Assembly (NCBI RefSeq): GCF_950097975.1
Contig: NZ_CATNHF010000002.1
Coordinates: 1 to 64,000, forward strand
From: Microbacterium sp. T2.11-28
GTDB lineage: Bacteria > Actinomycetota > Actinomycetes > Actinomycetales > Microbacteriaceae
Reading direction: 5' to 3'
Length of the DNA: 64,000 bases
Part shown: positions 1 to 64,000 of the stretch, one piece after another
How the letters are laid out: every line of letters starts with the position of its first letter
How positions within the stretch are numbered: the stretch's first letter is position 1
Program-made: the position numbers and the translations under genes
The notes under the pieces: model-generated
Seen by the model: only the letters and a program-made list of their open reading frames with translations
Database searches by the model: none
Told to the model about the DNA's origin: nothing

Positions 1-145
1 CCCCACGCCCAGAGCGGTCCGCGGCGTCGTACTCGGCCAGGATCGCCGCTTTGAACTCGGCGGTGAACGTCCGCCTCTTGGGCCGGTCAGCACGAGGAGC
101 CATAGCCCCATCATCGGTGCCGACGTCAGCAACCGTCATCGTCAT
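1..145 (-). CDS. Transposase N-terminal part (IS3-type OrfA-like), cut by the window edge
   Basis: The reverse strand reads from an ATG at 145 (a second in-frame ATG is at 139, another at 103) and stays open to the left edge. The product contains the stretch RRTFTAEFKAAILAEYDA, typical of the helix-turn-helix start of IS3/IS2-type OrfA transposases that bind the element's terminal repeats. Only about 48 residues are visible, so the family and whether the gene is intact cannot be settled. No terminal inverted repeat was recognised between 146 and 201. Its position at the edge of a low-GC gene block fits a mobile element in the accessory island. Confidence 0.7.
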   Translation of the reverse strand, partial: MTMTVADVGTDDGAMAPRADRPKRRTFTAEFKAAILAEYDAADRSGRG

Positions 146-201
146 CTCAGTATTGGTCCGTTCTCGCCCCGTGCAGTGCGAAGGTCAGCAGTGCTGGTGT
201 C

Positions 202-1176
202 TCACCCCATCCTGACGCACAGGGGCGTCCCGAAGGCTGAAGCGATGTCGTCATGTCCGGGTGGCTCGGTTATGCCTGACTTGGCGCGGCGATAGTCCTC
301 CAGCAGGTCCGGCTTCCGGTCCGTGACTTCGTTGTTCCAGTGCTTCCGAGGCTTTGGGTCGCGCTCCAGAATGGACTTCTTCGTGACGAACCGTTCGCCG
401 CGCAAGCGTCTAGAAGTTCGCCGGCGAACGAGAGTTGAGTGAGCACTGTCGAGTTCGACTTGCTGAAGGTAGGGCAGGACGAAGTGCGAGAGATAGTCGC
501 CTGGGTCAAAGGTGGGGGACTTGCGGACGACAGCTAGCGGAACTAGCAAGAGCTTGCCATTTGGCATCGGCAGGTCGACATGGTCAGTCACCCACGACTG
601 CGTTCGACGGTCCCACATCCAGCCTGAGTCGAGTCGCTGCACCATTGGGATGCCGTACAGAGAGCACACGTCCTGGGTGAACTTGATCAACTGGCTGCGG
701 ATGATGTTGATGGTCATATCGGAGACTCGGTCGTGCCCGACGCCATCAACGAACAAGACCGTCTCCTGAACTTCGCTGAGGATCCCCGATACGACCGCGC
801 TGCTCATCCCGAGAGCGTCGTAGATGTCGGCTGCAATGCCCGTCGCAACGCCACTACCGCGAGCTTGCGCACTCGACAGGCCGAGGTGTGCTTCGTTCGA
901 TTCGCCCAGTCGTCCGAGCAGGTACATCGCTCGCGCTCGGTGTGACGCTCTGACGGCTGCCAATAGTTCGCCGTAAAAGTCTTGAAGAAGACTGACGCAC
1001 TCGCGCGCCCAATCGCTCTCCATTGTGGTGAACGCGTGGGGGTCAACGAACACTCTGGTGTCACCCGTTACGTCGACATCGACGAATTCAAGCGAGGGCT
1101 GCGTAATGCCAAGCCGATAGAACTCAGAAACCCGCACGATGGCCCCCATCATGTTCGTTGCGCAGACGGGGCCCAT
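202..1176 (-). CDS. Conserved protein of unknown function, defence-island type
   Basis: A 324-residue soluble protein with no signal peptide or membrane segment. It has a conserved look: an N-terminal segment ITQPSLEFVDVDV followed by VFVDP, a central EAHLGLS, and a strong block GVGHDRVSDMTINIIR continuing into a TQ-containing helix. From memory, proteins with this SDMTxNIIR block recur in bacterial defence islands, but I cannot attach a named family or activity. The start is uncertain: two adjacent in-frame ATG codons at residues 9-10 (about 1150) are alternatives, and none has a clear ribosome binding site. It is transcribed towards the transposase fragment and has no same-strand close neighbour. 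Function unknown; the gene itself looks real. Confidence 0.7.
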   Translation of the reverse strand: MGPVCATNMMGAIVRVSEFYRLGITQPSLEFVDVDVTGDTRVFVDPHAFTTMESDWARECVSLLQDFYGELLAAVRASHRARAMYLLGRLGESNEAHLGLSSAQARGSGVATGIAADIYDALGMSSAVVSGILSEVQETVLFVDGVGHDRVSDMTINIIRSQLIKFTQDVCSLYGIPMVQRLDSGWMWDRRTQSWVTDHVDLPMPNGKLLLVPLAVVRKSPTFDPGDYLSHFVLPYLQQVELDSAHSTLVRRRTSRRLRGERFVTKKSILERDPKPRKHWNNEVTDRKPDLLEDYRRAKSGITEPPGHDDIASAFGTPLCVRMG

Positions 1177-1237
1177 CCTGCCGCATGGATTGGGTAACGA
1201 CGTGAGGCGCAGCAGCGGTATCCGATTTCGTCAGCGC

Positions 1238-1594
1238 ATGGAGGACGCACCGCTAGACGTGAAGGTCGGGGATATCGTCGCAATAAATCTGGCTCATCCC
1301 ATTCGCTACGACGACGGTCAAGGCGGCGAAGAGTTGCGATACGAGATTCGCATCCAGGTCGAGGGGGTGAGCATCATCGGTGTTTCGGGTCGCGGGCCCG
1401 ACGACGCGCCCGGGCCCATAACGCCGACCCACGACGGTCGAGGAGAGCGCCTTGGTGGTTCCGGCGTGGAGGGCGCGCGATTCTTCCCTTGGTCCGCCAT
1501 CGCCAACTTGGGACTCGGGTTAAGGACATGCGTCTGGCGCATGACCGTTCACCACCGCGGGCATTACCGGGCACGTGTGCCGCCGTCCCGCTGA
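1238..1594 (+). CDS. Possible small hypothetical protein
   Basis: An open frame of 118 codons from ATG 1238 (the frame stays open upstream to 1139, overlapping the neighbouring gene head to head). The middle part reads like a folded protein, with a VGDIVAINL strand, a region of alternating hydrophobic residues and FFPWSAI near the end, but the last 25 residues look less convincing. I recognise no family. If it is not a gene, 1177-1631 is a 455-base stretch with nothing else visible. Confidence 0.3.
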   Translation: MEDAPLDVKVGDIVAINLAHPIRYDDGQGGEELRYEIRIQVEGVSIIGVSGRGPDDAPGPITPTHDGRGERLGGSGVEGARFFPWSAIANLGLGLRTCVWRMTVHHRGHYRARVPPSR

Positions 1595-1631
1595 TCTCGT
1601 CTAGTCCGACCGAGCTCCGGGGCCCGGAACC

Positions 1632-2627
1632 TCAGGGGGCGTGTTCGCCCGACGCCATCCACTCGGTCATGTAACGAACAGGGCGACGCTCGACCAAGAC
1701 GTCCAAGGGCGAGCCGGTCGAACACATCACGTTGAAGTCCAACATCTGATGGGCGCGAACCTGCAACTCGTTGTCGAAGATCCCGCTCATCGCGAGGCTC
1801 GCCATCTCTCGGGCCACTCCCGCCAGGATGTCAGCGACCTGGACACGTGCATCCAACTTGGAGTCCACGAATCGTAGGTCCCGGAGATCGACGCCGTAGT
1901 GCACTCGACCCGTGATGAGCGTGGGGACCCGGACGGCCTCCAATATCTCGAACCGGGACTCCGTGTCTATGTCCCCGTAGTTGTCGGCTACGTACTCCAG
2001 TGCCACGTTTCCGAGCCTGAGCGTCCACGTACGTGCCACGGCGACCAACGCTGGCCACATCGGGTCGAACTCCCGTAGTGCTGACGTCCGTGCGTTCGCC
2101 AGGTCAGCCGCATCCTCGCGGTCCATCCACATTTGATGGAGGAGTTCACTTACATACTCATCGTTCGAGTGTCGCCAGGCATCCTCCAGAGCGTTGAAGA
2201 ATCTGTCCGGCGCGGGCCTCTTCGTTTCCCGCCGACGGTATGCCCGGATGAGCTCATTGAATCGGGACAGCAGCGTCCGCCACCGATCTTGACCGACGGC
2301 CGGCGGGCCCGCCGAATGCAGATAGTCCGCCCACTCGCGCGGCTGACCGGGGATCAAGGAATCGGGATTCTCGGCCAAGAGGGTCCCGACAAGCTTGGAA
2401 CTCACGAAGTATGACTTGTCGACCAAGTGGATGTTCCCCGCCTCCCCGAGCGCTTCGAGGAGATCGAGGACGGTCGAATCGGAGGCCGCGCTGTACGCTT
2501 CGAGCGCATCAATGCCGGGAGAGTGCTGCTGGTGTGCATCGCAGGTGCCCTCGAACGCGTAGCTGATTGACTGTCGAACCCCTCGGGATTCGACACCCCG
2601 CTTCCATCGCTCGAGGCGTCCTCGCAC
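1632..2627 (-). CDS. DUF3800-like protein, probably lacking its N-terminal part
   Basis: A 331-residue frame starting at GTG 2627; an in-frame TAG lies just upstream, so it cannot be extended. Near the C-terminus the segment FVDSKLDARVQVADILAGV matches the D-S-(n)-Q-A-D signature of DUF3800 proteins, an RNase H-like family common in mobile and defence loci, and an internal VDKSYFV block also fits. The family's N-terminal Asp-Glu-Ser-Gly motif is not seen in the frame or in the 130 bases upstream. This suggests a 5'-truncated gene whose break lies next to the repeat-bearing spacer at 2628-3133. Alternatively it is a divergent family member. The assignment is from motif memory only. Confidence 0.5.
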   Translation of the reverse strand: MRGRLERWKRGVESRGVRQSISYAFEGTCDAHQQHSPGIDALEAYSAASDSTVLDLLEALGEAGNIHLVDKSYFVSSKLVGTLLAENPDSLIPGQPREWADYLHSAGPPAVGQDRWRTLLSRFNELIRAYRRRETKRPAPDRFFNALEDAWRHSNDEYVSELLHQMWMDREDAADLANARTSALREFDPMWPALVAVARTWTLRLGNVALEYVADNYGDIDTESRFEILEAVRVPTLITGRVHYGVDLRDLRFVDSKLDARVQVADILAGVAREMASLAMSGIFDNELQVRAHQMLDFNVMCSTGSPLDVLVERRPVRYMTEWMASGEHAP

Positions 2628-3133
2628 GGCGCAAGACTATGCTTAGTTTTCGCAGCTATCCAGGGATTTTTCTGCGTTGGAGGTACATGTGGGGGAGTGC
2701 TTCTAAAGGGTGTCGCTCACCCCTGGTGCCTGCGTGCATCGCTGTTTCCTTCTCTCTCTTCCTTGTTGCCTCAGTTCGTCTTGGGTCTTGGGTCTTGGGT
2801 CTTGGGTCTTGGGTCGCGTTGGGCTCGTCTGCGGGGACCCGGTGGGGTCGGTGTGGTTCTCTCGGCTGGCGGGAGCTCTACCGGCCATGGCGCCGCCGTC
2901 GCGCATGTCTCCGCCGGGCTGTTCGAACCGGCACCCGCCAGCCACCGATGGCGGGTGTGGAACGGTCGCGGGGGACGGTGAGCGTGTTGCGATGACACTC
3001 CTGGGCTCCGCTATATTGCGATCGCGTGCTTCGTCACGGTGAGGCGCACTCTCGTCGCTCGACTCAACATGCAGAAGCATCGACCCTCGCTTGCCGGGGG
3101 ATCGGCTTTCCCTCACTCAGATAGCGACGGACA
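2628..3133. other. 506-base non-coding stretch with tandem repeat and hairpin
   Basis: No convincing gene on either strand. It contains five perfect CTTGGGT units at 2780-2814 and a 9-bp perfect hairpin (CACCCGCCA / TGGCGGGTG) at 2932-2957 that is not followed by a T run. Short open frames here translate to low-complexity repeats. It separates the truncated DUF3800-like gene from the membrane-protein pair and may mark a recombination junction. Confidence 0.6.
2780..2814. repeat. Tandem heptamer repeat, 5 x CTTGGGT
   Basis: Five exact head-to-tail copies of CTTGGGT, seen directly in the sequence. The copy number is short enough to vary by replication slippage. Any translation through it gives a simple GSWVL-like repeat, so a coding role is unlikely. 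Confidence 0.9.
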
Positions 3134-3844
3134 ATGTGCAAGGACTTGGCCTGGTGGTCGGAGCTCGGCTGCATCATCGCCTCGCCGGCGTGGACTGCCG
3201 GGGCGCTCCAGACTCTCATCGGCGTCCTCCTTGCTGGGGTGGCTACCGTGTTGGCGCTTCGTCGACAGCTGCGCCACGACCGCGACCTCGCCGCTAAACA
3301 GCTCGCCGCCGAGCGCGAAGTTCGCACCGCGGAGCGTCGGTCAGTAGCAGCTGACACGTACGGTCGGTTCATTTACTCCTGGACCGACGAGCTCTACGAC
3401 ATGCGACCGAGAGATCTTGGTCACCTGCTCCTCACCTCGGAGGAGTACCCCAATCACGGGGCCATGCTCGATGCAGAACGCGAGGCTGAACTGGTGTTTC
3501 AGCCCAGCGCAGTGGCTATAGATGCTTGGCGCGACTTGTCCCACACCTGGCGCGCCTCGCGCTCTGTCGTCATCGATGACAAGCTCCACGCGGCCTCCGA
3601 AGCCGATCTGGTCGACATAGGCAACGCGGAGTTGGCGATGTTGGAGCCGTCTATCCATCGGCTGCGAGCGATGGCCCTCGAGTACATTCGCTGGGACGGC
3701 GGTCAGCCGCCCGACTTCACCGGCTTGAATAACGATTGGCGACCTGTGCGACCCAACGACCGCGATCTCTACCGGTCGTGGATGGCGGACACAAAGACAT
3801 CTTTCAGGACCGAACTGCAGAAGCACCTTCGGCGACCGAACTGA
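3134..3844 (+). CDS. Hypothetical membrane-anchored protein with N-terminal coiled coil
   Basis: 236 residues. One hydrophobic segment at about residues 22-42 (TLIGVLLAGVATVLAL) is followed by a charged, coiled-coil-like helix rich in Arg, Glu and Ala to about residue 75, then a mostly helical soluble part with several Trp residues. The layout suggests a single membrane anchor with a cytoplasmic effector-sized domain. I recognise no family. It sits 211 bases upstream of a second small membrane protein on the same strand, which may be a partner. Low-GC codon use matches the island. Confidence 0.55.
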   Translation: MCKDLAWWSELGCIIASPAWTAGALQTLIGVLLAGVATVLALRRQLRHDRDLAAKQLAAEREVRTAERRSVAADTYGRFIYSWTDELYDMRPRDLGHLLLTSEEYPNHGAMLDAEREAELVFQPSAVAIDAWRDLSHTWRASRSVVIDDKLHAASEADLVDIGNAELAMLEPSIHRLRAMALEYIRWDGGQPPDFTGLNNDWRPVRPNDRDLYRSWMADTKTSFRTELQKHLRRPN

Positions 3845-4055
3845 CGCACCGAAGGGGTTTGACGAGTCAGTATGACTATTCCCAGGACGCGCCACCGCGG
3901 GAGGCACTCCCCGACCCCGGGCGCTTGCGGAAGGGTCGTCGCAGGCGCATTCACACACGGTCCGACCACGCGGCTGGGTAGTCCAGGGACTCCAGTTTGT
4001 TCGAGTACCCGATTGGCTCCGAGGGAATGTCAGCCGTGGGTGCGAGGGTGGTCCC

Positions 4056-4484
4056 GTGCCGAAGGTTCGCTCCCCATTCGTCTCTGCTTCCGTTCCGTAC
4101 CTCACTGACCGGGTGCCGGCGGGAGCGGTGCGGTACCTGCCCACCGGACCGGACGCGCCGCTCACGGCCGCCCGTGTTAACGACTTCATTGCGAATACCG
4201 CAGACAAACCCGACGTCCGGCTCGCCGTACTCGGGGTGCTACGCGCCCACAGCATGAATGGGGCGGAAGCCCCCGCGGCCATCTTCGCCGTCGTTATCGC
4301 TGCACTGACGGTTCTAGTCGGCACCACCCTCTCGGCTAGTGGCATCGGCGAGTTCCTGGGATGGGTGACGAGCGGGGGTCTCGTCATTCTCGGTGGCTGG
4401 TTCGCTCGACTTGCGTTCGCCGCCCAAGCCCGACGCATTATCTGCGGTGTTTGGCTCGCGGCCTACGAAGACGCTCTCCGCTAG
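4056..4484 (+). CDS. Hypothetical protein with two membrane segments
   Basis: 142 residues from GTG 4056. The first 70 residues are soluble; two hydrophobic helices follow at about residues 73-93 (AAIFAVVIAALTVLVGTTL) and 101-120 (LGWVTSGGLVILGGWFARL), then a short C-terminal tail. No family recognised. It lies between another membrane protein and a HEPN-motif protein, all on the plus strand and close together, so the three may be co-transcribed. The 211 bases before it hold no recognisable gene. Confidence 0.5.
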   Translation: MPKVRSPFVSASVPYLTDRVPAGAVRYLPTGPDAPLTAARVNDFIANTADKPDVRLAVLGVLRAHSMNGAEAPAAIFAVVIAALTVLVGTTLSASGIGEFLGWVTSGGLVILGGWFARLAFAAQARRIICGVWLAAYEDALR

Positions 4485-4567
4485 CGGCAGCCGGCGCTAC
4501 GACTTGAACTGTCCCCGGGATGGCATATCGTCCTGTCTCTGAAGCTGCAACAGAAGGGCGACCATAC

Positions 4568-6364
4568 GTGACTGACCGGTACGCATTTCAAGAGGCGCAT
4601 GTGGCTCAGGCTGCTGCCGTACTCGAGGCGCTTGGTCGTCCCGCGGGCGAACCGGCCGACGTCGCGGGCGCATGTTACGGGAATGCCGTTTTCGAAGCGC
4701 TGCCACCCTTACTCCAAGGTGAGCTGACGACGCTCCTTGGATACGAGCTCGACGATGACCCTTCAGGCGAGGGTCGGGCGCGGCTTACGCCTCAGGACGC
4801 GAACGCGGGCTTCTGGGGAGTCCGCCCGCTTAGTGATACACCGACCGATTCCGTGAGGTTGTGGCTTGGACTATTTTCGACAGTCACGGAGCCGGTCGTC
4901 CGCGGCCACCTGGCTGATCTGATCCTGACGTCCAGAACAGATACCAGCGCTCAGCACGCATCGGCGACCGTGGCGGGCTACCTGGACACGGCGGAGCGCG
5001 CTTCGACGGACTCGTTCTACGCAGCGATGGTGATCGTTCGAGCGGCTTCGATTGCCCGTTCGCGACGTATGACGGCAGAAGCCGATGTCTGGCTCGCGGG
5101 TGTCAATCTAGCGAGGCGTCTGCTCGACACCGAGACTGCGCCGGGTGGACCGGCCCGCGTCCTGGAAATGTTGACCCAAACGCCCCGCACATTCGTGCCC
5201 TCGGATGAGCAGCGAGCGACGGTCTCAGACTTGCTGAACGCCGCCGAGAGTCGCTACCGCGACGCAAACGCCGCGGATTGGATCGCTGATTGTCGTCGTC
5301 GTTGGGCCCGCACCGAAGAAGAAAGACTTGATGCCACCCGGCGGCAGACGGAACGGTATCTCTCGACCGCCGAGGACGGCGAAGGCTTCCTCCAGATGCA
5401 CTGGGCCTCCAAAGCCGCTCAGCTAGCAAAGGACCATGGTGCCGCCGACGCGTATGACGCGGCCGTCCGCAAGATGCAGTCAATCCCGCGCGATGCGATG
5501 GGGTGGCAGGCCATTGAGTCGACCGAGCGCCTACCGACCGTGGCAGTCCGCAGTCACATCCGTCGGGTGGCACGAGCCGGCTCCTGGGAGCAAGCTCTCG
5601 CTGTATTCCTTGCGTCGCCCTCGCCCGCTGGATCGTACGAGCACAACAAGAACGTGGCCCTTGACGCTGCGAAAGGCAGTATCCGCGGACTATTCTCGAC
5701 GACGGTGTTCGGCGTGCATGGTCTTCCGGAAAGGACCAACGACGCGTTCGAGGACGGCGAAATCCTCCGAATGGAGCAACTCGTCATCGGCACCCACGGG
5801 ATCCTCCTCGCCGAAGAGCTATGGGAGATCCAGCGAACATATGGCGCCGTCGCGATCAGCGATGTCGCCACCCGCATGACGGCGCGGTACGGTTCCGACC
5901 GGCTCCTGACCGTCGAGTTTGCCTCCGCCCTGGGCCTCTTCTGGGAGGAGCGCTACTCCGACGCCGCCCGAATCGCGCTACCGCTCATCGAGGCAGGAGC
6001 GCGCGGCCTCTTGCTGCGACTTGACGAAGCGATCTATCGCTTGGAGCGAGGGAGCTCGCCAGGTCGATTTCCATCCATGGACTTCTACATCGAGAAGCTG
6101 GAGGAGCTCGGCCTCGACCCCGATTGGGTGCGAGCAGTTCGAGTCGCTCTACTCTCCCCCGGGTCGAACGCCCGCAACCTCGCCGCGCACGGCTTCAAGT
6201 TCACCTTCTCTCCGACCGAGACAGCGGTGCTGCTCAGGCTCGCCGGACTGTTCTGCGCCCTACCCGTGTCGACTGACGCCGATGAGCTTCGCAGGCTACT
6301 TCCTCAGCCGCTGCGCTCAGCGCGAAAAGAGCTTCGGCGTCGATTGGGTTGGATCTGGAGATAG
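4568..6364 (+). CDS. Large helical protein with a HEPN-like RNLAAH motif (DUF4209-like C-terminus)
   Basis: 598 residues from GTG 4568, which has AGAAGGG nine bases upstream; an in-frame ATG at 4520 gives 614 residues but a weaker ribosome site. The protein is largely alpha-helical and soluble. Near its end it carries RNLAAHG (R552-H557 counted from the ATG), an R-x4-H arrangement as in HEPN ribonucleases and in the C-terminal part of DUF4209 proteins, followed by a hydrophobic helix. HEPN enzymes cut RNA in many anti-phage and toxin systems; activity here is inferred from the motif and island context only. It could also be a non-catalytic helical scaffold. Confidence 0.6.
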   Translation: MTDRYAFQEAHVAQAAAVLEALGRPAGEPADVAGACYGNAVFEALPPLLQGELTTLLGYELDDDPSGEGRARLTPQDANAGFWGVRPLSDTPTDSVRLWLGLFSTVTEPVVRGHLADLILTSRTDTSAQHASATVAGYLDTAERASTDSFYAAMVIVRAASIARSRRMTAEADVWLAGVNLARRLLDTETAPGGPARVLEMLTQTPRTFVPSDEQRATVSDLLNAAESRYRDANAADWIADCRRRWARTEEERLDATRRQTERYLSTAEDGEGFLQMHWASKAAQLAKDHGAADAYDAAVRKMQSIPRDAMGWQAIESTERLPTVAVRSHIRRVARAGSWEQALAVFLASPSPAGSYEHNKNVALDAAKGSIRGLFSTTVFGVHGLPERTNDAFEDGEILRMEQLVIGTHGILLAEELWEIQRTYGAVAISDVATRMTARYGSDRLLTVEFASALGLFWEERYSDAARIALPLIEAGARGLLLRLDEAIYRLERGSSPGRFPSMDFYIEKLEELGLDPDWVRAVRVALLSPGSNARNLAAHGFKFTFSPTETAVLLRLAGLFCALPVSTDADELRRLLPQPLRSARKELRRRLGWIWR

Positions 6365-6488
6365 GTCACACGCTCGGATTAGCGGCGCCGGGTCGTCCGA
6401 GCACTGCTCCGCGACATTACGAGCCGACGCACCTTGCGGCGCCGCCCGCAACGCCCCGGGACCGTGCGTCGCCCGTTCAAGAATCTGC

Positions 6489-8114
6489 TTACGGCCCGGC
6501 GGGCTCGTTCTGCGCGTCGAGCAGCGCAAGCTCGTAGGCCTGAACGAGTTCCGTCGAAAGCCGGCCACGAACTCCGACGGTGTAGCCGTTCTCGATGCCC
6601 CAGGCGCGGATCGCACCGGGAGAGGTGGTCGTTTGAACCGTGATGGGCGTGGTCCCAGCGGCGGCGGTCGTGGTCGTTGCTGCGGCACGTCTCGGCTTGG
6701 GTGCCGCGGCCTTGGCGGGTTGGAGGTGCTTGACCAAGATGGCGTAGGTCTCCGGATCAACGATGCGGGTACCGAGTTCCTGTGCTCGCGCGAGCTTTCC
6801 TCCTGCAAAGGAACCGTCACTCACGAGCATCGCGGTGAGACCGGAAACAGTTCCGAGCACGCGGACGCCGAGCTCCTGGGTTCGCCGCTCCAGCCGTGCT
6901 CGTTCACGTTCGCGCCCATCGAAGCCCGTGAAAACGACCTTGTCGCCGACGCGCAGCGGCTCCCCGAGTGCCCAGTCCGCAGGAAGCGGACCGAGTTTCG
7001 CGCCGAGCCGTGTCGCGCGCGCGGCGTCTGCCTCGGAGATCAGCTTCGGAACGAGTTCGCCCGACAGTCGCAGTGACGATGCGATGGACTCGAGTTCGGT
7101 CCGCTCGTCGCGGGAAACGTGGCCGTCGTCGAGCGCCTTGTGCGCGAGGGCGAGCACTAGGGCCTGGTGCGCGTCAGCCACATCGGCGTCACTGAGCTCG
7201 TAGACCTCGACGAGGTCCTGCAAAGCGGCAGCTTCATCTTCGGAGATGACGCCGTCCTCGAGCGCATCCAGCAGGGTTTCGACGTACGTGAGTGATCCTA
7301 CGGGCGCCCCCTCGTCAAGCACTTCGGGGAGGCTGAGCTTCGACAGCTGGGTGATGAGCGCAGGCTGCTTTGGCTTCGCCTTGGTGACCCTGATCGGACG
7401 CGACCGAGCCGAGACCCGCTCGTCGGGCAAGAATTCAAGAGGTGCCCGGCTGGGTCCTGAGGGCCACACCACGCCTCGTGCGTCACTTTGCACCGAGACA
7501 AGTGCCGGGTGCGGACCCACTCGACCTTGCACCTGCAGGTAGTGGCGAAGAAGGCCGGCGGTCGCACGAGCATCGCCGAGGGCCGAGTGCGCACCGTTCA
7601 GCGGGACGCGAGCGCTCCAGCAGCAGTCGACCAGACGACGGCGGTCCAGATCAGGCATGTAGTGGTGGCTGCCGTCGAGCGTGCAGTATGCCGGCAGCCA
7701 GGGAACGTCCCAGCCTGCGCGGCTGAACTCCGCGCGCAGGAACGCAAGATCGAAGCGCGCGTTGTGCGCGGCGATGGGCAGCCCCGCGATGTACGGCACG
7801 ACGGAAGCGGCGACATCGCGGAAAAGGGGCCCGTTCGCCACATCGGCCTGCGTGATCCCGTGGATGTGTGTTGCGCCGACAGGCCCCTCGGGGTTGAACC
7901 GGGTTGACCACTCGTCGACGACGTTGCCGCCTTGATCCACTCGGACGACCGCGAGCTCAAGCACGCGGTCCTTCTTCGGGGATAGGCCTGTAGTCTCCAC
8001 GTCGATGATGGCGAAGTAGGGCGGGCGCGAAAGCGGAGGCGGCGGGGCCACCCGCGGTGCCGCCGTCTCCTTCTTCGCGTTACCGCCGCTAAACAACCAA
8101 TCGAGCCAGCCCAT
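6489..8114 (-). CDS. DEDDh 3'-5' exonuclease fused to BRCT and Lsr2-type domains
   Basis: 541 residues from ATG 8114, preceded by GGGGAG. Domains in order: a DnaQ-like exonuclease at about 30-195, with D38-V-E40 in IDVETTG, HNARFD around D122, and H176-x4-D181; a helical, acidic, possibly TerB-like region at about 270-375; a BRCT domain at about 395-475 (KVVFTGF start); a flexible Ala/Thr linker; and a C-terminal IRAWGIENGY block like the Lsr2 DNA-binding domain. The exonuclease trims DNA or RNA 3' ends in the cytoplasm; BRCT and Lsr2 parts would direct it to damaged or AT-rich foreign DNA. That targeting role is inference. The neighbour 5' to it is the divergent mcrBC operon. Confidence 0.8.
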   Translation of the reverse strand: MGWLDWLFSGGNAKKETAAPRVAPPPPLSRPPYFAIIDVETTGLSPKKDRVLELAVVRVDQGGNVVDEWSTRFNPEGPVGATHIHGITQADVANGPLFRDVAASVVPYIAGLPIAAHNARFDLAFLRAEFSRAGWDVPWLPAYCTLDGSHHYMPDLDRRRLVDCCWSARVPLNGAHSALGDARATAGLLRHYLQVQGRVGPHPALVSVQSDARGVVWPSGPSRAPLEFLPDERVSARSRPIRVTKAKPKQPALITQLSKLSLPEVLDEGAPVGSLTYVETLLDALEDGVISEDEAAALQDLVEVYELSDADVADAHQALVLALAHKALDDGHVSRDERTELESIASSLRLSGELVPKLISEADAARATRLGAKLGPLPADWALGEPLRVGDKVVFTGFDGRERERARLERRTQELGVRVLGTVSGLTAMLVSDGSFAGGKLARAQELGTRIVDPETYAILVKHLQPAKAAAPKPRRAAATTTTAAAGTTPITVQTTTSPGAIRAWGIENGYTVGVRGRLSTELVQAYELALLDAQNEPAGP

Positions 8115-8487
8115 GCTTCTCCCCATGTCCCTGCGCTGCCGATTGGGGAGCGCACTCGACCCATCATGCCGCGGCGGGCCGACCTGGCATGTACGTGTGC
8201 GATGACACACAGGCATGTCGTCAAGTGAGCAACGGGTTCAGGTCCCGTCACTCACCTCGATGTCCGCGCATTGACCACCGGGTATCGGGGCGACTCGTCT
8301 ACTAGTCGAGGCGTCCGAGCCGCCAGTACTCGCTGCGGGGGATTGCATCCGCTCAGTACAGCGAAGCGACCGCGGTCGATCGCAGTGTCGGACGATCGGC
8401 AAGCGCTGATTCGGATCCGTACTCTCGTTGCCCGCGGGCCCGGGATGGCGCGGCCGACCGGATTCGCCCCTGCAATAGGTTGGCGAC
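8115..8487. other. 373-base divergent intergenic region
   Basis: Lies between the exonuclease fusion gene and mcrB, which point away from each other, so it should hold both promoters. No gene is visible. It carries a hairpin at 8225-8255 and a small palindrome CGACT/AGTCG near 8290-8308. I cannot assign -35/-10 boxes with confidence. Confidence 0.5.
8225..8255. other. Hairpin with a tRNA T-arm-like tip
   Basis: GTGAG (8225-8229) pairs with CTCAC (8251-8255); ACGGG (8232-8236) pairs with CCCGT (8244-8248) around the 7-base loop TTCAGGT. The tip resembles a tRNA T-arm, but no other tRNA parts surround it. It could be a regulatory stem, terminator-like structure or old attachment remnant. Confidence 0.4.
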
Positions 8488-10017
8488 ATGACAGACGAAC
8501 CCCAAAGCCTCCCGCGTGGCCTTGGCGAATTGATCCAGGGAGTGCTCGAGCTCCAAGTCCACTTCACCCCCCTGGCTTCGCCCGCGATGTCGCGCCGGCG
8601 CGAACTGATCAACGCAATCGCAACTGAGTTCGCCTCACTTCTCGCCTCGTCGGATGATCATGTATCGCAGGTGAAGGGAAGCAACGGGGCCGGCAACAAT
8701 GCCAAGGTGCCCTGGGTACGGGTTTTCGATCCTGCTCAATCGCCCCGACCAACCCTCGGCTGGTACGTCGTGCTCCTGTTTGCCGCGGACGGATCTGCGG
8801 CCTATCTGTCGCTCAACCAGGGCGTAACCAAGCTGGATCCGGGCGGCATCGAAGTCAACGTTTCAGATGGATGGCGCCGAGTATCTGAATCGCCGGCCTC
8901 GAGGACTCCGTTGATGGACGAAGCAACTCGTGATGTCGACCTGCGCGACCCGGGTCTCGGCGCCCAGTACGCTCGTGGCAACCTGCTGGCCTTCAGATAC
9001 GGCCGAGACGGGATCCCGAGTGACGGGGACATCAAACGGCACCTGCGGTGGCTGTCAGAGCTATTGACGATCCTTCCGACTACCGACGCACTTCCCAGTC
9101 AGAATCGCACCCCGGCGGAGCCGGCGGTCCGCGAGGTGCCGGCGTTCCAAGACGCGGGGCAGGTGGAACTCAGGACGATCAGAAACGCGATCCACTGGTC
9201 TGAGGACGAGATCCTGAACACGGTTGAGAGCCTTCGGGACGCGAGTCCGCAGATCGTATTGGCGGGACCTCCCGGCACGGGCAAGACCTTCGTTGCTCGC
9301 CACCTTGCTGCCTACCTTCTCGGGCAAGCGGGGTACGTCGACAACAATCCGCAGATCGAAGTCGTGCAGTTCCATCCGACGTATGGGTATGAGGAGTTCG
9401 TCGAGGGTCTCCGCCCGACGATTGGCTCCACCGGCGCGTTCGAGTTCGCCCCGGTTGCCGGGACGATCGTCCAACTGGCCGACGCCATCGCAGAGGACGG
9501 CCAGCCGCGCGTGCTGATCATCGACGAAATGAATCGGGCGAATCTTCCCCGTGTATTCGGCGAGCTGTACTACCTGCTTGAGTACCGCGAGCAGGAAGTC
9601 CGACTCATGTACCGGAATAGGTTCGCGTTGCCGGAACAGCTGTTCATCATCGGAACCATGAACACCGCGGACCGGAGTATCCGGAGCGTCGACTTCGCGC
9701 TACGAAGGCGCTTCGACTTCTTCGATGTCACCCCATCATCGGACATTCTCAAGGCGCACTACTCCGAGGAAGGCCATGTGAATGAGCTTGGACCGTCCCT
9801 GTACTCCGGATTCGATGCCCTGAATGAAGCAGTCTTCGCACTCATGGGTGACCGCCACCACGGCATCGGCCACAGTTACTTCATGCTGGATCGAATGAGT
9901 CGGGCCACTCTGCGGGCAGTGTGGGAACGACAGGTGCAGCCGCTACTGGAGGACTACGTCGGCGGCAACGTCGCGAGTCTTGATGGCCTAAGCGTTGAGG
10001 GCCTCTTCGGCGAATGA
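8488..10017 (+). CDS. mcrB: McrB-type GTPase subunit of a type IV restriction enzyme
   Basis: 509 residues. The N-terminal 190 residues form a DUF3578/MrcB-type module (WYVVLLFAADG then YLSLNQGV) that would recognise modified DNA. The C-terminal AAA+ motor has Walker A GPPGTGKT (260-267), Walker B LIIDEMNR (Asp at 346) and the McrB-specific MNTADRS (391-397), which stands for the guanine-specificity NKxD motif. Together with McrC it would translocate on and cut DNA carrying modified cytosines, or another modification read by the N-terminal module. The stop overlaps the mcrC start by 4 bases (ATGA at 10014), so the two are translationally coupled. Confidence 0.92.
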   Translation: MTDEPQSLPRGLGELIQGVLELQVHFTPLASPAMSRRRELINAIATEFASLLASSDDHVSQVKGSNGAGNNAKVPWVRVFDPAQSPRPTLGWYVVLLFAADGSAAYLSLNQGVTKLDPGGIEVNVSDGWRRVSESPASRTPLMDEATRDVDLRDPGLGAQYARGNLLAFRYGRDGIPSDGDIKRHLRWLSELLTILPTTDALPSQNRTPAEPAVREVPAFQDAGQVELRTIRNAIHWSEDEILNTVESLRDASPQIVLAGPPGTGKTFVARHLAAYLLGQAGYVDNNPQIEVVQFHPTYGYEEFVEGLRPTIGSTGAFEFAPVAGTIVQLADAIAEDGQPRVLIIDEMNRANLPRVFGELYYLLEYREQEVRLMYRNRFALPEQLFIIGTMNTADRSIRSVDFALRRRFDFFDVTPSSDILKAHYSEEGHVNELGPSLYSGFDALNEAVFALMGDRHHGIGHSYFMLDRMSRATLRAVWERQVQPLLEDYVGGNVASLDGLSVEGLFGE

Positions 10018-11252
10018 AGACACTCCGCCTCATGGAGGCGCGAACAGCCACACATGGGCTCACCGACGACCAAGCGGGGAGGCTGGCTCTCCTCGGCAAG
10101 AAGCTCGCGGGGGAGCGGCGGTGGTGGGGAAGCAACGGCGCGCACGGCGACGATTCCCGATCCGTCTTCCGGCTGACCAAACTCTTCGGAGGCAGCTGGC
10201 GCATCGAAGTTGGCAACGTAGTTGGCGTCGTCGGACTTCCGGACCTCACGATCATCGTCGAACCGAAGATTGGCATGCAGCACTTCATGCACCTGCTCGC
10301 CCGGTCAAACGGCATGCCTCGCGTCGACTCGGCGATGACGTCGCTCGAGGCCGCTGCAGGTCTGCAGCGACTCGTTATCGAGTGGTTCGTTGGAGAGCTC
10401 GACACGCTATTCCGTCGGGGTCTTGTGAAGGACTACGTGCATTCGTCGGAACGGCTTCCGCACGTGCGGGGCCATGTCAGCTTGGTGTCAACATCCCGCC
10501 AGTGGCTGCAGGGCCGAATTCTCGTGGACTGCGAGTTCGACGACTTCTCCGAAGCCACACCGTTCAACCAGTACCTGGCAGCGGCTGTTTCCCAGTCGAT
10601 TCGCTCCCCGGCGGTTAACGAACGCCTTCGGATGAGGCTGGCCTACTTTGCACGCGAGCTTCCCCCTGCGTCCCGTGAAGCGCGGGACGACGTTGATCTC
10701 GACCGACTCCCCGCACGCTACCGCCATTACCAGACAGCTCTGAAGTACGCGTTCGACATTCTTGCCGGGGTCGGCCGCTCCCTCGAGTCCGGCGACCACG
10801 CCTCTGGGACGTTCCTCTTCAACTCGGCAGCCGTTGCCGAGGATGCGATCCGCCAGGTGCTCGCTGACGCACTCGCCCCGATGCGCGTCGTCAAGACTGG
10901 TGGACGTCACCTGCTCCCCGCGTTTGTGTCGGTGAATCCAGACCTCGAGATTGGGCCGCCTCCGTTCACGGGGGACGTCAAGTACAAGATTGGTGATCGA
11001 AGCTGGAATCGCCAGGATCTCGCCCAAGCCGTCCTGTTCGCCGCGGCATACAAGAGTCCGCACGCGGTTATCGCGGACTTCGCCCAAATTGAGGTACTTC
11101 ACCCTTCGCTAAAGGTTGGCGACATCCACGTTTCACGTCTCCGTTGGGCAATTGGCGAAGGGACTGATCCCGAAGACTCTGAACGCCGCTTCGCAGAGTC
11201 TGCTCGCAAGCACATGGAGGGGGTCGCGACTAAGGTCTTCGCCACCGCCTGA
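10014..11252 (+). CDS. mcrC: McrC-type nuclease subunit of a type IV restriction enzyme
   Basis: 412 residues. An N-terminal McrB-contacting region contains GLPDLTIIVEPKIG, and the C-terminal PD-(D/E)xK nuclease core is visible as PDLEI (D310) followed by GDVKYK (D321, K323) and a Gln-bearing helix (QDLAQAVLFAAAY). This subunit stimulates McrB GTP hydrolysis and makes the double-strand break. It starts inside the mcrB stop codon. Downstream it converges on the DUF2075 gene with 27 bases between stops and no clear terminator. Catalytic residues appear intact. Confidence 0.92.
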   Translation: MKTLRLMEARTATHGLTDDQAGRLALLGKKLAGERRWWGSNGAHGDDSRSVFRLTKLFGGSWRIEVGNVVGVVGLPDLTIIVEPKIGMQHFMHLLARSNGMPRVDSAMTSLEAAAGLQRLVIEWFVGELDTLFRRGLVKDYVHSSERLPHVRGHVSLVSTSRQWLQGRILVDCEFDDFSEATPFNQYLAAAVSQSIRSPAVNERLRMRLAYFARELPPASREARDDVDLDRLPARYRHYQTALKYAFDILAGVGRSLESGDHASGTFLFNSAAVAEDAIRQVLADALAPMRVVKTGGRHLLPAFVSVNPDLEIGPPPFTGDVKYKIGDRSWNRQDLAQAVLFAAAYKSPHAVIADFAQIEVLHPSLKVGDIHVSRLRWAIGEGTDPEDSERRFAESARKHMEGVATKVFATA

Positions 11253-11279
11253 GAGGAGAAGCCCAGCATCAGCTTTGTT

Positions 11280-13040
11280 TCAGAGAGCTTGCTCGAAACC
11301 GACGCTCGCGATCGTCTGGCGCACGTACTCGCGTAGATCTGGATCGCACACGTAGACGTAAGTTCCCAAGATTCCTCGCGTGAGCAGCACGCCATAGATG
11401 TTCTGAATCAGTGTCAGGAGATCCCGGTCAGTCGTCTCCCTTCCCAGCTTCGCGAGGTTCTCCTTGCCCTTCTTGTCGCGGTAGGCGTCGCGGTCGACCA
11501 AAACCTGTCGGGTGGGCTCGTCGTAACGGAGGTCGCCGCCGATGATCACGCCGGCGTAGTTGAGGTCGTAACCCTGCACCGTGTGAATCGAGCCGACCTC
11601 GTCGATTGAGCCCGGGGAGTTGATCCAATCCTTGTCCGTGCGATTCCAGACGAACCCAATTCCCTCCAGTTCGAAGTCAAAGCCGGGTCCGTTGCCGCGG
11701 GTCTTCCAGTCCCAGGCGTAGCCCGCCACGAGTCGGGCGAGCCCCACCTCGCGGTTGCGGTCGCGGATGGCCTGCTGCATTTCCGTGACGCTCTCGAAGA
11801 ACCGCAGGTCGTATTCACCGAAGTCTGGGCGGTCGCCCGTGCGAAGTTCACCCCGAAGCAACTGGCGGACGAATCCCACGTAGTCTGCGTCCGCCCTTAC
11901 CCGCATCTGTCTCGCCAACGGAAACCACCGATGCACTCGCTTGGCGTCAGTGATCTCAGCGGCAAGAACCTCGCTCGGGAGGTCTGCCGGCCGCACACCT
12001 TGCTGCTCGTCGATGAGCAGGATCTGGTGCGTACTCTGCGCTCGGATCCAATCGAGCTGCGTCTTGCTGAGGTCGTCAGATCCGAAGAGCCGTTCGTTGA
12101 TGTCGGTGAAGTCGCGGTTGCGCATGCCCGAGGATTGGTTCGCGCGGCGATTGAGCCGGTGCGTCTCGTCGACGATAAGCAGGTCGAACGGCATAGACGA
12201 CTTGCCGACATCGAACGGGTTCAAGACGAGGTCCTCACTCACCTTCGGCGTCTTCTTGAACACCTTCTTGATCGATTCTCGAAGCGACTGCTGGGGTACG
12301 ACCAGGCCGACGCGAACGCTCTTCAGTAGCTCTCGATTCTCGGGGACGAAGAACTCAGAGAAGAGGGAGTCCTGCTCGATCTCATCGGTGTCTTCGTAGT
12401 CGCGAATGTCCGCCAGCAGCTTCATCAGGAAGATCGCCACGATCGTCTTGCCCGTACCCGGATCGCCCTGGATGACGCTGGTCGATCGCGTGCCTGTCGC
12501 GAGGTCCGCGAGGAGTGCCTCGACGATCTGCTCGACCGCGATGGCCTGCTCCTGCGTGAGCACCTTGAAGGGAGAAAGCTTGAACAGGTCGCTGTTCTCG
12601 ATCTCCGGGATGCTGCGCTGAAAGACGCCGTCGGAGCGCAGCTGCTCGAAGATGTCACGAAAGCTCTGGCGGTACTGATCGCGCTCGTAGTACCGCGCAT
12701 CGATGATGCCCTCGTTCCCGTTGAGCACGGTGAAATTCCCGTCACCGGCGAGCCAGCGGATGAGGTGCGACTCGAGGTCGAGGCACGCCGACTTGTTGAA
12801 CCTCTCGTCTATGACGACACGGACGCGACGGAATCCTGCTTTCGATGGATTCTGGAGGTGCTGACGCATTCGCGACGCGGCGCTGACGGTTTCGCCCACG
12901 TACACCGAGGGCAAACCTGAAGAGTCGACATTGTCCAGGATGTATACAACGGGCCAGTTCGCGCGACGCTCGTCACCGACTGCCCAGTTCGCGACCGCGC
13001 GGTGTGTGAAGTCCAGCCGCTCGATCTCAAAGGGCGTCAT
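11280..13040 (-). CDS. GIY-YIG nuclease fused to a DUF2075 (Schlafen-like) helicase
   Basis: 586 residues. The N-terminal 100 residues form a GIY-YIG endonuclease: VVYILDN and VYVGET give the two name-giving strands, with an Arg in SAASRMRQHL, Glu in DLESHL and Asn in LNGNEG. Then follows a superfamily 1-type motor of the DUF2075/Schlafen group: Walker A GDPGTGKT (192-199), Walker B LLIVDETHR, and the C-terminal SIHTVQGYDLNYAGVIIG motif. It would cut and unwind or translocate nucleic acid. The upstream MazG-like gene overlaps its start by 14 bases, so both are one transcription unit. Role as an anti-phage effector is inferred from the domain set and island position. Confidence 0.85.
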   Translation of the reverse strand: MTPFEIERLDFTHRAVANWAVGDERRANWPVVYILDNVDSSGLPSVYVGETVSAASRMRQHLQNPSKAGFRRVRVVIDERFNKSACLDLESHLIRWLAGDGNFTVLNGNEGIIDARYYERDQYRQSFRDIFEQLRSDGVFQRSIPEIENSDLFKLSPFKVLTQEQAIAVEQIVEALLADLATGTRSTSVIQGDPGTGKTIVAIFLMKLLADIRDYEDTDEIEQDSLFSEFFVPENRELLKSVRVGLVVPQQSLRESIKKVFKKTPKVSEDLVLNPFDVGKSSMPFDLLIVDETHRLNRRANQSSGMRNRDFTDINERLFGSDDLSKTQLDWIRAQSTHQILLIDEQQGVRPADLPSEVLAAEITDAKRVHRWFPLARQMRVRADADYVGFVRQLLRGELRTGDRPDFGEYDLRFFESVTEMQQAIRDRNREVGLARLVAGYAWDWKTRGNGPGFDFELEGIGFVWNRTDKDWINSPGSIDEVGSIHTVQGYDLNYAGVIIGGDLRYDEPTRQVLVDRDAYRDKKGKENLAKLGRETTDRDLLTLIQNIYGVLLTRGILGTYVYVCDPDLREYVRQTIASVGFEQAL

Positions 13041-13347
13041 ACTTCGCGCTCCGTCCCTTCGACCGCTCGGCCGGGTACTTGGCGCTGGTGACCGCCAGCT
13101 TTTCGAGAACGATGTCGTCTAGATCGAGCCCCAGTCGTTCGGCGAGGAGCGTGCAATAGGTGACGACGTCGGCCAGCTCCTCGCGGACGCGCGCCTCGTC
13201 ACCGTCATCGCTCCACTGGAAGCACTCGAGCAGCTCAGCCGCCTCGATCGAGATGCTCTTCGCAAGGTTCGCCGGGGTATGAAACTGACCCCAGTCACGC
13301 TCGCGCACAAAGCCGGACAACGCCTCACGAACTCGCTCACTCGTCAC
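13027..13347 (-). CDS. MazG-like nucleotide pyrophosphohydrolase
   Basis: 106 residues if it starts at GTG 13347, which gives the usual family beginning (SERVREALSGFVRERDWGQFHTP); ATG 13395 and a start at 13488 are also in frame but add residues unlike the family. The metal-binding signature of all-alpha NTP pyrophosphatases is present: EAAELLECFQW, then EELADVVTY, and a Lys/Tyr-rich end. Such enzymes hydrolyse NTPs, dNTPs or alarmones to monophosphates. Its last 14 bases overlap the GIY-YIG/DUF2075 gene, suggesting a joint system in which nucleotide depletion or signal hydrolysis accompanies nucleic-acid cleavage (inference). Confidence 0.85.
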   Translation of the reverse strand: MTSERVREALSGFVRERDWGQFHTPANLAKSISIEAAELLECFQWSDDGDEARVREELADVVTYCTLLAERLGLDLDDIVLEKLAVTSAKYPAERSKGRSAKYDAL

Positions 13348-13456
13348 GTTTGCGACGCTAGCGCAGAGCTGGCCCTGGGTCGCCTTTGAACGCATCGGAA
13401 TGCGCTTGACTTCGTCGTGCTTTCTCCTCGCTGGCACCAGAGAGCACGGGGCTCTC

Positions 13457-14065
13457 TCAGCGCTGCACGAGATTCGCGTTGCGCCCATGTGCCGTCAGGA
13501 CGGCCGCGGCGAGCTCCGTGATGCCGACGGCTTCGGTCAGCCCACTGACTCTCGCCAGGCTGAGGCTGTCGACGTTCAGCGACACGAGTTGCGCCTGCGG
13601 TAGGACGAAGAACGACCATGCCGAGACATCGAGTGGGTCGTAGGCGTTATGCTCCCGGACGGTGTGCGCCGCGAGCACGTACACGTCCGCCTTGTAGCTC
13701 TTCTCGGGCGACATCCCGGCCTCGATATCACCCCATGAGTGGGCACGCAGACCGGTGAATCGAATCTGCGACAGCTGACGCTGCGCCCACACCTGAAGGT
13801 GAGCTGACGCCTTCACCTCGATCGCGATGTCGTTCCACAGCACGTCGTAGTCATCCCATTCGGTGCGCAGCGCGTTCACGCCGAGCGCCCGGGCCACCAT
13901 GAACTCCGCCAGATACCCACGCGTGTTGTTCACGCGCAGGTCTGACATCGCGAAACGCCAGAAATCCTGGACCGTAGCGTCCATGCCTAGGAACCTCTCG
14001 TCACCGCGCAGCGGAACGCTGGGTGGCGCGGGAATCCACGGAGATGGCTCGGGTGGCGTGCTCAT
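13457..14065 (-). CDS. PD-(D/E)xK-like nuclease-fold protein of unknown role
   Basis: 202 residues, soluble. The order RGYLAEFMVARALG, WDDYDVLWND, IAIEVKAS gives E54, D74, E83-x-K85, the layout of a restriction-endonuclease fold as seen in many defence nucleases. The C-terminal half is beta-rich with a conserved-looking WSFFVLP segment. It is 109 bases upstream of the MazG-like gene on the same strand and probably belongs to the same unit. No named family recognised; nuclease activity is inferred from the motif spacing. Confidence 0.65.
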   Translation of the reverse strand: MSTPPEPSPWIPAPPSVPLRGDERFLGMDATVQDFWRFAMSDLRVNNTRGYLAEFMVARALGVNALRTEWDDYDVLWNDIAIEVKASAHLQVWAQRQLSQIRFTGLRAHSWGDIEAGMSPEKSYKADVYVLAAHTVREHNAYDPLDVSAWSFFVLPQAQLVSLNVDSLSLARVSGLTEAVGITELAAAVLTAHGRNANLVQR

Positions 14066-14179
14066 GAAAGGACGCTACAACCGCTGCTCATGGCCGTGCA
14101 TCTTCATCTTCCACGAACTCGTTGGTGGGCGACCGCCCCGCTTCGCCGTGAGAGCCATCGGGCGTCATAGATTGAAACC

Positions 14180-14653
14180 GTGAGCTCCGACCATGACCCC
14201 GAGTTCCAATCGGAGTGGCGCGCGTTCGACATGCTCGTCGATCACGCGCGCGATCTGGTGGGAACCGCAGCTTCTGTCGAGGTCGGGTCGCTTTACGAAG
14301 GCCGCATGGGTGCCTGCGATATCTTGCCGCGAAATCCGCGAGCGCGCGCGATCTCGCTGACCTCCGAGCAATGGCTGATCGTGGAGGTCGGTCACCCCGG
14401 GGGTCGGTTTGAGCTCGACTACGCTCCGGAGCACGTTGAGCGGGCTAAGCGGATCATTGAAGCCGCCATCGCGGGTCGTGCGACGGAGAGATCGGCTTTA
14501 GGCCGCTCGCGTGTCACGCTCACGATGGAGGACGGAGAGCGGCTCAGTGAGACCGGATACTCCGGATGCGCCGCACTTCTCGTGCCTCTCCCGGGGTGGA
14601 CCCGGTGGGGGGAGCTGAAGACGTACGAGCCCTATGACGCACCCGTCCCGTGA
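14180..14653 (+). CDS. Hypothetical protein, unrecognised
   Basis: 157 residues from GTG 14180. Compact alpha/beta composition with no membrane segment: an N-terminal helix WRAFDMLVDHARDLV, a strand region around WLIVEVGHPGGRFELDY, and a C-terminal GCAALLVPLPGW. It looks like a real folded protein, but I know no family. It diverges from the nuclease-fold gene at 14065 across 114 bases, which must hold both promoters; no boxes were identified. Confidence 0.5.
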   Translation: MSSDHDPEFQSEWRAFDMLVDHARDLVGTAASVEVGSLYEGRMGACDILPRNPRARAISLTSEQWLIVEVGHPGGRFELDYAPEHVERAKRIIEAAIAGRATERSALGRSRVTLTMEDGERLSETGYSGCAALLVPLPGWTRWGELKTYEPYDAPVP

Positions 14654-14685
14654 TCACGCGGGTGCACATCGACCGCAAGTGAGTT

Positions 14686-14868
14686 CTACTTCGAGCCCCG
14701 CACCTCGTGCCAGTACGCAGCCTGATCGCTGGTCTGCCGATGGATCGCGTCCGGTCGCTGCTCGTCGACGGGCCACAGAGCGAGTTCGTAGCGGTCCGGT
14801 GCAGGACCTTCGAAGTCGGTAACTCCATGCTGTCCCTCTGCGGTGCGGAGACCGAAGGCCGGCGATCC
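14686..14868 (-). pseudogene. C-terminal fragment of a protein gene, no start codon
   Basis: On the minus strand an open frame bounded by an upstream TGA and ending at TAG 14686-14688 encodes about 60 protein-like residues, including DRYELALWPVDEQR and AAYWHEVRGSK, but has no ATG, GTG or TTG in a usable place. It looks like the tail of a gene cut off when the island inserted or decayed. It sits between the last island gene and the 3' end of tRNA-Arg. Confidence 0.45.
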
Positions 14869-14883
14869 TCAATCTAGAAGAAG

Positions 14884-14956
14884 TGCCCCCGACAGGAATC
14901 GAACCTGCGACCTTTGGTACCGGAAACCAACGCTCTATCCCCTGAGCTACGGAGGC
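14884..14956 (-). tRNA. tRNA-Arg (anticodon CCG)
   Basis: 73 bases fold as a full cloverleaf on the minus strand: acceptor GCCTCCG with CGGGGGC plus discriminator A, D-arm GCTC/GAGC, anticodon stem TTGGT/ACCAA with loop TTCCGGT giving anticodon CCG, and T-arm GCAGG TTCGATT CCTGT. The CCA end is not encoded (CTT follows). The 3' end faces the accessory island, the usual geometry for an integration site. I found no second copy of its 3' end in the window. Confidence 0.95.
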
Positions 14957-14972
14957 GCACTGATCGAGGTTA

Positions 14973-15776
14973 TCACCGCGAGATGGCCTCTACCGCCGCG
15001 GCCAGCCGCTCGGCGAGGTAGCGGTGGCCGGCGGTCGACGGGTGGTTGCGGCCGACCTCGCTCGTGTCGATGACGTCGAGGTAGTCGGCGTCGGTGATCC
15101 ACTCCTCGGCGAGGGGGGAGATGTACCACCAGCTGCGGGCGGCGGCCAGGCGCGAGAGCTCGGCGTCGACGGCGATGGTCGATTCCTCGACCGGGAGGAT
15201 ATGAGGCGCGGGCCCGAGGATCACGATGCGCGCCGACGGATACAGCTCCGCGAGTGCGTCCCACGCGGCGACGACGGCGTCGCGATAGCCCTCTGGGTAG
15301 AGCTTGCGGTCGTTGATCGACCCCTGCACGATCACGAGGTCGGGGTCGAGCTCGGGGTTCGGTGCCGGGTCGAGCCGGTCGATGCGCTGCCCGAAGGTGA
15401 GGCCGTTCTTCCCTTCGCGGAGGTATCCGCTGCCCTGGATGCCGTCGACGACGGTGGTCCAGCCGGCGATGTCCGCGACGACGTACGCGTAGCCCTCGCC
15501 GGGTGCGGCGGCTTCTCCCCAGGTCCACGAGTCGCCGAAGATCAGCACGCGCGGATTCTCGGGCAGGTCGAGAAGCTCCGGGGGAGTGACGGCGACGACC
15601 TCTTCCGCACCGGCGGCGATGCTCGCGGCGGGCTGCGCCCAGGGGCGCCAGAACGCGAGGACGGCGATCGCGATCACGAGCACCGCGAGTGCGGCGACAG
15701 CCCACGCCGGCGGCCGCACGGCGCGCACGCGCGACCGGCTGTCGGCCCTCTCCGTGGCCCGCTCCCTCGCCCCCAT
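14973..15776 (-). CDS. Membrane-anchored or secreted SGNH/GDSL-type hydrolase
   Basis: 267 residues from ATG 15776 (GTG 15794 is an alternative). A charged N-terminus and one hydrophobic segment at about 20-43 act as signal anchor. The extracellular domain has the GDS nucleophile block FGDSWTWGE (S83), a block with SINDRK, and the C-terminal NHPSTAGH holding the catalytic Asp/His-type motif. Such enzymes are esterases, lipases or carbohydrate deacetylases; the substrate is not evident. It is the first gene on the core side of tRNA-Arg and diverges from the transglutaminase-like gene. Confidence 0.8.
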   Translation of the reverse strand: MGARERATERADSRSRVRAVRPPAWAVAALAVLVIAIAVLAFWRPWAQPAASIAAGAEEVVAVTPPELLDLPENPRVLIFGDSWTWGEAAAPGEGYAYVVADIAGWTTVVDGIQGSGYLREGKNGLTFGQRIDRLDPAPNPELDPDLVIVQGSINDRKLYPEGYRDAVVAAWDALAELYPSARIVILGPAPHILPVEESTIAVDAELSRLAAARSWWYISPLAEEWITDADYLDVIDTSEVGRNHPSTAGHRYLAERLAAAVEAISR

Positions 15777-15878
15777 GCCGAGAGGATATGTCACGAATCC
15801 CACAGGCGGAAACGGTTTCCTCCGACCGCCTCCTGTGGGGGTGATCCAGCACCCTCGCGGGCATGCGAGGATATCCCG

Positions 15879-16724
15879 GTGCATCGCATCGTGACCGCCG
15901 AACTCGACCTGGATCTGGGGTCGCCCGTCGACCTCATCTTCCAGATCGCGGCGGCCCAGCCGGCGCCCGTCGTGCGCGAAGAGCTGACGTTCGCGCAGGG
16001 CGACCGCGTGTACACGCCGACCGAGATCATCGACCAGTCCGGGAGCCGGCTGCACCGCCTGCAGGGCGAGGCGGGCCTGCTCCAGGTGCGGTACGAGGCG
16101 CTCATCGACGGACAGGTCTCGCCGCGCGCGACGAGCGACCTCGAGGCGATCACCTACCTGCGTCCGAGCCGCTACTGCCAGTCCGACGAGGTGTTCTCGC
16201 AGGCGCGTCGCCAGTTCCGCGGCATGCAGGGTGAGGAGCTCATCACGGCGGTGAGCGAGTTCGTCGCGACGTCGACGACCTACACGCCGGGGCTCAGCCA
16301 GGGAACGGACTCCGCGGTGACGACGCTCATGACCGGCCAAGGTGTCTGCCGCGACTACGCACACGTCGTGATCGCGCTCCTGCGGGCTATGGACATGCCC
16401 GCCCGCTACGCCGCCTGCTACGCGCCGGGCCTGCGCCCCATGGACTTCCACGCGGTCGCCGAGGCCTACCACGACGGCACCTGGTACGTCATCGACGCGA
16501 CGCGGCTCGCCAACCGCCGTTCGCTGGTGCGCATCGCGACGGGACGGGATGCCGCCGACTGCGCGTTCCTCAGCTACCACGGTGGCCACGTAGGCCTGCA
16601 GCGCATGCGGGTCGACGCGGTCGTGGTGCCGGATGACACCTCCGACGTCGAGGCGATCGACGCGGCTGCCGCGGCATCGGACCCGGCGCTCGACGACTTC
16701 GGCGCGCTGGTGCAGCTGGCCTGA
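15879..16724 (+). CDS. Transglutaminase-like cysteine protease-fold protein
   Basis: 281 residues from GTG 15879, with GAGGA eight bases upstream. The N-terminal third is a beta-rich domain typical of bacterial transglutaminase-like proteins. The catalytic triad is visible as GVCRDYAHV (C157), DFHAVAEAY (His) and WYVIDATR (Asp). The family hydrolyses or forms amide bonds; the cytoplasmic actinobacterial members have no firmly known substrate. The gene ends just before a large hairpin repeat and then argS. Confidence 0.85.
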   Translation: MHRIVTAELDLDLGSPVDLIFQIAAAQPAPVVREELTFAQGDRVYTPTEIIDQSGSRLHRLQGEAGLLQVRYEALIDGQVSPRATSDLEAITYLRPSRYCQSDEVFSQARRQFRGMQGEELITAVSEFVATSTTYTPGLSQGTDSAVTTLMTGQGVCRDYAHVVIALLRAMDMPARYAACYAPGLRPMDFHAVAEAYHDGTWYVIDATRLANRRSLVRIATGRDAADCAFLSYHGGHVGLQRMRVDAVVVPDDTSDVEAIDAAAAASDPALDDFGALVQLA

Positions 16725-16728
16725 GCCC

Positions 16729-16806
16729 GTTTCGTCTCGTCGCTGCGCTCCTGGCTCAACGACCGAAACGCCCCCCGGTCGTTGAGCGAGCGAAGCGAGA
16801 CGAAAC
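16729..16806. repeat. REP-like imperfect palindrome
   Basis: Two arms share exact outer (GTTTCGTCTCG / CGAGACGAAAC) and inner (CTCAACGACCG / CGGTCGTTGAG) 11-base blocks around a short centre, with differing middles. The form resembles dispersed REP/BIME-like intergenic elements; from memory similar GGTCGTTGAGCGAGCGAAGC sequences are frequent in Microbacterium genomes. It may also act as a terminator between the transglutaminase-like gene and argS, although no T run follows. Confidence 0.75.
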
Positions 16807-16842
16807 GAACGCCCAGGTCGCCGACCGTAGAATCGGAAGGCC

Positions 16843-18507
16843 ATGAATCCTGAAGCCCTGTCTGAAGCCCTGCTCGCCGTCGTCACCCCTCTCGCAGAGG
16901 CGCGACGCCCCGGCTCGAGCGAGGGGCTCATGGTGCAGGACTTCGTCCTCGAGCGCCCGAAGAACCGCGACCACGGCGACTGGGCGTCGAACGCCGCCCT
17001 CAAGCTCAGTAAGGTCGTCGGCGCGAACCCGCGCGAGTTCGCCGCCGAGATCGCCACGGCGCTCGCCGCCACCGACGGCATCGCGAGCGTCGAGGTCGCG
17101 GGGCCCGGCTTTATCAACATCCGCCTCGACGCGGCCGCCGCCGGCGCCCTCGCCAAGACGATCGTCGACGCCGGCGCGGACTTCGGCACGAACGACAGCC
17201 GCAGCGACGAGGTCATCAACCTCGAGTTCGTGAGCGCCAACCCGACGGGCCCGATCCACCTCGGCGGCACGCGCTGGGCGGCCGTCGGTGATTCACTCGC
17301 CCGCATCCTGTCGTCGCAGGGCGCGCAGGTCACCCGCGAGTACTACTTCAACGACCACGGCGCGCAGATCGACCGGTTCGCGCGCAGCCTCGTCGCCGCC
17401 CACGAAGGGCTCCCGACCCCCGAAGACGGCTACGGCGGCGGCTACATCACCGACATCGCGCAGCGCGTGGTCGAGGCCTACGACGGCGACATCGACGCCC
17501 TCGACCCCGCCGCCAAGCAGGAGGCGTTCCGCTCCGTCGGCGTCGGCCTCATGTTCGACGAGATCAAGGCGTCGCTCCACGAGTTCGGCGTCGACTTCGA
17601 CGTGTACTTCCACGAGAACGACCTGCACGATTCCGGTGCGGTCGACCGCGCCGTCGCACGTCTGCGGGAGCTCGGCCACATCTACGAGGCAGACGGCGCC
17701 ACCTGGCTGCGCTCCACGGACTTCGGCGATGACAAGGACCGCGTCGTCATCAAGAGCGACGGCCAGCCCGCCTACATCTCCGGCGACCTCGCCTACTACC
17801 TCGACAAGCGGGAGCGCGGCTTCAACCGCTGCATCATCATGCTGGGCGCCGACCACCACGGCTACGTCCAGCGCCTCATGGCGATGACGGCCGCGTTCGG
17901 CGACGAGCCGTATGTGAACCTCCAGATCCTCATCGGCCAGATGGTCAACCTCGTCAAGGAGGGGCAGCCGGTCCGCATGTCCAAGCGCGCGGGCACCGTC
18001 GTCACGATGGAGGACCTCGTCGAGATCGTCGGCGTCGACGCCGCCCGGTACTCGCTGACGCGCAGCTCGGCCGACTCGAACCTCGACATCGACCTCGACG
18101 TGCTGCAGAAGCGGACGAACGACAACCCCGTCTTCTACGTGCAGTACGCCCACGCGCGCACCCACAACGTCGCCCGCAACGCCGCGTCGGTCGGCGTCAC
18201 CCGCGACGCGTTCGCGCCCGAGCTGCTGAACCACGAGACCGAATCGGCGCTCCTGGGCGCACTCCAGGAGTTCCCGCGCGTGGTGGCCTTCGCGGCCGAG
18301 GTGCGGGAGCCGCACCGGGTCGCCCGCTACCTCGAGGAGCTCGCCGGCCTCTACCACCGCTGGTACGACAACTGCCGCGTCACCCCGCTCGGCGACGAGG
18401 AGGTCACCGACCTCCACCGCACGCGCCTGTGGCTGAACGACGCCACGGGCCAGGTGCTCCGCAACGGCCTGCACCTGCTCGGGGTCTCCGCTCCCGAGCG
18501 CATGTGA
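16843..18507 (+). CDS. argS: Arginyl-tRNA synthetase
   Basis: 554 residues, the usual length for the class I enzyme that charges tRNA-Arg with arginine in the cytoplasm. The class I signatures are present: PIHLGG for HIGH (H139) and RMSK for KMSKS (378-381). The N-terminal tRNA-binding domain and the C-terminal anticodon-binding DALR domain are both complete. A tRNA-Arg(CCG) gene lies 1.9 kb upstream. It heads the argS-(DUF2993-like)-lysA-hom-thrC-thrB segment found in many actinobacteria. Confidence 0.97.
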
Positions 18508-18518
18508 CGGATGCCGCG

Positions 18519-19355
18519 ATGAGCGCCGACGATCAGCCCACCCAGCCGCTGCCCGACCCGCGGGCGCAGTGGGTGCTGTCGAGCCCGGCCGAGCCGCCGC
18601 GTCGGAAGCGCCGGCGCTGGCCGTGGCTCGTCTCCCTCGTCATCGTGGTCGCGCTGGCCATCGGAGCCTGGTTCGCGGGTGACGCGATCGCGCGGAGCAT
18701 CGTCGAGCAGACCATCCGCCAGCAGACGATCACGCAGCTGTCGCTGCCGGCCGACCAGCAGGTCGACGTCCAGGTCGACGGCCCCGTGCTGCTCGGGCTG
18801 ATCGTCGGGAGCCTCGGCGAGGTGCGGGTGGCGTCCGACGACGTGCCGCTCGGCCGCCTCACCGCCGACATCTCGGTGCTGGCCCAGGACGTCCCCATCC
18901 ACGGAGCGGGCGACTGGAGCGGCGCCTACGCGACCGCGACGATCGACGAAGCCCAGCTGCAGACGCTGCTCGCGACGCTCGAGGACTTCCCGGCCGACAC
19001 GGTCGAGATCGACGCGCCCGACGTCGCCGTGACGTTCGAGCTCAACGCGCTGGTCACCACCGTGCCCGTGGGGGTCGCGCTGACCCCGCGGGCCGAGAAC
19101 GGCGAGCTCGTCCTGTCGCCGACCTCGCTGCGCATCGCCGACGCCGAGATCTCCGCCGAATCGATCGTGCAGCAGTTCGGCGCCCTCGCCTCCACCGTCG
19201 TGCGCGACTGGGACGTGTGCATCGCGCAGTACCTGCCCGCCGCGCTCACCCTCACGGGCGTGCAGGTCGACCCGGCGGCGGTCGTCGTCGACTTCGAGAT
19301 CGACAGCTCGATCCTGCGCGACGCCTCGGCCCGCGAGAACGGCACCTGCGCCTGA
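18519..19355 (+). CDS. DUF2993-type membrane-anchored protein (LmeA-like)
   Basis: 278 residues from ATG 18519; GTG 18504, overlapping the argS stop, is an alternative. A proline-rich start and basic RKRRR patch precede one membrane segment at about 34-54 (WLVSLVIVVALAIGAWF). The extracytoplasmic part has the repeated alternating beta pattern of DUF2993 proteins, including a distal Cys pair (VCIAQY and the terminal GTCA). In mycobacteria the related LmeA binds phospholipids and acts in envelope mannan synthesis; that role cannot be assumed here. It follows argS by 11 bases. Confidence 0.75.
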   Translation: MSADDQPTQPLPDPRAQWVLSSPAEPPRRKRRRWPWLVSLVIVVALAIGAWFAGDAIARSIVEQTIRQQTITQLSLPADQQVDVQVDGPVLLGLIVGSLGEVRVASDDVPLGRLTADISVLAQDVPIHGAGDWSGAYATATIDEAQLQTLLATLEDFPADTVEIDAPDVAVTFELNALVTTVPVGVALTPRAENGELVLSPTSLRIADAEISAESIVQQFGALASTVVRDWDVCIAQYLPAALTLTGVQVDPAAVVVDFEIDSSILRDASARENGTCA

Positions 19356-19506
19356 GGGCTCACCTCCGCGACGGACCGCGCCTCCCGCAGTCACACGGAC
19401 GGGAGCGCCCGGCACGGTGCCCTAGACTTTCAGCACCGCATCTCAGGACTGTCCCGGCGTGATCATCCCGCCGACAGCCGCCATCCCCACCCGATTGGTG
19501 CCCTCC

Positions 19507-20949
19507 GTGTCCGCCTCCGAGAACCGTGCGCCCGTGCCGGACTGGCTCGCCGTGCCGGACGACGCGAACGCCCTCGCCACCGAGGTATGGCCCACGTCGG
19601 CCTCCCGCGACGCGCACGGCGCGCTGAGCATCGGCGGGGTCGGCGTCGCCGAGCTGCGCGAGCGCTTCGGCACGCCGCTCTACGTGCTCGACGAGCCCGA
19701 GGTCCGCGCCCGGGCCCGCGCCGTCCGCACCGCCTTCGAGACCGCGACCGCCCGCCACGGCGTGCACGCCCGCGTCTACTACGCCGGCAAAGCGTTCTTG
19801 TCCACCGAGGTCGTCCGCTGGGTCACCGGCGAGGGACTCGCCGTCGACGTCGCGACCGGGGGAGAGCTCGCCATCGCGCTCGCCGCGGGAGCTGACCCGG
19901 CGCGCATCGGCCTCCACGGCAACAACAAGTCGGTCGCCGAGCTCGAGCAGGCCGTCGAGGTGGGCGTCGGCTCCGTCATCGTCGACAGCCTGATCGAGGT
20001 GGAGCGGCTCGCCGCCATCGCCGAGCGCCGCGGCGCCCGGCAGGCAGTGCTCGTGCGCGTCAACAGTGGCGTCCACGCCGAGACCCACGACTTCCTCGCG
20101 ACCGCGCACGAGGACCAGAAGTTCGGCTTCGCGCTCGGCGACGCCCCGGCCGTCGTCGCCCGCATCCGCGAGCTGCCGTCGCTGGCATTCATCGGACTCC
20201 ACTGCCACATCGGCTCGCAGATCTTCGGCACCGCCGGGTTCGCCGAGTCGGCCGCGCGGCTCGTCGACCTCCACGCCGAGCTGCTCGCCGGCGGCGACGT
20301 CCCCGTGCTGAACCTCGGCGGCGGCTTCGGCATCGCCTACACGTCGGTCGACGACCCGACGCCGATCGACGAGCTCGCGACGGGCATCGTCGACGCGGTC
20401 GCCCGCGAGTGCGACGTCCGCGGCATCCCGATCCCGAATCTCGCCTTCGAGCCGGGGCGCTCCGTCGTCGGCCGCGCCGGCGTCACGCTGTACGAGGTCG
20501 GCACGGTGAAGCCGGTGCAGGTGAGCGACGACCTCACCCGCCTGTACGTCAGCGTCGACGGCGGCATGAGCGACAACGCCCGTCCCGCGCTCTACGGCGC
20601 GCAGTACTCCGCCCGCATCGCCTCGCGCACCTCCGACGCCACGGCCGCCCTGGCACGTGTCGTCGGCCGCCACTGCGAATCCGGCGATATCGTCGTCGAC
20701 GCCGAGTACCTCCCGGGCGACGTCACCCCGGGCGACCTCCTCGCCGTTCCCGCGACCGGCGCCTACTGCTACTCGCTGTCGAGCAACTACAACGCCGTCC
20801 CGCGCCCTCCCGTGGTCGCCGTCGGCGACGGCCGGGCCCGCGTCATCGTGCGGGGCGAGTCGATCGCCGACATCCTGGCGCGCGACGTGGGCGCCGACCC
20901 GACCGACCGACCAGACCCCACAGACCCGATCAACGAGGGGAACGAATGA
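19507..20949 (+). CDS. lysA: Diaminopimelate decarboxylase
   Basis: 480 residues from GTG 19507; GTG 19459 is in frame, has a CAGGA upstream, and would give 496 residues. This PLP enzyme makes L-lysine from meso-diaminopimelate, the last step of lysine synthesis. The PLP lysine is in YYAGKAF (K95), the glycine-rich phosphate loop is GGGFGIAY, and the active-site HCESGD near the end supplies the second-subunit Cys. The start overlaps no gene; the stop overlaps the hom start by 4 bases. Confidence 0.96.
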
Positions 20950-22304
20950 CCGAGGACCGCCGACTCCGCGTCGCACTCCTGGGAGCCGGCTCGGTCGGCT
21001 CGCAGGTCGCGGCGCTCCTGCTGGAGCACTCCGCCGAACTGGCCGACCGCGCCGGAGCCCAGCTCGAACTCGTCGGCATCGCCGTGCGCGACCTCGACGC
21101 CCCCCGCGACACCGACCTGCCGCGCGAGCTGCTCACCACCGACGCCGAGCCCCTGATCGTCGGCAGCGACATCGTCATCGAGCTCATGGGCGGCATCGAG
21201 CCGGCCCGCACCGCGCTCCTGCAGGACCTCAACGCCGGCGCCGACGTCGTCACCGGCAACAAGGCGCTCCTCGCGACCCACGGGCCCGAGTTGTTCGAGG
21301 CCGCCGACCAGGTGGGCGCCTCGGTGCACTACGAGGCGGCCGTCGCCGGCGCGATCCCGATCGTCCGGCCGCTGCGCGACTCGCTCGCCGGCGACCGCGT
21401 GCGCCGCATCCTGGCGATCGTCAACGGCACGACCAACTACATCCTCGACCGCATGGACGGCGAGGGCGCGGACTACGCCGACGTCCTGGCCGACGCGCAG
21501 CGTCTCGGCTACGCGGAGGCAGACCCGACCGCCGACGTCGAGGGCTTCGACGCCGCGCAGAAGGCGGCCATCCTCGCCTCGCTCGCCTTCCACACGACCG
21601 TCCCGCTCGAAGCCGTCCACCGCGAGGGCATCTCGACCATCGACGCCCAGATGATGGACGCCGCGCGCGCCGCCGGCTACGTCGTCAAGCTGCTGGCGGT
21701 CTGCGAGCGGCTCGACGACGAGGGTGGCGAGGCCATCTCGGTGCGCGTGCACCCGGCCCTCGTCCGCCGCGACCACCCGCTCGCGAGCGTGCACGGCGCC
21801 AACAACGCCGTGTTCGTCCAGGCCGAGGCCGCGGGAGACCTCATGTTCTACGGCGCCGGCGCCGGCGGTATCCAGACCGCCTCGGCCGTGCTCGGCGACG
21901 TCGTCTCGGCTGCGCGCCGCCACATCGCCGGCGGCGTCGGGGTGGGCGAGTCCACCCGCGCCAATCTGCCGATCGCGCCGATCGGACGGGCGGTGACCCG
22001 CTACCAGATCACCCTCGAGGTCGACGACCGCCCGGGCGTCCTGGCGACCATCGCCGGGATCCTCGCCGACGGCCGCGTCTCGATCGCCACCGTCGAGCAG
22101 ACCATCATCGAGCGGCAGAGCATCATCGACGCGGACGCCGATGCGGCTGCCGCGGCGCAGACCACGGGTGCGGAGGGCCGGGCGCGCCTGGTCATCGGCA
22201 CCCACAAGGCACAGGAGCAGGACCTGGCCGAGACGGTGGACCGTCTCGGGTCGAGCGACGTCGTCGAACGCGTCGTCTCGGTCCTGCGCGTGGAAGGAGA
22301 CTGA
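20946..22304 (+). CDS. hom: Homoserine dehydrogenase
   Basis: 452 residues. Reduces aspartate semialdehyde to homoserine, the branch towards threonine and methionine. The N-terminal Rossmann fold starts with [11 protein letters not shown]; the catalytic domain has NGTTNYIL and the [12 protein letters not shown] block; the last 80 residues form an ACT domain ([15 protein letters not shown]), which in actinobacteria gives threonine feedback inhibition. ATGA overlap with lysA and 2 bases to thrC show one operon. Confidence 0.97.
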
Positions 22305-22306
22305 AC

Positions 22307-23386
22307 ATGGCACATGTCTGGCGCGGAGTCCTGCGCGAGTACGCCGATCGGCTGGGCGTCACCGACGCCTCGACGGTCGTGACGCTGGGGGAGGGCGGCA
22401 CGCCGCTCATCCCGGCGCCGTCGCTGTCGAAGATCACCGGCGCCGACGTGCACATCAAGTTCGAGGGCATGAACCCCACGGGCTCCTTCAAGGACCGGGG
22501 CATGACCGTCGCCCTCTCGCGCGCGGTCGAGCACGGCGCGAAGGCCGTCATCTGCGCCTCGACCGGCAACACGTCGGCCTCCGCCGCCGCGTACGCGGCG
22601 CACGCCGGCATCACCGCCGCGGTGCTCGTGCCCGAGGGCAAGATCGCCATGGGCAAGCTCAGCCAGGCGGTCATCCACAACGGCCAGCTGATCCAGATCC
22701 GCGGCAACTTCGACGACTGCCTCGAGATCGCGCGCGAGCTCGCCGAGCACTACCCCGTCCACCTCGTGAACTCGGTCAACCCCGACCGCATCGAGGGGCA
22801 GAAGACGGCGGCGTACGAGGTCGTCAGCCAGCTGGGCGACGCCCCCGACTTCCACTTCATCCCCGTCGGCAACGCCGGCAACTACACGGCGTACTCCCGC
22901 GGCTACCGCGAGGAGGCCGAGCGCGGCGTCTCCACCCGCGTGCCGCGCATGTTCGGGTTCCAGGCCGAGGGCTCCGCCCCGCTCGTGCGCGGCGAGGTCG
23001 TCCGCAACCCCGAGACGATCGCCTCCGCGATCCGCATCGGCAACCCGGCCTCGTGGGAGCTCGCCCTCGAGGCGCGCGACGCCACCGACGGCTGGTTCGG
23101 CGCCATCGACGACGACCGCATCCTCGCGGCGCAGAAGCTCCTCGCCGGCACGGTCGGCGTGTTCGTCGAGCCGGCATCGGCGATCAGCGTCGCGGGCCTG
23201 CTCGACCGCGCCGAGGCGGGCGTCATCCCCGCCGGCTCGCGCGTCGTGCTGACCGTCACGGGGCACGGCCTGAAGGACCCGCAGTGGGCCCTGCGCCAGC
23301 CGGACGGCACCGAGATCACCCCGACGGTCGTCGACGCGGCGACCAGTGAGGTCGCCTCGGTCCTCGGACTGGCCCCGACGGCATGA
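22307..23386 (+). CDS. thrC: Threonine synthase
   Basis: 359 residues, the short (class II, non-plant) form. A PLP enzyme that turns O-phosphohomoserine into threonine. The PLP lysine is K62 in GSFKDRG; the phosphate-binding loop is [17 protein letters not shown] holds the substrate carboxylate. A GGAAGGAGA ribosome site precedes the ATG. The stop overlaps the thrB start by 4 bases (ATGA at 23383). Confidence 0.97.
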
Positions 23387-24321
23387 CCCGGACGCCTGAG
23401 TCGGTCGCGGTGCGGGTGCCTGCCACCAGCGCCAACCTCGGTCCCGGCTTCGACACGCTCGGCCTGGCGCTGAGCGTCTACGACGAGCTCACCGTCACCG
23501 CCCTTCCCGCCGGCCGGCTGGAGATCGTCGTGTCGGGGGAGGGCGCCGACGACGTGCCCACCGACGCGTCGCACCTCGTGGTGCGCGCCATCGCCTACGC
23601 GTTCGAGGCCGTGGGACGCCCCATGCCGGGCCTCCACCTCTCGGCGCGGAACACGATCCCGCACGGGCGGGGGATGGGCTCCTCGGGCGCGGCGGTGGTG
23701 GCGGGTCTGCTCGCCGCCAAGGGCCTGCTGGCGGGCGACGTCGACCTCGGCCCCGAGATGCTGCTGCGCCTGGCCACCGAGATGGAGGGCCACCCCGACA
23801 ACGTGGCGCCGGCCCTCTTCGGCGGCCTGACGATCGCCTGGATGGACGAGAACGGCCCGCAGCACAAGAAGCTCCTCGTGCACCGGGGCGTCTCGCCGCT
23901 CGTGTTCGTCCCGGACTTCACGATGTCCACCAGCGTCGCCCGCGGCCTCGCGCCGCTGCAGGTGCCGCGTGAGGATGCCGTGTTCAACGTGTCGCGCTCG
24001 GCGCTTCTCATCGCGGCGCTCACGCAGAGTCCGGAACTGCTCATGGCGGCCACCGAGGACAAGCTCCACCAGTCCTACCGCGCCGAGGCGATGCCGGCGA
24101 CCGACCAGCTCGTGCGGCGCCTCCGCGCCGCCGGGTTCGCGGCCGTCGTGTCGGGTGCGGGACCGAGCGTGCTCGTGCTCGCCGACGGCCCCGGGCGCCG
24201 TCTCGAGGCCGTCGAGGTCGCCGCCGCGGAGGACACTCCGTGGGAGCCGCTCCTGCTCGCCGTCGACGTCAAGGGTGGTACAGTGAGGGACTATACGGAG
24301 GGTTCCACGAGCTACTCGTGA
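23383..24321 (+). CDS. thrB: Homoserine kinase
   Basis: 312 residues of the GHMP kinase family. Phosphorylates homoserine with ATP to give the threonine synthase substrate. Visible are the N-terminal [16 protein letters not shown] strand-loop, the GHMP ATP loop [13 protein letters not shown], and the C-terminal [10 protein letters not shown] motif. Last gene of the lysA-hom-thrC-thrB operon. Its 3' end contains an AT-richer stretch (TACAGT, CTATAC near 24279-24296) that could be part of the rho promoter. Confidence 0.96.
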
Positions 24322-24479
24322 ATCTGGCCTCCGTCGCAAATCTGCGAACCACCGTGTTACCCCCCGCTTCGGCGATCGCCGTCCCTCGAGGACGCGGACG
24401 CGCTGTGGGGTGGGATGGCGCCTGCTGTGGACGGGCCCGGGACACGGTCAGTCATATCCATACGTAAAAGGGAGAACTC
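24322..24479 (+). promoter_or_regulatory. rho leader and candidate promoter region
   Basis: 158 non-coding bases before rho. A short perfect hairpin CACGAG-CTA-CTCGTG sits at the thrB/leader border (about 24308-24322), and the ribosome site AAAAGGGAGAA precedes the GTG start. Rho genes are often autoregulated through their leaders; no uORF or defined riboswitch was recognised. Confidence 0.35.
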
Positions 24480-26462
24480 GTGGAGTCCATCTCCGAGATC
24501 CAGACCGACGACGCCGCGCGCGAAGACGCAGCCGTGGACGTCCCCACCGAGTCGGCCACCGCCGACCAGACCACCCCGGCCGCCGAGCCGGTCGCGGAGG
24601 AGACTCCGGCCGAGGAGCAGCCCGCCGAGGAGGCCCCTGCCGAGGAGGCTCCTGCCGCCGAGGCACCCGCCGAGGAGGCCCCCGCTGCCGCTGAGAAGCC
24701 GGCGAAGGCCCCGCGCAAGCGCGCTCCGCGCCGCGCCAAGAGCACCGACGTCGCCGAGACCCCGGCAGAGTCGCCCGCCGCCGAGACCCCCGCCGCCGAG
24801 GCCGACGCCGAGGCCGCCGCCGCGGCGAGCGGCGAGTCGACCGCCGTCGAGGCGCCCGCTGACGCCCCGGCCGAGGAGACCCCGGCCGGGGAGACTTCGA
24901 CCGAGGCTGCTGCCGACGAGACGCCCGCCCCGGACGCAGCCGCCGAGGACGCTCCCGCCACCGAGGGCGACCAGCCCGCCGAGGGCGACGCGTCGTCCGA
25001 GACGGGCGCCGGCGACGGCGAGGGCGCGTCCGAGACGCCCAGCCGCAGCCGCAGCCGCTCGCGCAGCCGCAGCCGCAACCGCAACAAGAGCGGCGAGAGC
25101 GGTCAGGGCGGTCAGAACGGCCAGGGCAACGGCCAGGCCGCGCAGAACGCCGCCCCCGAAGCCGCTCCGGCCGCCGACGCCGACGACGACGCGTCGCAGG
25201 GCCAGGGCCGCGGCCGTCAGCGCAACAAGCGCCGCACCGCGCAGACCGGTGACGAGTTCGAGACCGAGATCGGCGAGGACGACGTCCTGATCCCGATCGC
25301 CGGCATCCTCGACGTCCTCGACAACTACGCGTTCGTGCGCACCACCGGCTACCTCCCCGGCACGAGCGACGTCTACGTCTCGCTCGGCCAGGTCAAGAAG
25401 TACAACCTCCGCAAGGGCGACGCCGTCGTCGGCGCGATCAAGCAGCCCCGCGAGGGCGAGCAGTCGAGCCGCCAGAAGTACAACGCGCTCGTCAAGGTCG
25501 ACGCAGTCAACGGCCTCTCGGTCGACGACGCCGCGAACCGCGTCGAGTTCGGCAAGCTCACCCCGCTCTACCCGCAGGAGCGCCTGCGCCTCGAGACGGC
25601 GCCGGAGAAGCTGACCCAGCGCATCATCGACCTCGTCGCCCCCATCGGCAAGGGCCAGCGCGGCCTCATCGTCGCGCCCCCGAAGGCGGGCAAGACGATC
25701 GTCCTGCAGCAGATCGCGAACGCGATCGCGACGAACAACCCCGAGGTCCACCTCATGGTCGTCCTCGTCGACGAGCGTCCCGAAGAGGTCACCGACATGC
25801 AGCGGACGGTCAAGGGCGAGGTCATCGCCTCGACCTTCGACCGCCCCGCCGAGGACCACACCACGGTCGCCGAGCTCGCCATCGAGCGCGCCAAGCGTCT
25901 CGTGGAGCTCGGTCGCGACGTCGTCGTGCTGCTCGACTCGATCACCCGTCTCGGCCGCGCCTACAACATCTCGGCGCCGACCTCGGGTCGCGTGCTCACC
26001 GGTGGCGTCGACGCGTCGGCGCTCTACCCGCCCAAGCGCTTCTTCGGCGCCGCCCGCAACATCGAGAACGGCGGATCGCTCACGATCCTCGCGACCGCGC
26101 TCGTGGAGACCGGCTCCAAGATGGACGAGGTCATCTTCGAGGAGTTCAAGGGCACCGGCAACAGCGAGCTGCGCCTGAACCGCTCGCTGGCCGACAAGCG
26201 GATCTTCCCGGCGGTCGACGTCAACGCGTCCTCCACCCGCCGCGAGGAGATGCTGCTGTCCTCCGACGAAGTCAAGATCACGTGGAAGCTGCGTCGTGCG
26301 CTCGCGGGCCTCGACCCGCAGCAGGCCCTCGAAGTCGTGCTGGGCAAGCTCAAGGAGACCCAGTCCAACGTCGAGTTCCTCGTGCAGATGCAGAAGTCGA
26401 TCCCGACCCCGACCGGTCACGCCGGCGGCCACAGCCACGGGCACGAGAACAGCATCCGCTGA
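24480..26462 (+). CDS. rho: Transcription termination factor Rho with long N-terminal extension
   Basis: 660 residues from GTG 24480. The hexameric RNA helicase ends transcription at untranslated RNA. Residues 1 to about 255 form a disordered extension: first Glu/Ala/Pro-rich repeats (PAEEAP), then an SRSRSR patch and a Gly/Gln/Asn-rich, basic stretch ending RGRQRNKRR. The conserved core follows: the RNA-binding OB region, Walker A APPKAGKT (399-406), [12 protein letters not shown], and [20 protein letters not shown]. Such actinobacterial extensions add RNA binding and alter termination. The core is complete and of normal length. Confidence 0.97.
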
Positions 26463-26479
26463 CCCGGACGGGGACGATC

Positions 26480-27553
26480 GTGTTCGAGTCCGTCCAAGGA
26501 CTGATCGACGAGCATAAGGCGGTCCAGGAGGAGCTCTCCGACCCCGCCGTGCACGCCGATGCGGCGCGCGCCAAGCGCGTGAACCGCCGCTACGCCGAGC
26601 TCAGTCGGATCGTCGCCGCCCACGACGCGTGGGTGGCGGCCTCCGACGACCTCGACGCGGCGCGCGAGCTCGCCAAGGAGGACGACGCGTTCGCCGCCGA
26701 GGTGCCGGCGCTCGAGGAGCAGCTGTCGGCGGCTCAGGAGCGCCTGCGGCGCCTGCTCATCCCGCGCGACCCCGACGACGCGCGGGACGTCATCATGGAG
26801 ATCAAACAGGGCGAGGGCGGGGCCGAGTCGGCCCTGTTCGCCGCCGACCTCCTCCGGATGTACCTGCAGTACGCCGCCTCCAAGGGCTGGAAGACGGAAC
26901 TGCTCGAGCGCAACGAGAGCGACCTCGGCGGGTACAAGGACGTCCAGGTCGCCATCAAGGGATCCAGCTCCGACCCCGCGCAGGGCGTCTGGGCGCATCT
27001 GAAGTACGAGGGCGGCGTGCACCGCGTGCAGCGCGTGCCGGCCACCGAGTCCCAGGGACGCATCCACACCTCGACGACCGGCGTCCTCGTCTTCCCCGAG
27101 GTCGACGAGCCCGAAGAGATCCAGATCGATCCGAACGACCTCAAGATCGACGTCTTCCGCTCGTCCGGGCCGGGCGGGCAGTCCGTCAACACGACCGACT
27201 CCGCCGTCCGCATCACCCACGTCCCGACCGGCATCGTCGTCTCGATGCAGAACGAGAAGAGCCAGCTGCAGAACCGCGAGGCCGGTATGCGCGTCCTCCG
27301 CGCGCGCCTGCTCGCCAAGCAGCAGGAGGAGCTCGACGCGGCGGCCTCCGACGCGCGGCGGTCTCAGATCCGCGGAATGGACCGCTCCGAGCGCATCCGC
27401 ACGTACAACTTCCCCGAGAACCGCATCGCGGACCACCGCACCGGGTACAAGGCCTACAACCTCGACCAGGTGATGGACGGCGCGCTCGGCCCGCTCATCG
27501 AGTCGGCCATCAGCGCCGACGAGGAAGCCCGGCTGGCGGCGCTGGGCTCCTGA
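26480..27553 (+). CDS. prfA: Peptide chain release factor 1
   Basis: 357 residues from GTG 26480, 17 bases after rho. Recognises UAA and UAG stop codons. The catalytic GGQ is G232-G233-Q234 in [16 protein letters not shown]; the [11 protein letters not shown] block and C-terminal [14 protein letters not shown] are typical of RF1 rather than RF2, and there is no programmed frameshift site. The prmC methylase gene that modifies this GGQ lies 3 kb downstream; here cysteine genes separate the two. Confidence 0.97.
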
Positions 27554-27606
27554 CACGGTGCGCGCCGGCCTCGCGCCGCGCGAACCGCCCGCGCTACGCT
27601 CGCGGC

Positions 27607-28008
27607 ATGATCATGTTCCTCCTGCGCGCGCTGATCTTCCTCGCCTCGGCGGCGGTCGGCCTCATCGTGGCAGACCTGGTGCTCCCCGGCTTCGTCATCG
27701 ACTGGGGGAGCCCGCTCGGCTTCATCCTGGCCATCGTGATCTTCGCCGTGCTGCAGAGCGTCCTGGCGCCCTGGCTCGCCCGCGTCGCGCAGCGCAACGC
27801 CCCCGCGCTGCTGGGCGGCATCGGCATCGTGTCGACCTTCGTCGCCCTCGTCGTGGTGGTGCTGATCCCGCGGGCCGGGCTCACGATCGGCGCCCCGTGG
27901 TGGACGTGGGTGATCGCGCCGGTGATCGTCTGGCTCGTCACCGCGCTGGCGACGCTGTTCCTCCCGATGCTCTTCATCAAGAAGAAGGTCGCCGAGCGCC
28001 GCGGCTGA
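27607..28008 (+). CDS. Small four-helix membrane protein (phage-holin-like family)
   Basis: 133 residues with four hydrophobic segments at about 2-22, 35-55, 62-85 and 98-122 and a basic KKKVAERRG tail. It resembles the PF04020-type small integral membrane proteins annotated as phage holin family in actinobacteria; it is probably a housekeeping membrane protein rather than a prophage lysis gene, since no phage genes are near. It converges with cysE. Confidence 0.7.
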   Translation: MIMFLLRALIFLASAAVGLIVADLVLPGFVIDWGSPLGFILAIVIFAVLQSVLAPWLARVAQRNAPALLGGIGIVSTFVALVVVVLIPRAGLTIGAPWWTWVIAPVIVWLVTALATLFLPMLFIKKKVAERRG

Positions 28009-28020
28009 CCGACCCGCCGT

Positions 28021-28035
28021 CCCGCGCGGCGCGGG
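28021..28035. terminator. Short GC hairpin between convergent genes
   Basis: CCCGCG-CGG-CGCGGG forms a 6-bp stem directly between the holin-like gene and the cysE stop. No T run. A weak bidirectional terminator at best. Confidence 0.3.
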
Positions 28036-28659
28036 CTAGATGTGGTACTCGGGAGCGGTGAGCACGGCCTTCGTGTCCTCGCCGGGCGTGCGGCGCCGGG
28101 GCTTGGCCGGGATGCCGACCAGAACCGAGTCCTCGGGTGCATCCTGGGTGACGACGGCGTTGGCGCCGACGACCGATCCCGCGCCCACGGTCACCGGACC
28201 GAGGATCTTCGCTCCGGCGCCCACGGCGACACCGTCGCCGAGGGTGGGGTGCCGCTTGCCCGCGTCGCGGGTGCGGCCGCCGAGGGTGACGCCGTGATAG
28301 AGCATGACGTCGTCGCCGATCTCGGCCGTCTCGCCGATGACGACGCCCATGCCGTGGTCGACGAAGAAGCGCCGCCCGATGGTCGCCCCGGGGTGGATCT
28401 CGATGCCGGTCAGCCAGCGGGTGACCTGGGAGCCCGCGCGGGCGAGGAATCGCACCCGGCGCACCCACAGCGCGTGCCAGACGCGGTGCGCCCAGATGGC
28501 GTGGAGTCCCGGGTAGAGCAGGGCGATCTCGATGCCCGAGCGTGCCGCGGGGTCGCGCAGCTTCGCGGCGGCGACATCCTCGCGCACGCGCGAGAGGAAC
28601 GTGAGGAGCCGGCGCGCGCCGCGACGGGCGACGGAGCGGGGGGACCGCGGGGCGCTCAC
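28036..28659 (-). CDS. cysE: Serine O-acetyltransferase
   Basis: 207 residues from GTG 28659, overlapping the upstream cysK stop by 4 bases. Makes O-acetylserine from serine and acetyl-CoA, the first step of cysteine synthesis. It has an N-terminal helical part, then a left-handed hexapeptide-repeat helix ([43 protein letters not shown]) with the catalytic His in [12 protein letters not shown]. The C-terminal tail ends in EYHI; a terminal Ile is typical of CysE tails that dock into CysK. Confidence 0.95.
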
Positions 28660-29606
28660 GACGCCTCCTCGCGGAGGTGCGCGTAGAGGGCGGTCGACAG
28701 GTACCGCTCTCCGGCGTCGGGGACGATGACGACGATGCGCTGCCCGGCCGCCTCCGGACGCGCGGCGATCTGCAGCGCGGTCCAGACGGCGGCGCCGGCC
28801 GACATCCCCGCGAGGATGCCCTCACGGGTGGCCAGCTCGCGGGCGACGCGGATCGCGTCGTCGAACTCCACGTCCGAGATCTCGTCGACGACCGACCGAT
28901 CGAGCACGTCCGGCACGAAGTTCGGGCCGATGCCCTGGATGCGGTGCCCGCCCGCGCGTCCCTCGCTGAGCACGGGGGAGTCCTTCGGCTCGACGAGGAC
29001 GACCTTCACGTCGGGGTTCCGCTCCTTGAGCACCCGGCCGACGCCGGTGATCGTGCCGCCGGTGCCCGACCCGGCGACGAACCAGTCCACCCGGCCGTCG
29101 GTGTCGCGCCAGATCTCCTCCGCGGTGGTCCGGCGATGGATGGCCGCGTTCGCCGCGTGTTCGAACTGACGTGCCAGCACCGCGCCCGGCGTCTCCGCCA
29201 CGATCCGCCGGGCCGTGTCGACGGCCTCGGTCATGCCCTTGTAGGGGTCGGTGAGCACCAGCTCCGCGCCGTAGGCCTTCAGCAGCGTGCGGCGCTCCTT
29301 CGACATCGAGGCGGGCATCGTGAGGATCACCCGGTACCCTCGCGCGGCCCCGATCAGCGCCAGCGCGATGCCGGTGTTGCCGCTCGTGGACTCCACGATG
29401 GTGCCGCCGGGCACCAGCTCGCCGGCGGCCTCGGCCGCCTCGATCAGCGCGTAGCCGAGCCTGTCCTTCACGCTCCCGCCCGGGTTGTAGAACTCGAGCT
29501 TGACGAGCACCTCCGCGCCGCCGGGCAGGTCGCGGGGGAGGCTGTTCAGGCGGACGAGCGGGGTGTCGCCGAACGCGCTGGTGATGTCGGGATGGATGCC
29601 GGGCAC
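28656..29606 (-). CDS. cysK: Cysteine synthase A (O-acetylserine sulfhydrylase), copy 1
   Basis: 316 residues. Uses PLP to join O-acetylserine and sulfide into cysteine. PLP lysine K47 in GGSVKDR; substrate loop [11 protein letters not shown]; phosphate loop [12 protein letters not shown]; and the SAGAAVWTA end block. Compared with copy 2 it has GG instead of AS before SVKDR and STSGN instead of GTSGN. It starts 8 bases downstream of copy 2 and overlaps cysE, forming a cysK-cysK-cysE operon on the minus strand. Confidence 0.92.
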
Positions 29607-29614
29607 GTGTCGGT

Positions 29615-30553
29615 TCAGTCTTCGCGCAGGTGCTCGTAGAGCGCCGTCGAGAGGTAGCGCTCGCCGAACGACGGCACGATCACGACGACGTTCTTGCCGG
29701 CGGCCTCGGGGCGCGCGGCGACCTGCAGCGCAGCCCAGATCGCTGCGCCCGAGGAGATGCCGACCAGGATGCCCTCCTTGGTGGCCACCTCGCGCGCCGT
29801 GCTGATCGCGTCGTCGAAGGCGACGTCGACGACCTCGTCGATGACGCCCTGGTCGAGGATCGGCGGGATGAAGTTCGGGCCGATGCCCTGGATCTTGTGC
29901 GGGCCGGGCGTCCCCTTGGTCAGCAGCGGCGAGTCGGCCGGCTCGACGGCGACGACCTTCGCCTCGGGCAGGCGGTCCTTCAGCACCTGGCCCACGCCCG
30001 TGATCGTGCCGCCCGTGCCGATGCCCGCGACGAAGTAGCCCACCTCGCCGTCGGTGTCGCGGATGATCTCCTCCGCGGTGGTCTTGCGGTGGATCTCGAC
30101 GTTGGCCTGGTTCGCGAACTGCTTGGCCAGGACGGCGCCCGGGGTCTCGCCCGCGATGCGCTCGGCCTCGGCGACGGCGCCCTTCATGCCGAGAGAGGGA
30201 TCGGTGAGCACCAGCTCGGCGCCGTAGGCCTTGAGCAGCAGGCGCCGCTCGACCGACATCGACGACGGCATCGTCAGGATGACCTTGTAGCCGCGCGCAG
30301 CGCCCACCATCGCCAGCGCGATACCGGTGTTGCCGCTCGTGCCCTCGACGATGGTGCCGCCGGGCTTCAGCTCGCCCGAGGCCTCGGCGGCGTCGACGAT
30401 CGCGATGCCGAGGCGGTCCTTGACCGACGAGGCGGGGTTGTAGAACTCGAGCTTTGCGAGCACGGTGCCCGGCAGTCCCTCGGTGACGCGGTTGAGCTTG
30501 ACCAGTGGGGTGTTGCCGAATGCGCTCGTGATGTCGGGGTGGATGCCGGACAT
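29615..30553 (-). CDS. cysK: Cysteine synthase A (O-acetylserine sulfhydrylase), copy 2
   Basis: 312 residues. Closely similar along its whole length to the adjacent copy at 28656-29606. PLP lysine K45 in ASSVKDR; substrate loop [23 protein letters not shown] phosphate loop; SSGAAIWAA near the end. It is the first gene of the minus-strand cysteine operon, with AAAGGCAGGCC upstream of its ATG. The 101 bases to the divergent prmC hold both promoters. ASSVKDR is closer to the textbook CysK motif, so this is the more likely main synthase. Confidence 0.94.
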
Positions 30554-30654
30554 GGCCTGCCTTTCGTGCGGGTGTGCGGGTCGGACCAGCCTACGGCGGC
30601 GAACCGGGAGGACGACCTATGTGACGATTCTTCACGATTAGGCTGGACGCGCCC

Positions 30655-31539
30655 ATGAGAACGATCGATGATTCGCGCGCGCCCGCGCGCCTGAGCGAGC
30701 TGCTGCGCGGGGCGACGGCGACCCTCGCCGCCGCCGGCGTGCCCACGCCCGACGTCGACGCCGAGCTGCTCGCCGCCCATGTGCTGGGGCTCTCCCGCGG
30801 CGCACTGGCCGCCGCCGCGCTGCGGGGCGACCCGGTCCCCGCGACCGACCTGGACGCGTGGCACGAATTGGTCGCCCGGCGGGCGGCCCGTGAGCCGCTG
30901 CAGCACCTGACCGGCCTCGCGCCATTCCGCCACCTCGAGCTGCGCGTCGGTCCCGGCGTCTTCGTGCCGCGCCCCGAGACCGAGATGGTCGCCCAGCTGG
31001 CCATCGACGCCCTCCAGGCCGCCGCGTCGCCCGCCCCGATCGCGGTCGACCTCGGCACCGGCTCCGGCGCGATCGCGCTGTCGATGGCGACCGAGGTGCC
31101 GCACGCGCGGGTGTTCGCGGCGGAGAACTCCGTCGACGCGTTCCTGTGGACCAAGGAGAACTTCGCGGCGATCGCCCCGCACGCGACGCTGGCGTTCATC
31201 GACCTGGCCGTGGCGTTCCCCGCCCTCGACGGCACGGTGTCGGTGCTCGTCTCCAATCCGCCCTATGTGCCTGACGACGCGATCCCGCGCGATCCGGAGG
31301 TGCGCTACTGGGACCCGCCGGCGGCGCTCTACGGCGGCGCCGACGGGCTCGACGTCGTGCGGCAGCTTTCGACCGTCGGGCAGCGCCTGCTCCACCCGGG
31401 CGGGTCGCTCGTCATCGAGCACGGCGAGTGGCAGGGCGCCGCGATCCGCGACCTCCTGACCGCCGACGGGTGGCGTGCGGCGGCCACCCACCCCGACCTC
31501 ACCCTGCGCGACCGCGCCACCACCGCGATCCGCGCCTGA
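30655..31539 (+). CDS. prmC: Release factor glutamine methyltransferase
   Basis: 294 residues. Methylates the Gln of the GGQ motif of RF1 and RF2 with S-adenosylmethionine. Has the N-terminal helical substrate domain (ending PLQHLTG), the SAM-binding VDLGTGSGAIALS, and the catalytic NPPY (201-204). In many bacteria it directly follows prfA; here a holin-like gene and the cysteine operon lie between. Followed after 82 bases by the TsaC-type gene. Confidence 0.95.
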   Translation: MRTIDDSRAPARLSELLRGATATLAAAGVPTPDVDAELLAAHVLGLSRGALAAAALRGDPVPATDLDAWHELVARRAAREPLQHLTGLAPFRHLELRVGPGVFVPRPETEMVAQLAIDALQAAASPAPIAVDLGTGSGAIALSMATEVPHARVFAAENSVDAFLWTKENFAAIAPHATLAFIDLAVAFPALDGTVSVLVSNPPYVPDDAIPRDPEVRYWDPPAALYGGADGLDVVRQLSTVGQRLLHPGGSLVIEHGEWQGAAIRDLLTADGWRAAATHPDLTLRDRATTAIRA

Positions 31540-31621
31540 CGGGCGCCGCCGGCGCGGGAGCACCGTCACCCGAGCACCGGCACAGGGAACCCGAGGCGCG
31601 CGACCGTAGACTGGAGCGGCT

Positions 31622-32335
31622 ATGTCCACTGTGTTCGACTGCCGCGACGCCGACCAGCTGCTTCCCGCACTCCGTCAGGCGCGTCAGGCCATCGCCCGGG
31701 GCGAACTCGTCGTGCTGCCCACCGACACCGTCTACGGCGTGGGCGCCGACGCCTTCAGCCCGGCCGCCGTCGCCCGCCTCCTGGCGGCGAAGGGGCGCGG
31801 CCGGCAGTCGCCGCCGCCCGTGCTGGTCCCCGGCATCCCGACGCTTCGCGCCCTCGTGGCCGAGCTCCCCGAGCCGGTCGAGCGCCTCGTCGAGCGGTTC
31901 TGGCCGGGCGGGCTCACCATCGTCCTCCCCGCCCAGCCCTCGCTGACGTGGGACCTCGGCGACACCGGCGGCACGGTGGCCGTGCGCATGCCGGCCGAGC
32001 GCATCGCCCTCGAGCTGCTCGCCGAGACCGGTCCGCTGGCGGTCTCCAGCGCGAACCTGACCGGGAAGGCCGCGGCCACCGCGGTCGATGACGCGCTCGA
32101 CATGCTCGGCGACAGCGTCACGGTCTACCTCGACGGGGGCGCCTCGTCCACCGGCGTCGCCTCGACGATCATCGACGCCACCGGCCTCGTCGGCGACGAC
32201 CGCCGCGCGGTGCGCGTGCTCCGCGACGGCGCGGTCGGACGCGCCGAGCTGCGCGAGGTCCTCGGCGACCTGCTCGAGCCCGACCCCGCCGACCCCGACC
32301 CCGCCGACTCCGACGCTGGCGGCGGCGCTGCGTGA
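31622..32335 (+). CDS. tsaC: L-threonylcarbamoyladenylate synthase (TsaC/Sua5/YwlC family)
   Basis: 237 residues. Makes threonylcarbamoyl-AMP from threonine, bicarbonate and ATP for the t6A modification of tRNAs reading ANN codons. The YrdC fold signature PTDTVYGVGADAF is at about 38-50, with the basic GLTIVLP and SSANLTGK substrate motifs. The C-terminal 15 residues are an Asp/Pro repeat tail (PADPDPADSD) outside the fold. Its stop overlaps the next GTG start (GTGA at 32332). Confidence 0.94.
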   Translation: MSTVFDCRDADQLLPALRQARQAIARGELVVLPTDTVYGVGADAFSPAAVARLLAAKGRGRQSPPPVLVPGIPTLRALVAELPEPVERLVERFWPGGLTIVLPAQPSLTWDLGDTGGTVAVRMPAERIALELLAETGPLAVSSANLTGKAAATAVDDALDMLGDSVTVYLDGGASSTGVASTIIDATGLVGDDRRAVRVLRDGAVGRAELREVLGDLLEPDPADPDPADSDAGGGAA

Positions 32336-33504
32336 AGCACTACCTCTTCACGCTGATCATCACCGCGGCGCTGACCTTCACGCTCACGTGGGTGGTGTGG
32401 CGGGTGAGCATGCGCTACAAGCTCTACCCCGGCATCCGCGAGCGCGACGTCCACAAGAACCCCACCCCCCGGCTGGGCGGCGTCGCGATGTTCCTCGGCG
32501 TCCTCGGGGCCTTCGCGCTTTCCACGGCGGTGCCCTACTTCCAGATCATCTGGCAGGAGCCCGCGCGCGTGTGGGCGATCCTCGGCGCGACGCTGCTCAT
32601 CGTGGTGGTGGGCGTGGCCGACGATCTGTGGGATCTCGACTGGTTCCTCAAGCTCGGCGCGCAGATCCTCGTCGCCTGGATCATCGTCGGCCCCGGCGGC
32701 GTGCAGATCTTCTACCTCCCGGTCGGCGGCGCGACCTACCTGTCCGGCTGGATCAGCGTCGCGCTGTCGGTGCTCGTGATCGTCGTGGTCATGAACGCGG
32801 TCAACTTCATCGACGGGCTCGACGGGCTGGTCGCGGGCGTCGTGCTCATCGCCAACGTGGTCTTCTTCGCCTACACGTACCTCCTCGCGCGCGACTTCGA
32901 GTTCAGCAGCTACTCCAGCCTCGCCGCGTTCCTGGCGATCACCCTGGTGGCCGTCTGCGTCGGCTTCCTGCCCTTCAACTGGAGCCCCGCGCGGCTGTTC
33001 ATGGGCGATGGGGGAGCGCTCATGCTCGGACTGCTGATGGCGGTCTCGGCGCTCCTCGTCAACGGCAATCTGCCGCCGCAGCTCCTCGCGGACAACGATC
33101 AGTTCGGCCGCTCCCAGCTGCTCGGTGCGTTCATCCCCGTGCTCCTGCCCATCGTGGTCGTGCTCCTGCCGCTGCTCGACTTCGGGCTGGCGGTCATCCG
33201 CCGCATGTCCAAGGGCAAGTCGCCGTTCTCGCCCGACCGCAAGCACCTCCACCACCGCATGCTCGACATGGGCCACACCGACCGCGACGCCGTGCTGATC
33301 TTCTACGCCTGGACCGCGGTGGTCAGCTTCTCGGTCCTCCTCATGTACATCGGCACGACCGCGGGCTGGCCGGGGCTCTACGGGCCCGGCGTGGCCTTCG
33401 CCGCCCTCGGCGTGACCGCGTGTCTCATCGTCACCCTGATGCCCTCCCGGCGCGCCCCGCGCGGCGCCGCCCCACCCGCCCCCGAACGGAAGTCCGTCGC
33501 ATGA
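32332..33504 (+). CDS. WecA-like polyprenyl-phosphate GlcNAc-1-phosphate transferase
   Basis: 390 residues with about 10-11 membrane helices. Transfers a sugar-1-phosphate from a UDP-sugar to decaprenyl or undecaprenyl phosphate, starting cell-wall polymer linker synthesis. The MraY/WecA family motifs are visible: VADDLWDLD (Mg-binding Asp pair), NAVNFIDGLDGL, and the cytoplasmic SPDRKHLHHRMLD His motif. Located, as in many actinobacteria, directly before the atp operon; the next gene overlaps by 4 bases. Confidence 0.93.
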   Translation: MKHYLFTLIITAALTFTLTWVVWRVSMRYKLYPGIRERDVHKNPTPRLGGVAMFLGVLGAFALSTAVPYFQIIWQEPARVWAILGATLLIVVVGVADDLWDLDWFLKLGAQILVAWIIVGPGGVQIFYLPVGGATYLSGWISVALSVLVIVVVMNAVNFIDGLDGLVAGVVLIANVVFFAYTYLLARDFEFSSYSSLAAFLAITLVAVCVGFLPFNWSPARLFMGDGGALMLGLLMAVSALLVNGNLPPQLLADNDQFGRSQLLGAFIPVLLPIVVVLLPLLDFGLAVIRRMSKGKSPFSPDRKHLHHRMLDMGHTDRDAVLIFYAWTAVVSFSVLLMYIGTTAGWPGLYGPGVAFAALGVTACLIVTLMPSRRAPRGAAPPAPERKSVA

Positions 33505-34007
33505 ACCCCCCCACCGTCTCGAGCACTCCCGTCCTGCGCACGACCCTCCTGTGGTCCGCGGCCGCCACCGCCGGGCTGGCGGTCATCGGCGCGCTCGTCG
33601 GCTGGGCCGTCGGCGGCGTCGACGGGCTGTGGAGCGCCCTGGTCGCCGTCGTGCTCGCCGCGGTCTTCCTGGGGTTCACCGGCGCGAGCATCCTGATCGC
33701 GAACCGCTGGTACGGCGACCCGCTCTACGTGCCGATCTTCTTCGGGCTGGTCATGGGCGCCTGGCTGCTCAAGTTCGTCCTGTTCATCGTGGTGCTGCTG
33801 TCGCTGCGCGACCAGCCGTGGCTGAACGGGCCGGTGTTCTTCGTCGCCCTCGTGGCGAGCGTGCTCGTCTCGCTGGCCATCGACGTCGTCGTCATGCTGA
33901 AGATGCGCATCCCGCACGTCAGCGACGTGACCCTCCCCACGGCCGAGGAGGTCGCCGAGGGCGCCGCGGATCGTCCGGCCCGGGACGATACCGCACGCGA
34001 GGACTGA
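33501..34007 (+). CDS. Membrane protein at the head of the atp operon (AtpI-like position)
   Basis: 168 residues with four hydrophobic segments (about 13-34, 40-62, 76-98, 108-128) and an acidic C-terminal tail. Position right before atpB and size fit an AtpI-like assembly factor for the c-ring, but sequence similarity to classical AtpI is weak. Coupled to the WecA-like gene by an ATGA overlap. Confidence 0.7.
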   Translation: MNPPTVSSTPVLRTTLLWSAAATAGLAVIGALVGWAVGGVDGLWSALVAVVLAAVFLGFTGASILIANRWYGDPLYVPIFFGLVMGAWLLKFVLFIVVLLSLRDQPWLNGPVFFVALVASVLVSLAIDVVVMLKMRIPHVSDVTLPTAEEVAEGAADRPARDDTARED

Positions 34008-34070
34008 TAGGCTGTCTTCAGAGCCCGCCTGCTCCTCACGGAGCGGTTGCCCTGCTCCTCCGGGAGTGGT

Positions 34071-34970
34071 GTGCGGAGTCCGCTCACATCGACCATCGTC
34101 GCCCCGGCCCTGGCCGGTGCCCCGAAGCTGGAGCCAGCGCTGTTTACCCAGACTGCGACCCTGATCGCCACCTCGGCCGGAGAAGGCCCGGAATTCCACG
34201 GTCCCTCGATCGACGAGTTCTTCCCTGAGGCCATCTTCACGTTCCCGGGTCTCGTCCTGTTCGGTGAACCGCTCTCCATCACGCGCATCCACCTGATCCA
34301 GTTCCTCGCGGTCATCGCGATCGTCCTGATCTTCTGGCTCGGCACGCGGCGCATGACGGTCGTGCCCGGCCGCTTCCAGAGCCTCGTCGAGATGGGCCTC
34401 GACTTCGTCCGCGTCAACGTGGCCGAAGACCTGCTGGGCAAGAAGGACGGGCAGCGCTTCCTGCCGATCCTCACCACGATCTTCTTCATGGTGCTGTTCA
34501 TGAACATCACGGGCATCATCCCGTTCCTGAACATCGCCGGCACGAGCATCATCGCCGTCCCGCTGCTGCTGGCCGTCATCAGCTACGTGACGTTCATCTA
34601 CGCCGGCCTCAAGAAGAGCCCGAAGAACTTCTTCAAGAACGCGCTGTTCCCCTCGGGCGTGCCGCCGTTCCTCTACATCATCGTCACGCCGCTCGAGTTC
34701 ATCTCGACCTTCATCGTGCGGCCCGTCACGCTGACGCTGCGACTGCTCATGAACATGATCGTCGGGCACCTCATGCTCGTCCTGTTCTTCGCCGCGACGC
34801 AGTTCTTCCTCCTCGACCTCGGTGGCTGGTGGTCGGCCCTGGCAGCGGGCTCGCTCGCGTTCGGCCTCGCCTTCACCCTGTTCGAGATCCTGGTGGCCGT
34901 CCTCCAGGCCTACGTCTTCACCATCCTGACCGCGGTCTACATCCAGCTCGCGGTCGCCGAAGAGCACTGA
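34071..34970 (+). CDS. atpB: ATP synthase Fo subunit a
   Basis: 299 residues from GTG 34071; a TTG at 34047 would add eight residues, and neither has an ideal ribosome site. Forms the proton half-channels next to the c-ring. The essential Arg lies in the LTLRLLMNMIVGHL helix, and the last helix has LFEILVAVLQAYVFTILTAVYI. Five or six membrane helices, full length. First structural gene of the complete operon. Confidence 0.95.
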   Translation: MRSPLTSTIVAPALAGAPKLEPALFTQTATLIATSAGEGPEFHGPSIDEFFPEAIFTFPGLVLFGEPLSITRIHLIQFLAVIAIVLIFWLGTRRMTVVPGRFQSLVEMGLDFVRVNVAEDLLGKKDGQRFLPILTTIFFMVLFMNITGIIPFLNIAGTSIIAVPLLLAVISYVTFIYAGLKKSPKNFFKNALFPSGVPPFLYIIVTPLEFISTFIVRPVTLTLRLLMNMIVGHLMLVLFFAATQFFLLDLGGWWSALAAGSLAFGLAFTLFEILVAVLQAYVFTILTAVYIQLAVAEEH

Positions 34971-35246
<276 letters not shown>

Positions 35247-35274
35247 GCCCCCACCAGTCCCTTAAGGAGACAGG

Positions 35275-35823
35275 ATGCTCAAGGATCTTGTCGCGTACGC
35301 GGCGGAAGAGGGTGCGGCGCACAACCCGCTCATCCCCGCCTGGTACGACATCATCTGGTCGGCGGTTTGCTTCGTCGTCATCCTCTTCGTCTTCTGGAAG
35401 GTCGCCCTTCCCAAGATGAAGACGCTCCTCGACGCGCGCTCCGCCGCCATCGAGGGCAACATCGCGAAGGCCGACGAGGCCCAGCGCCGCGCCGAGGCCG
35501 CGCTCGAGGAGTACACCTCGCAGCTCGCCGAGGCCCGCAAGGAGGCCGGGGAGATCCGCGACGCCGCCCGTGAGGACGGCAAGAAGATCGTCTCCGAGGC
35601 CCGCGAGAACGCGTCGACCGAGGCGGCCCGCCTGACGGCGGCGGCCCACACGCAGATCGAGGCGGAGCGCCAGTCGGCCCTCGTCTCGCTGCGCAGCGAG
35701 GTCGGCACGCTCGCGCTCGACCTGGCCGGCGGCGTCATCGGCGAGACCCTCGCCGACGACAAGAAGGCCAAGGGCGTCGTGGACCGCTTCCTCGCAGACC
35801 TCGAGTCGGAGACGGCGAAGTAA
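35275..35823 (+). CDS. atpF: ATP synthase Fo subunit b
   Basis: 182 residues. One membrane helix at about 21-43 (WSAVCFVVILFVFWKVALP) followed by a long charged coiled coil rich in Ala, Glu, Lys and Arg that forms the peripheral stalk. AAGGAGACAGG precedes the ATG. The TAA stop overlaps the atpH ATG by one base. Confidence 0.95.
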   Translation: MLKDLVAYAAEEGAAHNPLIPAWYDIIWSAVCFVVILFVFWKVALPKMKTLLDARSAAIEGNIAKADEAQRRAEAALEEYTSQLAEARKEAGEIRDAAREDGKKIVSEARENASTEAARLTAAAHTQIEAERQSALVSLRSEVGTLALDLAGGVIGETLADDKKAKGVVDRFLADLESETAK

Positions 35824-36611
35824 TGGGCTCTGCGACCACTCAGGCACTCGCGGCGACCGAAGCGGCGCTCGCGACCACGAAGATCAGCGACCTGAGCACG
35901 TCTCGGGAGCTGTTCCTCGCGGCGCGCACCATCGGCGAGTCGTCGCAGCTGAGCGGCGCGCTGTCGGCCTGGGGAGTCCCGGGCGAGGCGCGTGCCGGTG
36001 TGGCCGCGCAGGTGTTCGCGAGCCTCCAGCCCGAGGTCGTCTCGCTGGTGACCACGGCTGCTGCGCAGCGCTGGTCCTCGCTCGACGACCTCATCGGCGG
36101 CATCGAGGCGCTCGCGATCCGCGCGGCCGCGATCGCCGTGCCGACGGTCGACGTCGAGGGGGAGCTGTTCGAGGTCGCGCGCACGGTCGCCGTGAACCCC
36201 GAGCTCGAGCTCGCCCTGGGCAGCCGGCTGGGCGACTCCTCCGCCAAGGGCACGCTGATCGAGCGGATCCTGGGCGGTCGCACCAGCGAGGCGACGACGC
36301 TCATCGTCTCCTCGCTCGTGCAGCAGCCCAGGGAGCGTCGCGTGCGCTCGCTCCTGAACCGGGCGCTCCGCATCGTGGCCGACCAGCGCGGCCGCACGGT
36401 CGCGACCGTCTACGCGGCGGCTCCGCTGGATGCCGACCAGCTCACGCGGCTGCGCTCCTCGCTCAGCCGTCGCTACGGTGCCGACGTCGCGCTCAACACC
36501 GTCGTCGACCCGTCGGTCGTCGGAGGTGTGCGCATCGAGATCGGCGACGACGTCATCGACGCCACCGTCTCCTCCCGTCTCAACGATCTCCGTCAGCGCC
36601 TGGCTGGCTAG
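35823..36611 (+). CDS. atpH: ATP synthase F1 subunit delta
   Basis: 262 residues, longer than the roughly 180 of many bacteria but usual for this group of actinobacteria. Joins the peripheral stalk to the F1 head. The helical N-terminal domain and the C-terminal part ending VVGGVRIEIGDDVIDATVSSRL are both present; the latter is the conserved family signature. Starts at the atpF stop codon. Confidence 0.94.
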   Translation: MGSATTQALAATEAALATTKISDLSTSRELFLAARTIGESSQLSGALSAWGVPGEARAGVAAQVFASLQPEVVSLVTTAAAQRWSSLDDLIGGIEALAIRAAAIAVPTVDVEGELFEVARTVAVNPELELALGSRLGDSSAKGTLIERILGGRTSEATTLIVSSLVQQPRERRVRSLLNRALRIVADQRGRTVATVYAAAPLDADQLTRLRSSLSRRYGADVALNTVVDPSVVGGVRIEIGDDVIDATVSSRLNDLRQRLAG

Positions 36612-36683
36612 AACTTCCCTGCTCCCACCGGGGAGCGGGTCCGCAGGGCCTCCCTGCACCGACTTTCACAACAAAGGAAGACC

Positions 36684-38324
<1,641 letters not shown>

Positions 38325-38354
38325 GCCGCGACGTCTGACCGAGACACAGAACCT

Positions 38355-40729
<2,375 letters not shown>

Positions 40730-40730
40730 C

Positions 40731-40991
40731 ATGCCCCTGACTGTCACCCTCGTCTCCGCGGAGGAGGAAGTCTGGCACGGTGAGGCGAGCCTCGTCGTCG
40801 CCAAGACCGTCGAGGGCGAGATCGGCTTCATGTCGGGCCACGAGCCCGTGCTGGCCATCCTCGCCGAGGGTCAGGTCCGCATCACGCAGGCCGACGGCAG
40901 CAAGGTGATCGCCAGCGCTCAGGACGGCTTCCTGTCGATGGAGGCCGACGAGCTCACCATCGTCGCCGGCCACGCCAGCCTCGAATCCTGA
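40731..40991 (+). CDS. atpC: ATP synthase F1 subunit epsilon
   Basis: 86 residues, beginning one base after the atpD stop. Contains only the N-terminal beta-sandwich domain (VTLVSAEEEVWHGEASLV, then GEIGFMSGHEPVLAIL); the C-terminal helical hairpin that inhibits the enzyme in other bacteria is absent, as is common in actinobacteria. Last gene of the operon, followed by a strong terminator. Confidence 0.95.
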   Translation: MPLTVTLVSAEEEVWHGEASLVVAKTVEGEIGFMSGHEPVLAILAEGQVRITQADGSKVIASAQDGFLSMEADELTIVAGHASLES

Positions 40992-41000
40992 CACCACGTC

Positions 41001-41040
41001 GCGACGCCGCCCGCTCACCCGGGCGGCGTCGCTGTTTCTC
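41001..41040 (+). terminator. Rho-independent-type terminator after the atp operon
   Basis: A perfect 13-bp GC-rich stem (GCGACGCCGCCCG at 41001-41013 with CGGGCGGCGTCGC at 41020-41032), a 6-base loop, and TGTTTCTC after it. It lies 9 bases past the atpC stop. Confidence 0.85.
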
Positions 41041-41076
41041 CGGAGCCGTTCGTCCCGTGTCGATCCCGCCACCGCC

Positions 41077-41826
41077 ATGCTGATCCTGCTTCCGCCGTCC
41101 GAGACCAAGCGACCGGGCGGCGCGGGCGCGCCCCTCGACGTCGGAGGCCTGGCGCTCCCGTCGCTGGCCCCGCAGCGCGCACTCGTGTCCGAGGCGCTCG
41201 TGGGCCTCAGCGCGGACGAGGAGGAGGCGGCGCGCGTGCTTCGGCTGAGCGCTCGGCAGCGGGGAGAGATCGCCGACAACGCCGCGCTCCGCGAGGCGCC
41301 GACGATGGCTGCGGTCGACCGCTACACCGGCGTGCTGTTCGACGCCCTCGACGCGTCGTCGCTGCCTGCAGCGGCGCGACGCTGGCTGGGTGCGCACGTC
41401 CTCATCCAGTCGGCTCCGTTCGGCCCGGTCCGTGCGACCGACCCGATCCCCGCCTACCGGCTGGCGGCGGGGACGACTCTTCCGGGGATCCCGCCGCTGC
41501 GCCGGGTCTGGGCCGATGCCGTCACCTCCGCGCTGGCGGCGCTGGCCCCCGCGGTCGTGCTCGACCTGCGGTCCGAGGCGTATGCCGCGCTGGGCCCGGT
41601 GCCCTCCGGGGTGGCCTCGGCATATCTCCGCGTCGTGACGGCGGGGGACGACGGCGTGGTCCGCGCCCTCAACCACTTCAACAAGCACGCGAAGGGCGCG
41701 CTGGTGCGGGCGCTGGCCGAGGACCGGCCGCGCGTGGGCTCGCTCCGCGGCTTCCGTCGCTGGGCGGAGGCCGCCGGCTGGGACGTGCGGCCCGGTGCGC
41801 CCGGGGAGCTGGACCTCGTCGTCTGA
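41077..41826 (+). CDS. yaaA: YaaA-family protein (peroxide stress)
   Basis: 249 residues of the DUF328/YaaA family. E. coli YaaA lowers free iron and protects DNA during peroxide stress. Family landmarks: the MLILLPPSETKRPGG start, the YTGVLFDALD block, VLDLRSEAYAAL, and the NHFNKHAKGALVRAL motif near the end. Stands alone after the atp terminator, converging with the DUF4282 gene across 12 bases. Confidence 0.9.
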   Translation: MLILLPPSETKRPGGAGAPLDVGGLALPSLAPQRALVSEALVGLSADEEEAARVLRLSARQRGEIADNAALREAPTMAAVDRYTGVLFDALDASSLPAAARRWLGAHVLIQSAPFGPVRATDPIPAYRLAAGTTLPGIPPLRRVWADAVTSALAALAPAVVLDLRSEAYAALGPVPSGVASAYLRVVTAGDDGVVRALNHFNKHAKGALVRALAEDRPRVGSLRGFRRWAEAAGWDVRPGAPGELDLVV

Positions 41827-41838
41827 GGCCGGCGCCCG

Positions 41839-42399
41839 TCAGGCCTCGCGCGCGGTCCCGGTCTCGGGGGCGTGTGCGGTCGAGGTGCCCGGGGTTGCTG
41901 CGGTGTTCGCAGTGACCGCGGTGCCGCTGGTCGGGGCGCTGCCCGTGTTCTGGGCGGTCCGCTCGGTGTTCTCGGCGATCGCGATGAGCGCCACCACCGA
42001 TTCGATCACGAACCGCAGCACCACGACGGCGATGAAGGCCAGGATCGGCACGATGATCACCGTGGAGACGATCAGCGCGATGCCGCCGCCGGGGTTCCAC
42101 CACAGCGACCGGATACCCCCGATGATGCCGCCGAAGAACGTCGCGATGAAGCCGATCGCGATGGCGATGAGGCCCACGACGTAGAACGCGCTGGCCAGAC
42201 GGCGGGTGATGAAGGTCGTGAACGAGATGTCGAACAGCGCCGACAGGAAGCCGCGGCCGATGTCGTCGACGTCGCCCAGCAGCCGCGGGACGCCGGTGTC
42301 ATCGACCTCGGCGGCTGCCGGTGCGCCAGTGGGGGCCGCGGCGGCCTGGGCGGCCGGCTGAGACGGAAGGGGAGGCGGGGTGGGGGTGCTGTCGGTCAT
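41839..42399 (-). CDS. DUF4282 membrane protein
   Basis: 186 residues. A Pro/Ala-rich start of about 45 residues leads into the DUF4282 signature RGFLSALFDISFTTFITRRL and two membrane helices (about 70-95 and 106-137), then an Ala/Thr-rich tail. Function unknown; likely a small inner-membrane protein. Diverges from the DUF5684 gene across 163 bases. Confidence 0.85.
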   Translation of the reverse strand: MTDSTPTPPPLPSQPAAQAAAAPTGAPAAAEVDDTGVPRLLGDVDDIGRGFLSALFDISFTTFITRRLASAFYVVGLIAIAIGFIATFFGGIIGGIRSLWWNPGGGIALIVSTVIIVPILAFIAVVVLRFVIESVVALIAIAENTERTAQNTGSAPTSGTAVTANTAATPGTSTAHAPETGTAREA

Positions 42400-42562
42400 G
42401 ACGGTCCTTCCGTGGGGTGTAGCGCCAGGCTATCCACGCTCGGCGGCGCACCGCGAGTGGGCGCGCGATCCTGTGCAGCGCGACGGCTGCTCGCTAGCAT
42501 GGCACCAGCCGAGGCCCTCGGCCGACGGCTCGCCGCCTTCACGCCCCTCGGAAAGGATCGAC

Positions 42563-43228
42563 ATGGACTACCCGGACGGTGCCGCACTGGCGGCCCTCGC
42601 GATTCTCGGCTTCTTCAGCTTCCTCATCGGCGTCGCCATCTACGTGGTGACCGCCTACTTCCTCATGAAGGTCTTCGACAAGGCCGGCGTGCAGGGCAAG
42701 TGGCGCGCCTGGGTGCCGATCTACAACTTCATGGTGTTCAGCAAGCTCGGCGACCTGAACCCCTGGCTCGTGCTCATCGCCGGCGGCGCTGCGATCGTGC
42801 TCTTCTGGGTGCCCGGTCTCAACGGCGTCCTCGGCCTCGCGATGCACGTCATCGCACTGCTCGCAGCGTGGCGGGTCGGCCTCAAGCTCCAGAAGGAAGC
42901 GGTGTGGGTCATCCTCTACTTCTTCCTGGCGCCCGTGTGGCTGGGCATCAACGCGTTCGACAAGTCGCGGTGGAACCTCAACGTTCCCGCCGCCCCCTGG
43001 GCCGGCAACGGGTTCCTCTCCGACACCACCACCTGGGCGGGGATCCCCAGCCAGGCGCCCGCCGGCGGATACCCGGCCAACCCCGTCACCGCGCCCGGCT
43101 ACGTCGCTCCGGCCGCGCCGTCCGCCGCTCCCACGCCGCCGCCGGCCGCTCCGTCCGCCGCGCCCGAGCCGCCGGTCGCCGAGCCGCCGACGACGGAGCC
43201 GCCGACGACGGAGCCGCCGAAGGCCTGA
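42563..43228 (+). CDS. DUF5684-type membrane protein with Pro-rich tail
   Basis: 221 residues from ATG 42563, with GGAAAGGA upstream. Four hydrophobic segments, including an LMKVFDKAGVQGKWRAWVPIYN loop typical of DUF5684 proteins. After about residue 140 the chain is Pro/Ala-rich and ends in exact PTTEPPTTEPP repeats, which may vary in number. Function unknown. Confidence 0.8.
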   Translation: MDYPDGAALAALAILGFFSFLIGVAIYVVTAYFLMKVFDKAGVQGKWRAWVPIYNFMVFSKLGDLNPWLVLIAGGAAIVLFWVPGLNGVLGLAMHVIALLAAWRVGLKLQKEAVWVILYFFLAPVWLGINAFDKSRWNLNVPAAPWAGNGFLSDTTTWAGIPSQAPAGGYPANPVTAPGYVAPAAPSAAPTPPPAAPSAAPEPPVAEPPTTEPPTTEPPKA

Positions 43229-43236
43229 GGACGGAT

Positions 43237-43278
43237 GACGCCATCCGGGCACGCATCGCAGCGCGCCCGGATGGCGTC
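43237..43278 (+). terminator. Perfect 14-bp hairpin after the DUF5684 gene
   Basis: GACGCCATCCGGGC (43237-43250) pairs fully with GCCCGGATGGCGTC (43265-43278) around a 14-base loop, 8 bases past the stop. No T run, as is common for high-GC actinobacterial terminators. Confidence 0.65.
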
Positions 43279-43372
43279 CTCCTGCCCGACGCGGCCCGGC
43301 CGTGGTCCGGGCGGCACAGGCCGGTCCACTAGAGTGTGACCACGTCCACCGACGACCAGGAAGGGTGGGATC

Positions 43373-44161
43373 GTGGCCGAATCCGCGACGCAGAGACACA
43401 CGGTCTCGCTGCCGGACGGCGCTCTGGAACTGTCCTGGGCCGAGGTCACCCATCGCGGTCGTCGCCGCGACGTCAATCAGGACGCCGTGCTGGCCCAGTA
43501 CCCCCTGTTCGTCGTCGCCGACGGCATGGGCGGCCACATCGGCGGCGAGATCGCGTCGTCGAGCACGATCACCCGGCTGCGCGCGGTGGCGGACAAGGGC
43601 ACGGTCAGCCCCAAGGCCATCGAGAAGGCCCTCGGCCGTGCGGTGGCCGACATCGACTCGCACCCCGAGGCGACCGACGAGGGAACCGGCACGACGGTCA
43701 CCGGCGTCTACCTCGACGACACGGGTGAGGAGCCCACCTGGGTCACCCTCAACATCGGCGACTCGCGCGTCTATCTGTTCCGCGACGAGAGCCTCGCGCA
43801 GATCACGACGGACCACTCGGTGGTGCAGGAGCTCATCTCCGCGGGCCGGCTGAGCCCCGAGGAGGCCGAGAACCACCCCTACGGCAACGTGATCACGCGC
43901 GCCGTCGGGCCCTCCGACGGCGTGGCTCCCGACTACGTGCGCCTCGAGGTCGTCGACGGCGACCGGTTCGTCGTCTGCAGTGACGGGCTCACCAAGGAGC
44001 TGACCGACTACGGCATCCTGCACTTCCTCCTGCAGCACGACGACCCCACCGAGGCCGTCGACGCGATGCTGGAGGCCGCTCTGGAGAACGGCGGTCGCGA
44101 CAACATCACGATCATCGTGCTGAACGTGTCGCGCACCGGCTCCTCCCCGCTCGAGGACTGA
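43373..44161 (+). CDS. PP2C-type serine/threonine protein phosphatase
   Basis: 262 residues from GTG 43373. Metal-dependent phosphatase: R-x-x-N-Q-D start motif RRRDVNQDAV, DGMGGHIGGEIAS, GTGTTVTGV, IGDSRVYLF, SDGLTKEL and the final GGRDNITIIVL, so all PP2C metal-binding Asp residues are present. There is no membrane segment, unlike PstP. Followed 66 bases later by the EccC-like ATPase; a regulatory link is possible but unproven. Confidence 0.93.
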   Translation: MAESATQRHTVSLPDGALELSWAEVTHRGRRRDVNQDAVLAQYPLFVVADGMGGHIGGEIASSSTITRLRAVADKGTVSPKAIEKALGRAVADIDSHPEATDEGTGTTVTGVYLDDTGEEPTWVTLNIGDSRVYLFRDESLAQITTDHSVVQELISAGRLSPEEAENHPYGNVITRAVGPSDGVAPDYVRLEVVDGDRFVVCSDGLTKELTDYGILHFLLQHDDPTEAVDAMLEAALENGGRDNITIIVLNVSRTGSSPLED

Positions 44162-44227
44162 GCGCTCCTCTCCACCGGACGGCACCGGAAGCCTCCGCGC
44201 AGCGATGATCTCCGCTCGACTGGGGCG

Positions 44228-46963
44228 GTGACCACCGCACCCGACGAACCCCTTCGGCTCCCCTCCGCGCCCGCTGAGCCGGTGCGTCCCGGCTTTCCCC
44301 TGCTGTCGTCGCTCGCACCCGTGCTGGGCGCCGGGCTGCTGTGGGCGGTGACGGGGTCGACGGCCATGCTGTGGTTCGCGCTGCTCGGGCCGGTGCTGGC
44401 GCTCGCGGGGCTGCTCGACGGCCGTCGCGGATCCCGGCGTGCCGCGCGGCGGGAGCGGGCGGCGCACGCGCAGAGACTCGCGGCGATCCGCGCGGAGGTG
44501 GCGGCCCGGCACGACCGCGAGCGGGCGGCGCTGTGGGTGCGACATCCCGATGTCGCGGCGCACGCGGCGCGGCCCGAGGAGATCTGGAGGCCGGTGCCCG
44601 AGCGCGTCCGGAGCCTCGTCGTCGGCCGCGGTGAGGCGACGAGCGCGGTGCGGGTCGAGGGTGGCGACGGCGGCGACGCCGTGAGGGCACTGCGCGCAGC
44701 GGCGCGCGTCCTCGCACGCGCTCCCGTCACCGTGCCGCTGGATGAGGGGGTGGCGGTGGTCGGGCCGCCCGTGCTTGCCCGGGCGGTCGCGCGCGGCCTC
44801 CTCCTGCAGGCGTGTCTGAACCTTCCTCCGGGAGAACTGCGCGTGATCACCGCGGACGACGGCTGGGCCGCGGTGCTGCCGCACCGCCGCAGCACCGGAA
44901 GGCGCCTCCTGCGCCTGTCGGAGCCCGGCGAACGGAGCGAGCGCGATGACGGCGTCGTGATCGCCGTCGTCGCCGAGGGGGACCCGCCGCCACCGCGCTG
45001 CGGCGTCGTGCTGTCGCTCGTGGGGCCCGCGCGCGCCCGCGTCGATCACGGTGACGTCAGCCGCGAGGTGGAGATCGAGCCGGTCTCGCGCGATCGGGCG
45101 CGGGAGCTGGCGGCGATCCTGGCAGATCGCGCTCGCGCGCTGCGCGGCGCCGCCGACCAGCCCGCACCGCCGCTCGCGCAGCTGCTCGTCGCGGCGCCGC
45201 GACCACGGCCGGGCGGCCTTCCGGCGGTGGTGGGCACGCGCGCGGGCGAGCCCGTCGTCATCGACCTGATCGCCGACGGGCCGCATGCGGTCGTCATCGG
45301 CGTGACGGGGTCCGGCAAGAGCGAGCTGCTGATCTCCTGGGTGGTCGCCCTGGCGGCGGTGCACACGCCGCAGCAGGTCTCCTTCCTGCTCGTGGACTTC
45401 AAGGGCGGGCGCGCCTTCGACCCGCTCGCGCGGCTGCCGCACGTCACCGGCGTGCTGACCGATCTCGACGAGACCGCTGCCGTCCGGGCGATCGAGAGCC
45501 TGCGCGCCGAGCTGCGTCACCGTGAGCGCGTGCTCGCCGCGGCCGCGGTCCGCGACGTCGAGGAGGCCGGCGGCACGCTGTCGCGCCTGATCGTCGTGGT
45601 CGACGAGTATGCGGCCCTCGTCGCCTCGCACCCGGCGCTCCACGAGCTCTTCGGCGACATCGCGGCGCGAGGACGCGCGCTCGGCGTCCACCTCGTCCTG
45701 GCCTCGCAGCGCGCGGCGGGGGCGTTCCGCGAGGCGGTGCTGGCGAACGCCCCGCTGCGGCTGGCGCTGCGCGTCACCGACGCCTCCGACTCGCGGGCGG
45801 TGATCGGCACCGACGAGGCCGCCGCGCTGTCGGGGCGGGTCGAGGACCGCGGGGTCTGCCTCGTCCGGAGGCCGGTCGACGCCGCTGCCCGGGCGCTGCG
45901 GGTCTCCCGATGCGCTCCGGCGGACATCGAGGGACTCGAGACGATCTCGCATCCGCCCGCGCGCAGGCCGTGGCTGGAGCCGCTGCCGGCCGTCATCGGC
46001 CTCCGCGAGGTGGAGCGCCGACCGGGCGAGCTGATCCTCGGCGTCACCGACGAGCCCGAGCACCAGCGGCAGCGCCCGCTCGCGCTGCCCGCGGACGAAC
46101 CCGGGCTGGTGGTGCTGGGAGCCTCCGGCAGCGGCCGCACGAGCGCGCTGCGCGCCCTCGCGCGACAGGCGGGCGCCGTCCTCACGATCCCCGCCGATCC
46201 CGAGCGCGGATGGGATGCGACCGAAGCCGCGGAGGGTGTGGCCCGCGGCGCCCTGGTCGTCGCCGACGACCTGGATCTGCTGCTGGCCCGCCTCGGTCCC
46301 GACCACGGAGCCGTCGTCAGGGAGCGGATCGAACGGCTCGCACGCGAGGCCCGTGGACGCGGGGTGCAGGTGGTGGTCTCGGCGCAGCGTCCGGGCGGCG
46401 CCGTCGCGCGGATCGTGGAGGCGATCCCGCGGCGACTGCTCCTGTCGCATGCCTCGCGAAGCGACCACCTCGCCGCGGGAGGTGCGCCCGGCGACCCCGC
46501 GCGGCTCCCGCCCGGACGGGGGAGGTGCGACGGCATCCTCGTCCAGGGGCTGTGGACCGAGCCGGACGGCGAGGGTGCCGCCGCGGAGGCCACCGCTGCG
46601 CAGCGCCCGTGGCGCCCCTCGCGCCTGCCGGTCGCCCTCGTCGCCCCCGCCGGCGCGCGGACCCGGTCGACGATCGAGAGCTGGGCGGCGGAGGGGCGCG
46701 AGGTGGTGACCGTGGACGACCCGTCGGCGGTGCCCGCCCCGGGCCGTGTGCTCTGGGGGACGCCGGAAGCCTGGCTCGGTCAGTGGCGTCTGCTCGCGCG
46801 CGCCCGCGCGGAAGGGCACCTGGTCATCGATGCGGCGTGCGCCGCGGAGTACCGGGCGATCACCGGCTCACCGGAGGTGCCCCCGTTCGCGCTGCCGCAG
46901 GCGGGCCGGGCCTGGCTGCGGGCGGGCGACGGCGCGGTCGCGCGCATCCTGCTGCCGTCGTGA
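44228..46963 (+). CDS. FtsK/SpoIIIE-domain ATPase resembling EccC of type VII secretion
   Basis: 911 residues from GTG 44228. Two membrane helices at about 20-60, a basic-rich stalk, then an FtsK/SpoIIIE motor with Walker A GVTGSGKS (358-365), [19 protein letters not shown] and Walker [12 protein letters not shown], followed by the SQRAAGAF sensor block. A second ATPase-like domain has GASGSGRT (631-638), where the Walker Lys is Arg, and a third, more degenerate part ends the chain. This tandem layout fits EccC, but no WXG100 substrates, EccB, EccD or EccE appear nearby. It converges on ald with only 5 bases between stops. Confidence 0.85.
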
Positions 46964-46968
46964 CGGCC

Positions 46969-48087
46969 TCAGGCGACCAGCACGTCGGCGAGCGGCGTCG
47001 ACGCCATCGCGTGCGCTTCGGCCACGCCGGCGTTCACGACCGCGCCACCGGTCGTGTTCAGGCCCGCCGCCAGTGCGGGATCGGCCGCGAGCGCGCGCTC
47101 CCAGCCGAGCGAGGCGATCCGCCGGACGTAGGGCAGGGTCGCGTTGGTGAGCGCAGACGTCGACGTGTTCGGTACGGCGCCCGGCATGTTCGCGACGCAG
47201 TAGAAGACGCTCCCGTGCACCTCGAAGGTGGGGTCGGCGTGGGTGGTCGGCCGCGTGTCCTCGAAGCAGCCGCCCTGGTCGACGGCGATGTCCACCAGCA
47301 CCGATCCCGGCCGCATCCGGCTGACCATGTCGTTGGTCACCAGCTTGGGCGCTTTCGCCCCCGGGATCAGCACCGACCCGATGACGAGGTCACTGTTCAC
47401 CACCGCGCGGTCGAGGTCGAGCGGATTCGACGATGCCGTCTTGACGCGGCCCTGGAAGTGGTCGTCGAGGAAGCGGAGCCGCTGGATGTTCGTGTCGAAG
47501 ATCGTGACGTCCGCGCCGAGCCCCGCTGCGATCACGGCTGCGTTCGCCCCCGCGACACCGCCTCCGATGACGGTGACGGTGGCCGGACGCGTGCCCGGAA
47601 CGCCGGACATCAGCAGACCGAGGCCTCCGGCCGAGCGCATCAGCGTGGCCGCGCCCACCGTCGGCGCGAGCCTCCCCGCCACCTCGCTCATCGGCGCGAG
47701 CAGGGGGAGACCGCCGCCGACCTGCTGGACGGTCTCGTAGGCGATGGCGGTGACCCGGTCGGACACCAGGCGCTCGGTCAGCGGTCGATCGGCGGCGAGG
47801 TGCAGGTAGGTGAACAGCACCAGGTCGTCGCGGAAGTATCCGTACTCGGCGGCGATCGGCTCCTTGACCTTCAGCAGGAGCTCCGCCCGCGCCCACACCT
47901 CCGCGGCATCGTCGAGCAGGGTCGCGCCGGCGTCGGTGTACTCCGCATCGGACATCGACGACCCGAGACCGGCGCCGCGCTGCACGAACACCTCGTGCCC
48001 GGCGGCGGCGAGATCGTGCACCCCCGCGGGGGTGAGGGCGACGCGATACTCGTTGTTCTTGATCTCGGTGGGAACGCTGATCCTCAT
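46969..48087 (-). CDS. ald: Alanine dehydrogenase
   Basis: 372 residues, standard length. Interconverts alanine and pyruvate plus ammonium with NAD. Landmarks: [19 protein letters not shown] at the start, catalytic Lys in LLLKVKEP, His in [11 protein letters not shown] loop [12 protein letters not shown], and [27 protein letters not shown] precedes the ATG. It starts 31 bases after the asparaginase gene, probably one unit for amino-acid nitrogen release and recycling. Confidence 0.96.
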
Positions 48088-48118
48088 GGGGTTTCCTCTC
48101 CGCGCCCGGGTGGGGCTC

Positions 48119-49108
48119 CTAGACCGTCGGGCGGATCGCGCCGACTTCCCGTCCGCCGCCGAGGACCGGCAGCGGAAGCTGTGCCATCGTCGCGGCGACA
48201 TCCGCGGCGGCGAGGGCGCCGTGCTTCTCCAGCAGGGCGAGTGCGATCGCGGTCGCGGCGCGGCCGCTCCCGTCGAGCACCTTCAACGCGGTCGTGGTGC
48301 CGTCGGGGGCCACCATGACCGTCACGCCCTCGGCGCCGCCCTTCGCGAACACGCCCAGGCGCTCGATCGCGATGGTGTCGGGCCGTCCCGGGCCGTCGAT
48401 CGTCCAGGGGTTCTCCCGCACGGCGCGCACGAGCGTGCCCGCGGAGCGGTGCAGCGCGAACGGCGACCGCTCCGAGGCGGTGCCGATCCGGTGCAGGGCG
48501 CGCACGAGCGCGGTGAGGCTCATCCCGTACACCGGGGCGCCGCAGCCGTCGACGGCGGTGGCGCTGACGCGGGCGCCCGTCAGGCGCTCGACGACCTCGC
48601 GGATGTGCGCCTGGAGCGGGTGCGCCGGATCGAGGTAGCTCGCCGGATCCCAGCCGGCCGCCGTGCAGGCGAGCAGCATCGCGGCGTGCTTGCCCGAGCA
48701 GTTCATCCGCACGCGCGAGGGGCCCTCGCCCCGGCGCACGAGGTCGTCGCGGGTCGGAGCGTCGCCGGGCCAGGCCGGCGGGCACTGCAGCGCGGACTCG
48801 TCGAGCCTCGCGGCGTCGAGGATGTCGCGGACCACGGCCACGTGCCGGTCGGTGCCGGAGTGGCTCGCCGTGGCCAGTGCCAGGCGCTCGCCGTCGAGCG
48901 CGGCGCCCGCCGTCACGCAACCCAGTGCCTGCAGCGGCTTGAGGCTCGAGCGGGGGAGGATCGGGCTGTCGACGTCGCCGAGGCTCTCGAGGACGACCCC
49001 CTCGGGATCGAGGACGATCGCCGATCCGCTGTGGCGGGACTCGACGAAGCCGCTGCGCTCGACGACCGCCAGCTCGACGGCGGAGGACACGGTGAAGGTC
49101 TGCGTCAC
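48119..49108 (-). CDS. L-asparaginase II-type amidohydrolase (PF06089 family)
   Basis: 329 residues. Belongs to the Rhizobium etli-type asparaginase family, unrelated in fold to E. coli AnsA/AnsB. Seen: ESRHSGSAIV, the RSSLKPLQALGC block, ASHSGTDRHV, and NCSGKHAAML, which holds the likely catalytic Ser-Lys and metal-site Cys. It would hydrolyse asparagine to aspartate and ammonium in the cytoplasm. Upstream of ald on the same strand. Confidence 0.88.
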   Translation of the reverse strand: MTQTFTVSSAVELAVVERSGFVESRHSGSAIVLDPEGVVLESLGDVDSPILPRSSLKPLQALGCVTAGAALDGERLALATASHSGTDRHVAVVRDILDAARLDESALQCPPAWPGDAPTRDDLVRRGEGPSRVRMNCSGKHAAMLLACTAAGWDPASYLDPAHPLQAHIREVVERLTGARVSATAVDGCGAPVYGMSLTALVRALHRIGTASERSPFALHRSAGTLVRAVRENPWTIDGPGRPDTIAIERLGVFAKGGAEGVTVMVAPDGTTTALKVLDGSGRAATAIALALLEKHGALAAADVAATMAQLPLPVLGGGREVGAIRPTV

Positions 49109-49188
49109 GCGGCCAGCCTATCGTCGGAGGCGGCCGACGCCGTGGAGCCGACGGGCCCGTGGCCCGCGCGGGATGGCAGACTTGCGGG

Positions 49189-49662
49189 GTGATCGGAGAA
49201 CATCGCTATGCGCTGCGGGCCACCTGGACGGGAGACCGCGGCACCGGCACGAGCGGCTACCGCGACTACGACCGCTCGGTGACCCTCTCCGTCGACGGCA
49301 AGCCCGATGTGGCGGCGTCCAGCGACAAGCCGTTCCGGGGCGACCCGTCCAAGTGGAACCCGGAGGACCTGCTCCTCGGCGCGCTGTCGGAGTGTCACCT
49401 GCTGTCCTACCTGCACGCGTGCGTCGGCGCCGGCGTCGTCGTGGTCGCCTACACCGACGACGCCTCCGGCACGATGACCGAGGACGGCCGGGGCGGGGGC
49501 GCGTTCACCGAAGTGGTGCTCCGCCCGACGGTGACGATCGCGGACGAGTCGATGCGCGACGCGGCGACGGCCGCGCACGCGCAGGCGCGGGACTGGTGCT
49601 TCATCGCCAACAGCGTCAACTTCCCGGTGCGGCACGAGCCGACGATCCTCGTCGCCGGCTGA
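49189..49662 (+). CDS. OsmC-family protein
   Basis: 157 residues from GTG 49189. OsmC/Ohr fold hydroperoxide-reductase family. Substrate-side Cys in LSECHLLSYLHACV and the conserved WNPEDLLLGALSECH block are present, but the usual second redox Cys (VCP motif) is not: C165-type position reads FIANSVNFPV with DWCF before it, so thiol chemistry may differ from Ohr. The role in peroxide defence is inferred from family. Confidence 0.85.
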   Translation: MIGEHRYALRATWTGDRGTGTSGYRDYDRSVTLSVDGKPDVAASSDKPFRGDPSKWNPEDLLLGALSECHLLSYLHACVGAGVVVVAYTDDASGTMTEDGRGGGAFTEVVLRPTVTIADESMRDAATAAHAQARDWCFIANSVNFPVRHEPTILVAG

Positions 49663-49667
49663 GCGCG

Positions 49668-50447
49668 TCAGCGCCGCTCGTGCGGGAGCACCTGCCGCAG
49701 CCGCTCCACGGGGTTCTGTGCGGGAGCCTCGTTGTAGGCGCCGGCGAGCTCCTGACCCGACAGCGCGTGGATCGCGGCCATGATCTCGTCGGTGGCCTGC
49801 CGTCGCGCCCGCCCCGATGAGGCGGGTCCGAGGTGGGCGAGATCCAGCGGCTCGCCGTAGCGGATGACCATCCGCGGTGAGAACTTGGGCCATTTGGCGC
49901 CGACCGGCATGGCCTCGTTGGTGCCGATCAAACCGACGGGGACGACCTGCGCGCCGGTCTCGAGCGCCAGGAAGGCCACCCCCGTGCGTCCCTTGTAGAG
50001 GCGGCCGTCGAGCGAACGGGTTCCCTCGGGATACAGCGCGATCGCACGCCCGGACTGGAGGATGCGCCGCTGCTGGTCGAGGGCGTCCAGCGCCGCCTGG
50101 CCGGCGCCGCGCTGCACCGGGGTCGCGCCGATCGCCGTGAAGAACTGACGGCTGAACCAGCCCTTGAGCCCCTTGCCGTCGAAGTAGGAGGACTTGGCGA
50201 GGAAGTAGACCGGCCGCGGCGCGAACATCGGGATGACGAACGAGTCGATGAACGACAGGTGATTGCTGGCGAGGATGATCGGGCCCTTGCGGGGAACGTT
50301 CCTCACGCCCTCGATGCGCGGCCGGTAGACCATGCGCGCGAGCGGGGCGACGATCCAGCGTCCGACGAAGTAGGTGAAGCCGACGCCCGAGACGTCCTCG
50401 CTCTCGGGGGGAGCGGCCTCGGCCTCAGGCTTCTGCTCATCTGTCAC
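49668..50447 (-). CDS. plsC: 1-acylglycerol-3-phosphate acyltransferase (PlsC-like)
   Basis: 259 residues from GTG 50447; an ATG further out is in frame but adds residues unlike the family. Acylates lysophosphatidate to phosphatidate at the membrane. Acyltransferase blocks: NHLSFIDS (H-x4-D), the central GATPVQRG, FPEG-type YPEGTRS, and PVGLIGT. One N-terminal amphipathic/membrane helix. Converges with the OsmC gene. Confidence 0.92.
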   Translation of the reverse strand: MTDEQKPEAEAAPPESEDVSGVGFTYFVGRWIVAPLARMVYRPRIEGVRNVPRKGPIILASNHLSFIDSFVIPMFAPRPVYFLAKSSYFDGKGLKGWFSRQFFTAIGATPVQRGAGQAALDALDQQRRILQSGRAIALYPEGTRSLDGRLYKGRTGVAFLALETGAQVVPVGLIGTNEAMPVGAKWPKFSPRMVIRYGEPLDLAHLGPASSGRARRQATDEIMAAIHALSGQELAGAYNEAPAQNPVERLRQVLPHERR

Positions 50448-50563
50448 CAGTCGAGGGTACTCCCGATTCCATGCCGGCCCCGGCATGGCAGCTCTCACAG
50501 CCGGGACAGAAGAAAGTGCGACAGGATGGTCGGGTCCCCTTCCTGCCATCGTGAGGTCTTTCC

Positions 50564-51541
50564 GTGCGTCTGCGCCCGTTCGTCACCGTGTCCATCGCCG
50601 CCGCGTCGGCCGTTCTGCTGGCCGGGTGCTCCGGCCTGGGCGGCACGACGGCGTCGCCGACCCCCACCGGCACGGCGACGGCCGCCGTCGACCTGTGCGA
50701 CGCGATCGCCCCCTCGGGTGCGGCGTCGGAGTCGGTGTCGGTCGAGGGAGAGGTGGGCTCGGCGCCCACCATCAGCTTCGACGCGCCGCTCCAGGTCGAC
50801 GAGCTCCAGGCCACCGTCCTGCAGGAGGGCGACGGCGAGCCGACGCAGGCCGGCGACTACGTCCAGTACGCGCTGACCGCGTACGGCGCGGACGAGGGCG
50901 AGGAGCTGGTGACCCTCGGCTACGAGCCCGGTGAGCTCCTGCCGTCGCAGATCTCGTCGGACAGCCCGCTCGGTCAGATCCTGGGCTGCAACGCCCCGGG
51001 CAGCCGCGTCGTGGCGACCTTCCCGGCCACCCCGGCCACCGAGACCAGCGAGGCCATCGCTTCCGAGGTGTACGTGGTCGACCTGCTGTCGGTCGTCCCC
51101 ACGGCCGCGTGGGGCGAGCCGCAGGACCCGGCCCCGGGCCTGCCGGTCGTCACGCTCGCCGACGACGGCGCGCCCACGATCGAGATCCCGGACGCCGACC
51201 CGCCCACCGAGACGGAGGTCGCCACCCTCAAGGAGGGCGACGGCTACACCGTCCAGGACGGCGACTACGTGCTCATCCAGTACTCGGGCGTGCGCTGGTC
51301 GAACGGCGAGGTCTTCGACGAGACCTGGAACGGCAAGGCGCCCTACGCCGCGCAGACCACGGGCTTCGTCGAGGGGTTCCAGAAGGCGCTCGTCGGCTTC
51401 CCGGTCGGCTCGCAGGTGCTCGTCGTCATCCCCCCGGCCGAGGGCTACGGCGAGGGCGAGATCAACGAGAGCGACCTGAAGGGCGAGACCCTCGCGTTCG
51501 TCGTCGACATCCTGGGCGCCCAGCACGTCGAGACGGAGTGA
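50564..51541 (+). CDS. FKBP-type peptidyl-prolyl isomerase lipoprotein
   Basis: 325 residues from GTG 50564. A signal peptide with lipobox LLAGC (C22) marks a lipoprotein anchored outside the membrane, followed by a Thr/Pro/Ala linker. The last 110 residues form an FKBP domain (GDYVLIQYSGVRWSNGEVFD, GFVEGFQKALVGFPVGSQV, IPPAEGYGE); the middle part is a related but divergent domain (AGDYVQYALTAYGADEGE). It would help fold exported proteins. Confidence 0.9.
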   Translation: MRLRPFVTVSIAAASAVLLAGCSGLGGTTASPTPTGTATAAVDLCDAIAPSGAASESVSVEGEVGSAPTISFDAPLQVDELQATVLQEGDGEPTQAGDYVQYALTAYGADEGEELVTLGYEPGELLPSQISSDSPLGQILGCNAPGSRVVATFPATPATETSEAIASEVYVVDLLSVVPTAAWGEPQDPAPGLPVVTLADDGAPTIEIPDADPPTETEVATLKEGDGYTVQDGDYVLIQYSGVRWSNGEVFDETWNGKAPYAAQTTGFVEGFQKALVGFPVGSQVLVVIPPAEGYGEGEINESDLKGETLAFVVDILGAQHVETE

Positions 51542-51591
51542 GCGCGGAGCGCGAGGCGCCCCCGACAGGCGAAGGCCTCTAGGCTGACGCT

Positions 51592-52674
51592 ATGCGTCGC
51601 GTCGTGATCCTGGGTTCCACCGGTTCGATCGGAACCCAGGCCCTCGATGTGATCCGCTCGCGCCGCGACCGCTTCGAGGTCGTCGGTCTCGCCGCGGGCA
51701 GCGATCGCGCCGGGATGGCGGCGCAGGCGGCCGAGTTCGACGTCGCCGACACGGCGCTCGGCGCGGACGAGGCCGAGCAGCTGGTCCGCGACGTCGAGGC
51801 CGATGTCGTGCTCAACGGCATCACGGGATCGGTCGGGCTCGGCCCGACCCTGGCCGCCCTCGAAGGCGGCCGCACCCTCGCCCTCGCCAACAAGGAGTCA
51901 CTGATCGTCGGCGGCGACCTCGTCACCGCGCTCGCCGCACCCGGCCAGATCGTGCCCGTCGACTCCGAGCACTCGGCGATCGCCCAGGCGCTGCGCTCGG
52001 GCACGCCGGCGGAGGTGCGGCGACTCGTGCTGACGGCCTCCGGCGGCCCCTTCCGCGGTCGCTCCCGGGAGCAGCTGGCCGGCGTCACGCCCGCCGAGGC
52101 GCTCGCCCACCCGACCTGGGACATGGGACGGGTCGTGACCACGAACTCCTCGACGCTCGTGAACAAGGGGCTCGAGGTCATCGAGGCGCATCTGCTGTTC
52201 GGGGTGCCGTACGACGACATCGATGTGGTCGTGCATCCCCAGTCGATCGTCCACTCGATGGTCGAGTTCGACGACGGCTCCACGATCGCGCAGGCCTCCC
52301 CGCCCGACATGCGGCTCCCGATCTCGCTGGGAATCGACTGGCCGCACCGCGTCGCCGGGGTGGGCGCGCCGCTGGACTGGACGCGGGCGACGTCGTGGAC
52401 GTTCGAGCCTCTCGACGACGACGCGTTCCCTGCGGTCTCCCTCGCCAAGCGCGTCGGGCGCGCGGGCGGGACCTACCCGGCGGTGTTCAACGCCGCGAAC
52501 GAGCAGGCGGTCGACGCCTTCCACGACGGCGCACTGGACTACCTCGGCATCCTCGACGTCGTCGCCCGGGTGGTCGACCTGCACGAAGCGCCCGCGGCCC
52601 TGACGCGCGAGAGCCTCGTCGAGACGGAGCGGTGGGCACGGGCGGAGGCCGACCGGCTCATCGCTGCGCGCTGA
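51592..52674 (+). CDS. dxr: 1-deoxy-D-xylulose 5-phosphate reductoisomerase
   Basis: 360 residues. Second step of the non-mevalonate isoprenoid pathway (DXP to MEP, NADPH). N-terminal [14 protein letters not shown], the active-site [20 protein letters not shown] and [15 protein letters not shown] metal/substrate blocks are intact. Slightly shorter than E. coli Dxr (398) but complete. In related genomes rseP usually follows; here about 7 kb of other genes intervene. Confidence 0.97.
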
Positions 52675-52693
52675 TCGGGCACACGCGTGCATG

Positions 52694-52736
52694 CCGCTCG
52701 TCCCGCCCCTGGAAGCGGAAGGGGCGGGTCGAGCGG
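52694..52736. terminator. Hairpin between convergent dxr and pflA
   Basis: A 17-bp stem with one mismatch: CCGCTCGTCCCGCCCCT (52694-52710) against AGGGGCGGGTCGAGCGG (52720-52736), loop 9 bases. It suits a bidirectional terminator. Confidence 0.7.
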
Positions 52737-52779
52737 TCCAGCCGGCGCGAGAGGGCACCGGCGACCCGACTGACGGACG

Positions 52780-53736
52780 TCAGTAGGTGGTCAGGCCGTG
52801 TGCGCGGAATTGCGCGCGCACGCGGTCCACGAGCTCCGCGGACGGGGCCGGGGTGTCACCGAGTTCGTAGGTGCGGCCGAGGGCGTCCCACTTGTCGCGG
52901 CCCATCTGATGGAACGGGAGCACTTCGACGCGGGAGACCGCTCCCGGTCGGATGTCGTTGAGCGACGCCGCGTACTGCGCGACGCGATCGATCCCGGCCG
53001 GGTCATCGGTGAGGTCCGGCACGAGCACGTAGCGGATCCAGATCTCGGGGCCGCCGGCCATCTCGGCCAGGCGTCGCCCGAACCGGAGGGTGGGCTCCAG
53101 CTCGCGGCCGGTGACCCGCCGGTAGGTGTCCGGATCGCCGCTCTTGACGTCCAGGAGCACCAGATCGGTGTCGGCGAGCATCTCGTCGGTGGCGTTGCGG
53201 CCCAGGTAGCCCGACGTGTCCAGGGCGGTGTGGATGCCGAGCTCCTTCGCGCCCCGCAGGATCCGCGCGGCGAACGCCGGCTGCATGAGCACCTCGCCGC
53301 CCGACAGGGTGACCCCGCCGCCGGTGGCGCGGAAGACCGCGCGGTAGCGGGCGATCCGGGACAGCAGCTCGTCGCTGGTGACCGGGGTGCCGTCCTTCAT
53401 CGCCAGAGTGTCGGGGTTGTGGCAGTACAGGCAGCGCAGCGGGCAGCCGCTGAGGAACGTCGTCAGGCGCGTGCCCGGGCCGTCGACCGCCGTCACGAGC
53501 TCCCAGGAGTGGACGGACCCCAGTCGCCCCTCCCGCATCGCCGCGAGGCGGTCGTGGTGGTCGACCGGCTCCACGTGCAGGCCGTCGAGCCCTGCACCGG
53601 CGCGGCGGCCGGCGGGCGCGGGCGCCTGGAGGGGGGCCTCCAGGCGCACCGCGTCGTCGGGGAGGGCAAGGTCCTCCGGTCGGGTGGATCGGTCAGGGCT
53701 GCCGCACGCGGGGCGACGGAGCATCGTCGCGGCCAT
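52780..53736 (-). CDS. pflA: Pyruvate formate-lyase-activating enzyme (radical SAM)
   Basis: 318 residues from ATG 53736. Reductively cleaves SAM to put the glycyl radical on PflB under anaerobic conditions. The radical-SAM cluster CPLRCLYC (C98, C102, C105) is followed by GGGVTLSGGEVLMQ. The first 66 residues, Pro/Ala-rich, are an extension absent from E. coli PflA; an internal ATG at 53538 would remove it but has no ribosome site. Located 36 bases after pflB on the same strand. Confidence 0.93.
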   Translation of the reverse strand: MAATMLRRPACGSPDRSTRPEDLALPDDAVRLEAPLQAPAPAGRRAGAGLDGLHVEPVDHHDRLAAMREGRLGSVHSWELVTAVDGPGTRLTTFLSGCPLRCLYCHNPDTLAMKDGTPVTSDELLSRIARYRAVFRATGGGVTLSGGEVLMQPAFAARILRGAKELGIHTALDTSGYLGRNATDEMLADTDLVLLDVKSGDPDTYRRVTGRELEPTLRFGRRLAEMAGGPEIWIRYVLVPDLTDDPAGIDRVAQYAASLNDIRPGAVSRVEVLPFHQMGRDKWDALGRTYELGDTPAPSAELVDRVRAQFRAHGLTTY

Positions 53737-53772
53737 GATGTCAGCTCTTCTCTGCGCTCGAGGCGTCCGGGG

Positions 53773-56034
53773 TCACAGGGACCCGTGGAACGTCCGCGAC
53801 AGCACGTCCAGCTGCTGCTCGCGGGTGAGCCGCACGAAGTTGACGGCGTAGCCCGAGACGCGGATGGTCAGCTGCGGGTAGTCCTCGGGGTGCTCCATGG
53901 CGTCCTCGAGCGTCTCGCGGTTCAGCACGTTGACGTTCATGTGGTACCCCTCGGAGCCGACGTAGGCGTCGAGCAGGCCCGCCAGGTTGTGGATCTGCTC
54001 CTCCTTGGTGCGACCGAGGCCGGCCGGCACGACGGTGTTCGTGAGCGAGATCCCGTCCTGCGACTGGTCGTAGGGGAGCTTGGCGACCGACAGCGCCGAG
54101 GCCAGCATGCCGTGGGTGTCGCGTCCGTTCATCGGGTTGGCTCCCGGGGCGAACGGCTCGCCGGCACGACGTCCGTCGGGGGTGTTGCCCGTCGCCTTGC
54201 CGTAGACGACGTTCGACGTGATCGTCAGCACCGACTGGGTCGGCAGGGCGTTGCGGTACATCGGGTGACGACGGATCTTCGCCATGAAGCGCTCCACCAG
54301 GTCGACGGCGATGTCGTCGGCGCGGTCGTCGTCGTTGCCGTACGTGGGGAACTCGCCCTCCGTGACGTAGTCCACGACGATGCCGCGCTCGTCGCGCACA
54401 GGGGTGACCGTGGCGTACTTGATCGCGGTCAGCGAGTCGGTCGCCACCGACAGGCCGGCGATGCCGCAGGCCATGGTGCGCAGCACGTCCTTGTCGTGCA
54501 GGGCCATCTCCAGGCGCTCGTACGCGTACTTGTCGTGCGACCAGTGGATGCAGTTGAGGGCCTCGACGTAGGTCTCGGCGAGCCAGTCCATCGTGAGGTC
54601 GAACTTCGCCATGACGTCGTCGAAGTCGAGCGGGCCGTCGCCGACCGGGGCCGCCACCGGCGACACCTGCTGCCCCGACACCTCGTCGCGTCCGCCGTTG
54701 ATGGCGTAGAGGAGGGTCTTGGCGAGGTTGACGCGGGCGCCGAAGAACTGCATCTGCTTGCCCACGCGCATGGGGCTCACGCAGCACGCGATCGCCGCGT
54801 CGTCGCCCCAGGCGGGACGGATGATCTCGTCGGACTCGTACTGCACGGCCGACGTGTCGATCGACACCTGCGCGCAATAGTCCTTGAACCCCTGCGGGAG
54901 CTCGGGGCTCCAGAAGACCGTCATGTTCGGCTCGGGAGCGGGGCCGAGGTTGTAGAGCGTCTGCAGGTAGCGGAACGAGTTCTTGGTGACCAGCGGCCGT
55001 CCGTCCTCGCCCATGCCGCCGATGGTCTCGGTCACCCAGGTCGGGTCGCCGGAGAACAGCGCGTCGTACTCGGGCGTGCGCAGGAACCGGACGATCCGCA
55101 GCTTGATCACGAAGTCGTCGATGATCTCCTGCGCCTGCTCCTCGGTGAGCACGCCCTCGGCGAGGTCGCGCTCGATGTACACGTCGAGGAAGGTGGAGGT
55201 GCGTCCGAGCGACATCGCGGCGCCGTTCTGCTCCTTGACCGCGCCGAGGTAGGCGAAGTAGAGCCACTGGACGGCCTCGCGGGCGTTGGTGGCGGGGCCC
55301 GAGATGTCGAAGCCGTAGGAGGCTGCCATCGTCTTCAGCTCGCCGAGGGCGCGGATCTGCTCGGCGTGCTCCTCGCGCTGGCGCACGACCTCCTCGGTGA
55401 ACGGGGTGGTGTCCAGGCCCAGCTTGTCGACCTTCTTCGCGGCGATGAGGGCGTCGACGCCGTAGAGGGCCACGCGGCGGTAGTCGCCGATGATGCGGCC
55501 GCGGCCGTAGGCGTCGGGGAGTCCCGTGATGATGTGGCTGCTGCGTGCGGCGCGCACGTTGGGGGAGTAGGCGTCGAACACGCCCTGGTTGTGGGTCTTG
55601 CGGTACTCCGTGTACACGGTCTTGAGGGTCTGATCGACCTCGTACCCGTAGGTGTCGAGAGCGCCCTCGACCATCCGCCATCCGCCGTTGGGCATGATGG
55701 CGCGGCGCAGCGGGGCGTCGGTCTGGAGACCCACGATGATCTCGTCCTCGCGGGAGATGTAGCCCGGGGCGTGTGCGGTGATGCCGGCGGGCGTGTGGGC
55801 GTCGACGTCGTAGATGCCCTTCGCGCGCTCCTCCGGGAACATCGCTGCCAGGGTGGCCCAGATGCGCGTCGTGCGCTCGGTGGGACCGGCGAGGAACGTG
55901 CTGTCGCCCTCGTAGGGGGTGTAGTTGCGCTGGATGAAGTCGCGCACGTCGATGGCGTCCTGCCACGGTCCGGACGTGAATCCGTTCCAGGCGGCGGGCT
56001 GAGCGTCCTGCGCGGCGGGGGTGACGATGGTCAT
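53773..56034 (-). CDS. pflB: Pyruvate formate-lyase
   Basis: 753 residues from ATG 56034, preceded by AAGGAAGCGAA. A glycyl-radical enzyme that splits pyruvate and CoA to acetyl-CoA and formate during fermentation. The catalytic cysteines are C417-C418 in ACCVSPM and the radical glycine is G728 in RVSGYAVNF; both are intact and length is normal. With pflA downstream it makes a complete, likely functional anaerobic module. The promoter region carries two palindromes (see separate entries). No formate transporter gene is seen nearby. Confidence 0.96.
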
Positions 56035-56117
56035 TTCGCTTCCTTGCTTCCTCGTGGGATCGGTCACGACGAGGGGAGGAGCCCGCCCGGCGTGCCGGAT
56101 GTCCTCAGGATAGCGCG

Positions 56118-56132
56118 TGTGGTCAGACCACA
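56118..56132. promoter_or_regulatory. FadR/GntR-type operator palindrome upstream of pflB
   Basis: TGTGGTCAGACCACA is a perfect palindrome around a central A and fits the TNGTNNNACNA pattern of FadR-subfamily GntR regulators. It lies 84 bases upstream of the pflB ATG, next to a minus-strand TATCCT that could serve as a -10 box, so a bound repressor would block transcription. No gntR gene is in the window. Confidence 0.6.
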
Positions 56133-56182
56133 ACAGAACGCTGTGGAACTCTGTCGACGGAGGGGCCGGGAAAAAAGATCGC

Positions 56183-56199
56183 TTGTGGTCCGCCCACAA
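56183..56199. promoter_or_regulatory. Second operator-like palindrome upstream of pflB
   Basis: TTGTGGTCCGCCCACAA repeats the TGTGG/CCACA half-sites of the first palindrome with one departure from the TNGTNNNACNA pattern. Its centre is 66 bases from the first, consistent with cooperative binding or looping. It lies 52 bases before the end of the MurE-like gene. Confidence 0.5.
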
Positions 56200-56250
56200 C
56201 GCCGCGACGGTGTCCGGCGGCTTTCGAGCGCCCGGCGACGTCAGGCGGCC

Positions 56251-57822
56251 TCAGGCGACGTCGGGCGGCCAGCCCGCGGCCCGGAGCGCCGCTCGCGCAG
56301 CCTCGGCCGCGTCGAAGGGCACCCGCACGCCGGCGATCTCGCGATAGTGCTGATGACCCGGTCCGGCCCACAGCACCGCATCGCCCTCGGTGACCTGCGA
56401 GACCGCGAAGGCGATGGCCTGCTCGGGAGGCGTCACCTCGTGGATGTCCGCCTCGGGCCGCGCCCGGCGCGCACCGGCCACGAGGGCGGCGCGGATGAGG
56501 GCGGGGTCCTCGGAGCGCGGATGCTGATCGGTGACGACGAGCATGTCGCTTCCGAGCACGGCCGTGCGCCCCATGTCCTCGCGCTTGGTGACGTCGCGGT
56601 CGCCGTTGGCCGCGGTGAGCATGACCACGCGGCCCGGCGTCACCCGGCGCACCGCCTCCAGCGTCTTCACGAACGCGTCGGGCGAGTGCGCGAAGTCGAT
56701 GTAGACGGCGGGCCCGCGTGCGCCGGAGACGCGCTGGATCCGTCCGGGCAGCTCGGCGGGGATGCGCGCGCCGTCCAGCAGCGCGATGAGCTCGCCCCAG
56801 TCGATGCCGGCCTCGACGAGCAGCACCACCGCGAGCCCCGCGTTGGAGGCCATGTGGCTGCCGATGACGGGCACGGTGGTCACGAGCGACCGCCCGTCGC
56901 GATGGGAGAGCCGGAACGTCGTGCCGTCCGGGCGCTCGTCGAGGATGTCGACGACCCAGTCCGCGTCGACCGGCCCGTCGGCCAGCGCCGGCGTCAGCAC
57001 CGTGGTCACGGGCACCTCGCTGCGGCGGGCGACCTCGCGTCCCTCGGGCGCGTCGACGCACACGGCCCCACGGCGCGAGCGGTCGGGCCGGAACAGCGCG
57101 AGCTTGGCCTCGAGGTAGGTCGCCATGTCGCCGTAGTCGTCGAGGTGATCGTGGGTGAGGTTGGTGAAGCCGGCGACGTCGAAGACGAGACCGTCCACGC
57201 GATGACGGGACAGTGCCTGCGCGCTCACCTCCACCATCGCCGCCTCGACGCCGCGCTCCCGCATGAGGGCGAGGAGTGCGTGCATCTCGGAGGCCTCCGG
57301 GGTCGTGAGCCGCGAGGGGATGACCTGGTCGGCGATGTGGCGCTCGGCGGTGGAGGACAGCCCGGTCACCTTTCCGAGACCGCGCAGGATGCCTTCGACC
57401 AGGTGCGAGACGCTCGTCTTGCCGTTGGTGCCGGTGATGGCCAGCAGCAGCGGCATGTCGGCGTCCGTCCCGTACATCCACGCCGAGATCGCGCCGAGGC
57501 GGGCGCGCGGGTCGTCCACCACGAGCACCGGGACCCCGGCGGCGGCCGCCGGCTGCGCGCCCGCCTCGTCGGTCACGACGGCGACCGCACCGCGGGAGAC
57601 CGCGTCGGCGGCGAACTCCGCACCGTGGCGGCGTGCGCCCGGCACCGCGACGAAGACCTCGCCGGGGCGCAGATCAGCGGTGGCGAGGGTGATGCCGGTC
57701 GCCTCCACTTCGGCGAGGTCGCCGATCGTGCGGGCGGCGAACCGCTCGGCGAGCTGCGTCAGCCGGCGACGCGGCGGGTGCTCGGGACGCAGGACGGGCG
57801 GGGTCGGGGCGATGTCGGCCAT
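56251..57822 (-). CDS. MurE-like Mur ligase paralogue
   Basis: 523 residues. UDP-MurNAc-tripeptide ligase family: ATP loop GTNGKTS (131-137), carbamylated-Lys block YLEAKLALF, and the C-terminal ligase domain. The substrate motif that is DNPR in diaminopimelate-adding MurE reads D432-Q-H-P, and the following Arg is kept. So it is a Mur ligase whose amino-acid substrate cannot be read from the motif; it may be a second MurE or a paralogue acting on another UDP-sugar peptide. It lies 216 bases upstream of pflB and is not in a division/wall cluster. Confidence 0.85.
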   Translation of the reverse strand: MADIAPTPPVLRPEHPPRRRLTQLAERFAARTIGDLAEVEATGITLATADLRPGEVFVAVPGARRHGAEFAADAVSRGAVAVVTDEAGAQPAAAAGVPVLVVDDPRARLGAISAWMYGTDADMPLLLAITGTNGKTSVSHLVEGILRGLGKVTGLSSTAERHIADQVIPSRLTTPEASEMHALLALMRERGVEAAMVEVSAQALSRHRVDGLVFDVAGFTNLTHDHLDDYGDMATYLEAKLALFRPDRSRRGAVCVDAPEGREVARRSEVPVTTVLTPALADGPVDADWVVDILDERPDGTTFRLSHRDGRSLVTTVPVIGSHMASNAGLAVVLLVEAGIDWGELIALLDGARIPAELPGRIQRVSGARGPAVYIDFAHSPDAFVKTLEAVRRVTPGRVVMLTAANGDRDVTKREDMGRTAVLGSDMLVVTDQHPRSEDPALIRAALVAGARRARPEADIHEVTPPEQAIAFAVSQVTEGDAVLWAGPGHQHYREIAGVRVPFDAAEAARAALRAAGWPPDVA

Positions 57823-57866
57823 AGCGCCTCCATCCTCTCACCCGACCCCGCCGTCGTCCCTCTCGG

Positions 57867-58580
57867 TCAGGTGCGGCGGCGACGCAGCAGGGTCACACCC
57901 AGCGCGGCGAGGGCGGCCACGAGGGCGCCGGCGGAGAGCCAGCGCGCGACCGGGTCTGCCTGGGCGCCGGTCTGCGCAGCGGTGTCGGCGTCGGCCTCGG
58001 CGTGGTCGGCGTCGCTGTGGTCGTCGCCGGCCGTGTCGCCGCCGTGCCCGTGACCGTCGTCCTCGGCGACGGAGCCGACGGCGACGACGGGCGCGGGCGC
58101 CTCGAGGTCGTCGGTGCTCTGGCCGTCTTCGGCGACCTCGATCCAGTCGGTCTGTCCCGTCTCGCACTGCTGCACGACCGGGAAGGCGACGTAGGTGTTG
58201 GCCGCCGACGTCGCGAAGATGACATCGAGGGCGACGGCCGCGCTGAGGCCGTCCTCCACCGGGGTGACCGCGGCGTACGTGACCTGGGTCGCGACGCCGT
58301 CGTCGCCGATCTCGCGCGAGATGGTCCACGCGCCGTCGACGACCGGCGTGGCGCCGTCGACGCCGTCGGGGATGTTGACGACGAGGGCCGTCGTGGGCGA
58401 GCCGTCGCAGCCGTGGCTGAAGCTGAACGACAGGCGGGTCGACGCCGAGGCGCTCGCCGCCTCGGGGGTCACGTGGACATGCGCGGACGCGGCGAGGGGT
58501 GCGGCCACGACGAGGGCGGCGGCGAGGGCGAGACCGCCGGCGAGGCGGGCGCGGCGGCGTGCAGGGGTGATGACGGTCAT
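57867..58580 (-). CDS. YcnI/DUF1775 family surface protein
   Basis: 237 residues. A signal peptide ends near ASA-HVHVTPE, so the mature protein starts with the His that binds copper in B. subtilis YcnI. Then comes a beta-sandwich DUF1775 domain, an acidic His/Asp-rich linker (DDGHGHGG, DDHSDADHAEAD), and a C-terminal membrane anchor with RRRR. Placed outside the cell membrane, it likely handles copper. No copC/copD or sco gene is adjacent. It follows the membrane protein gene by 85 bases and precedes the MurE paralogue by 44. Confidence 0.88.
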   Translation of the reverse strand: MTVITPARRRARLAGGLALAAALVVAAPLAASAHVHVTPEAASASASTRLSFSFSHGCDGSPTTALVVNIPDGVDGATPVVDGAWTISREIGDDGVATQVTYAAVTPVEDGLSAAVALDVIFATSAANTYVAFPVVQQCETGQTDWIEVAEDGQSTDDLEAPAPVVAVGSVAEDDGHGHGGDTAGDDHSDADHAEADADTAAQTGAQADPVARWLSAGALVAALAALGVTLLRRRRT

Positions 58581-58665
58581 GGTGTGCTTTCTGTGGTCGA
58601 TCGACGGGGCGCCGCGGGCCCGAGGCGGGACGGTCGGCGGTGGTGCGGCGTGGGCCGCGGAGGGG

Positions 58666-59304
58666 TCAGCGCGCGAGCGCGGGCGGGCCCCGTCGGGACA
58701 GCACGGACAGGAAGACCGCCGCGGCCGGGGCGAGCGGAGCGCCCTGGCGGTACGCGGGCATCACCGGTGGCGGGACCACGGGCAGCGCGCGGCTGAGCAC
58801 ACGGCGGATGCCGCGGGCGATCGCGCGCACGACGCGCTCGCCGTGGGCGAGCAGCAGCACCGTGGCCACGGCGGCGATGAGGTGGGCGGCGATCATGCCG
58901 GCGTCGAGGTGGAGGTGGCTTCCCGAGGCGAGGGAGCGGCCGAGTTCGCCCATGACGGCGGGGGAGACCGCGTGGCCGGCGGAGTGACCGGCGCCCGGAA
59001 CGCTCGCCGGGTCTCCCGTGCCCACCGCGGCGAAGGCGACGTGCAGGGCGAGCTGCGCGGCGACGACGGCCGCAGCGGTGCCCGCGACGGACGGTCGGCG
59101 CCCGACCAGCCACACCGCGGCGGGGCTCGTCAGCAGTGCCAGGGACAGGAGCAGCCACCACGGCGGCGCACCTCCCCCGGCGAGGGTGTGGGCGGTGCCG
59201 GCGACGATCGTCGCGACGGCGGCGGCGGCCGCACCGCGCAGCGCACGGCGGCGGCGCGATGCCGTCCGGTCCGCGTGCCCGTCGCCGCGTCGATCCCGAT
59301 CCAC
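58666..59304 (-). CDS. Membrane protein with His-rich loops, function unknown
   Basis: 212 residues with about four hydrophobic helices (around 23-42, 50-66, 73-95, 135-155) and His-bearing loops (GAGHSAGHAV, SGSHLHLDAGM). Located directly upstream of ycnI on the same strand, it may take part in the same metal-related process. I know no named family. Its start is 25 bases from the LexA-like box that faces the divergent small gene. Confidence 0.65.
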   Translation of the reverse strand: MDRDRRGDGHADRTASRRRRALRGAAAAAVATIVAGTAHTLAGGGAPPWWLLLSLALLTSPAAVWLVGRRPSVAGTAAAVVAAQLALHVAFAAVGTGDPASVPGAGHSAGHAVSPAVMGELGRSLASGSHLHLDAGMIAAHLIAAVATVLLLAHGERVVRAIARGIRRVLSRALPVVPPPVMPAYRQGAPLAPAAAVFLSVLSRRGPPALAR

Positions 59305-59328
59305 GGGGAGAGCCTACCCGAGCCCTTG

Positions 59329-59352
59329 AGTATCGAAGATATGTTCGATACT
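59329..59352. promoter_or_regulatory. LexA (SOS) box candidate
   Basis: A perfect 9-base inverted repeat, AGTATCGAA and TTCGATACT, with a 6-base spacer. The core TCGAAGATATGTTCGA matches the actinobacterial SOS box TCGAAC-N4-GTTCGA in all but one half-site base. It is 10 bases upstream of the ATG of the small gene at 59362 and 25 bases from the start of the divergent membrane protein gene. Confidence 0.65.
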
Positions 59353-59361
59353 GTCGGGCTC

Positions 59362-59619
59362 ATGACCCACGCCACCGACGAGCACGATCTGACGATATGG
59401 ATGGTGGACGACATCCCGTCGCGGATGTTCTACGCCGGCCGCCGCTGGCGCGTCACCGACGCGCCGACCCGGTTGCGGGACTCGGTGTGGGGAGCCACCG
59501 AGGGCGGGCGCGGGTTCTACGGCTGGCGCTTCCAGGGCACCGACGACGACGGCGTCAGCGTGGTGTTCGACGTGTATCCGTCGGCTGCCGGGTGGCACGT
59601 GCACCACACGTGGACCTGA
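59362..59619 (+). CDS. Small protein, possibly DUF6504-like, with an SOS-type promoter
   Basis: 85 residues from ATG 59362; an ATG at 59341 lies inside the LexA-like palindrome and is less likely. Sequence features: LTIWMVDDIPSRMFYAGRRWRVTDAPTRL, then a Trp-rich end (GWRFQGTDDDG, WHVHHTWT). From memory this resembles small actinobacterial proteins coded beside translesion polymerases (DUF6504), which would fit SOS control, but no polymerase gene is near. Function unknown. Confidence 0.6.
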   Translation: MTHATDEHDLTIWMVDDIPSRMFYAGRRWRVTDAPTRLRDSVWGATEGGRGFYGWRFQGTDDDGVSVVFDVYPSAAGWHVHHTWT

Positions 59620-59702
59620 CGGGGCGACATGACGGCGGCGGTCATCGCGACCGGGTTGTCCGTGCGGCCAATTCCTAGCTGACGCGGGTACTGTGGGCGC
59701 TC

Positions 59703-61001
59703 GTGACCGTCCTCGCTTTCCTCATCGGCGTCGTCCTGCTCGTGGTGGGACTCGCGGTCTCGATCGCCCTCCACGAGATCGGCCATCTGGCTCCCGCCAA
59801 GGCGTTCGGGGTCCGGGTCGGCCAGTACATGATCGGCTTCGGCCCGACGCTCTGGTCGCGTCGCATCGGCGAGACGGAGTACGGCCTGAAGGCCCTGCCC
59901 CTCGGCGGCTACATCTCGATGGCCGGGATGTACCCGCCCTCGCGCCGGGAGGGACGGCTCGGCGGCGGCTTCTTCGCCACGATGGTGCAGGACGCCCGCG
60001 CCGCCAACGACGAGACCCTCGAAGGCACCGGGGACGGTCGCCGCCGGGCGTTCTACGAGCTCCCGGTCTGGCGCCGCGTCGTCGTGATGCTCGGCGGCCC
60101 GATCATGAACCTCCTGCTGGCGATCGTCCTGCTCACGATCGTCCTGTCGGGGATCGGCCTGCAGACGGCCACGACCACCGTCGCGTCGGTCAACGAGTGC
60201 GTCCTTCCGGCGGGGTCGACCCAGACCGAGTGCGCCGAGGGCGATCCCGCGTCTCCGGCGGCCGCCGCCGGCATCCGTCCGGGCGACGTGCTCGTGTCGG
60301 TCGACGGCACGCCGGTGTCGACCTTCGAAGAGGCCTCGACCATCATCCAGGCCGCCCCCGACGAGCGCATCCCGGTCGTCGTCGACCGCGACGGCGAGCA
60401 GGTGACCCTCCAGGTCACCCCGATGCTCGCCGAGCGCGAGGTGATGGGCGCCGACGGGCAGGTCGTCACCGCCGAGGTCGGATTCGTGGGGATGACCGCC
60501 ACCGTCGCCTACGTGCCCCAGCCGATCTGGGAGGGCGCGCAGACCGCCTTCGAGCGGACGGGCCAGATCGCGGGCATCATCTGGCAGCTGCCGGCGAAGG
60601 TGTACCAGACCGCGGTCGACATGTTCACCGGAGCCGAGCGCGACCCCAACGGCCCGCTGTCGGTGGTGGGGGCCGGACGCCTCGCGGGCGAAGTGGCCGC
60701 CGTCGACGCGCCGATCCTCAACCGCGCGGCCGCGATCCTGGAGCTGCTGGCCGGGCTGAACATCGCGCTGTTCGTCTTCAACCTGATCCCGCTCCTGCCG
60801 CTGGACGGCGGGCACGTCGTGGTCGCCCTCTGGGACGGGCTCAAGCGCGGCTGGGCGAAGCTGTTCCGCCGTCCGCCGCCGGCGCCGGTCGACGCGACCA
60901 AGCTCGTGCCGGTCACCTTCGTCGTCGTCGTGGCGCTCATCGTCATGGGAGGCGTCCTGATCCTGGCCGACATCGTCAACCCGGTGCAGCTCTTCGGCTG
61001 A
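59703..61001 (+). CDS. rseP: RseP/Rip1-type site-2 protease (M50)
   Basis: 432 residues from GTG 59703. Intramembrane zinc protease that cleaves anti-sigma factors and signal peptides inside the membrane. Zinc motif HEIGH (H24-H28) in the first helix, a PDZ domain at about 170-240 (AAAGIRPGDVLVSVDGTPV), and the second zinc/catalytic motif NLIPLLPLDGGH near 360. Four membrane helices. Catalytic residues are intact. Confidence 0.95.
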   Translation: MTVLAFLIGVVLLVVGLAVSIALHEIGHLAPAKAFGVRVGQYMIGFGPTLWSRRIGETEYGLKALPLGGYISMAGMYPPSRREGRLGGGFFATMVQDARAANDETLEGTGDGRRRAFYELPVWRRVVVMLGGPIMNLLLAIVLLTIVLSGIGLQTATTTVASVNECVLPAGSTQTECAEGDPASPAAAAGIRPGDVLVSVDGTPVSTFEEASTIIQAAPDERIPVVVDRDGEQVTLQVTPMLAEREVMGADGQVVTAEVGFVGMTATVAYVPQPIWEGAQTAFERTGQIAGIIWQLPAKVYQTAVDMFTGAERDPNGPLSVVGAGRLAGEVAAVDAPILNRAAAILELLAGLNIALFVFNLIPLLPLDGGHVVVALWDGLKRGWAKLFRRPPPAPVDATKLVPVTFVVVVALIVMGGVLILADIVNPVQLFG

Positions 61002-61017
61002 CGGGTTCGGCGGCGGC

Positions 61018-61044
61018 TGTCGAAATCGGCCTTGCCCGTTCGCT
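61018..61044 (+). promoter_or_regulatory. Candidate ECF42-type promoter
   Basis: TGTCGA at 61018-61023 is the reported -35 element of ECF42 promoters, and CGCT begins 17 bases later, near the loose CGT/A-C -10. It lies 62 bases before the YCII start, consistent with self-activation. The -10 match is weak. Confidence 0.4.
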
Positions 61045-61084
61045 GTGGGGATGACACGGTTCCCATGGACGAAAGGACACCACC

Positions 61085-61444
61085 GTGAAGTACGTCATCA
61101 TGTTCACTTCCACCCCGGAAGCGGATGCGCAGCTGTCGGCCGAGCAGGGTGAGGCGCTGTACGCCCGCGTATACGAATGGTTCCAGCAGCACGACGACGC
61201 GATCGCCGACGGCGGGGCCGAGCTCCAGCCCGCCGACACCGCGACGACCGTCCGCGGCGGAGGAGTCGTCGTGGACGGCCCGTTCTCCGAGGCCGAGGAG
61301 GTCATCGGCGGGTTCAGCGTCATCGACGTCCCCGACATCGACGCGGCGATCGCGCTGGCCCAGAGCTGGCCGATGCTCGAGATGCCCGGCACGTCGGTCG
61401 AGATCCGGCCGATGGTGACCGACTACAGCCAGTTCGAGCAGTGA
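61085..61444 (+). CDS. YCII/DGPF-domain protein
   Basis: 119 residues from GTG 61085, with ACGAAAGGA upstream. Ferredoxin-like YCII fold with the VVDGPFSEAEEVIGGFSVIDV block that names the DGPF proteins. Members are the constant gene partners of ECF42 sigma factors; their biochemical role is unclear. The stop overlaps the sigma gene's GTG by 4 bases (GTGA at 61441). Confidence 0.92.
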   Translation: MKYVIMFTSTPEADAQLSAEQGEALYARVYEWFQQHDDAIADGGAELQPADTATTVRGGGVVVDGPFSEAEEVIGGFSVIDVPDIDAAIALAQSWPMLEMPGTSVEIRPMVTDYSQFEQ

Positions 61445-62682
61445 CCCGCGAGGATGCCGCGGCGCCGGGTCCGGCCGCCCGCGCCGCGGCATCCGACCGC
61501 GAGCTCGCACGCCTGGTGCGGGAAGAGGCGGCGCGCATCGTCGGGATCCTGACGGCGACGACGGGCAGCCTGGACGTCGCGGAGGAGGCGACGGCCGAGG
61601 CGATCGAGGAGGCGCTGGCGGACTGGCGACGGCGCGGGGTGCCGCCGCGGCCGGGGGGCTGGCTGCTGCAGGCGGCGCGCCACAACGCCCTGGACCGCCT
61701 GCGTCGCGACCGGACCTACCGCGCCAAGCTGGAGCACCTGGCCGAGACGGCGGTCCCGCCGACCCCGACGGAGACCGACGAGCGGCTGCCGCTCCTGTTC
61801 GGCTGCTGCCACCCGGCACTGGCGCCCGAGGCGCAGCTCGCGCTGACGCTGCGCGCCGTCCTCGGCGTCACGACCGCGCAGATCGCCCGGGCGACCGTCG
61901 AATCCGAGGCGACCGTCGGGCAGCGCATCTCGCGTGCCAAGCGCCGCATGGCGGCCATCGCGATCCCGCTGCGGATCCCCGGCCCCGCGGAGCGCTCGGA
62001 CCGTCTCGACCTCGTGCTCACCGTTGTGTCGGTCCTCTACGACACGGCGCACCTGGCCGCCGGGGCCGACGCGGTGGCCGATCGCGACCTCGCCGACGAT
62101 GCGCTGTGGCTGGCGCGGGTGATCGCCGAGGAGCTGCCGGGCGAGGCCGAGGCGGCGGGTCTGCACGCGCTGCTGCTGTTCCACCGCGCGCGCGAGGGCG
62201 CCCGCTCCGCGGGTGGCGAGCTGGTGCTGCTCGATCGTCAGGACCGTCGCCGCTGGGACCCCGAGCTCATCGCGCGCGGCCGCGCCGAGCTCGACCGGGC
62301 GGCTGCGCTGCGTGCGCCGGGGCGCTGGCAGCTCCATGCGGCGATCGCCGCGTGCCACATCGACGCGCCGTCGGCCGAACGCACCGACTGGCTGCAGATG
62401 CTCGTGCTCTACGACATGCTCCGCGGATACGACCCGTCGCCGATCGTCGCGCTGAACCGGGCCGTCGTCCTGGCCCGCGTCGCCGGCGCGCGCCCCGCGC
62501 TGGCCGAGGTCGACGCGCTCGCCCCGCGGCTGTCCGGCTACCGGCTGTGGCACGCGGTCCGGGGCCGGCTCCTGCGCGATCTGGGGCGGACCGACGAAGC
62601 CGACGCGGCCGACCGGCGCGCGCTGGAGCTGACGGACAACCGCGCCGAGCGCCGGTTGCTGGCCGAACGCCTCTCGCGCTGA
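61441..62682 (+). CDS. ECF42-type RNA polymerase sigma factor with C-terminal extension
   Basis: 413 residues from GTG 61441. Sigma-2 region at about 22-90 (PGGWLLQAARHNALDRLRR) and sigma-4 helix-turn-helix at about 125-170 (LGVTTAQIARATVESEATVGQRISRAKRRM) bind core polymerase and promoter. Residues from about 185 on form the long helical TPR-like extension (DUF6596) of this group, which replaces an anti-sigma factor in control. Translationally coupled to the DGPF protein. Confidence 0.93.
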   Translation: MTREDAAAPGPAARAAASDRELARLVREEAARIVGILTATTGSLDVAEEATAEAIEEALADWRRRGVPPRPGGWLLQAARHNALDRLRRDRTYRAKLEHLAETAVPPTPTETDERLPLLFGCCHPALAPEAQLALTLRAVLGVTTAQIARATVESEATVGQRISRAKRRMAAIAIPLRIPGPAERSDRLDLVLTVVSVLYDTAHLAAGADAVADRDLADDALWLARVIAEELPGEAEAAGLHALLLFHRAREGARSAGGELVLLDRQDRRRWDPELIARGRAELDRAAALRAPGRWQLHAAIAACHIDAPSAERTDWLQMLVLYDMLRGYDPSPIVALNRAVVLARVAGARPALAEVDALAPRLSGYRLWHAVRGRLLRDLGRTDEADAADRRALELTDNRAERRLLAERLSR

Positions 62683-62718
62683 GTCGGCGCGCGGGACGGT
62701 CGTCGTCGCCGGGCCTCC

Positions 62719-64000
62719 TCAGCGCGCCGCGACCGGCGCGGCGCTCGGGGCGGTGTCCAGTGCGTGACGGACCAGCCGCTCGAGCGTCTCCAGGCCGTCC
62801 CGGGAGAGGATCGACTCCAGGTGACCCTGGATGGTCGCGTACCCCGGACCGCGCAGCGCGTAGACGTCGCCCGAGACGGGATCGGCGGCGATCTCGGTCG
62901 CACCGAGCGTCGCCGTGCCGGGCTCGACCCGGGCGGTGAACGTGTTGTAGAAGCCGATCGACGCCGGCTGCCCGAACACGTCGACCTCCTTCTGGAGGCC
63001 CTGGTGCGGCGCCGCCAGCGGCGCCAGATCGATCCCCAGCCGGTCGGCGAGGATCTGGTGGCTCAGGCACACCGCCAGCAGCGCCCGCCCCGACGACATC
63101 CGCGCGTCCACGACCGCGCGCATGCGCGCGAGGCGCGCACTGTCCGGATCGCGCGGATCTCCCGGGCCGGGCCCCGAGACGACGAGGTCGGCGACGTCGA
63201 TCGCGGCCGGATCGGCGTCGGTCCACGGCACGATCGTCACATCGAAGCCGAGGTGGCGCAGCTGGTGGGCGAGCATCGTCGTGAAGCGGTCCTCGGCGTC
63301 GACGACGACCGCCGACCTCCCGGCGCCGACCGCGGAGCGGCCGACGGCGGCGGGGGAGTCCTGCGGATTCAGCCAGAACGACGCCAGCCGCTCGTTGCGG
63401 GCGGCCAGGAGCGTCGCCACGCGTTCGTCGTCGGCGAGCAGGCGCGGCTGCGCCGTCGGCGCGTCCTCGTCGAGGGCCGCCGCGGGCGCGTCGCGATCGA
63501 CGGCGCCGAGAGCGCCCAGCACGCCGGCCGCCTTGCCATGGGTCTCGCCGACCTCGCCGTACGGGTCGGAGTGGCGGACGAGCGTGGCCCCCACCGGCAC
63601 ACGCAGCCTGCCGTCCTCGAGGTAGGCGGTGCGGATCAGGATCGGCGCGTCGAGGTCGTGCCCCGCGCCGCCGGCAGCGTCGTCCCGGCCGTGGGGCGTG
63701 AAGAGCGCGGCGACGCCGGAGTAGTACCCGCGCGGCGAGCGCTCGTGGCGCGCGATCACCGTGCAGGCGTTCTGCATCGGGGAGCCCGTCACGGTCGGCG
63801 CGAACATCGTCTCCCGCAGGATCTCGCGCGGGTCCATGGTGCTGCGCCCCCGCAGCATGTACTCGGTATGGGTCAGGCGCGACATCTCCTTCAGGTGCGG
63901 CCCGGTGATGCGGCCCCCGTCGCTGCAGACCGCCGACATCATCTTGAGCTCCTCGTCGACGACCATGAAGAGCTCCTCGGTCTCCTTGGTCGAGGAGAGG
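62719..64000 (-). CDS. PhzE-like chorismate-using enzyme with fused amidotransferase, partial
   Basis: At least 427 residues; the frame stays open through the right edge, so the N-terminal part is missing. The visible N-terminal segment is the end of a chorismate-binding (TrpE/PhzE-type) domain: STKETEELFMVVDEELK, MFAPTVTGSPMQNACTVI and RGYYSGVAAL. The C-terminal class I glutamine amidotransferase has GPGDPRD, the nucleophile Cys in LLAVCLSHQIL and GHLES with the catalytic His/Glu. This fused order is found in PhzE (2-amino-2-desoxyisochorismate synthase) and some anthranilate synthases; which one cannot be decided here. It converges with the sigma gene. Confidence 0.88.
   Translation of the reverse strand, partial: LSSTKETEELFMVVDEELKMMSAVCSDGGRITGPHLKEMSRLTHTEYMLRGRSTMDPREILRETMFAPTVTGSPMQNACTVIARHERSPRGYYSGVAALFTPHGRDDAAGGAGHDLDAPILIRTAYLEDGRLRVPVGATLVRHSDPYGEVGETHGKAAGVLGALGAVDRDAPAAALDEDAPTAQPRLLADDERVATLLAARNERLASFWLNPQDSPAAVGRSAVGAGRSAVVVDAEDRFTTMLAHQLRHLGFDVTIVPWTDADPAAIDVADLVVSGPGPGDPRDPDSARLARMRAVVDARMSSGRALLAVCLSHQILADRLGIDLAPLAAPHQGLQKEVDVFGQPASIGFYNTFTARVEPGTATLGATEIAADPVSGDVYALRGPGYATIQGHLESILSRDGLETLERLVRHALDTAPSAAPVAAR

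Follow-up and report, generated by a model that had tools for sequence, protein, structure and literature searches.

Whether the AT-recognition that serves gene silencing has been put to use in the destruction of foreign DNA as well is a question for which a gene of Microbacterium sp. T2.11-28 provides a test case. This gene lies in the window analysed here, i.e. the whole stretch of 64,000 nucleotides at the start of contig NZ_CATNHF010000002.1, within a host genome of 3.4 Mb that belongs to the same genus as its Microbacterium relatives. A preliminary description, made from the letters alone, had read its product as an exonuclease joined to a BRCT domain and an Lsr2 DNA-binding domain, and had suggested that the fusion aims a 3'-5' exonuclease at incoming DNA, with AT content telling self from non-self in a 70% GC genome. 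The coordinates then given for the gene (6489–8114) are correct, and the strand, which had been left unstated, is the minus strand, with the ATG at 8114 and the stop codon ending at 6489 (Table 1). A longer reading from an alternative ATG at 8216 appears less likely, because the alignment with close relatives begins at the ATG at 8114.

Table 1. Features of the exonuclease gene and of its surroundings in the window.
Feature	Position	Strand	Basis
PDC-S48-type DEDDh exonuclease with TerB-like, BRCT and Lsr2 domains, 541 aa	6489..8114	(-)	PDC-S48 profile E 1.5e-126, residues 32-464
Ribosome-binding site GGGGAG, preceding the exonuclease ATG at 8114	8119..8124	(-)	Direct reading of the sequence
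DEDDh (RNase_T) exonuclease domain, residues 36-188	7551..8009	(-)	Pfam RNase_T 7.5e-25
TerB-like helical region, residues 253-372 (Pfam TerB 317-370)	6999..7358	(-)	Pfam TerB 2.4e-4, below cut-off
BRCT domain, residues 393-455	6750..6938	(-)	Pfam BRCT 0.0075, below cut-off
Hypervariable linker, residues 468-496	6627..6713	(-)	Mean pairwise identity 0.18, 13 tailed members
Lsr2 DNA-binding domain, residues 497-529	6528..6626	(-)	Pfam PF23359 8.9e-10 and genome search match
AT-hook-like RGR motif, residues 516-518	6561..6569	(-)	Invariant in 13/13 tailed members
McrB-like ATPase with MrcB_N	8488..10017	(+)	Pfam MrcB_N 1.4e-23, AAA_5 5.2e-18
McrC-like protein	10014..11252	(+)	Pfam McrBC PF10117 2.4e-26
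GIY-YIG and Schlafen-group-3 helicase	11280..13040	(-)	Pfam 8.3e-66 and 4.4e-5
MazG-like protein, overlapping the helicase start	13027..13395	(-)	Pfam MazG-like 5e-20
tRNA-Arg(CCG), 3' end toward the low-GC stretch, at its edge	14883..14956	(-)	

The catalytic DEDDh residues D38, E40, D122, H176 and D181 are all present, as had been described, and in an alignment of 24 family members (13 with and 11 without the Lsr2 tail, L091 being omitted) D38, E40, H176 and D181 are invariant (24/24), with position 122 occupied by D in 22 members and by E in two (L094 and L097). The Lsr2-like C-terminus was likewise borne out: Lsr2_DNA-bd (PF23359) is matched with 38.2 bits, over its cut-off of 26.9, the isolated last 136 residues still match at 1.5e-10, and Lsr2 C-domains were among the matches in the PDB. 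Since no N-terminal Lsr2 oligomerisation domain was found in the protein by Pfam at E values up to 1, it is best described as carrying an Lsr2 domain yet not being an Lsr2. A C-terminal DNA-binding domain with RGR is thus common to the exonuclease and the Lsr2/CgpS silencers (39% identity over 31 residues to the host Lsr2), whereas the exonuclease has no N-terminal oligomerisation domain and its Lsr2 domain is joined to a nuclease.

The BRCT domain of the preliminary description was recovered by Pfam only weakly, with 16.9 bits against a cut-off of 21.3, although this cut-off is passed by four of the 11 relatives scanned (L078, L082, L087 and L088); L090 is over the PTCB-BRCT cut-off only, and the other six are over neither. 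Two features had been missed, namely the match to PDC-S48 (see below) and the TerB-like region, in which D287 and E294 are conserved in 24/24 members and D330 in 23/23 rows with a letter at that position. TerB itself misses its Pfam cut-off (21.8 bits vs 24.4), and among the 11 scanned relatives it scored 22.2 in L034, 16.9 in L089 and 19.9 in L095 and was unlisted at E 0.01 in the other eight; residues 317–370 should consequently be termed TerB-like only, not TerB. Sequence relatives in the PDB comprise PolC and epsilon exonuclease chains, RNase T, DNA ligases (over the BRCT) and the Lsr2 C-domains. The best of these for the exonuclease domain is the PolC-type exonuclease 2p1j (8.8e-16), and exonuclease chains of DNA polymerase III score highest among the solved relatives. 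The substrate is likely to be DNA, not RNA.

Structure prediction of each domain, which had been put forward as a check, succeeded in part. The full-length AlphaFold2 model (five sequences) was unusable, with a mean pLDDT of 42.3 and values of 64–78 for the tail blocks (residues 501–530), and a model of residues 376–541 was of low confidence (pLDDT 54.6). The modelled tail superposes on the Lsr2 C-domain 2kng (prob 1.00, 1.5 Å, 39 columns), but with an E value of 0.17; BRCT structures fill many of the top Foldseek ranks for the model of residues 376–541, all of them weak, and no Foldseek match to this partial model reached E 0.001. The modelling may therefore be regarded as supportive of the Lsr2 and BRCT identities and not as decisive.

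Residues 32–464 match positions 4–408 of the 411 in the PADLOC PDC-S48 model PDLC05027 (E = 1.5e-126), and the distant tailed member L085 also matches PDC-S48 (8.7e-119). The likeness to PDC-S48 is hence nearly end to end with respect to the model, and the difference lies in the Lsr2 tail beyond it, since neither the match to PDLC05027 nor that to PDLC05028 extends into the tail. The exonuclease core is ordinary, belonging as it does to a known defence-candidate family, and it is the Lsr2 tail that is unusual. Assignment to PRK06063/NF004719, which we take to be an actinobacterial family with a BRCT domain, was rejected: the DEDDh domain is shared, whereas the model comprises 331 positions against 541 residues here, and the match amounts to 157.6 bits in two stretches against a curated cut-off of 389 bits. 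PDCs are single-gene putative defence candidates obtained by 'guilt-by-embedding', according to the available part of PMC12988326 (citing Payne 2024); PDC-S48 is thus a candidate defence family only, and the defence function of the exonuclease is a predicted one. Literature searches, with most subscription papers and preprints outside their coverage, found no paper naming PDC-S48 and, among the results listed, none on a fusion of Lsr2, exonuclease and BRCT. The anatomy described above, i.e. exonuclease, TerB-like region, BRCT and an optional DNA-binding tail, is newly added to the family.

The distribution of the gene is patchy. At E 1e-40 the exonuclease was matched in 14 of 366 genomes of the genus Microbacterium; in 12 of these the matched region takes in the Lsr2 tail, and in the other two it does not. 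A search of 396 genomes of the phylum returned 24 with a match at 1e-25, mostly to the exonuclease part alone, G343, G302 and the genome of the window being the only ones in which the match spans the tail; the PDC-S48 profile matched 50 of the same 396 genomes at 1e-40, many by the exonuclease domain only. Beyond Microbacterium, the tailed form was found in one more distant actinobacterium. A betaproteobacterial contig (L035) that matches residues 1–213 only (32%) was excluded from the family counts. No record in the phage and plasmid collections covers 80% of the protein; the best plasmid match (Arthrobacter) covers 60% of it at 34% identity, and phage matches cover 29–43% (best 20 of 31).

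Approximately 18–22 kb around 24 relatives were fetched, giving 25 members with genomic context when the window is included. The tail is present in 13 of these and absent in 12, from which it is best regarded as an add-on, not as the basic means by which the PDC-S48 family finds its target. Untailed members terminate past the BRCT (in L096, short of it) or have other sequence; L094 carries DUF2510, and L091 has CxxC pairs with RGRK, as judged by eye, in a protein where Pfam gives exonuclease matches only. In a tree of the core, the 13 tailed proteins form one clade (100/100); several untailed rows are long-branched and 12 of the 13 tailed proteins come from one genus. Mean pairwise identity among the 13 is 0.76 in the exonuclease, 0.60 in the TerB-like region, 0.68 in the BRCT and 0.61 in the Lsr2 domain, compared with 0.18 for the linker that precedes the tail and 0.11 for the residues that follow it, and within the tail R516-G517-R518, R503, W505 and G510 are conserved in 13/13. 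Because of the single clade, and because tail identity exceeds that of the flanking linker and end, the tail looks like a single acquisition that has been held under constraint. Additionally, L078 and L081 have about 180 extra residues beyond the Lsr2 tail, with a sub-threshold HIRAN match in L078 only.

The suggestion that AT content separates self from non-self met with counter-evidence. Long A/T stretches are the preferred sites of the Lsr2-like CgpS, which relies on oligomerisation for silencing (available part of PMC7002338). Three Microbacterium phages, two of which are close kin (Dismasvirus), have GC contents of 66.5, 67.0 and 69.0% and contain, per 10 kb, 0.57–0.97 A/T runs with a length of 6 or more. 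The corresponding values are 0–0.5 in five stretches of the host chromosome, 0.2 in the core of the window, 2.7 in the island that carries the gene and 0.46–4.5 in 12 other tailed loci. The genomic GC content of 70% named in the suggestion holds for the chromosome (70–74% in five sampled stretches) and not for the gene's own stretch, which has 63% GC and is the AT-richest measured in this genome; under discrimination by AT content, this island would itself be a target. As the phages are GC-rich and the island is the AT-richest stretch, AT content as the main discriminator is improbable, with a modest A/T bias of the tail being possible.

The 63% GC stretch spans positions 1–14880 and adjoins tRNA-Arg(CCG), with a GC step from 0.63 to 0.72 at its edge; argS lies at 16843–18507. 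It is probably an island, in which no repeat of the tRNA-Arg end was found, the contig beginning at base 1 of the window. Within it, the exonuclease gene is accompanied by genes for McrBC-like proteins, of which the McrB-like ATPase matches only REase_II (1.1e-12) in PADLOC and the McrC-like protein gave no PADLOC match. ORFs 202–1176, 1632–2627, 4056–4484 and 4520–6364 gave no Pfam match at 0.01, and a weak PADLOC match to PDC-S39 was observed for ORF 4520–6364.

Including the window, strong defence-type neighbours are found at six of the 13 tailed loci (the window, L031, L033, L034, L080 and L082). In L031 (Microbacterium rhizomatis), the genes near the exonuclease include a restriction enzyme of type IV at 686–3784 (E = 0) and, at 12266–13780, the reverse transcriptase DRT UG22 (1.1e-157). 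PADLOC matches near the exonuclease elsewhere include PDC-S28 in L033 (2.4e-270), LmuA (Lamassu) in L034 (1.3e-52), a HamB/Hachiman-like helicase in L082 (1.2e-26) and a mad3-like gene in L080 (2.8e-55), with weaker neighbours being capP-like in L032 and L034, PDC-S45-like in L084 and a subtilase in L083. Among 29 neighbours of tailed loci, which were chosen by hand and not at random from neighbourhoods that were each scanned only in part, 13 match PADLOC at 1e-5 or better, six of them below 1e-20; the limits of the scans ranged from 0.01 to 1e-5 and matches weaker than 1e-5 were left uncounted. The remaining 16, including all those at L078, L079, L081 and L085, gave no match at 1e-5, and none was obtained for ten control genes from five core stretches of the window's genome (0/10; a small set from one genome). 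Ordinary metabolic or transport genes adjoin the exonuclease at L032, L033, L079, L084 and L085. The tailed loci occupy mostly different sites, as long common flanks were seen only between L082 and L083 (blastn E 1e-20); other common flanking DNA consists of a MazG/helicase block of roughly 2 kb, a stretch of 1.6 kb that L079 has in common with L080, and one of 112 bp common to L032 and L081. The defence-candidate core, patchy spread, mostly different sites and defence-type neighbours together argue for a defence role, which we consider probable. The earlier suggestion is thus supported in part, as regards a defence role, and not as regards the AT-based self/non-self test.

The reading that we prefer, and to which we give somewhat better than an even chance, is that of a mobile single-gene DNA nuclease of the PDC-S48 family, directed against phages or other elements, which degrades 3'-5' from ends and is held on duplex DNA by its tail. 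The DEDDh domain would remove nucleotides 3'-5' from DNA ends, and the BRCT would recognise ends, nicks or breaks; a Thr-Gly and a Lys are kept in it as in ligase/RFC-type BRCTs, where they presumably contact the 5'-phosphate. The TerB-like part may join copies of the protein or hold a metal. The Lsr2 tail, on its flexible linker, would reach with RGR into the minor groove of duplex DNA rich in A/T, so that the nuclease stays on double strands close to the end being trimmed; the chances that it tethers the nuclease to AT-tracts as such are evenly balanced. Linear, nicked or restriction-cut incoming DNA would be attacked in this manner, with the tail providing retention and an A/T bias and no strict test of self and non-self.

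Alternatively, the protein could be an accessory repair or recombination exonuclease that happens to ride on islands, with BRCT and DEDDh domains processing broken ends and the tail serving as an anchor, either on the nucleoid or on the AT-rich island itself; it would then protect the mobile element and not the cell. A DEDDh relative encoded on the chromosome of this genome (36% identity over residues 16–190), the partial PRK06063 match (157.6 bits, two stretches) and the position of the gene in the AT-richest stretch measured in the genome are consistent with such a role, as is the fact that Lsr2 tails can serve invaders, given that phage Ku-Lsr2 fusions help to circularise incoming phage DNA (available part of PMC8612146). 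However, the score for PRK06063 lies far from 389 bits, the match to a defence-candidate model is near full length and is accompanied by defence-type neighbours, and flanks differ at nearly every site, so that no single element owns the exonuclease; we judge this explanation unlikely.

The MazG-like and helicase genes in the window raise the further alternative of a larger system, in which the GIY-YIG/Schlafen helicase unwinds and the exonuclease trims. The helicase (E 1e-60) is found in 87 of the 366 genus genomes, the exonuclease in 14 and both in seven (one-sided Fisher p 0.027); the two lie less than 6 kb apart in six of the seven and about 26 kb apart in G563, with two of the six close-pair genomes being near-copies (L082/L083) and hence not independent. 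Furthermore, in L088 the exonuclease and MazG/helicase genes stand in the same order and on the same strand with no gene between them, and in L157 a weak exonuclease relative (30%) is located 1.1 kb upstream of the MazG gene. These associations are set against the 80 of 87 helicase genomes that have no exonuclease at E 1e-40, the seven of 14 exonuclease genomes that have no helicase, and the variable orientation of the two genes among loci. Moreover, of 19 helicase loci picked without an exonuclease relative, 18 show none in 20 kb, the relative in L157 being weak only. The idea that exonuclease, MazG and helicase obligately form one system was relegated to a rival reading on the 80/87 count, and membership of any larger system of this kind is decidedly improbable. 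The MazG-like protein and the GIY-YIG/Schlafen-group-3 helicase look like a two-gene system of their own, and we read their link to the exonuclease as common residence in defence islands, perhaps with cooperation, and not as a fixed system. The MazG gene lies just upstream of the helicase in 19/19 helicase loci outside the exonuclease set.

An abortive-infection effector, i.e. an RNase or general nuclease that its TerB-like and Lsr2 parts keep inactive until infection, is very improbable, for although the DEDDh fold includes RNases (RNase T was matched in the PDB sequence search) and TerB is found in two defence systems, Shango and Bunzi (available part of PMC10952713), DNA is indicated by the BRCT as well as by the Lsr2 domain, and likewise by the DNA polymerase III exonuclease chains that are its best solved relatives.

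Lsr2 tails are not confined to this exonuclease. A search for the domain in 198 genomes of the phylum, with no more than 36 first-look candidates scored in each, gave at least 38 matches in 20 genomes. Besides the window's own match, seven with long frames were opened and 30 left unopened; six of the seven are fusions (two AEP-TOTE primase-helicases, one D12 adenine methyltransferase, two ERCC4 nucleases and one SUKH protein), and the remaining one (L142) looks like a normal Lsr2 within a long frame. L136 and L137 are AEP-TOTE primase and SF2 helicase proteins with the Lsr2 domain at the C-terminus, and a terminal Lsr2 domain is similarly borne by L138 (the D12 adenine methyltransferase) and by L139 and L140 (the ERCC4-type nucleases). 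These proteins share the C-terminal tail domain with the exonuclease, whereas their catalytic domains are unrelated to it. Some type II methyltransferases probably also bear an Lsr2 tail, because positions 530–575 of the 587 in the PADLOC MTase_II model PDLC03328 match the tails of L085, L136, L138 and L139.

The available part of PMC8612146, from which the AT-hook-like designation of the RGR motif is taken, describes a Ku-Lsr2 fusion with this motif in cluster J mycobacteriophages. As in the exonuclease, a short C-terminal Lsr2 tail is there attached to a protein acting on DNA ends; Ku-Lsr2 differs, according to the same part of that source, in being a phage-encoded end-joining protein that is no nuclease and serves the phage. 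That unrelated DNA enzymes and phage Ku bear the same tail suggests a module common to both sides of the phage-host conflict. A bolder and rather doubtful generalisation is that actinobacteria have turned the DNA-binding half of a silencer into a plug-in homing tail for nucleases, methyltransferases and primase-helicases, by which foreign DNA would be destroyed or modified ('xenogeneic degradation'); if true, the PDC-S48-Lsr2 exonuclease would be its clearest case. The host itself encodes a complete Lsr2 of 125 aa (L005:1231–1608), and a second Lsr2-type DNA-binding tail is present in the host at L004 (G000:C7:22557-22664), in a frame of only 92 codons.
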